In this document: in pieces, positions 1 to 29,622 of the stretch | Layout: each line of letters begins with the position of its first letter | Position numbering within the stretch: the first letter of the stretch is position 1 | Source of the DNA: Gemmatimonadota bacterium | GTDB taxonomy: Bacteria; Latescibacterota; UBA2968; UBA8231 | Length of the DNA stretch: 29,622 nt | Reading direction: 5' to 3' | Assembly (NCBI GenBank): GCA_002712305.1 | Contig: PATE01000130.1 | Coordinates: 1 to 29,622, forward strand | Notes under the pieces: model-generated | Database searches by the model: none | The model's input: only the letters and a program-made list of their open reading frames with translations | What the model was told of the DNA's origin: nothing | Program-made: the position numbers and the translations under genes

Positions 1-120
1 AGTGGCGGCTACATTTTACAGTTTCGTTCCTGGATTTCTTGTTTCATCGGGTCGTACATGTCCACCGCCTTGGGGGGGAGCTGCGCCAGGCACTTCTAGA
101 AGCAGAAGAGTATCGACACC
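1..120. other. Left-edge non-coding stretch
   Basis: I find no convincing gene, promoter pair or hairpin in these bases. A short weak frame crosses it but conflicts with the zinc-ribbon gene and has no family likeness. It presumably holds the promoter of that gene or the end of something outside the window. Confidence 0.4.
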
Positions 121-456
121 ATGCCGACTTACGACTATGAGTGCCCAAAGTGTGGCCACGAATTTGAGGCCTACCAGCCAATCACCGAGGACGCCCTCAC
201 CAAATGCCCGAAGAAGGGCTGCCGGGGAAAGGTCCAGCGTCTGATTGGGGGCGGTGGCGGATTGCTGTTCAAGGGATCGGGTTTCTACATCACCGATTAT
301 CGAAGTGACAACTACAAGAAGGCCGCAAAGGCCGATTCGAGTTCTTCGTCCTCTGGTGGCGATAGCTCGGGCGGGGAAAGCAAATCGTCGAGTTCTGACA
401 GCTCGTCGAGTTCGAGCGACAAGTCTTCGGCTTCCTCATCGTCGAAGTCTGACTAA
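121..456 (+). CDS. FmdB-family zinc-ribbon protein with serine-rich tail
   Basis: A 111-residue protein. It opens with the regulatory zinc-ribbon of the FmdB/putative regulatory protein family: MPTYDYEC start, CxxC at residues 8-11 and a second cysteine pair at 29 and 34 (CPKKGC), which should bind one zinc ion. A glycine patch (43-47) and a conserved-looking GSGFYITDY segment (52-60) follow. Residues 73-110 are almost pure serine with some Asp, Lys and Gly, a low-complexity tail that varies in this family. The ATG at 121 has a weak GAAGAG ribosome site. The gene stands alone: a terminator-like hairpin follows and the next start is 167 bp away. Family assignment is firm. The cellular role is unknown, since the family was named from a formamidase regulator and few members have been tested. 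Confidence 0.9.
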   Translation: MPTYDYECPKCGHEFEAYQPITEDALTKCPKKGCRGKVQRLIGGGGGLLFKGSGFYITDYRSDNYKKAAKADSSSSSSGGDSSGGESKSSSSDSSSSSSDKSSASSSSKSD

Positions 457-478
457 TTTTTCAACAAGACGACGGGAA

Positions 479-523
479 CCGGGCCACGACTCAAGCGTCG
501 ACGCCTGTTGTCCCGGTATTTTT
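479..523 (+). terminator. Rho-independent terminator after the fmdB-like gene
   Basis: CCGGG (479-483) pairs with CCCGG (512-516). Inside that, ACGAC pairs with GTTGT (one G-U), leaving a two-base bulge on the left. The loop region contains the palindrome GCGTCGACGC. The hairpin is followed at once by TATTTTT. It lies 23 bp after the stop codon, so it should separate the zinc-ribbon gene from the operon downstream. Confidence 0.6.
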
Positions 524-622
524 CGCACCCAACCATCGCAGATGGAAGCCTGACTGATGTGCTTCAGAAATCGTGCTACCCGGGCACCTCAGCCCTTCAA
601 CTCCGATCGGATTTCATTGCCC

Positions 623-1159
623 ATGACCCACGCTAGCTCTGTCATTGCCAGGGCTTTCTCTGCCGCGTCCTGCATGGTCTGGGCGTGTATGGCCGTTGGG
701 CTATTGGCCTGTTCAGGCCCCTCGCCAGAGCAGCAGCTGGCCGCTGCCGAGGCCGCCGCCGTTGAAGCGGCTCATGACAGCACAAAACTGACACACGCCA
801 CGAACCTGCTGGAAGGGGTGATTTCCGCCCAGCAAGACACGCCGAACGCCTCCCGCGCACTCAAAGCCCTGGCAGTACTGCTTCAGCAGCGTGGTGACCT
901 TGAGGGGGCCATCGCCGGCTACCAGCGATTGCTCGATCTGTATCCTGGCAGTGCCGAGGCGGATGAAGCACAATTCATGATCGCCTTTATCTATGAGGAA
1001 CATCTCGGAGATTTCGAGGCCGCTCGCAAAGCCTATCAAGCCGTTATCGACAACCATCCTGGCACGGAGTTGGCGGCAAACGCTCAACGTCTGTTGCCGA
1101 ATGTGGGCCGTGCACCCGAAGAGTGGGTGAACTTCCAGGACGATCCAGCCTCCCCGTGA
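623..1159 (+). CDS. TPR-repeat lipoprotein, first gene of the MoxR/ABC/Bat operon
   Basis: 178 residues from the ATG at 623. A further in-frame ATG lies upstream at 557, but the lipoprotein signal fits the 623 start: a hydrophobic stretch at about 18-29 ends in a lipobox LLAC with Cys30. An Ala/Glu-rich helix follows, then two clear TPR-like units (about 83-111, with GDLEGAIAGYQRLLDLYPGS, and about 118-150, with GDFEAARKAYQAVIDNHPG). This is the outer-membrane-lipoprotein TPR style seen in YfiO/YbgF-like adaptors, and no catalytic motif is present. The stop is 38 bp before moxR and on the same strand, so the gene probably belongs to the same transcript and may supply a periplasmic scaffold for the MoxR/Bat system. 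That role is inference. The lipoprotein and TPR calls are well supported. Confidence 0.8.
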   Translation: MTHASSVIARAFSAASCMVWACMAVGLLACSGPSPEQQLAAAEAAAVEAAHDSTKLTHATNLLEGVISAQQDTPNASRALKALAVLLQQRGDLEGAIAGYQRLLDLYPGSAEADEAQFMIAFIYEEHLGDFEAARKAYQAVIDNHPGTELAANAQRLLPNVGRAPEEWVNFQDDPASP

Positions 1160-1197
1160 GCCCCGACGCCGAGGGAGAAACGCAAGGACCTTGAAGC

Positions 1198-2193
1198 ATG
1201 CAGACTAGTCCAGACATCACCGCGCTGACAGCGCGAATCCAGCAGGAGAGTCAACTGCTGGAGCGCGCGTTGGCGGAGATGGATCGGGTCATCGTCGGCC
1301 AGCGTCCGATGGTGGAGCGAATTCTAATCGGGTTCCTGTGTGGTGGCCACATCCTGCTCGAGGGGGTCCCCGGCCTGGCCAAAACCCTCACCGTGAGCAG
1401 CTTGGCACGCATCATCCAGGCCAGTTTTCACAGAATTCAGTTCACGCCGGATCTACTGCCAGCAGATCTGACCGGCACCTTGATCTACGAGCAAAGCTCC
1501 GGAGAATTCGTCGCCCGTAAGGGGCCGATCTTCGCCAACCTTATCCTCGCCGACGAGATCAACCGCGCCCCGGCCAAAGTGCAGAGCGCGCTGCTGGAGG
1601 CCATGCAGGAGCGCCAGGTAACGATTGGTGAAGATAGTTTTCGTCTCGATGATCCCTTTCTCGTGATGGCCACACAGAATCCGATCGAGCAGGAGGGTAC
1701 CTACCCGCTGCCTGAAGCGCAGGTCGATCGCTTCATGCTCAAGGTCAAGGTGGATTATCCGGCTCGCGATGAGGAACGACAGATCCTCGAGCGCATGATG
1801 GATGGGGGTGAAACAGATCTGGCGCCGGTGATGGGGGTGGATGACATCCTTCGACTGCGAGAGGCCGTGCAATTGGTCTACACCGACGACAAGATCAAGG
1901 ACTACATCGTCGACTTGGTACAGGCCACACGCGATCCTGAGCAGGCAGGCATGGCAGACCTCGCGCCGCTGATCGAGTATGGCGCATCGCCAAGGGCGAC
2001 ACTGTTTCTCGCCCGGGCAGCGCGGGCGCACGCATTCCTTCGTCGCCGTGGTTATGTCACGCCAGAGGATGTGAAGGCCGTCGGACTCGACGTCTTGCGC
2101 CATCGGGTCGCCATCAGCTACGAGGCCGAAGCCGAGCAGATGGACGCCGATCAGATCGTCGAGCGACTTTTCGATCACGTCGAAGTCCCATAA
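1198..2193 (+). CDS. moxR: MoxR-family AAA+ ATPase
   Basis: 331 residues, a normal MoxR length. Walker A is GVPGLAKT (56-63), Walker B is LILADE (115-120) continuing into the family hallmark ADEINRAP, and sensor 1 is ATQNP (158-162) followed by EGTYPLPEAQVDRF. A GASPRAT sensor-2 region lies in the C-terminal lid. These residues predict an active cytoplasmic ATPase. MoxR proteins act as chaperone-like machines with VWA-domain partners, and the next gene is a DUF58/VWA protein with Bat VWA proteins further on. The ATG at 1198 follows an AAGGACC purine stretch. The family call is secure. The client protein or complex cannot be told from sequence. Confidence 0.95.
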   Translation: MQTSPDITALTARIQQESQLLERALAEMDRVIVGQRPMVERILIGFLCGGHILLEGVPGLAKTLTVSSLARIIQASFHRIQFTPDLLPADLTGTLIYEQSSGEFVARKGPIFANLILADEINRAPAKVQSALLEAMQERQVTIGEDSFRLDDPFLVMATQNPIEQEGTYPLPEAQVDRFMLKVKVDYPARDEERQILERMMDGGETDLAPVMGVDDILRLREAVQLVYTDDKIKDYIVDLVQATRDPEQAGMADLAPLIEYGASPRATLFLARAARAHAFLRRRGYVTPEDVKAVGLDVLRHRVAISYEAEAEQMDADQIVERLFDHVEVP

Positions 2194-2215
2194 CCACGAA
2201 TCCGACGTTGCACCG

Positions 2216-3094
2216 ATGATCCCACGCGAGATCCTCGACAAAGTTCAGCTCATCGAGATTCAAACCGGCCGGTTGGTGACCAATCTCTTCGCCGGTGAAT
2301 ACCACTCGGTCTTCAAGGGCCACGGCATGGAGTTCGCCGAGGTACGTGAATACCAGCCCGGGGATGATGTGCGTTCCATCGACTGGAATGTCACCGCACG
2401 AGCCGGTGGGAAACCTTTCGTCAAGGTCTACGACGAAGAGCGGGAGTTGACGGTCGTTCTCATGGTTGATGCAAGTGCATCCGGCGCCTTTGGCAGTGAC
2501 CAACGACTCAAGGGTGAGGTCGCCGTAGAGATTTCTGCCGTGCTCGCTTTTTCAGCCATCAAGAACAACGATCGTGTGGGGCTGTTGATCTTTACCGACG
2601 AAGTCGAAGTCTTCGTGCCCCCCAAGAAGGGGAAGCGACACGTGCTCCGTGTCATTCGAGAGCTGCTCTACCACGAGCCACGCGGCCAGCGCACGTCCAT
2701 CGCTGCAGCATCCGACTATCTTGACCGCGTCGTACGTCGCCACAGTGTCGTGTTCCTGCTGTCCGATTTCATCGACGGCGACTACGAATCGGCACTGCGG
2801 CGTCTTCGTCGTCGTCACGATGTGGTTGCCGTAACGATGCAGGATCCACGCGAAGCCGAGTTGCCGGCGGTGGGACTGTTGGAACTGGAGGATGCGGAGA
2901 GCGGCGAGGTGGCTTTGGTCGATACGGACCATGCGCCGATACGACTGGCCTTCGCCGAGCGATGGGCGCGGCAAAGACGGAATCGGCAACGACTGTTTCG
3001 CCGTCTCGATATCGATGAGATCGAGATCGATACGACTCAACCCTATGTACAACCACTGGTGCGCTTCTTCGAAGGACGCATGCCCCGCTCCTGA
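2216..3094 (+). CDS. DUF58 protein (VWA-like partner of MoxR)
   Basis: 292 residues, the short soluble form of DUF58 without the two N-terminal membrane helices found in longer relatives. The DUF58 signature is at about 40-62 (FAEVREYQPGDDVRSIDWN then AR). A VWA-like fold follows, with a MIDAS motif DASAS at 85-89 (DxSxS) and a second metal-loop candidate at LLSDF. It starts 22 bp after moxR, the usual moxR-DUF58 pair, and is expected to be a MoxR client or adaptor in the cytoplasm. In most Bat clusters batA follows directly. Here a 59-bp gap and then an ABC transporter cassette come next. Family confidence is high and function is inferred from the family. Confidence 0.92.
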   Translation: MIPREILDKVQLIEIQTGRLVTNLFAGEYHSVFKGHGMEFAEVREYQPGDDVRSIDWNVTARAGGKPFVKVYDEERELTVVLMVDASASGAFGSDQRLKGEVAVEISAVLAFSAIKNNDRVGLLIFTDEVEVFVPPKKGKRHVLRVIRELLYHEPRGQRTSIAAASDYLDRVVRRHSVVFLLSDFIDGDYESALRRLRRRHDVVAVTMQDPREAELPAVGLLELEDAESGEVALVDTDHAPIRLAFAERWARQRRNRQRLFRRLDIDEIEIDTTQPYVQPLVRFFEGRMPRS

Positions 3095-3153
3095 TCGGTG
3101 CAGCGTTCTGCGAACAGCCACTGACCTGACCACTTCAGGGAGGTAATGGTACC

Positions 3154-4095
3154 GTGATCGAAGTAGATCAACTCTCAAAAGAGTATGGTGACGTGACAGC
3201 CGTCGACGGTGTATCGTTTCGTGCCGAACGAGGGCAGATCCTTGGTTTTCTTGGGCCCAATGGTGCGGGCAAGACGACGACGATGCGCATGTTGACCTGC
3301 TACCTGCCCCCATCGGCGGGAACGGCCAGTGTTGATGGTTATGACGTGGTCGATGAGTCGATGGAGGTGCGACGACGGATTGGCTATCTGCCAGAGTCTC
3401 CGCCCGTCTATATGGATATGACCGTCGATGCCTATCTGGGCTTTGTGGCTCGTATCAAGGGGGTGCCCACAAATCAGATGCGTGCGCGGATCGATGAGAC
3501 CATGGAGAAGACCGGCGTCGCCCACGTCCGGTCCAATGTGATCGGTCATCTGTCAAAAGGATATCGACAACGCGTTGGTCTGGCGCAGGCCCTCGTTCAC
3601 AACCCCAGCGTCCTCATCCTTGATGAGCCGACAGTGGGCCTCGATCCCAAACAGATCATCGAGATTCGCGAAGTGATCAAGTCCCTGCGCGGAGAACACA
3701 CGATCGTTCTAAGCACACACATTCTGCCCGAGGTCTCCATGACTTGCGAGAAAGTGGTCATCATCAGCCAGGGGCGAATTGTCGGTGAGGGATCTCCAGA
3801 GAGTCTGACGGCACAACTCAAGGAGAGCGATGTCCTGCACGCTCAAGTCCTTGGTCCAGTCGAGGCCGTGGGCGAAGCCCTTCGATCCATCGACGGCGTC
3901 CTCGACGCACGCCAGGAGGGGGATGACTCACAGGCCGACAGCTGGGTGATCTCTGTCACACCCGGACAGGACGTACGGGACGCGGTGAGTCGTGCCATCA
4001 TCGACGGGGGCTTCAGCTTGCGTGAGCTGCGGAGTCAGGACATGTCCCTCGAAGACATTTTCCTGCGTCTGACGACCGAAGAAACCACGGTTTAG
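3154..4095 (+). CDS. gldA: ABC transporter ATP-binding protein, GldA type
   Basis: 313 residues. Walker A is GPNGAGKT (34-41), the signature is LSKGY (133-137) instead of LSGGQ, Walker B is VLILDEP (153-159), and the switch histidine is in STH (187-189). The IGYLPE segment at 77-82 with no Q-loop glutamine and the LSKGYRQRVGLAQAL form are typical of the GldA/NatA-like group. About 100 residues after the nucleotide-binding domain form the usual extra C-terminal domain. The GTG start at 3154 is set by GGGAGG at 3138-3143; the nearby ATG at 3146 reads only three codons. It should energise the permease 12 bp downstream together with the GldG-like proteins. GldA/F/G were named for Bacteroidetes gliding, but homologues occur widely in non-gliding bacteria, so the symbol indicates family only. 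Confidence 0.88.
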   Translation: MIEVDQLSKEYGDVTAVDGVSFRAERGQILGFLGPNGAGKTTTMRMLTCYLPPSAGTASVDGYDVVDESMEVRRRIGYLPESPPVYMDMTVDAYLGFVARIKGVPTNQMRARIDETMEKTGVAHVRSNVIGHLSKGYRQRVGLAQALVHNPSVLILDEPTVGLDPKQIIEIREVIKSLRGEHTIVLSTHILPEVSMTCEKVVIISQGRIVGEGSPESLTAQLKESDVLHAQVLGPVEAVGEALRSIDGVLDARQEGDDSQADSWVISVTPGQDVRDAVSRAIIDGGFSLRELRSQDMSLEDIFLRLTTEETTV

Positions 4096-4107
4096 GGGGG
4101 ATAGACG

Positions 4108-4890
4108 ATGCGCAACCTATGGGCCATCTACACAAAGGAACTGAGGTCTTATTTCGTGTCGCCGGTGGCATACGTCATCGCCGGCGTCTTCTTGTTCCTG
4201 TCGGGTTATTTGTTCCGCAACATTCTCATGCAGTTCAACTTCTGGTGCATCCAGTTCAGCCAACGTGCTCAGTTCATGCAGGGGGGAATGCCAAATCTTA
4301 ATCTGAACGAGATGGTGGTTACCCAGTTCTTCGGCGTGATGGACTTCATCTGGCTTCTCGTGGTCCCCATGCTCACGATGCGGCTGCTGGCGGAGGAAAA
4401 GAAGAACGGGACGATGGAGTTGTTGATGACCTCGCCCATTTCCACCGTGGAGATTCTTCTCGGCAAATTTTTCGCCTGCCTCACCCTCTACATGACCATC
4501 GTTGCTCTGACCCTGGTGTATTGTGGGATCCTCGAACTGTACGGCGATCCCGATTGGGGACCGATCTGGTCCGCATATCTCGGATATCTGTTGCTGGGTG
4601 GGACCTTCATCGGCGTGGGCATGCTCGCTTCATCGGTGACGGAGAACCAGATCGTCGCCGTCCTGCTGGCCTTCGGTGCTCTGCTCACGCTGTGGCTGAT
4701 CGACTGGTCCGCCAGCTTCGCCGGACCGACGGCGGCGAAGGTGCTGCAGTATCTGTCGATCATCCAACATCTACAGGACTTTCAGCGAGGAGTGATCGAC
4801 ACCAGCGACGTCGTGTTCTACCTGTCGTTCATCTTCTTCAGCCTCTTCGTCACGACGCGGGTCCTTGAGTCGCGTCGTTGGCGCCGCTGA
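4108..4890 (+). CDS. gldF: ABC-2 type permease, GldF type
   Basis: 260 residues with about six hydrophobic helices, beginning with the short cytoplasmic head typical of ABC-2 permeases (WAIYTKELRSYFVSPVAYVI). After the second helix comes the conserved coupling segment RLLAEEKKNGTMELLMTSP and then PISTVEILLGKFFA, diagnostic of the GldF/NosY-like permeases. It begins 12 bp after the ATPase stop, with a GGGGGAT ribosome site, and ends 22 bp before the GldG-like gene. It is expected to form the membrane pore of a transporter with the ATPase before it. The substrate is unknown; in this family, export or extraction of an envelope component is usually presumed. The C terminus ends RVLESRRWRR, the usual length for the family. 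Confidence 0.88.
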   Translation: MRNLWAIYTKELRSYFVSPVAYVIAGVFLFLSGYLFRNILMQFNFWCIQFSQRAQFMQGGMPNLNLNEMVVTQFFGVMDFIWLLVVPMLTMRLLAEEKKNGTMELLMTSPISTVEILLGKFFACLTLYMTIVALTLVYCGILELYGDPDWGPIWSAYLGYLLLGGTFIGVGMLASSVTENQIVAVLLAFGALLTLWLIDWSASFAGPTAAKVLQYLSIIQHLQDFQRGVIDTSDVVFYLSFIFFSLFVTTRVLESRRWRR

Positions 4891-4912
4891 CGATGAAGGG
4901 GAGAGAAAGAGG

Positions 4913-7900
4913 ATGAGTCGTCTGGCTTTTTTGTCCCGCTTCGGTGCGGCCATCGCTGTGGCGGGTGGAGTTCTTCTCACGGCGGGCGTGCTGTCGATGG
5001 CGTTGGCAAGTGGCGATACCGTTCTGCCCGCTGCATCAGGGGTGTTGGGCGTCCTGCTCGTGCTGCTGGCGGCGGTGGTGGATCGCGAGATGTTCCAGCG
5101 ATACGGACGCTGGCTCAATGCATTCTGGGGCACGGCGATGGTGCTTGCCATCGTGGGTATGCTCAATTTTCTCGGTCAACGATACAGTGACCGGTTTGAC
5201 CTGACGGAAGGGCAACTTCACAGTCTCTCCGATCTGACGGTACAGACCCTCGAGGGGCTCGAGACAGACGTGACGGCCCTTGCTTTCATGGAGGGTGGGG
5301 CAAACCTCGAACTGCGATCTCTGCTCGAGCAGTTCGGCGTCCATGGCGGTGGGCGATTCCAGTTCGAGTTCATCGATCCCGATCGCGATCCCGCACGGGC
5401 CCAGGCCTTCGACATCACCGCATACAACACACTCGTCGTCGAGGCCGAGGGGCGGCGTCAGAATGTGATGGACCTGAGCGAGAAAGAGATCACCAATCGG
5501 ATTCTCAAGGTGGTCCGCAATCGCCAGGAGCGAGTGTATGTCAGCGTCGGCCACGGCGAACGGGCCATACAGGCCGGTGACCGTAGTGGCCTCGAGCGCA
5601 TGAGGCAGCGACTTCAGGAAATCGACTACGTTGTGCGTGATTCACTGTTTCTGGCACGTGAGGGTCGGGTGCCGGAGGACTGTCGAGTTCTCATCATCCC
5701 CGGGCCAAGTTCCTCGATGCTTCCAACGGAAGTCGATGCCGTCCGGGCCTACCTGGAGCGAGGCGGCGCGGTACTTCTGCTCACCGACCCGGGCGTCGTG
5801 ACGGGTCTCGAGTCTCTCGTTGCCGAGTGGGGGATTCGGCTCGGCGATGACTTCGTCATCGATACCAGCGGCATTGGCTCCCTTTTCGGCCTGGATTTCA
5901 CGATACCCGTCGCCGCTGACTACGATGATCAGCACCCCATCACACGAAAACATCGATCCGGCTCCGTCAGTACGTACGAGTTCGTTCGTTCCGTCCAGCT
6001 AGATTCGCAGTCAGTGGCAACGGCGCAATTGGAGGCGTCTGCCCTTGTGTTCACATCCGACCAGAGTTGGGGCGAGGTCGATCAAGAGGCATTGACACCC
6101 GGGCGGGGTGATGTGACGGTCAGTTTTGACGAGGCTGATCTGCCAGGACCGGTGTCGCTCGCGGTGGCCTCACGAGACAGCGCAGGGGAGGGTGGACGTC
6201 TGGTCGTGTTCGGTGACTCTGACTTCGCCACCGACGGCTACTTCGATATGCAGGGGAACGGTGATCTGGCGCTGAATGCGATCAGCTGGCTCGCCGAAGA
6301 TGAGCAGCTCATCTCCATTCGACCGCGTGAGGCCGGGTTTCGCCCGATCTCGCTGAGCGAGAGTCAGTCGGAATGGTTGTTCTGGTTCACCATCATTGTG
6401 TATCCCGGCGTGATTGCGGCGCTCGGTTTCTTTGTCGTGTCCCGCGGTGGACGTTGGAGCGTCAAGGACCTTGTGGGTGCAACGGTTGGCGTCGCGCTCT
6501 CGCTGGGTGTCGTCGCTCTGCTGAACATCTTGGGCGACCGGCATCACAAGCGGATCGACGTAAGTGAAGACAATCGCTTCACCCTCGCCTCGCAGAGTGT
6601 GGACGTGCTCGATGAACTCACCGAGAGTGGAAAACGGGCCGCTGTGCGCGTCTTCATGAGTGATCAGGAGGGCGTACCGTATCAGGAACTCCTGCGTGAG
6701 TTTGAGTATGGGGCAGACGACTTTGGTTTCGAGGTCGTGGACCCGCAGAAAGAGGCGTTGCAGGTGCGACAGTACGGCGTGCGCGAGCGGGGTGCTTCAG
6801 TCCTGGAAGTTTCGGGAGAAGGGCGTCTGGTCACCGAACGATTCGTGGAACAGACCGAACAGGCGCTGAGCAACGCGCTGCTGCGAGCATTGCGTGCCGA
6901 AGATCGGCGGATCTCCGTCGTAGGTGGGCATGGTGAGGGAGATCTCACGCAAGTCGACGGTGAGGGGTTCAGCATCTTCAGTGGTCGCCTGAAGGAACTC
7001 AATGTGGACATCGAGACCGGTATCGAACTGACCGCTCTCGACGACGCAGATGCGGCAGAAGGGCATCTGCTGCTGCTGTTGGGGCCAGAACGAGCCCTCT
7101 CTGCCGACGAGCAGGTGCATCTGGCACGTTATCTGGAACGCGGTGGTGACCTGCTGCTTCTCGTAGATCCGGGGGGCGTGCTGGGCGTGGAGGATCTTCT
7201 TTCCTCCGAGTACGGGATTGAACTGGGCGATGATTTCATCGTCGACCTGTCCGGCCTGGGGCAGATGCTCGGTACGAGTGTCTCTGTTCCCGTTGTGATC
7301 ACCTATGCGGATCATCCCGTGACTCAGAAGATGGGCCGAGGAGGTATGTCCTACTTCCCGCTGGCACGAACCGTGTCCAGCATGCCACGCGCCGTGGATG
7401 CCACAGAACTGGCATTCACAGACCGTCGAGCCTGGGGTGAGTCAGATCTTTCACCTCTGTTCCATGAGAGTGGGGGCGGAGAAGTGGAATACGAACCCGA
7501 CTCAGATCGCCCGGGTCCGCTGTCATTGGCCGTCGCGGTGCACACCCTGGGCGATTCTGCCGAGGAGGGGAATCTGACGCGAATTGTCGTGATCGGTGAC
7601 AGTGACTTTGCCCGCAATCAGCATTTCTCTGAGCAGGGGAACGGCGAACTCATCATCCACGCCAGTCGCTGGCTGATCGAAGGGGAGGATGCGCTCACCA
7701 TTCCTGCCAGAACGGCGCGATTCAATGCCATTCAACTTGGCGAAGATGCCGGCGCGATGCTGTGGTTGTCCGTCTTTGTGCTGCCCTTTGCGGTGGCACT
7801 GTCGGGTTTCGTCATCATGCTGAAGCGAGGTTACGAGACCTACGCGGCAGGTTTCGTGGCATGGCTGATTTATTCCTTTGCCGCTGCCGGTTTCTACTAC

Positions 7901-8236
7901 TTCGCCATTGGCGTGATCGGAGCAAGCGAAGGCGGCGTGATTCGCGCTCCCGTGGGCCTGGCCCTATGCCTGCTCAGTGCCGGAATCGCCTACGGTCTGT
8001 CACGTAGAGAACCACTGATATGGCCAGTGGCCCTCGTGGCTGCCATAGGGAATGTGGGACTCACCTTTGTGCTGGTGCCCAACGATGTGCTGCAACTGGT
8101 CGTGGCAGGACTCTTCGTGGCCAATAGCTGCATTCTGGTGTGGATTCGACGGGATTTTCTCCCTGGCCACGCCGTCGCATCTGACTCGGCCGTGACTGTA
8201 ACGGTGCCGGCTGATTCACACGCTCGGGAGAAGTGA
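4913..8236 (+). CDS. Giant GldG-like protein with two tandem GldG copies
   Basis: 1107 residues from the ATG at 4913 (GGGGAGAG ribosome site); a TTG at 4865 in frame would overlap the permease gene and is less likely. GldG-like ABC auxiliary proteins are normally about 450-550 residues, and this one holds two full copies in tandem. Matching landmarks recur about 460 residues apart: VGHGE versus GGHGE, GGAVLLLTDPG versus GGDLLLLVDPG, GDDFVIDTSG versus GDDFIVDLSG, and GDSDFA followed by QGNG in both. Copy 1 has three N-terminal membrane helices, a large extracytoplasmic domain (about 75-470) and a helix near 490. Copy 2 restarts with a helix (about 525) and ends in several extra helices (about 945-1080). 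It probably works with the ATPase and permease before it and the DUF4340 protein after it. The duplication is visible directly; its effect on function is unknown. Confidence 0.88.
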   Translation: MSRLAFLSRFGAAIAVAGGVLLTAGVLSMALASGDTVLPAASGVLGVLLVLLAAVVDREMFQRYGRWLNAFWGTAMVLAIVGMLNFLGQRYSDRFDLTEGQLHSLSDLTVQTLEGLETDVTALAFMEGGANLELRSLLEQFGVHGGGRFQFEFIDPDRDPARAQAFDITAYNTLVVEAEGRRQNVMDLSEKEITNRILKVVRNRQERVYVSVGHGERAIQAGDRSGLERMRQRLQEIDYVVRDSLFLAREGRVPEDCRVLIIPGPSSSMLPTEVDAVRAYLERGGAVLLLTDPGVVTGLESLVAEWGIRLGDDFVIDTSGIGSLFGLDFTIPVAADYDDQHPITRKHRSGSVSTYEFVRSVQLDSQSVATAQLEASALVFTSDQSWGEVDQEALTPGRGDVTVSFDEADLPGPVSLAVASRDSAGEGGRLVVFGDSDFATDGYFDMQGNGDLALNAISWLAEDEQLISIRPREAGFRPISLSESQSEWLFWFTIIVYPGVIAALGFFVVSRGGRWSVKDLVGATVGVALSLGVVALLNILGDRHHKRIDVSEDNRFTLASQSVDVLDELTESGKRAAVRVFMSDQEGVPYQELLREFEYGADDFGFEVVDPQKEALQVRQYGVRERGASVLEVSGEGRLVTERFVEQTEQALSNALLRALRAEDRRISVVGGHGEGDLTQVDGEGFSIFSGRLKELNVDIETGIELTALDDADAAEGHLLLLLGPERALSADEQVHLARYLERGGDLLLLVDPGGVLGVEDLLSSEYGIELGDDFIVDLSGLGQMLGTSVSVPVVITYADHPVTQKMGRGGMSYFPLARTVSSMPRAVDATELAFTDRRAWGESDLSPLFHESGGGEVEYEPDSDRPGPLSLAVAVHTLGDSAEEGNLTRIVVIGDSDFARNQHFSEQGNGELIIHASRWLIEGEDALTIPARTARFNAIQLGEDAGAMLWLSVFVLPFAVALSGFVIMLKRGYETYAAGFVAWLIYSFAAAGFYYFAIGVIGASEGGVIRAPVGLALCLLSAGIAYGLSRREPLIWPVALVAAIGNVGLTFVLVPNDVLQLVVAGLFVANSCILVWIRRDFLPGHAVASDSAVTVTVPADSHAREK

Positions 8237-8243
8237 ACGGATC

Positions 8244-9725
8244 ATGCATTTGAGGACGAACCTTGTCATCAGTGTGGTCTTCGCTGGGTTGCTCGCATTT
8301 GTGTATTTCCACGAGATCAAGGGGGGTGAAAAGCGCGAGCTTGAGGCTGAGCGTGCGCGCCAACTCGTCGATTTCAGCGACCACGAAGCACGGCGACTGA
8401 CCATCGATGGGGGAGACACGACACTCGTCATCGAACGAGCCGATGACGTGTGGTACATCCGGGAACCTCTGCAGACCGGCGCAGATGCCGAAGCGGTCGA
8501 CCGTTTCCTGCGGAGTCTGAAGGAGGCGGAGATCGAAGGGTACGCCGTGCAGGATAGCACATCCATCACACAGGACAGCTCGATACTCGCAGTCTATGGA
8601 CTTGATGAACCACGGCTTCAGGTGCATCTGGAATTGGCCGAGAGTGCTGAGCAGATCCTCGATACACTTCGATTCGGTGCCGACACGCCCACGGAGCGGT
8701 TCACCTATGTACAGCGAAGTGGTGCCAATCCAGAGATTCGGACGATGCGGGCATGGAGATATGACAATCTGGCCAAAGGGCTGTTCGATCTGCGCGATCG
8801 CAAAGTGCTGCACTTCGACAAAAGCGAGATCGTCGGCATGCGCCTGGCCTTCCGGGAGGGTGATCTCGATCGGCTGATCGTCGCCGAAAGGCGCGAGGAA
8901 AGATGGGCACTCACCTCTCCCCTCGCTGTTGCGGGCGATGATGCCGCCTTCGACGAGATCCTTACCCGTCTGGGAAATGCCCAGATCGTCTCCTTTGAAT
9001 ATGAGGAACCCACCACGGCTGATCTGGAAGCAGCCGGATTGTCGGACGGCGATGAGACGGTCCATCTGGCACTGCTCGTCGACGCCGACCGTGCTGAGAA
9101 GCATCTGAGACTCGGGAAGCGGTACGAGCAAGGGGATCACCTGGCCATCGACACCAGCCGCGATCCGATCTTCGTCATCGACTCGACGGTGGTGATCCAG
9201 TTGAAGAAGAAACTGGATGACCTGCGTGATCGGAAGCCTTTCGACATCGCGCCTGAGAGCGTACTCGGGATCGATCTGACGGTCGCGAATCAGACCTTGT
9301 TCCGTGCCATGAAAGACAGTTCCGGGTCAGGGTGGCACCTGGCATCCAACCCTGATCGTGAAGCCAAGACCTGGCGTCTCAACGATCTGCTCACCTCGAT
9401 CGCCGATCTACGCGTCGAATCCTTCGTGGCCGACGCCCCAGATGTGCTGAGCCTTGATGTGGTGTCCTTTGGCTTCGACCAGCCGGCGCTGCGCCTGGCA
9501 CTGCATCTGGGGGTGGGGGAGACGATCTTCGTCGAGGTGGCTGAACACGAGGGAACCGTCTACGCCCGGCGAGCCGATGTGCCGAGTATCTATACCGTGG
9601 CAGAGACGGCTCTGACGGATCTGGCGCCAACACTCGATGATGTGGCGATGGCCCCGCAGCAGGCCACGGCGGATCCGGATGCGGCCACCGAGGTGACGCT
9701 GGCTCCGGGGAATAGCGGCTCGTGA
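8244..9725 (+). CDS. DUF4340 membrane-anchored protein
   Basis: 493 residues. One N-terminal membrane helix (about 6-25, NLVISVVFAGLLAFVYF) anchors a long extracytoplasmic part built from repeated DUF4340-like units. Each has a beta strand of the form RLTIDGGDTTLVIER followed by a DxWYIREPL segment, then GADAEAVDRFLRSL; similar units recur near residues 195-260 and 345-410. DUF4340 genes are habitually found directly downstream of GldG-type genes and are regarded as part of the same ABC system. The ATG at 8244 lies 7 bp after the previous stop, and its own stop overlaps the next GTG by four bases, so translation is probably coupled. Biochemical function is not known for this family. Confidence 0.82.
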   Translation: MHLRTNLVISVVFAGLLAFVYFHEIKGGEKRELEAERARQLVDFSDHEARRLTIDGGDTTLVIERADDVWYIREPLQTGADAEAVDRFLRSLKEAEIEGYAVQDSTSITQDSSILAVYGLDEPRLQVHLELAESAEQILDTLRFGADTPTERFTYVQRSGANPEIRTMRAWRYDNLAKGLFDLRDRKVLHFDKSEIVGMRLAFREGDLDRLIVAERREERWALTSPLAVAGDDAAFDEILTRLGNAQIVSFEYEEPTTADLEAAGLSDGDETVHLALLVDADRAEKHLRLGKRYEQGDHLAIDTSRDPIFVIDSTVVIQLKKKLDDLRDRKPFDIAPESVLGIDLTVANQTLFRAMKDSSGSGWHLASNPDREAKTWRLNDLLTSIADLRVESFVADAPDVLSLDVVSFGFDQPALRLALHLGVGETIFVEVAEHEGTVYARRADVPSIYTVAETALTDLAPTLDDVAMAPQQATADPDAATEVTLAPGNSGS

Positions 9726-10693
9726 GTTCGAACGCAGCCATCCGCCGGCCCGTGGCGATGGCTGTGTGCGCCGCCGTGGGGCTGAGCCTGTTTGCTGTCC
9801 CCGAAGCCGCCATCGCGCAGCTTTCGGTCAAGGTTCAGACGGACACGCACCAGGTTCACATTGGCGACCCGATTCAGTTGCGACTCCGTGGGACCCCCCT
9901 CGAGCCGCAACAACAGGTGCTTTTCCCTCCGGACTTTGATGACCCCTGGCCCGACCACGTGTCAACGAGCCGGCTCGTATCTCCCAGCAGCCCACCGGGA
10001 GAAGCTGTGTACGATCTGCGTCTCTACGAGACGGGCGAGGCCGAACTTCGCGGACTGAACATCGACGTCGTCGACGGCGGAGACACGCTCTCTCTCCAGA
10101 CCGCATCGATCCGGATCGACGTCCTCGCTGTGCGCGAGGAAGGTGAGCAGGATCTGCGGATGATCAAGCCACCGTGGGCGATCGCCGGCGGAATCCCGGT
10201 CTGGCTCGTGGCGATGCTCGCGGCCCTGCTCGCCTTAGCCATCGCCTGGATTGTGTATCGCAAGATGCAAGGTCGAACACCTGCTGTGATTCCAAAGCCT
10301 GTGATACCCACAGACTATCGACGCGAGTTCTCACGAATCGAGGCGATGGGTCTGCTCGAGCGCGGTGCGGTAAAACTCTATTACACCCACTTGTCTGAGA
10401 TTCTGCGAGGATTCCTCGAGGACCACACAGAGGTCGACGCCCTGGAACGCACGACGGAAGAGATCGATCTCGACCTGCAGGCCCACGAGCACGTTGATGA
10501 ATCTCTGCAGCAAGACGTCATCGGTTTTCTGGACGACTGCGATCTGGTGAAGTTCGCCCGGGCCGAGCCAGATCTGCCACAGGCAAAGAGGATGCCCGAT
10601 CGAGGGCGGCAGATCATCGATGACGTCGAACAGATCGTTGCTGCTGCACAGGCGAGGCTCGAGACACCGGATGCCGTGGAGCAGACCGCATGA
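9722..10693 (+). CDS. BatX/DUF4381-like membrane protein
   Basis: 323 residues from the GTG at 9722, which overlaps the previous stop (GTGA). A signal peptide ends near AIA-Q (32/33). Residues 33-137 form a beta domain resembling the start of BatD proteins (VKVQTDTHQVHIGDPIQLRL). Then come the linker DLRMIKPPW, one membrane helix (about 158-180) and a cytoplasmic helical domain (YRREFSRIEAMGLLERG, then FLDDCDLVKFARAEPD). The layout is the same as BatD but half the size, as in the DUF4381/BatX genes placed before batA in MoxR clusters. It marks the start of the Bat half of the operon, and its stop overlaps batA by four bases. The architecture is well supported. The exact subfamily name is less certain. 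Confidence 0.75.
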   Translation: MSSNAAIRRPVAMAVCAAVGLSLFAVPEAAIAQLSVKVQTDTHQVHIGDPIQLRLRGTPLEPQQQVLFPPDFDDPWPDHVSTSRLVSPSSPPGEAVYDLRLYETGEAELRGLNIDVVDGGDTLSLQTASIRIDVLAVREEGEQDLRMIKPPWAIAGGIPVWLVAMLAALLALAIAWIVYRKMQGRTPAVIPKPVIPTDYRREFSRIEAMGLLERGAVKLYYTHLSEILRGFLEDHTEVDALERTTEEIDLDLQAHEHVDESLQQDVIGFLDDCDLVKFARAEPDLPQAKRMPDRGRQIIDDVEQIVAAAQARLETPDAVEQTA

Positions 10694-11664
10694 TGGATCT
10701 TCTGCGAGAGATGCGTTTCGCCGAGCCCGTCTGGCTGCTGGCCCTGTTGGTTCTACCCTTGCTGGTGGTTCGGTATCGTCGGCAGCGTCCTGGCAGTCTG
10801 CAATTCTCAACCCTGAATCACGTTCACAATCTGCCGGCAAGTTTCTGGACGAGAATGCGGGGTGTCGTGTTCGCGCTGAAACTGATCGCGCTGGCATTGA
10901 TCATCATGGCCATGGCGCGTCCACAGAGTGGGGACACGGTCGTCGACGTGACGGCAGACGGTGTAGATATCATTCTCGTGCTCGATGTGTCCAGCAGCAT
11001 GCAGGTAAAGGACCTGGGCCCCGACAATCGTCTTGCGGTCGCCAAGGACGTGGTCGCCGAGTTCGTCGAAGGGCGCCTGACTGATCGCCTCGGAATGGTC
11101 GTCTTCGCGGGGGAGAGTTTCACGCAGTGTCCGCTCACCCTCGACTACGACGTACTTCTATCCTTCCTCGAGCAGATTCGGATCGCCGAACAGGACTGGG
11201 ATGGGACGGCCATCGGGATGGCCATGATCAACGCGACCAACCGGCTCCGCGATGCCGACGGGCGCAGCCAGGTGGTCATCCTGTTGACGGACGGCGTCAA
11301 CAATGCAGGCGAAATCGACCCCCTTACGGCGGCTGAAGTGGCCGCTGCTGTCGGGGTGCGTGTCTATGCCATCGGTGTAGGCGCACCCGGATCTGGTGGT
11401 CGAGGACGTGGTCGTGGCGTCGATTTCGACGAGGAAACCCTGAAACAGGTGGCGAGTCTGACCGGCGGGCGATACTACCACGCCACATCGGGCGAGAAAC
11501 TCGCCGAGATCTATGACGAGATCGGCAAACTCGAGACCGCCGAGATCACCACTCAGCTCCATGTGGAATACACCGAACGATACGGGGCTTTTCTCTGGCC
11601 CTGCCTCGTCTTGGTCCTGTTCGAGTTCACCCTGGCACGAACGCGCCTGCGAACGATCCCCTAA
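10690..11664 (+). CDS. batA: BatA-like VWA-domain membrane protein
   Basis: 324 residues. Two N-terminal helices (about 13-29 and 57-77) are followed by a VWA domain with an intact MIDAS: DVSSS at 99-103, a GTAIG threonine loop and LLTDG. A C-terminal helix (about 299-315) ends in ARTRLRTIP. This is the BatA plan, with the VWA domain facing the periplasm between membrane helices. Two ATG codons in a row open the gene; the first overlaps the stop of the gene before (ATGA). A short Gly/Arg-rich insert (GSGGRGRGRG) lies near residue 240. Bat proteins work with MoxR ATPases and have been linked to aerotolerance and envelope stress in Bacteroides and Leptospira. The role in this organism is inferred. 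Confidence 0.9.
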   Translation: MMDLLREMRFAEPVWLLALLVLPLLVVRYRRQRPGSLQFSTLNHVHNLPASFWTRMRGVVFALKLIALALIIMAMARPQSGDTVVDVTADGVDIILVLDVSSSMQVKDLGPDNRLAVAKDVVAEFVEGRLTDRLGMVVFAGESFTQCPLTLDYDVLLSFLEQIRIAEQDWDGTAIGMAMINATNRLRDADGRSQVVILLTDGVNNAGEIDPLTAAEVAAAVGVRVYAIGVGAPGSGGRGRGRGVDFDEETLKQVASLTGGRYYHATSGEKLAEIYDEIGKLETAEITTQLHVEYTERYGAFLWPCLVLVLFEFTLARTRLRTIP

Positions 11665-11675
11665 AGGATCTGAGA

Positions 11676-12698
11676 ATGCGATTCGCTCATCCCGAGGCAG
11701 CATGGATCCTGGTGGCGGTTCCCGTCATGATGCTCGTTCTGGCGTGGTCAGCACGGCGCAGCCATGCTGCACTACTGAGCGTCGTGGGTGACCAGGTGCG
11801 TGAACGATTGACGCGTTCGGTCCATCAGGGTGCTCGCCGATGGCGTCGGTCATTGGGCGTGCTGGGTGTGCTCATGCTGGCAATCGCCCTCGTGGGTCCC
11901 CAGTTCGGGCTGCAACTGTCGATGGCTCAGCGCCGAGGGGTGGACGTGGTCATCTGCCTCGACCTGTCACGAAGCATGCTCGCAGAGGATATTCGTCCGA
12001 ATCGTCTCGATCACGCCAGATACGCCATCGGCGAACTTGTAGATGGCCTTGGGTCGGATCGGGTCGGTCTCGTCGTGTATGCGGCACATGCCTTCGTTCA
12101 GTGTCCGCTGACGCTCGACTCGGGGGCCCTGCGACTGCTGTTGAACTCCGTCTCCGCTGGTGATCTGCCTTCGCAGGGAACGTCGCTGGAAAGAGCGCTC
12201 GAAGTGGCCGGGTCCAGTTTCGATCCTGACGATCGGCAACACAAAGTCGTCGTCGTTTTCAGCGATGGAGAAGACCACGTCGGTGATGGTTCGGGCGCGG
12301 CGGCGAGGCTGGCGGAGGAGGGCGTCCGTATTTTCACCATCGGCGTCGGCACGGAGGAAGGCGAACTCATCCCGATCCAGGGCGAGGCTGGGCGCGACTA
12401 TCACAAGGATCGCGCCGGCAACTACGTCAAGACGCGTTTGGACGAGACGGAACTGCGTGATATCGCCAGGGCGGGGGAGGGAGCCTATTTCCACAGCAGT
12501 CTTGGGGGGAACGAACTGGATGCCCTGCTGGATCGCATCGACGGACTGGACGAAAAACAGTTGGGTGAGGAGAGCTTTCGATCCTATGAAGAACGATTCC
12601 AATGGCCTCTGGGTTTGGCGTTGGTCTGCTTCATCGCCGAGGCTCTGATTTCGGATCGCCAACGTCAGCGCCAGACGTGGCGGGGAAGATTCGCATGA
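11676..12698 (+). CDS. batB: BatB-like VWA-domain membrane protein
   Basis: 340 residues, a paralogue of the gene before it, with the same helix-helix-VWA-helix plan. The MIDAS is DLSRS (96-100), with a TSLERAL threonine loop and VFSDGEDH. After the metal site come the BatB-type segments GTEEGELIP and a Tyr/His/Lys-rich DYHKDRAGNYVKTRL, which are usual for BatB and absent from BatA. A C-terminal helix lies at about 309-326. It starts 11 bp after batA, with AGGATCTGAGA as a weak ribosome site, and its stop overlaps batC by four bases. All metal-binding residues are present, so it is probably functional. BatA and BatB are thought to act together in the membrane with the TPR protein encoded next. 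Confidence 0.9.
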   Translation: MRFAHPEAAWILVAVPVMMLVLAWSARRSHAALLSVVGDQVRERLTRSVHQGARRWRRSLGVLGVLMLAIALVGPQFGLQLSMAQRRGVDVVICLDLSRSMLAEDIRPNRLDHARYAIGELVDGLGSDRVGLVVYAAHAFVQCPLTLDSGALRLLLNSVSAGDLPSQGTSLERALEVAGSSFDPDDRQHKVVVVFSDGEDHVGDGSGAAARLAEEGVRIFTIGVGTEEGELIPIQGEAGRDYHKDRAGNYVKTRLDETELRDIARAGEGAYFHSSLGGNELDALLDRIDGLDEKQLGEESFRSYEERFQWPLGLALVCFIAEALISDRQRQRQTWRGRFA

Positions 12699-13561
12699 GC
12701 CGACGACACCCCCCACATCACCATCCCTGTCCTCTTCGTGGCGTTTTGACGCCGGCGCTGCTGTGCGGAGTCATCCTGCTGGGAGAGCCCGTCCTGGCCC
12801 AGACGGTTGGCGATCCCGTCGCTTCACGGAGTGCGAAGGCGCGCGAACACTATGACGAGGGTCGCTATGAAGAGGCCCTTCGTGCCTATCGCGATGCGCT
12901 GGTCGAGCGCCCCGGATCAGAGCCTCTGCATCTGAATGTGGGTGACGCGCTGTACGAGTTGGGTGACTATGAGGCTGCCGCTGGTGAATTCGAGCAGGTG
13001 ACCCTCGCCGAAGACGACGGACTGGCCGCCGAGGGCTACTTCAACCTTGGAAACAGTCGTTATCAACTGCAGGACTATCCCGCCGCCGTGGAGGCATACC
13101 GCGAAGCTCTCCGACGGACTCCTGGCGATGTGGATGCGAAGGCCAATCTCGAGCTGGCGCTGCAGATGCTGCAATCACCACCTCCACAGCAACAGCCATC
13201 AGACGGTGAGCAGCAACAGGATCAGGATCAGAGCGAACAGTCTGACGAACAAGGACAGGATCAGCAGCAGCAACAACCCGCCGAATCAGACTCGGAGCAA
13301 CCACAGGAGCCGCCATCGACGCCGCAACCTCAACAGGACCCCGGCGAAGAATCCGAGCCACAAGACTCCCAGTCGTCTGAAGAACAGACAGAGGGCGAAC
13401 AGACAGAGGAGGACCCCGCCCCGCTCGATTCGGAGGATGATCAGCGAATGGACGAGGAGGAAGCGGAACAGTTGCTCGATGCACTCGGTGATCGCGAGGA
13501 AGAGGGGCAGAAGCGCCGCTTCAGAATGACGCGACGCGGCTCACAGGAGCGTGACTGGTGA
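12695..13561 (+). CDS. batC: BatC-like TPR protein with acidic Gln-rich tail
   Basis: 288 residues from the ATG at 12695, which overlaps the batB stop (ATGA). An in-frame start at 12602 would lie inside batB and is rejected. A His/Arg-rich head and hydrophobic stretch make a signal peptide, probably cut near VLA-Q (35/36). Three TPR units follow (about 46-150; for example GRYEEALRAYRDALVERPGS and YFNLGNSRYQLQDYPAAVEA). Residues about 165-250 are a low-complexity run of Gln, Glu, Asp, Ser and Pro. The conserved Bat-TPR ending returns at the C terminus: RMDEEEAEQLLDALGDREEE and a terminal Asp-Trp. The protein is probably a periplasmic scaffold for BatA/BatB. The low-complexity part is common in this family but of unknown use. 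Confidence 0.87.
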   Translation: MSRRHPPHHHPCPLRGVLTPALLCGVILLGEPVLAQTVGDPVASRSAKAREHYDEGRYEEALRAYRDALVERPGSEPLHLNVGDALYELGDYEAAAGEFEQVTLAEDDGLAAEGYFNLGNSRYQLQDYPAAVEAYREALRRTPGDVDAKANLELALQMLQSPPPQQQPSDGEQQQDQDQSEQSDEQGQDQQQQQPAESDSEQPQEPPSTPQPQQDPGEESEPQDSQSSEEQTEGEQTEEDPAPLDSEDDQRMDEEEAEQLLDALGDREEEGQKRRFRMTRRGSQERDW

Positions 13562-15384
13562 CGTTCCGAGGCATCAGATGGGTGGTGGCCGCATTCATAT
13601 TGCTTGCCGCCAGCGGCATCGTCGATGCGCAGGATATCGAGGTGACCTCGCAGGTAGATCGCCGACAGATCGCGGCCAATGAAGCGGTCAAGCTGACGCT
13701 GACGATCACTTCCGCCCGCCAGTTGGTACATGTACCCGCGCCGCAGATCGACCTGAGTGCCTTCGAGGTCTATGGCCCGTCGGTCTCCACGCATATGCAG
13801 ATCGTCAATCGCCGCACCTCCTTCAGTCGCGACTTGGAATACACCCTCTACGCGCGTAAGGCAGGGCGCCACACGATCGGTGCGGCGGCACTCGAAATCG
13901 ACGGGAAAACGTACCAGACCGAGCCGATTCGAATCGATGTCTCCTCCGGTCGAAGGAAATCGGGCCAAGGCAACAAGGCGTCCGGCGGCGGTCAGGGCGG
14001 TGGCGATGATCTGTCGGACAATCTCTTCCTGCGCGCACGACTCGACCCCGACACGGTCTACGTCAACGAACAAGTGACGGCCAGTTTTGATCTGTGCTAT
14101 CGCTATAATCTGCGGGATGTGGGTTTTTCTGAGATCCCCACATTCAGTGGTTTCTGGACGCACGAACTATTCGTCGCCCAGCGACTTGATCCACAGGTAG
14201 AGAAGATCGGCGACCGACAGTTCCACGTCGCCCCACTGCGCCGGATGGCCTTGTTTCCCGCTCGCGACGGGACCCTCCAGATCGACGCCATGGCCGTCAC
14301 GTGCGCTATTCCGCAACGCCGGCAACGGCGCAGCGCCTTCGATGCGTTCTCTCTGTTCGACGATCCTCTGTTCGGTCGCACGCAAAGCGTGATGGTTCGC
14401 AGCTTGCAGTTGCCCGTTGTTGCCCGGCCTTTGCCCGAGGCTGATCGCCCCCCGGCGTTTTCGGGCTTGGTGGGCCAGATCGAGATACAGGCAAGTGCTG
14501 AGCCGCGACGCGTGGCTACCGGCGACCCGGTGACCCTGCGTGTTCAGGTGGCGGGCATTGGCAATCTCCACTCCATGAAGGCGCCGGTCCTGCGCATCGA
14601 TGGGTTGAAGATCTACGAACCAAAGGGGGAGATGCAGCAGACGGTCAGTGAAGATGGACGACTCGGTGGGGCGGCAACGTATGAGTACATCGTGATTCCC
14701 GAACGCAGTGGTGGCTTTACGATTCCGCCCATAGAGGTGGCCTACTTCGATCCCACCCGTCGACAATATCGCCTCGCATCAACCGACCAGATTGCCCTGC
14801 TCAGTGAAGGCGAGACGGTGACAAACGCGTCTGCCGCCCTCCACGACATGACGCGTAGCGAGATCGCCGAGTTGGGCAGTGACATCCGGCATATCAAGCC
14901 TGACGTTTCCGAACTCGAGGCGCCACGGGAGATAGACCGTCAGGTCTGGTTCTGGGCAGTGCAACTCCTGCTGCCTATGGGGTACGTAGCACTCTCCCTG
15001 TTCAGGCGACATCAGGAACGACTGCTTGGTGACGTCGGCTACGCCCGCCGTCGGGGCGCCAGCGATGCAGCGCGCCGGCGCCTCCAGGAAGCGGCAGAGG
15101 CTCTCGATTCCACGGAGCCCATCTTCTTCGCTACCTTGCACACGGCGTTGGTGAGCTTCATTGGCGACCAGATCAACGAGCCCACACCCGGACTTGATCG
15201 GGTACGTTGCCGTTCCCTGTTACGCGCTGGTGGTGTGGTAGAGCCGACGCTTGAGCGTCTCGACCAATTGTTGGAGATCTGCGAAGAGGGTCGTTTTTCC
15301 CCGGGTCAGACACCGCAGGCCAAGCGCAGGAATGTCTTGGCCAGGAGCGAGGCCGTCATCGACGAATTGCGAGAGGCGATATAG
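13558..15384 (+). CDS. batD: BatD-like protein (oxygen-tolerance family)
   Basis: 608 residues from the GTG at 13558, which overlaps the batC stop (GTGA). A signal peptide ends near VDA-Q (24/25). The extracytoplasmic part contains at least three Ig-like beta domains of the BatD family: QDIEVTSQVDRRQIAANEAV at about 25-44, a second opening at DNLFLRARLDPDTVYVNEQV, and a third at ASAEPRRVATGDPVTLRV. A Gly/Ser/Lys-rich linker (about 130-158) separates the first two. One membrane helix (about 462-482, WFWAVQLLLPMGYVALSLF) precedes a cytoplasmic helical domain. It has twice the bulk of its smaller relative at 9722 but the same order of parts. It is expected to be the large periplasmic platform of the Bat complex. 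Confidence 0.88.
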   Translation: MTFRGIRWVVAAFILLAASGIVDAQDIEVTSQVDRRQIAANEAVKLTLTITSARQLVHVPAPQIDLSAFEVYGPSVSTHMQIVNRRTSFSRDLEYTLYARKAGRHTIGAAALEIDGKTYQTEPIRIDVSSGRRKSGQGNKASGGGQGGGDDLSDNLFLRARLDPDTVYVNEQVTASFDLCYRYNLRDVGFSEIPTFSGFWTHELFVAQRLDPQVEKIGDRQFHVAPLRRMALFPARDGTLQIDAMAVTCAIPQRRQRRSAFDAFSLFDDPLFGRTQSVMVRSLQLPVVARPLPEADRPPAFSGLVGQIEIQASAEPRRVATGDPVTLRVQVAGIGNLHSMKAPVLRIDGLKIYEPKGEMQQTVSEDGRLGGAATYEYIVIPERSGGFTIPPIEVAYFDPTRRQYRLASTDQIALLSEGETVTNASAALHDMTRSEIAELGSDIRHIKPDVSELEAPREIDRQVWFWAVQLLLPMGYVALSLFRRHQERLLGDVGYARRRGASDAARRRLQEAAEALDSTEPIFFATLHTALVSFIGDQINEPTPGLDRVRCRSLLRAGGVVEPTLERLDQLLEICEEGRFSPGQTPQAKRRNVLARSEAVIDELREAI

Positions 15385-16127
15385 TGCGCTGGGTGCGGTG
15401 GTGCATCGTGATCTTCCTCGGGATCGCCGGTTCTGCCGAAGGGCAGTCCGCGGCAGCCGGCCTCTATGTCGAAGGCAATCAACTCTATCGTGCGGGTGAC
15501 TTTTCCAGTGCTCGACTGCGGTACGAGGCAGCCGTCCGCACAGGCATCAGGGATCCGCGCCTGTTCTACAATCTCGCCAATGCGACCTACAAGACCGGCG
15601 AGTTGGGCCTGGCGATCGTACTGTATGAGCGGGCGCTGCGCCTGGCTCCTCGAGATGAAGACATCCTGGCGAACCTACGGTTTCTACGGCGACTCAAACG
15701 AGATCGAGATCCCGAACCCGCGTCGGGTTTGGGGGGCTTTATAGAGCGGGTATATCTGTGGCCCACGAGCAATGAACTGGCAGTGGGATGGTTGCTGAGT
15801 CTGCTCGGTCTGTTTGGATCAGCAGGTTGGCGCCGCTGGCGCCAGATGCCCGTCCTTCACACCGCAGTCGCTGTTGGTCTGCTGCTATGTCTGTCGATCG
15901 GAGGATTCACCCTGAGTCGGTCTCAGCGCGATGGACGGGTGGAGGTCGTGGTGACGCATGCTGAGGGGATTGCACGCAGTGGTCCGGATGCCCAGCAGAC
16001 GGAGGTCTTCGTCATTCACGAAGGGACCAAGCTCGTCGTGGAGCGAAGCGAGGGTGACTGGTATCTGGCGCGCCTGCCGAGCGGACTGGGTGGCTGGCTG
16101 CCCGCCTCGGTTCTGACCGAGATCTGA
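15384..16127 (+). CDS. batE: BatE-like TPR protein with C-terminal SH3 domain
   Basis: 247 residues from the GTG at 15384, which shares one base with the batD stop. A signal sequence (about 1-21, ending SAEGQ) is followed by TPR units (YVEGNQLYRAGDFSSARLRY, then FYNLANATYKTGELGLAIVL). Two membrane helices follow (about 131-147 and 157-174), and then a bacterial SH3-like domain (about 187-247) with GDWYLARLPSGLGGWLPASV. This TPR-helices-SH3 order is that of BatE. It is the last gene of the long operon. I see no classical terminator after it, only a short TCCGG/CCGGA hairpin without a T-run. The SH3 part may bind peptidoglycan or another Bat protein; that is inference from the domain family. 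Confidence 0.85.
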   Translation: MRWVRWCIVIFLGIAGSAEGQSAAAGLYVEGNQLYRAGDFSSARLRYEAAVRTGIRDPRLFYNLANATYKTGELGLAIVLYERALRLAPRDEDILANLRFLRRLKRDRDPEPASGLGGFIERVYLWPTSNELAVGWLLSLLGLFGSAGWRRWRQMPVLHTAVAVGLLLCLSIGGFTLSRSQRDGRVEVVVTHAEGIARSGPDAQQTEVFVIHEGTKLVVERSEGDWYLARLPSGLGGWLPASVLTEI

Positions 16128-16367
16128 GCGCAGGTGTCTGCCCCAGAAATCCGGCGACCGGAATGCCAGCTTGTCGTCACCGCTGACCGTCCCTATCTTT
16201 TATAATCAACAACCACTTACGACATCTTTCGGTCTCCAAATGGGGTTCTCCCCGCCTGTCTCCCGCGCTATAATCGTGCTCCTCGAAGCGGTCCCCACCG
16301 CCGTGCGGCAGGCGGTCGTCCACCGCCTGCCGCAGTCATCTACGAGGTCGCCGACCATGAGGTCGAC
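16128..16367 (+). promoter_or_regulatory. Intergenic regulatory region with candidate promoters before murG
   Basis: 240 bp without a convincing gene. Two exact TATAAT hexamers occur in an otherwise GC-rich stretch, at 16201-16206 and 16269-16274. Neither has a good TTGACA at 17 bp (the second has TTCTCC at 16246-16251), so -35 recognition would be weak or activator-dependent. The second box would start transcription near 16281 and give a leader of about 85 nt that holds the hairpins listed separately. Confidence 0.4.
16288..16333 (+). promoter_or_regulatory. Alternative hairpins in the murG leader
   Basis: A perfect 12-bp inverted repeat, GCGGCAGGCGGT (16305-16316) and ACCGCCTGCCGC (16322-16333), has a 5-nt loop. 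Just upstream GCGGT (16288-16292) pairs with ACCGC (16297-16301). In addition, ACCGCC at 16297-16302 can pair with GGCGGT at 16311-16316, which would break both other stems. No T-run follows, so it is not a standard terminator. It ends 34 nt before the GTG start and could be a regulatory RNA fold. Confidence 0.45.
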
Positions 16368-18422
16368 GTGAAATACCTATTTACCGGTGGCGCATCGGGG
16401 GGGCACATCTATCCAGCCCTCGCCGTGGCAGACGAGATCCGGCGGCGCGAACCGGACGCCGAGTTCCTCTATGTCGGTGTTGCAGGCCGGCTCGAGGAGA
16501 GAGTGGTTCCCGGCCGAGGCTACAAACTGCAATTGGTCCGCAGCCGACCCTATCCACGTTCATCTTCACCGTGGGCACTGACCAGGTTTGCCCTGACGCT
16601 TAGCATCGGTGTGCTGCAGGCTATGGTGGTCCTGCTGCGCTTCCGTCCGCAGTTGATCTTCGGCACCGGTGGTTTCGTCAGCGCGCCGATTCTCTTCGCC
16701 TGTGGAATCCTGAAACGGGTCGGCCTCTGTCGAGTCGAGGTTTTTGCCTACGAGCCGAACGCTCACCCCGGACTGCTGAATCAGGCGGTGGGACGGCTCG
16801 CCAGCCGGATCGGCGTCGGCTTTGAGGAGGCGGGGCGCTGGTTTGACATGAAGCGAGTCGCCGTGGTCGGATTCCCCGTGCGGCGAGAGGTGCTCCAACT
16901 CGACCGCTCCACAGGCCGCAGGCAGTTGGAGATCCCAGCGGATCGATTCGTGGTGTTTGTTTTTGGTGGCTCGCAGGGCTCGAGGGTAATCAATCGCGCT
17001 CTTGTCGAAGCCCTGCCGATTCTGATGTCGCATTCCGAGCAGATCGTGGTCCTCCACGCAACCGGTCGTACTCAGACTGCAGACTACGATGCCGTCCTGG
17101 ATACCGAACGGCGGCTCGAAGAAGCAGGTATCGACGAAAGCAGCACTGATTGGTATCAGCGCTGCGAGTATCTGGAGCAGATCGAACATGCCTATGCAGC
17201 GGCGGATCTCGTGGTCTGCAGGGGGGGGATGAGCACGCTGACCGAGGTCGGCGTGAGTGCCATCCCATCGATCATCATCCCTCTTTCGACGTCGGCCGAG
17301 GATCACCAGGCGATCAATGCTCGAGAAATTGAGCGCCGCGGGGCAGCGAGTGTCTTGTACGAAGAGGCCTGCTGGATGGAGTCTGGCGAGGTCGGCACTC
17401 GGGTCAGCGGGCGACGTCTTGCCGATGCCATCGTCGAATACGTGAACGATCCCGAGAAAGCGAAAGCGGTAGGGGCCGCGGCTGGTGTCATTCCCAGACG
17501 CGATAGTCTGGAGTGCATCGTGGATGAACTCCAGGGGCTGGTCCAGGGCCGGCGGCCCGCCCCTCTTAAGCTGGAGTTTCCATCGCCGCAGACGAATCTC
17601 CCCACTGACCCGAATCGTTTCTTACGCCACGTACGTGATCGCCTCGACCAGGTCGACCATCGGATCGAGGCCCTGCCCGATCACGATCTGGCCTACCTGC
17701 GATATCAGGCCGATCGGCATCTGGCGTCGAGCGCGTGGTATGAGATTCCCCTCGGGCGCCGAAATGTGGGTGTGAAACTGGTCGGTTGGCTGCGCTACAC
17801 AGATCGCCTCGATCTGGTCCTTGAGATTCTCAGAAACCGTCGATCGGCTGGTCTTGTGAAGAGATGGGTCGGTGGGGACTTCATACATCCGGGAATCCTT
17901 CGACGAAACGCTGTTGAATATGCACTGGCGAGAATCGGCCTTGCAGAGGGGGGAGCGCCACTTCGTCAGGCATTGCTCGAGGCCCTCAAGACGGACCCCT
18001 ATTTCGAGGTTCGGCGCGCTACAGCCGTCGTGCTGGGGGAGCAGGGGGTTGCAGGGGATCAGGACGTGGAAGGGGCGTTGATGGATGCCCTCGGCGATGA
18101 CGCACCCAGTGTCGTCACCGCCGCCATCGCCGCGCTTGGGCACGTAGGGTGCGATGGAGAGCGGCTGCTGCCACGCCTGCGTGCCTTCTATGTCCATGAT
18201 GATTGGCAGTATCGGCAGCAGACGGTGATTGCCCTGGACCGACTTCTCCAGCGGCACATTATCGATGGGGCAGATATCGTGGACGATCTGGATGTCATTC
18301 TGTCCACATCGCCAAACTTCGAGCCTGCCTTCCCCCTCAAGCGCAGCCTCGACGAGCTGGCGACACGTGTCCGGACCCACATGACACCAGATGGCTCTAG
18401 TCGCGCCGGCGCAGGGGGATAG
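16368..18422 (+). CDS. murG: MurG glycosyltransferase fused to a C-terminal HEAT-like domain
   Basis: 684 residues, where MurG is normally about 360. Residues 1 to about 395 are MurG-like (UDP-GlcNAc to lipid I, making lipid II on the inner membrane face). The landmarks are GGASGGH (7-13), FGTGGFVSAP (98-107), YEPN (128-131, usually HEQN), FGGSQGSRVIN (199-209) and CRGGMSTLTE (284-293) with DHQAINA after it. After a Pro-rich linker (about 398-416), residues 417-684 are helical. From about 509 to 645 they show HEAT-like repeats, for example FEVRRATAVVLGEQG, then APSVVTAAIAALGHVG, then WQYRQQTVIALDRLL. The GTG at 16368 has GAGG five bases upstream. mraY follows four bases later. The enzyme identity rests on motifs and on that neighbour. 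The helical part is probably a protein-binding scaffold; its partner is unknown. Confidence 0.85.
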   Translation: MKYLFTGGASGGHIYPALAVADEIRRREPDAEFLYVGVAGRLEERVVPGRGYKLQLVRSRPYPRSSSPWALTRFALTLSIGVLQAMVVLLRFRPQLIFGTGGFVSAPILFACGILKRVGLCRVEVFAYEPNAHPGLLNQAVGRLASRIGVGFEEAGRWFDMKRVAVVGFPVRREVLQLDRSTGRRQLEIPADRFVVFVFGGSQGSRVINRALVEALPILMSHSEQIVVLHATGRTQTADYDAVLDTERRLEEAGIDESSTDWYQRCEYLEQIEHAYAAADLVVCRGGMSTLTEVGVSAIPSIIIPLSTSAEDHQAINAREIERRGAASVLYEEACWMESGEVGTRVSGRRLADAIVEYVNDPEKAKAVGAAAGVIPRRDSLECIVDELQGLVQGRRPAPLKLEFPSPQTNLPTDPNRFLRHVRDRLDQVDHRIEALPDHDLAYLRYQADRHLASSAWYEIPLGRRNVGVKLVGWLRYTDRLDLVLEILRNRRSAGLVKRWVGGDFIHPGILRRNAVEYALARIGLAEGGAPLRQALLEALKTDPYFEVRRATAVVLGEQGVAGDQDVEGALMDALGDDAPSVVTAAIAALGHVGCDGERLLPRLRAFYVHDDWQYRQQTVIALDRLLQRHIIDGADIVDDLDVILSTSPNFEPAFPLKRSLDELATRVRTHMTPDGSSRAGAGG

Positions 18423-18426
18423 GAGA

Positions 18427-19536
18427 TTGCTCTACTACCTGGGGACTTACCTACAAGACCACATCGCTGCCCTTTCCTTCCTTCGCCTGCTGGATTCGAT
18501 CAGCTTTCGAGCCTTAGGGGGAGCGATCACGGCGATGTTGTTTACCATCACCTTTGGTGGTCGCATCATCCTCGCACTCTACAGCAGCGGGCGTCGGGAC
18601 AAGAGTCGTTCATACGACCATTTTCCCGTTACGGGCAAAGGAGCAACCAAGACCTACGGTGGCCCTCTCGTGGTCGCCTCGATCGTGACCTCCGTTCTGC
18701 TCTGGGGGAAGTTGCACAATCCCTTTACACTGATCTGCTTGTTTGCCGTTTTCTGGTTTGCTGGGCTTGGGTACATCGACGATCACCTGAAAGTCCGACA
18801 TGGCGCCAGTGACCATGGCCTTTCCGAGACGGCCAAACTTGCTCTGCAGCTACTCTACGGGGTCGGGTTCGGTCTGTTCTTTGTTGTAGAGGGATGGTCG
18901 CCCATGCCGCCCGGTCTGGCCACGCAACTATTCGTCCCGTTCTTCAAAACACCGATCATTGACTTGGGATGGGGCTACGTTCCTTTCATCGTGTTCACCG
19001 TGATCGCCATCTCAAACTCGGTCAATATCGCCGACGGCATCGACGGGTTGGCCATTGTGCCTGTCGCCTTTGCCGTCGCCGTCTACGCCGTGTTCGCCTA
19101 TGTATCGAGTCATGCGCGGATCTCCGAGTTTCTCATCTTCCCCTTCGTGCCTGGCGCCGAGGAAGTCGCCATCATCTGTTCTATCGTTTTTGGCGCCTGC
19201 CTCGGTTTCCTGTGGTTCAACTCGTATCCCGCAAATGTCATCATGGGTGACACGGGATCGATGGCATTGGGAGGGCTGGTGGGGACGATTGTCGTGTTGG
19301 TGAAACAGGAATTCCTGTTCATCATCGTCGGTGGCATCTTCGTCACCGAGGCCCTCTCGGTGGTGATCCAGGAGAAGGTGGGAATCAAGTGGTTGGGGCG
19401 GCGCTTTTTCCTCAGCGCGCCTATTCACCACCACTTCCAGTCCAGAGGTCTGGCGGACACGAAGATCGTGATTCGTTTCTGGATCGTGGCAGGGATCCTC
19501 GCCCTGGCAGGCCTGGCGACGCTGAAGATTCGTTAA
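18427..19536 (+). CDS. mraY: MraY, phospho-MurNAc-pentapeptide transferase (lipid I synthesis)
   Basis: 369 residues from the TTG at 18427, chosen because LLYYLGTYL matches the start of MraY proteins and GGGGGATAGGAG precedes it. An ATG at 18391 would add 12 atypical residues and overlap murG. The protein is polytopic, with about ten helices. Catalytic landmarks are present: YIDDHLK with Asp118/Asp119, NSVNIADGIDGLA (197-209), MGDTGS with Asp275, and PIHHHFQSRG with His334-336. The C terminus (VIRFWIVAGILALAGLATLKIR-like) also matches E. coli MraY from memory. It joins phospho-MurNAc-pentapeptide to undecaprenyl phosphate. The usual GTPTMGG loop reads GATKTYGG (72-79), a visible departure. 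It sits after murG instead of in a normal division/cell-wall cluster. Identity is firm. Confidence 0.93.
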   Translation: MLYYLGTYLQDHIAALSFLRLLDSISFRALGGAITAMLFTITFGGRIILALYSSGRRDKSRSYDHFPVTGKGATKTYGGPLVVASIVTSVLLWGKLHNPFTLICLFAVFWFAGLGYIDDHLKVRHGASDHGLSETAKLALQLLYGVGFGLFFVVEGWSPMPPGLATQLFVPFFKTPIIDLGWGYVPFIVFTVIAISNSVNIADGIDGLAIVPVAFAVAVYAVFAYVSSHARISEFLIFPFVPGAEEVAIICSIVFGACLGFLWFNSYPANVIMGDTGSMALGGLVGTIVVLVKQEFLFIIVGGIFVTEALSVVIQEKVGIKWLGRRFFLSAPIHHHFQSRGLADTKIVIRFWIVAGILALAGLATLKIR

Positions 19537-19583
19537 CCCCGGTCCACCTCTATGCACCCATCGCCAGCTGTCCGCGTAGAACG

Positions 19584-19606
19584 AAAAGCGGCTCCTTGGG
19601 GGAGCC
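19584..19606 (-). terminator. Terminator for the minus-strand membrane-protein gene
   Basis: GGCTCC (19590-19595) and GGAGCC (19601-19606) form a 6-bp stem with a 5-nt loop. Read on the minus strand it is followed by GCTTTT. It lies about 30 bp past the stop of the minus-strand gene and fits an intrinsic terminator. It offers mraY transcripts from the other side only the hairpin, without a T-run. Confidence 0.55.
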
Positions 19607-19636
19607 ATGGTGACTCTTGTAGACTGCGCGAACCTG

Positions 19637-20121
19637 CTACAGCAATCGAATCCCATAGATGAAGAGCAAGACCGTGGTCGTGCCGCTGCAGACCGTGATC
19701 CACAGTGGGACGCCGCTTTCGTCACCGTCATAGATCTCACGGGTATAGCGACGGTATTCGCTCGAGATCAGCAGGTGTCCTGAGGCGAGAGAGATGATGA
19801 TCGCAATCACGAGAAATGTATAGCCGAGGGTTGCGGATCGATGGCTCGGGCGAGGCTCAACACATACGAGACGATGTTGACGAGCAGACCGTATTCTCTC
19901 GACAGCAGGCTGTAGATGATGATCCCCAGACTCAACGAACCGACCGCCATCGAGGAGGCGGCTTCCAGCAGGGGGATCCCGGCGAACAATACCAGGACCG
20001 GGACGCTGATGATCAGGTGCAGCCACATGCCCGCATACGCATAGAAAAAAGAAGGGCGCTCGAGTGACGCGGTCCCTACGTGAAACTGAGAAAATGACTG
20101 ACGTCTTGCTGACATCGGCAT
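19637..20121 (-). pseudogene. Frameshifted small four-helix membrane protein
   Basis: Two overlapping minus-strand frames together make one protein. The upstream frame starts near 20121 (MPMSARRQ) and encodes two or three helices (FFYAYAGMWLHLIISVPVLV, then SSMAVGSLSLGIIIYSLL). It runs through VSYVLSLARAIDPQP and then meets a stop at 19807. The neighbouring frame picks up in the same few codons with LGYTFLVIAIIISLASGHLL and ends with a last helix and IYGIRLL at 19637. The switch lies at about 19825-19845 and corresponds to the loss of one base. The joined product would be about 160 residues, a small inner-membrane protein of no family I recognise. It could be a real pseudogene, a sequencing or assembly error, or programmed frameshifting, although no slippery heptamer is visible. 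Promoter, leader and terminator all remain. Confidence 0.6.
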
Positions 20122-20176
20122 CCGGCGCAGCTGAAGAAACTTCCGGGGAAGGGAAGTGAAGCTGCGCGGCAACTGG

Positions 20177-20208
20177 GCAAAAAGGAAACCTCCGTCGAGG
20201 GGACGGAG
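20177..20208 (-). promoter_or_regulatory. Leader hairpin with T-rich tail (candidate attenuator)
   Basis: A perfect 7-bp stem, CTCCGTC and GACGGAG (20190-20208), has a 5-nt loop. On the minus strand it is followed by GTTTCCTTTTT. It sits in the leader between the -10 box at 20247-20252 and the presumed start at 20121, where a conditional terminator would act. No ligand-binding fold is recognised. Confidence 0.4.
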
Positions 20209-20246
20209 AGTCAACGTAGTTCGTGCATCAAGCGATTGATCTTCAA

Positions 20247-20277
20247 GTATAGCCGCCGCCCTTTGGCGGGTGTCAAG
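20247..20277 (-). promoter_or_regulatory. Sigma70-type promoter for the membrane-protein gene
   Basis: Read on the minus strand, TTGACA (20277-20272) is followed after 19 bp by TATACT (20252-20247). The -35 matches exactly and the -10 matches at five of six positions. The spacer is slightly long and contains a CCGCC/GGCGG hairpin sequence. Transcription would begin near 20240, about 120 bp before the presumed start codon. Confidence 0.5.
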
Positions 20278-20288
20278 AAACACCACAC

Positions 20289-20322
20289 CATCGGGGGCGT
20301 TCAGAGGTCCATCGCCCCGATG
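20289..20322 (-). terminator. Hairpin after the PilZ gene
   Basis: CATCGGGGGCG (20289-20299) and CGCCCCGATG (20313-20322) form a GC-rich stem of about ten pairs with one bulged G. It begins 21 bp after the PilZ stop codon on the minus strand. The following sequence, GTGTGGTGTTCTTG, is only mildly T-rich, so termination may be partial. The hairpin would separate the PilZ gene from the promoter just beyond. Confidence 0.45.
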
Positions 20323-20343
20323 GGCGCCTGCACTGACTTGATT

Positions 20344-21180
20344 CTACGCGGCGGCGGCCATCGCAGTTGGTGACGCGGCAGCCTGCTCGTCACCACGAAC
20401 ACACCGTCGCAGCGCCTGCCGCTCGAGATAACGCACCAGTTGGAAACAACCCTCCTGCTTGTCACGGAAGGAGAGGGAGACCGAGTACACGGGTCCTCGC
20501 TCGTCTCGCGAGTGCAGGGCGACGGCCACGGCACGAGCCCGCAGATGAGTAAACTGAGCTCGAACTTTCTCGGCCGCCTCGGCGACGGGATTGCGCGTCA
20601 GAGAAAGACTCTTGATCGGTACCCCACCCCGAGGCAGGTGGCGGCGGGCCTGTGCTTCGACGAAGCTCTGGGGGGCCTCCAATGTGACGTCGACCCACTC
20701 TGAACTTGGACGGCAGCGCGTATAGAGTTGCGCACCACCGCCGCTGATGTTGGTCAGCGCGGCGTCGGCCTCGACGGGAGCGACCTGTGGATTCTCGCGC
20801 CATCCGAGTTTGCCACGCAGGCACACATTGACACGGTAGGTGTCGCGGCGATACGCTGCAGCCCGGGGTGGCGACTTGACCAGCAGCACGGGCAGGCGAC
20901 CGCCGAGACGGCCACGCCCGCGGATCTCGCTCGAAAACGCAAAGCTCTTCTTGTGAGATCTCAGGGATTGGATCGTAACGGGTGTTCCTTGTTTTGGTCG
21001 AAAGTCGCCCGGAGCGTCGAAGCACAGCAGTCCGTCGCGACTCATCTGGTGCAATCGGCTCTGGTAGGCGCCGGCTTCTACGCGAGGATCATCAAATCGG
21101 AGCAAGAACTGCTGACCGATTTTCACCCCTTCGGGCAGCCGGCGTGGCTGCCGCTTGTTCGAATCGTTGATTGTCTTCAT
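20344..21180 (-). CDS. YcgR-like PilZ-domain protein (cyclic-di-GMP receptor)
   Basis: 278 residues from the ATG at 21180, chosen because GGAG lies seven bases upstream; an upstream ATG at 21216 lacks this. The N-terminal half resembles the YcgR/PilZN beta domain (VKIGQQFLLRF, then YQSRLHQMSRDGLLCF). The PilZ domain carries both cyclic-di-GMP motifs intact: RDTYR at 112-116 (RxxxR) and NISGGG at 144-149 (NxSxxG). It should therefore bind the second messenger. YcgR proteins brake flagellar motors, but related PilZ proteins control polysaccharide or other outputs, and no motility gene is in view. The last ten residues are mainly Ala. It faces away from recG across a 150-bp gap. Confidence 0.87.
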   Translation of the reverse strand: MKTINDSNKRQPRRLPEGVKIGQQFLLRFDDPRVEAGAYQSRLHQMSRDGLLCFDAPGDFRPKQGTPVTIQSLRSHKKSFAFSSEIRGRGRLGGRLPVLLVKSPPRAAAYRRDTYRVNVCLRGKLGWRENPQVAPVEADAALTNISGGGAQLYTRCRPSSEWVDVTLEAPQSFVEAQARRHLPRGGVPIKSLSLTRNPVAEAAEKVRAQFTHLRARAVAVALHSRDERGPVYSVSLSFRDKQEGCFQLVRYLERQALRRCVRGDEQAAASPTAMAAAA

Positions 21181-21280
21181 TCGGGGCTCCAAAAAGGCTT
21201 CAGGGGCTGGCTCCACTGAGCTGCCAGAGACTTCTCTTCGAGAGAAAGGTGACGGGGCTGGTAGTGGGCCGTAGATCTGC

Positions 21281-21310
21281 TTGATTCATCGGTCCGCGGT
21301 GGAGTATTCT
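21281..21310 (+). promoter_or_regulatory. Candidate promoter for recG
   Basis: TTGATT (21281-21286) is followed after 18 bp by TATTCT (21305-21310), just upstream of an AT-rich stretch (21305-21330) that contrasts with the GC-rich surroundings. Each hexamer matches the sigma70 consensus at four of six positions. The region is shared with the divergent PilZ gene, for which I could not pick a clear promoter. Confidence 0.4.
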
Positions 21311-21330
21311 TTAGTATTAATTCATACAAA

Positions 21331-23478
21331 GTGCGGGAATGTTCGTGTTTGATCTGGTACATACCACCACCGTCCAACAGGGCTGCCGTGGCTCGAGCCG
21401 CTAAATCGGACCTCGGGCCAGATCCGGAGGCACCCGTTCGGCTGCCGGTGCTGACAGGCGAAATCGGTGCCCAACGCATCGAGGGCGTGTCTGGCGTCGG
21501 CGCTCAGAGAGGGAAGGTGCTGCGAGAAGCCGGGATCGAAACACTGGCAGACCTGCTGCTGAGGCTGCCTCGCCGTTACCTCGACCGCAGCCATATCGTC
21601 CCGATTGAAGCCGCCCCCATCGGTGAGGAGGTCACGCTGCTGGTCCGTGTTCTGCGACCTGGGCAAGCCCCTCGGTTTCGGCGTGGCCGTCAGCCGCCCC
21701 GTGAGGTCGTGGTTGAAGATGGATCAGGCACGCTGCGCTGTGTGTGGTTCCGAGGCGGGCACTACCACAATTTCGAAGCAGGGGATCTGCTCGCTCTGAG
21801 CGGCAGGCTGGAAACCTACAAGAACCAGCGACAGGTCTCTCACCCCGAGTATGAGTTCATCACCACCACGGATGATGATTCGGGGGCACGTGGCGACCTA
21901 CTTCATACGGGCGGAATCATTCCGCTCTACGCCAGCAGCGCCGATCTGCAGGAACGTGGCCTTCGGTCGCGTGGATTTCGGCGGCTTGTGCGAGCGGCCC
22001 TCTCCCTGGTCGAAGGGGGGATCGTGGCCGCCGTGGACGAATCGATCGCCGCCGGCCAGGATCTCCCGAGTCTTGAGGCGGCACTCAAGGATGTCCACTT
22101 TCCGCCTTCCCGCGATCGTGCTGAGGACGGTCGGCGACGACTGGCATTGGAAGAGCTCTATCATCTGCAGCGCGAGATGGACCGGCGTCGGCAGCGTCGA
22201 CTGTCTCAAGCGGGAGCATCGATCGCGCCGAGTAAGCAACTCGTGCCTCGCCTGATCGAGCGTCTCGACTTCGAACTTACGGCGGCACAGACGCGTGTTG
22301 TCGAGCAGATCAGCTCCGACCTGCAGCAATCTCATCCCATGCGACGGCTGCTGCACGGCGACGTGGGATCTGGCAAGACGCTGGTGGCGTTGTGTGCCGC
22401 TCTGCAGGCGATCGAGGCGGGATACCAGGTCGCGGTCATGGCGCCGACGGAAATCCTGGCCGATCAACACTTCCAGACCTGGCAGTCGTTGCTGTCGCCC
22501 ATGGGGTTGAGTCCGGCGCTGTTGAAAGGGGGCCAACGGGCGGCCGTGCGACGTGAACTGCTCACCGGGATGCAGACGGGCGCGTTGTGTTTGATCGTAG
22601 GAACTCACGCTCTGCTGCAAGAGGATGTTGGGTTTTCCCGCCTCGGACTAGTCATCGTTGACGAACAACATCGTTTCGGTGTGGAGCAACGTGAGCAACT
22701 GATCCGCAAGAGTGACGCCGTTCATACGCTCGTGATGACGGCGACCCCCATTCCTCGCTCACTGGCCTTGAGCATGTACGGAGATCTGGAGGTCAGTGTG
22801 CTGGACGAATTGCCTCCGGGGCGTTTGCCCGTACGCACAGCCCTGCGCTCGCCAGATCGACGGGACCGCATCCTCGCCTTCGTGGCAGAGCAGATCTCCG
22901 AGGGAAGGCAGGGATACCTCGTCTATCCCACGATCGAAGAGTCTCAGGCTTCCGATCTACTGTCCGCGGAGGCGGCTTTCGAGGAATTGTCCTCCGGTGC
23001 ATTGGCACGCTACCGCCTCGGACTGCTTCATGGGCGTTTGTCGACGGAAGAGAAGAGGTCGGTCATGTCACGCTTTGCCGCCGGAGATCTCGACGTACTC
23101 GTCGCCACAACTGTCATCGAAGTCGGCGTCGATGTGGCCAATGCCACGGTGATGGTGATCGAACACGCTGAGCGCTTCGGATTGGCGCAACTTCACCAAC
23201 TGAGGGGGCGCGTGGGGCGCGGGGCAGAAGCCGCTTACTGCATTCTTGTGGCCTACCCAACCGACACGGAGGAGCAGCTCTGGCGCGAGCGACTCGATGC
23301 GCTGTGTGCGACGGATGACGGATTTGAGCTGGCTCGTACGGATCTGCGAATGCGAGGCCCTGGCGAGTTCCTTGGGACACGTCAGGCGGGACTTCCAGAG
23401 TTGCAGATCGCCGATCTGGTCCGCGACGAAGATCTGCTGGAGGTGGCCCGGGCAGCCGCGGTGGGCTCCGACCGATGA
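21331..23478 (+). CDS. recG: RecG ATP-dependent DNA helicase
   Basis: 715 residues as the longest reading from the GTG at 21331, which lacks a ribosome site. A GTG at 21388 with AGGG in front is a good alternative and would give about 696 residues, close to the family's 690-700. The wedge/OB domain comes first (IEGVSGVGAQRGKVL, then LLRLPRRYLDRS). The superfamily-2 helicase core follows: Walker A GDVGSGKT (343-350), DEQH (444-447), TATPIPRSLA, then the second RecA fold with TTVIEVGVDVANATVMVIEH-like residues and QLRGRVGRG. RecG reverses stalled forks and branch-migrates Holliday junctions. The end EVARAAAVGSDR comes about 25 residues earlier than usual, so the C-terminal extension is short. 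Its stop overlaps the transporter gene by four bases. Confidence 0.95.
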   Translation: MRECSCLIWYIPPPSNRAAVARAAKSDLGPDPEAPVRLPVLTGEIGAQRIEGVSGVGAQRGKVLREAGIETLADLLLRLPRRYLDRSHIVPIEAAPIGEEVTLLVRVLRPGQAPRFRRGRQPPREVVVEDGSGTLRCVWFRGGHYHNFEAGDLLALSGRLETYKNQRQVSHPEYEFITTTDDDSGARGDLLHTGGIIPLYASSADLQERGLRSRGFRRLVRAALSLVEGGIVAAVDESIAAGQDLPSLEAALKDVHFPPSRDRAEDGRRRLALEELYHLQREMDRRRQRRLSQAGASIAPSKQLVPRLIERLDFELTAAQTRVVEQISSDLQQSHPMRRLLHGDVGSGKTLVALCAALQAIEAGYQVAVMAPTEILADQHFQTWQSLLSPMGLSPALLKGGQRAAVRRELLTGMQTGALCLIVGTHALLQEDVGFSRLGLVIVDEQHRFGVEQREQLIRKSDAVHTLVMTATPIPRSLALSMYGDLEVSVLDELPPGRLPVRTALRSPDRRDRILAFVAEQISEGRQGYLVYPTIEESQASDLLSAEAAFEELSSGALARYRLGLLHGRLSTEEKRSVMSRFAAGDLDVLVATTVIEVGVDVANATVMVIEHAERFGLAQLHQLRGRVGRGAEAAYCILVAYPTDTEEQLWRERLDALCATDDGFELARTDLRMRGPGEFLGTRQAGLPELQIADLVRDEDLLEVARAAAVGSDR

Positions 23479-24665
23479 ACGGCTCATCACCACGGCGGCG
23501 TGCAGTTGTGTTCGTCTCGCTGGCCACGGCTTCCTCGTTGCTCGGCGACCAGATGCTCTACGCGGTGCTGCCGTCCCACTATGGTGAGCTGGGGTTGGAG
23601 CCGTATCAGGTCGGCGTCCTGCTTTCGGCGAACCGCATCGTCCGCCTGCTGAGCAACCACTTCGCAGAACGGGCGTGCCGCTGGTGGTCTCCGAGCGTCC
23701 TTCTCACGCTCAGTCTGGCCGCGGGGGCGGGGCTGAATGTCGCCTATGGTCTGTTCGCAGCATTCCCCATTCTGCTCAGCGCCCGCATTCTGTGGGGTGT
23801 CTGCTGGTCCTTCATCCGCCAGATCGGCATGATGACGGTGGTCGATCACGCCGTGGACTCCCATCTCGGGCGTTACATGGGGTACTACTCAGCGATCTCC
23901 CGTATGGGTTCGATCTCAGGAAACCTGCTGGGCGCCGTGGGTCACGATCTGATCGGTTTCACGGCGACCCTTCTCCTGTTTGCCTTGCTCTCTGGCGTGA
24001 TGGTTCCTCTGGGCCTCCTCGCCCGTAGGTTGAGTCCGCCCCTGAGGCAGAGCACGGCGGATGACACCGCCCGACGACCGAATCGCGCGCTGCTGATGTG
24101 CGGATTCGTCAGCGGTGCCGTCGGACAGGGGTTGCTCGCATCCACCTTGGGGGCGGTGATCGCCACCCGACAACCCGGGGGCATCGATTTCCACGGCTTT
24201 TCCCTCGGCGTGGCAACCCTGACGGGTCTGTTGCTGTCATCGCGCTGGCTGACGGACCTGTCGGCCCCCGTCTTTGGCGCGAGTGTCGATCGTTGGGGGG
24301 GGCGTCAGATGGGGGCTACGTACTTCTTGCTCGGCGCCATCGCGTTGTTCGCCGCGGCGTTCAGTTCGAGCGTGGCCGGCCTGGTGGGTAGCGTGCTGCT
24401 GTTCTACGCTTCGGCAGCCGGGGTGGGGGTTGTCCTGCACTCGATGGCCGGCGCCGGAGGTTCACGGCAGATCGCCCGCTACGTGACCGCTTCCGACCTG
24501 GGATCGGCGGCGGGCCCGAACATCGGATGGCTGGTTCTTCAGGCTGGTGTTGCCGTGCATGGTGTGTTCCTCATCGGCGCAGGGCTCTATCTGCTCGCCG
24601 GGTGCACGGCCGCTATCGCTATCACGTCCCGAATGGTCCCATCGTCGGAATCCGAGGTCCTTTAG
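23475..24665 (+). CDS. Major facilitator superfamily transporter
   Basis: 396 residues with about twelve hydrophobic helices in two groups of six, parted by a polar loop near residues 180-202 (RRLSPPLRQSTADDTARRPNR). This is the MFS plan. After helix 2 comes RIVRLLSNHFAERACRWW, in the place of the conserved MFS loop between helices 2 and 3. A matching loop in the second half reads SAPVFGASVDRWGGRQ, closer to the consensus. The ATG at 23475 overlaps the recG stop (ATGA), which suggests coupled translation, although a link in function to recG is not expected. The substrate cannot be deduced; drug or sugar-type export are both possible. The 3' end, including the stop codon, lies in a short repeat array. 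Confidence 0.85.
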   Translation: MNGSSPRRRAVVFVSLATASSLLGDQMLYAVLPSHYGELGLEPYQVGVLLSANRIVRLLSNHFAERACRWWSPSVLLTLSLAAGAGLNVAYGLFAAFPILLSARILWGVCWSFIRQIGMMTVVDHAVDSHLGRYMGYYSAISRMGSISGNLLGAVGHDLIGFTATLLLFALLSGVMVPLGLLARRLSPPLRQSTADDTARRPNRALLMCGFVSGAVGQGLLASTLGAVIATRQPGGIDFHGFSLGVATLTGLLLSSRWLTDLSAPVFGASVDRWGGRQMGATYFLLGAIALFAAAFSSSVAGLVGSVLLFYASAAGVGVVLHSMAGAGGSRQIARYVTASDLGSAAGPNIGWLVLQAGVAVHGVFLIGAGLYLLAGCTAAIAITSRMVPSSESEVL

Positions 24666-24720
24666 GCCTCGAGAATCGATGGTTCTTAGACCTCAAGAAT
24701 TGAGGTTCCTAGACCTCGAA
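24662..24720. repeat. Tandem imperfect 23/24-bp palindromic repeats
   Basis: Two and a half units start with TTAG or CTAG: 24662-24685, 24686-24708 and a partial unit at 24709-24720. Each full unit has a GAA centre inside an imperfect palindrome; the second contains the perfect CCTCAAGAATTGAGG. The first unit includes the stop codon of the transporter gene. It could be a small repeat family, a binding site or an RNA hairpin pair; no T-run makes it a clear terminator. Confidence 0.55.
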
Positions 24721-24766
24721 GCCGTGACCATTTTCTGACGTCATTCACCAAAAAAGGGGGAGTCCC

Positions 24767-25906
24767 GTGACATCGAATGAGCCACTTCTGCCAAAGGACC
24801 TCTTCGTCGGCCTGGAACGGGTCACCCATCTGTGCACGGGGGGCGAAGCGCCCTGGCTGCGTGGATTCGAAGAGGTGTATAAGGAGTTCGCTCGCCTCAA
24901 GAGTGACGGGCTGGCCGGGCGGGAGCGGGTGTACGAGATCGGCGACGAGTGTCGAGATCTGATGGGGCAACTGTGGGGCGTGCCCGGACATCGTATCGCC
25001 TTCATGCCCTCTGCCACGGAGGGGATGAATTGGCTCGCCCGAGGACTCGACTGGAAACCGGGCGACAACGTCGTCACGGACAATCTGGAGTTTCCCTCCG
25101 TCGCCTATGCATGGCGTGATCTTGCCGAGGCGGGCGTCGAGATTCGAATGGTAGAGCATGATGATTTCCACATCGACGAGGATGCTCTTCTGTCAAAGGT
25201 CGACGCTCGGACAAGGGTGTTGGCCGCATCCCAGGTGAGCTTCTACACCGGTCAGAATCTGGATATCCGCCGGTTGGCTCTCGGACTACGGACGAGTGCA
25301 CCGTCTACACTACTCGCTGTGGACGCGACACACGCAGCCGGCGTTGTGGATGTATCGGCCGCTGTGACAGATCTATGTGTCAGCAGCAGCTACAAGTGGC
25401 TTCTGGCCACGCACGGGACGGCACCTTGCTTCCTCAGTGAGCGCGCCGAATCGATGACGCGTGGAAGTAGCTACGGATGGCACAACCTGGCCGTCTGGCC
25501 TGCACAGGGCGCCGAGCGAGCCCCCACCGTCGACGAAAAACCGATGCCCATGAGGCTGGAGCCGGGCAATCCAGCCATGGTGGTCGTTCTGTTTCTCCAC
25601 CACGCCTTGTCGCAGCTCCTCGAGGTCGGAATCGGGCCCATTCAGGAGCACGCATGGAATCTGTCGGAGCGGATCGATGCTGGTCTGCGGGACTTGGGCC
25701 ACACGGTGATCTCTCCTTCGGCCAGAGTCGCCCGCTCGGGAAACACCTGTTTCCTCGTCCCTGATGCGGCGGCCTTGCAGCAAGACTTGGCCAGGGAACG
25801 GGTCCTGGTATGGGGGGAATACGGTCGAGTGCGTATTTCGGGTCATCTGTACAATGACGACTCGGATGTTGACAGAATCCTTGAAATTCTCGCAAAAATC
25901 CGTTGA
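24767..25906 (+). CDS. Class-V aminotransferase-fold PLP enzyme
   Basis: 379 residues from the GTG at 24767, with GGGGGAG four bases upstream. It has the fold-type I, class V pattern shared by cysteine desulfurases and isopenicillin-N-epimerase-like enzymes. Landmarks are PSATEGMNWLARGL (cofactor phosphate region, about 84-97), NLEFPS (about 106-111), a VDATHAAG segment that contains the Asp for the pyridine nitrogen, and SSSYKWLLATHG with Lys210 as the expected Schiff-base lysine. A C-terminal VRISGHLYNDDSDVDRIL matches the family ending (usually RIS.H.YN...D). There is no SufS-type catalytic cysteine loop that I can recognise, so a desulfurase role is not shown and the substrate is unknown. 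The promoter of the next unit overlaps its stop codon. Confidence 0.85.
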   Translation: MTSNEPLLPKDLFVGLERVTHLCTGGEAPWLRGFEEVYKEFARLKSDGLAGRERVYEIGDECRDLMGQLWGVPGHRIAFMPSATEGMNWLARGLDWKPGDNVVTDNLEFPSVAYAWRDLAEAGVEIRMVEHDDFHIDEDALLSKVDARTRVLAASQVSFYTGQNLDIRRLALGLRTSAPSTLLAVDATHAAGVVDVSAAVTDLCVSSSYKWLLATHGTAPCFLSERAESMTRGSSYGWHNLAVWPAQGAERAPTVDEKPMPMRLEPGNPAMVVVLFLHHALSQLLEVGIGPIQEHAWNLSERIDAGLRDLGHTVISPSARVARSGNTCFLVPDAAALQQDLARERVLVWGEYGRVRISGHLYNDDSDVDRILEILAKIR

Positions 25907-25931
25907 CAGGTGCACATTAGAGTAGTAGACT
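25903..25931 (+). promoter_or_regulatory. Strong sigma70 promoter of the HTH-ssb unit
   Basis: An exact TTGACA (25903-25908), a 17-bp spacer and TAGACT (25926-25931, four of six) make the best promoter in the window. The -35 overlaps the stop codon of the PLP enzyme. Transcription should start near 25938, leaving a leader of about 87 nt. Confidence 0.75.
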
Positions 25932-25941
25932 GATGTGCACC
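25909..25941. promoter_or_regulatory. Perfect 9-bp inverted repeat over the HTH-ssb promoter (operator candidate)
   Basis: GGTGCACAT (25909-25917) and ATGTGCACC (25933-25941) are exact inverted copies 15 bp apart. The left arm fills the start of the promoter spacer and the right arm covers the start point, so a bound protein would block RNA polymerase. Each arm also holds the small palindrome GTGCAC. The spacing suits a dimer or two dimers. Confidence 0.6.
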
Positions 25942-25946
25942 AACGA

Positions 25947-25996
25947 GGCCTGGAACACAGGCCCATTCCTGACGGATCTCCCCATCGGTGATGGGG
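25947..25996 (+). promoter_or_regulatory. Two hairpins in the HTH-ssb leader
   Basis: GGCCTG/CAGGCC (25947-25963) forms a 6-bp stem with a 5-nt loop. CCCCATC/GATGGGG (25980-25996) forms a 7-bp stem with a 3-nt loop, extended by GGAT/ATCC across a two-base bulge. The AGGAG ribosome site at about 26013-26017 stays outside the folds. They may stabilise the mRNA or regulate it. Confidence 0.4.
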
Positions 25997-26024
25997 ATCC
26001 CGCGTGAAGGATAGGAGAGCGACC

Positions 26025-26201
26025 ATGGAAAACTTCGATCGTGAGCGCATCGCCCGCGCTGCCCGCATTTACTCCAGCAACCGTGACGCCGGTCTTGCCC
26101 TGGGAATCGCCCCAGGTAGTTTCGGACGCCTGTGTCGTCGCTACGGCATCGAGACTCCCCAATCGCGTCGTCGCCGCAAGATTACCAGCGCAGACGTGTG
26201 A
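26025..26201 (+). CDS. 58-residue Fis-type helix-turn-helix protein
   Basis: A small protein from the ATG at 26025, with AGGAG about eight bases upstream; an in-frame GTG at 26004 would add seven residues. Residues about 6-37 read like a free-standing Fis/NtrC-type DNA-binding helix-turn-helix: an IARAARIYSSNRDAG helix, LGIAP turn, then the recognition helix SFGRLCRRYGIE, which parallels the usual LGIS..TLYRKLKRYGI. One residue fewer in the loop after Asn is a small departure. A strongly basic tail (SRRRRK) follows. There is no other domain. It lies 11 bp before ssb under one promoter that carries a perfect inverted repeat, so it may control its own operon. The gene is supported by start, ribosome site and fold pattern; the DNA-binding role is inference. 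Confidence 0.75.
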   Translation: MENFDRERIARAARIYSSNRDAGLALGIAPGSFGRLCRRYGIETPQSRRRRKITSADV

Positions 26202-26212
26202 GGAGGTGGACC

Positions 26213-26656
26213 ATGCCTAGCTGCGTCAATCGCGTCGTCCTTGTGGGAAATCTGGGGGCCGACCCCGATACCCGATTCACTCCGACGGGTACACAGGTCG
26301 TGACCGCCAATCTGGCCACGGACGATACCTGGACGGATCACCAGGGCACGAAACGGCAACGAACCGAGTGGCATCGGCTCGTCCTGTGGCGGCGACTGGC
26401 TGAGATCGCCAGTCAATACCTGCACAAGGGAAGCCGAGTCTACATCGAAGGCCGCCTGCACTCGCGTTCGTGGGAGGACGGAGAAGGACACCGGAACTAT
26501 CTGACCGAGATCGTCGTGAGTGACCTGCGAATTCTCGACGCCTCCGCAAATGGCCCCGCCGAACTTGACCTGCTCTACGCTCAGAGCGAATCCCAGGCGG
26601 AAGTCTCTGTCGCCTCCACGCCCAATGGTTCCGATGATGACGGATTGCCTTTCTGA
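26213..26656 (+). CDS. ssb: Single-stranded DNA-binding protein SSB
   Basis: 147 residues from the ATG at 26213, with GAGGAGG nine bases upstream. The OB fold is at about 1-108, with the family start VNRVVLVGNLGADPDTRFTP, the WHRLVLWRRLAEIASQYL helix region and KGSRVYIEGRLHSRSW. A short acidic, Ser-rich tail follows and ends in DDDGLPF, the conserved SSB tip that recruits replication and repair proteins. The protein acts at replication forks as a tetramer. Its transcript begins with the small HTH gene and ends at the strong hairpin at 26724. The insertion of Gly-Leu in the tip (usually DDDIPF) is minor. An earlier in-frame start at 26132 would overlap the HTH gene and has no ribosome site. 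Confidence 0.95.
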   Translation: MPSCVNRVVLVGNLGADPDTRFTPTGTQVVTANLATDDTWTDHQGTKRQRTEWHRLVLWRRLAEIASQYLHKGSRVYIEGRLHSRSWEDGEGHRNYLTEIVVSDLRILDASANGPAELDLLYAQSESQAEVSVASTPNGSDDDGLPF

Positions 26657-26657
26657 T

Positions 26658-26705
26658 CAGATCGGGATCTGACCTGACCAGATTGGGCTCTGGCGAGATT
26701 GGGCC
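26658..26705. repeat. Degenerate palindromic repeats after ssb
   Basis: CAGATCGGGATCTG (26658-26671, a perfect 6-bp palindrome with a 2-nt centre), CAGATTGGGCTCTG (26679-26692) and GAGATTGGGCC (26695-26705) are diverged copies of one unit. They start two bases after the ssb stop codon and lie before the terminator. Their function is not apparent. Confidence 0.4.
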
Positions 26706-26723
26706 GATTCGTATTCAACAAGA

Positions 26724-26765
26724 AGCGCCCGTTCCAAGCTCTGGAACGGGCGCTCTTTGGTTCTG
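26724..26765. terminator. Bidirectional terminator between ssb and the peroxiredoxin gene
   Basis: A perfect 13-bp stem (26724-26736 with 26742-26754; arms AGCGCCCGTTCCA and TGGAACGGGCGCT) and a 5-nt loop. The plus strand follows with CTTTGGTTCT and the minus strand with TCTTGTTG. It serves ssb from the left and the peroxiredoxin gene (stop at 26840) from the right. Confidence 0.85.
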
Positions 26766-26839
26766 GGTTGATCTGGCCGTAGGGACCTGGTCCGGAGGAT
26801 ATAGACCTATTTGAGTCGGGCTTCTCGCCGTCGCCGCTG

Positions 26840-27475
26840 CTATCGATTGGGCTGCGGCGTCACGCGCAGGTAGGGTTTCTGCGCCTCAAACCCCTTAGGA
26901 AATAGCTCCTTCGCCTCGTCGTCGGAGAGCGCGGGTACGACGATACAGTCGTCGCCATCCTGCCAGTTGGCGGGTGTGGCGACTTTGTGATTCGCCGTCA
27001 GTTGCAGCGAATCGATGACCCGCAGAATCTCGTCGAAGTTGCGACCTGTGGAGGCTGGATAGGTCAACGTCAGTTTCACCTTCTTGTCGGCACCGATGAT
27101 GAATACCGATCGGACGGTGAGATTGTCCAGCGCATTTGGGTGAATCATGTCGTAGAGATTGGCGATCTCCCGATCCGGGTCAGCAACAATGGGGAAGTTC
27201 ACCGTCGTGCCCTGGGTTTCGTTGATATCCTTGATCCAGCCATGATGGGAGTCGACTGGATCGACACTCAGGCCGATGGCCTTCACATTGCGCTTGTCGA
27301 ACTCCGGTTTCATCTTCGCCACCGTACCAAGTTCGGTCGTGCACACGGGCGTGAAATCTGCCGGGTGGGAAAAGAGGATCGCCCAGCCATCGCCGATCCA
27401 GTCGTGAAAGCTGATCTTGCCCTCTGTGGTCTCTGCAGTAAAGTCGGGGGCTTCGTCGCCCAAGCGTACAGCCAT
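26840..27475 (-). CDS. 1-Cys peroxiredoxin (Prx6-type)
   Basis: 211 residues from the ATG at 27475, which follows AGGAG by nine bases; a TTG nine bases earlier is also in frame but atypical. It has the AhpC/TSA thioredoxin fold with the Prx6 active site HPADFTPVCTTE, the peroxidatic cysteine being in PVCTTE. The long C-terminal domain of the Prx6 group is present (PANWQDGDDCIVVP, then KPYLR). Overall length is normal for the group. There is one more cysteine (in DDCIVVP), at a site that is often another residue, and no standard resolving cysteine. It reduces hydrogen peroxide and organic hydroperoxides in the cytoplasm using an external reductant not encoded here. The start codon is only 32 bp from the divergent gene. 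Confidence 0.93.
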   Translation of the reverse strand: MAVRLGDEAPDFTAETTEGKISFHDWIGDGWAILFSHPADFTPVCTTELGTVAKMKPEFDKRNVKAIGLSVDPVDSHHGWIKDINETQGTTVNFPIVADPDREIANLYDMIHPNALDNLTVRSVFIIGADKKVKLTLTYPASTGRNFDEILRVIDSLQLTANHKVATPANWQDGDDCIVVPALSDDEAKELFPKGFEAQKPYLRVTPQPNR

Positions 27476-27489
27476 TGCATACAACTCCT

Positions 27490-27506
27490 GAATTGGGGAC
27501 CAATTC
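27490..27506. promoter_or_regulatory. Palindrome between two divergent start codons
   Basis: GAATTGG (27490-27496) and CCAATTC (27500-27506) form a perfect 7-bp inverted repeat with a GGA centre. It fills most of the 32-bp gap between the peroxiredoxin ATG (27475, -) and the nuclease-like ATG (27508, +). It abuts or overlaps both ribosome sites, so it could be a shared operator or an mRNA hairpin that hides the + strand site. Confidence 0.45.
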
Positions 27507-27507
27507 G

Positions 27508-28407
27508 ATGTCAGCGCCTAACCTACAGACACTTTGGTCACTGTCAACGCGATGCCTGATCGCATACTGGCTGATGACGGCGGCCGCACCCACACGGGCC
27601 TGGTTGGGGGATGGTCATGCCCTGTTGTCCCGTGCTTCCATCGAGGCGTTGCCTGACCAGATGCCTCAGTTCTTTCGTGACGCTGGCGACGTCGTCGCAC
27701 ACATGTCACTCGATCCAGATCTCGCCAAAAACAGGGGCGTTCCACTGCTGTCCCACGGCGAGTTCTCTGAGCACAACTTCGATCCTGAACTACTGAAAGG
27801 CGAAACGTATCCCGACAAACGATACGACTTTGTGAAGCTTTGCAGTCGTCTGGGTGTCGCTCCCGAAAAAGTCGGGTTTTCTCCCTATGCCATCGCCGAG
27901 TGGACCCAGCGTCTGGCTGTAGCTTTCGCCGAACATCGTCGTTGGCCCGACGATCAGACGATCCAGCAGAAATCACTTATTTATGCTGGGTTTCTCGCTC
28001 ACTACTCACAAGATCTGGTTCAACCGCTGCACGCCACGATCCACTACGACGGTCGTGCCGACGCGAATGGGAAGGTCCCGAACAGCGGTATTCACGAGAC
28101 TGTCGATGCCGCTCTTGAGCGAATGGGAGTCGGTCCGACCCAACTGGCTGCAGGGGCGTCAGTCACCTCGTTTGAGGGCAACCTGTTTGAGGCCATCCGG
28201 CGCCAGGTGCAAGAGAGCAACGGTCAGGTGACTCACCTGTATGATCTTGCCGATCAGTTCGAAGGCGCGGATGGGCCCTCCACCGAACAGGCCCGCAGAT
28301 TCATCCACGAGCGAGGCCGGCGTGCCGCCGAGTTTACGGCGTCACTCTATCTGACGGCGTGGGTCACATCGAAGCAACTTCGGTTGCCCAGGTGGGTGGA
28401 ACGATAG
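27508..28407 (+). CDS. Exported S1/P1-nuclease-like trinuclear zinc enzyme
   Basis: 299 residues from the ATG at 27508. A signal peptide (1-31) ends PTRA, so the mature protein would start at Trp32, as in S1/P1 nucleases and zinc phospholipase C, where the N-terminal Trp binds zinc. The other ligands fall at P1-like spacing: His37 (W+5), His89 in EHNFD, His165/Asp169/His175 in HYSQDLVQPLH, and His196/Asp200 in HETVD. The W+5 histidine and terminal Asp favour the nuclease over the phospholipase C arrangement, but these families are close. It should act outside the cytoplasmic membrane on nucleic acid or phosphoester substrates. The ORF can be read from 27475, but that start would lengthen the signal peptide. 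No terminator is visible before the convergent gene at 28460. Confidence 0.82.
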   Translation: MSAPNLQTLWSLSTRCLIAYWLMTAAAPTRAWLGDGHALLSRASIEALPDQMPQFFRDAGDVVAHMSLDPDLAKNRGVPLLSHGEFSEHNFDPELLKGETYPDKRYDFVKLCSRLGVAPEKVGFSPYAIAEWTQRLAVAFAEHRRWPDDQTIQQKSLIYAGFLAHYSQDLVQPLHATIHYDGRADANGKVPNSGIHETVDAALERMGVGPTQLAAGASVTSFEGNLFEAIRRQVQESNGQVTHLYDLADQFEGADGPSTEQARRFIHERGRRAAEFTASLYLTAWVTSKQLRLPRWVER

Positions 28408-28459
28408 GAGGGCCTCGGTGCCCGGCAGGTGGGAATCCAGCGAAATCTCACAAACTGCG

Positions 28460-29622
28460 CTATACGTCAGCAGTAACCCTCCACGCTTCACCTGTGATCA
28501 GGGCCTGCTCGAAGATTTTCGGATCCACATCGAAACCAGATCCCGGCGTTTCAGGCACCACCAGGCAACCGTCCACCAGCGCCCAGCCCTCATCTATGAG
28601 GCCGGGCACTTCGGCCGGGCCGGCTTCCAGCAACTCATAGTTGGCGATGGATGCGGCGAAGTGTGCGTGTGGATAACGGTCGATGTAGCTGCCCCAGGTG
28701 TGTGGGGCACATCGGCCAGCGCAGGCCTCGACCCGGGCCGCCATGTCCCGCCACCACGTGAGACCGTATGCGTGAAAATCCTGCTGAACGACATCGATGA
28801 GACCCTCCTCGACGAGGTCAAAGAAATAGGGTGGAGGGGCGAATTCGCCGTCGGCGACGAGGGTTCGTAGACCATTCTCCTCGATGAACTCTTTCAGGGC
28901 TTGATTCAGTGGACGATCTTCGGCGAAGGGTTCCTCAAACCAGTAGATGTCCGCCTCAGCACATGCCTGCAACAGGTCACAGGCCGAGTTAAGCGTGTTG
29001 CCCATGTTGGCATCGATCATCACTCGCGCTTGGTCACCTGCCGCTTTGCGCACCGCCTGCACGACGAGGGCGTCGCGAGCCAACCCTTCATCCGCGGCCA
29101 TCCAGCGGGCTCCCCGGCCGACCTTCACCTTGAAATGATGATATCCATAACTCTGTCCGCTTCTGACTTCCTCGGTGAAGAGCTCTCTGGCGTGTTCATC
29201 GTCCAACTCGAGATCGTCGATGTAGATAGACGCATCGTAGACGGGCACCTGGCGCGAGCCACGGGCGCCGAGCAGCCGAAACAGGGGCAAGTCGAGCAAT
29301 CGGGCGACCAGATCCCATAGGGGCAGATCGACGCAGGTTCCCGCAGGTGTCGAACCATGGGGCATGCGGAACAGCTCTCCCACGGTGCAACCGACCAGGC
29401 TCTGAGCGGTCTCCAGAGACAACGATGACCAACCAATACCCCATCCGCCGCCGTGGGTGCGAAGTCGCACAACGGGGTCACTCAGGCGAGGACCGTGTTC
29501 ACCAATCCGGGCATTGTGTCCAATTGAGCGTGGGCGGCGGCCACGAAGCACGAGACGCTCCACTGCCTCGATCCGTTCGCAGTACACGTCCTCCAACTGC
29601 TGCTCGACCACCGTCGTCGTCA
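28460..29622 (-). CDS. Enolase-superfamily enzyme (mandelate racemase/muconate lactonizing type), start at window edge
   Basis: At least 387 residues on the minus strand. The reading frame is open to the right edge. The last two bases read TG on the minus strand, so an NTG start codon may be cut by one base; an internal GTG lies at 29611. The C-terminal barrel shows the superfamily pattern: HFKVKVGRG (KxK lysine site), MIDANMG (first metal Asp), YWFEEPF (metal Glu), VADGEF (third metal Glu) and a later CAPHTWGSY with a candidate general-base His. Length is normal. The precise reaction (racemase, epimerase, acid-sugar dehydratase) cannot be assigned. It converges on the nuclease-like gene with a 52-bp gap. 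Such enzymes usually serve sugar-acid or related catabolism, but no pathway partner is in view. Confidence 0.85.
   Translation of the reverse strand, partial: TTTVVEQQLEDVYCERIEAVERLVLRGRRPRSIGHNARIGEHGPRLSDPVVRLRTHGGGWGIGWSSLSLETAQSLVGCTVGELFRMPHGSTPAGTCVDLPLWDLVARLLDLPLFRLLGARGSRQVPVYDASIYIDDLELDDEHARELFTEEVRSGQSYGYHHFKVKVGRGARWMAADEGLARDALVVQAVRKAAGDQARVMIDANMGNTLNSACDLLQACAEADIYWFEEPFAEDRPLNQALKEFIEENGLRTLVADGEFAPPPYFFDLVEEGLIDVVQQDFHAYGLTWWRDMAARVEACAGRCAPHTWGSYIDRYPHAHFAASIANYELLEAGPAEVPGLIDEGWALVDGCLVVPETPGSGFDVDPKIFEQALITGEAWRVTADV

Follow-up and report, generated by a model that had tools for sequence, protein, structure and literature searches.

MurG fused to a HEAT-repeat tail in many little-known bacterial lineages suggests that MraY and MurG, and sometimes MurJ, form one physically linked unit

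Introduction

Two questions are raised by the gene at positions 16368-18422 of the window (the whole 29,622-nucleotide stretch of DNA analysed): whether a MurG glycosyltransferase is genuinely joined to a long HEAT-repeat tail, and to which partner such a tail might tether lipid II synthesis. An earlier note, made from the sequence alone, read the gene as a MurG fused to a helical, HEAT-like domain, and named a flippase, the divisome and the Bat/ABC system encoded upstream as possible tether targets.

The MurG-HEAT gene

The gene is a single unbroken open reading frame of 684 codons on the forward strand, with a GTG start and a stop codon at 18420-18422. Its MurG part (residues 1-390; 16368..17537, +) contains both GT28 domains of Pfam above cutoff, namely Glyco_transf_28 (PF03033; residues 4-148, E 1.9e-20) and Glyco_tran_28_C (PF04101; residues 195-332, E 7.4e-26). 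The NCBIfam murG model (TIGR01133) spans residues 2-338 (E 4e-61) and is by far the best model, though its score of 207 bits falls short of the equivalog cutoff of 250.25 bits and the protein is therefore regarded as a divergent MurG. The closest solved structures, by alignment and by fold search, are the MurG enzymes of E. coli (1f0k) and P. aeruginosa (3s2u). Alignment with 1f0k matches the GGTGGH-like loop (GGASGGH in the window), the GGSQG loop, the CRxGxxTxxE segment and the Gln and Asn of HQxxNA, in keeping with the earlier claim that the substrate motifs are kept; the order of the motifs is also that of standard MurG. No other Glyco_tran_28_C protein is found in the 4.77 Mb genome, making this its sole MurG. 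The window gene is an intact MurG joined to a HEAT tail, and its domains and motifs mark it as a predicted lipid II synthase.

What sets the protein apart from standard MurG, besides the score below the equivalog cutoff, is an extension of ~290 residues with HEAT repeats. This begins with a linker (residues 391-415; 17538..17612, +), of which residues 403-410 are modelled with low confidence, and continues as the tail proper (residues 416-684; 17613..18419, +). Because the MurG part ends at about residue 390 and the tail profile begins at 416, the boundary originally placed at residue 417 is right. The tail is recognized by HEAT_2 (residues 535-623, E 4.7e-13; 49.7 bits against a Pfam cutoff of 27.7), by a profile of its own family (E 6.4e-107, a value that is high by construction), by an entirely helical structure model, best at approximately residues 510-640 of the protein, and by standalone homologues elsewhere. 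It shares its repeat signature and helical repeat fold with HEAT-repeat proteins in general (HEAT_2, HEAT and designed alphaReps), but represents a specific family with conserved motifs of its own (W..RN.GVK, GFxRRN and DPYxEVR). Its matches are limited to general HEAT models, with no dedicated one. Fold searching did not provide a name for the tail, as it returned only designed HEAT/armadillo proteins of a generic kind (best E 1.6e-3), and a profile search again yielded mostly the same kind of protein. A Pfam search found no ligand-binding or signalling domain in the tail.

Authenticity and distribution of the fusion

The full-length fusion is present in 21 of the 25 genomes of the window's family, and two of these 21 are single-contig assemblies; in two others it is truncated at contig ends, and the remaining two are incomplete genomes with no MurG. 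Elsewhere in the 64-genome sample of the window's phylum, the fusion occurs in two genomes of family f10, which belongs to another class, and the MurG matches of families f2 to f9 stop short of the tail. It is also found in 13/13 sampled genomes of the phylum with UBP11 and Delongbacteria records, where one copy is interrupted by the end of its contig. A survey of 386 genomes spread around genome G065 adds 15 genomes with the plain fusion, counting one that repeats the f10 genome G016.

Comparison with a same-genus relative yields pN 0.19 and pS 0.76 for the tail and pN 0.14 for the MurG part, with pS near saturation in both; as pN is well below pS in the tail, the tail is under selection as a protein. 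The possibility that a frameshift, missed stop or misassembly joined two genes, in which case close relatives would encode a normal-length MurG, was raised together with the original claim. It is rejected as exceedingly improbable, given the conservation of full-length fusions within the family and across further lineages and the low pN relative to pS in both parts. The reading of the gene as a real fusion is thereby upheld.

The HEAT module and its linkage to mraY

In the window, the gene that follows the fusion is mraY (18391..19536, +), which overlaps the 3' end of the fusion gene, though its real start may lie a few codons downstream. An mraY in the same direction is found downstream of MurG-HEAT at nearly every other locus with enough downstream sequence. 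This is the opposite of the usual arrangement: where an ordinary MurG locus shows both genes, mraY precedes murG. The exception is the Delongbacteria/UBP11 phylum, in most genomes of which mraY lies away from MurG-HEAT (the two are adjacent at loci L096 and L097).

A HEAT-only tail profile (A5), run across the same 386 genomes as the fusion survey, detects the module in 37 of them, as MurG-HEAT (28 genomes), as MurG-MurJ-HEAT (one) or as an unfused gene (eight). Three of the unfused genes stand between murG and mraY in a murG-HEAT-mraY operon (L131, L132 and L232) and five have no adjoining murG (L194-L198); a sixth HEAT-mraY pair with murG elsewhere is that of genome G018 (L045), from the window's class. 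Since the profile already contained L131, L132 and L045, the new unfused finds number six. For all nine unfused genes (the eight of the 386-genome set plus that of G018), the next gene on the same strand is mraY. The linkage of HEAT and mraY genes therefore holds independently of fusion to MurG. The unfused cases are counted as retention rather than separate gains, and three of the genomes concerned (G118, G263 and G395) share one phylum.

The match in genome G179 is weak (1.6e-11) and was accepted after its position beside mraY had been checked. Matches of similar weakness (~1e-11) at ten other places in the 386 genomes were taken as generic HEAT proteins; none adjoins the MraY match of its own genome, where such a match was listed. 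A 662-residue open reading frame downstream of the G018 HEAT gene, initially a candidate unknown gene, proved to be an antisense frame over mraY.

A distinct MraY subfamily

The MraY of the window scores 277 bits against TIGR00445, above the NCBIfam equivalog cutoff of 192, matches MraY structures in the PDB (8g01 and 4j72) and keeps the catalytic columns. A phylogenetic tree unites the MraYs of HEAT genomes in a single clade (41 sequences against 37 others; support 100/100) with a long stem; the window's MraY is a member, and so are those of Delongbacteria, in which mraY and MurG-HEAT lie apart. Excluded from the tree were six highly divergent sequences from families f3/f4 and two that carry a large insert. 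A profile of the clade gives a similar picture, with all 31 of the 386 genomes whose MraY exceeds 480 bits carrying HEAT; the best HEAT-less genome reaches 442 bits and the HEAT genome G179 447. The tree is the firmer test, because HEAT-linked MraYs were themselves the input for the profile. Among the MraYs in the tree, HEAT goes with one subfamily and is absent from the rest.

HEAT-type MraYs retain the catalytic Asp, Asn and first His columns without variation. A large share of the columns that set the clade apart most clearly falls within segments 55-65, 122-130 and 308-333 (E. coli numbering), which we take to be cytosolic from the established topology of MraY. Compared with studied MraYs, loop His65 is missing in 41/41 members of the clade, Glu329 is mostly replaced by Gln, Trp333 is lost and an additional residue follows the LQ/IQ position.

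These features bear on the main rival to the adaptor role proposed below, according to which HEAT is a regulatory or allosteric subunit of this MraY subfamily that tunes lipid I output to a signal or protein ligand, with fusion to MurG serving mainly stoichiometry or feedback rather than channelling. HEAT does stay with mraY where MurG is unfused and of the ordinary type, and among the altered loops are the HHH loop, which lies near the active site, and the conserved one around E. coli His65. Repeated joining to MurG, and once to MurJ, nevertheless fits better with bringing enzymes together, and the tail carries no domain in Pfam through which a ligand or signal would be sensed. A regulatory role is on balance unlikely, though it is the alternative to be taken most seriously.

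Further variation in MraY was observed in individual genomes. The enzyme of HEAT genome G339 (L115:2415-3866, -) has a cysteine-rich insert of ~80 residues between membrane segments, and a similar insert in that of HEAT genome G203 (L116) is suggested by a split match. Two families of the window's class, f3 and f4 (L152-L160), have a highly divergent MraY, ~29% identical to that of the window, in which PLHDHFRH replaces the HHH motif; their genomes yielded no HEAT module.

Variation of MurG and MurJ beside HEAT-mraY

The fused and split MurGs form one clade (support 96/100; the divergent split MurG of G179 was left out of this tree), whereas the MurGs of three HEAT-mraY genomes (G018, G118 and G263) cluster with ordinary MurGs. 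It follows that murG has been joined to, split from or replaced beside the HEAT-mraY pair. In three genomes of one phylum (G390, G452 and G453), MurG, MurJ and HEAT are encoded by one open reading frame of 1323-1329 codons (L127:5034-8981, -; L237:2427-6395, -; L238:1314-5300, +), with mraY directly downstream and ~140 unclassified residues between MurG and MurJ. An FHA-like segment considered for this interval in G390 was dropped, there being no Pfam match to it at E values up to 1. The murJ gene also lies directly upstream of MurG-HEAT at the two f10 loci (G016 and G017) and in G224. Of the tether targets first suggested, the flippase thus gains support.

A further explanation is that the function of HEAT is minor or unrelated and that its gene only travels with mraY in an ancient operon, in which case the fusions would be neutral accidents of adjacency. 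The unfused cases may indeed share one ancestral gene order, as the single MraY clade suggests, and three of them belong to one phylum. However, the HEAT-mraY pair has persisted over deep divergence through gains and losses of murG, purifying selection acts on the tail and MraY has changed in step, leaving this explanation very unlikely.

HEAT as a candidate adaptor between MraY and MurG

The tail is probably a cytosolic adaptor, dedicated to one MraY subfamily, that docks MurG on MraY so that lipid I passes to lipid II synthesis. Whether fused to MurG or encoded beside it, HEAT would hold this peripheral enzyme against MraY at the inner membrane face; lipid I made by MraY would reach MurG almost without diffusing and be converted there to lipid II, which some lineages would pass onward to the flippase MurJ. 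The HEAT-MraY contact, the channelling of substrate and the use of the altered loops as a docking surface are inferred. This reading is favoured because the window and most lineages have mraY immediately after MurG-HEAT, because every unfused HEAT gene has mraY next to it, because HEAT genomes share a single MraY clade with changed cytosolic segments and invariant catalytic columns, because both split murG-HEAT-mraY operons and MurG-MurJ-HEAT genes before mraY exist, and because an association of MurG with MraY is known in E. coli (PMC2170320). Counting against it are the six genomes in which HEAT adjoins mraY and MurG is unfused elsewhere, where HEAT must act without a fused MurG, the separation of mraY from MurG-HEAT in most of the Delongbacteria/UBP11 phylum and the fact that gene order can persist for co-expression alone. 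The conserved fusion and the tethering role envisaged in the earlier note are both supported, though the main partner, MraY, had been missed. A stronger version, that HEAT is an overlooked core subunit and obligate partner of one MraY subfamily, assembling a stable, partly covalent MraY-MurG(-MurJ) unit for making and flipping lipid II in deep lineages, is a serious possibility to which we give slightly less than even chances.

There are precedents for holding cytosolic and membrane enzymes of peptidoglycan synthesis together, MurG included. In Bordetella, a MurE-MurF fusion is known and MurG acts as a scaffold (PMC6420597); in E. coli, cross-linking captured MurG together with MraY in a complex, and MreB is also present in a MurG-MraY-MreB complex (PMC2170320). 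These systems differ in that contacts are made via Mur ligases or MreB and involve no HEAT repeats, whereas the link in the window would be a dedicated, MraY-paired domain. A native mass spectrometry study explains the hand-over from MraY to MurG to MurJ by rising lipid affinity (PMC9046198), to which a HEAT tether would add. No report of MurG or MraY with HEAT repeats, or of a MurG-MurJ fusion, was found in the open-licence PMC papers searched, where absence is not proof. Each component (MurG, MraY, MurJ or HEAT repeats) is familiar in itself; what seems to be undescribed is the architecture, together with its operon and the matching clade of MraYs.

Lipid intermediates may move between MraY, MurG and MurJ within a physical complex or by diffusion, and in the HEAT lineages natural fusions and a candidate dedicated adaptor tie all three steps together. 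The HEAT lineages provide a system for direct tests of contact, channelling and flippase coupling. In addition, an MraY subfamily with cytosolic loops unlike those of studied enzymes may matter for MraY inhibitors.

Neighbouring genes and other candidate partners

Directly upstream of the fusion, positions 1198-16127 of the window encode, in one direction, MoxR, DUF58, an ABC transporter, ABC_transp_aux, DUF4340, BatA, a TPR protein, BatD and a TPR-SH3 protein. HEAT repeats bind many proteins, and the tail could instead tether MurG to MreB, the divisome, the Mur ligases or this Bat/ABC system. Such a reading is encouraged by the Bat-type genes immediately upstream and by the known association of MurG with MreB and Mur ligases (PMC2170320; PMC6420597). 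The Bat/ABC run is conserved beside MurG-HEAT solely within the window's family, while linkage to mraY and membership of the MraY clade extend across lineages; a tether to one of these other partners is accordingly a distinctly unlikely alternative to docking on MraY. The same restriction led to rejection of the idea that the tail connects MurG to the Bat/ABC genes, and no evidence was found to link the tail to this system or to the divisome, both suggested earlier as targets.

A large gene encoding a gingipain-like C25 peptidase lies near MurG-HEAT at another locus (L125:2-3790, -), where the domain was confirmed. Clusters with a large gene of this type also occur near MurG-HEAT at L123, L124 and L126, giving four related lineages in total.
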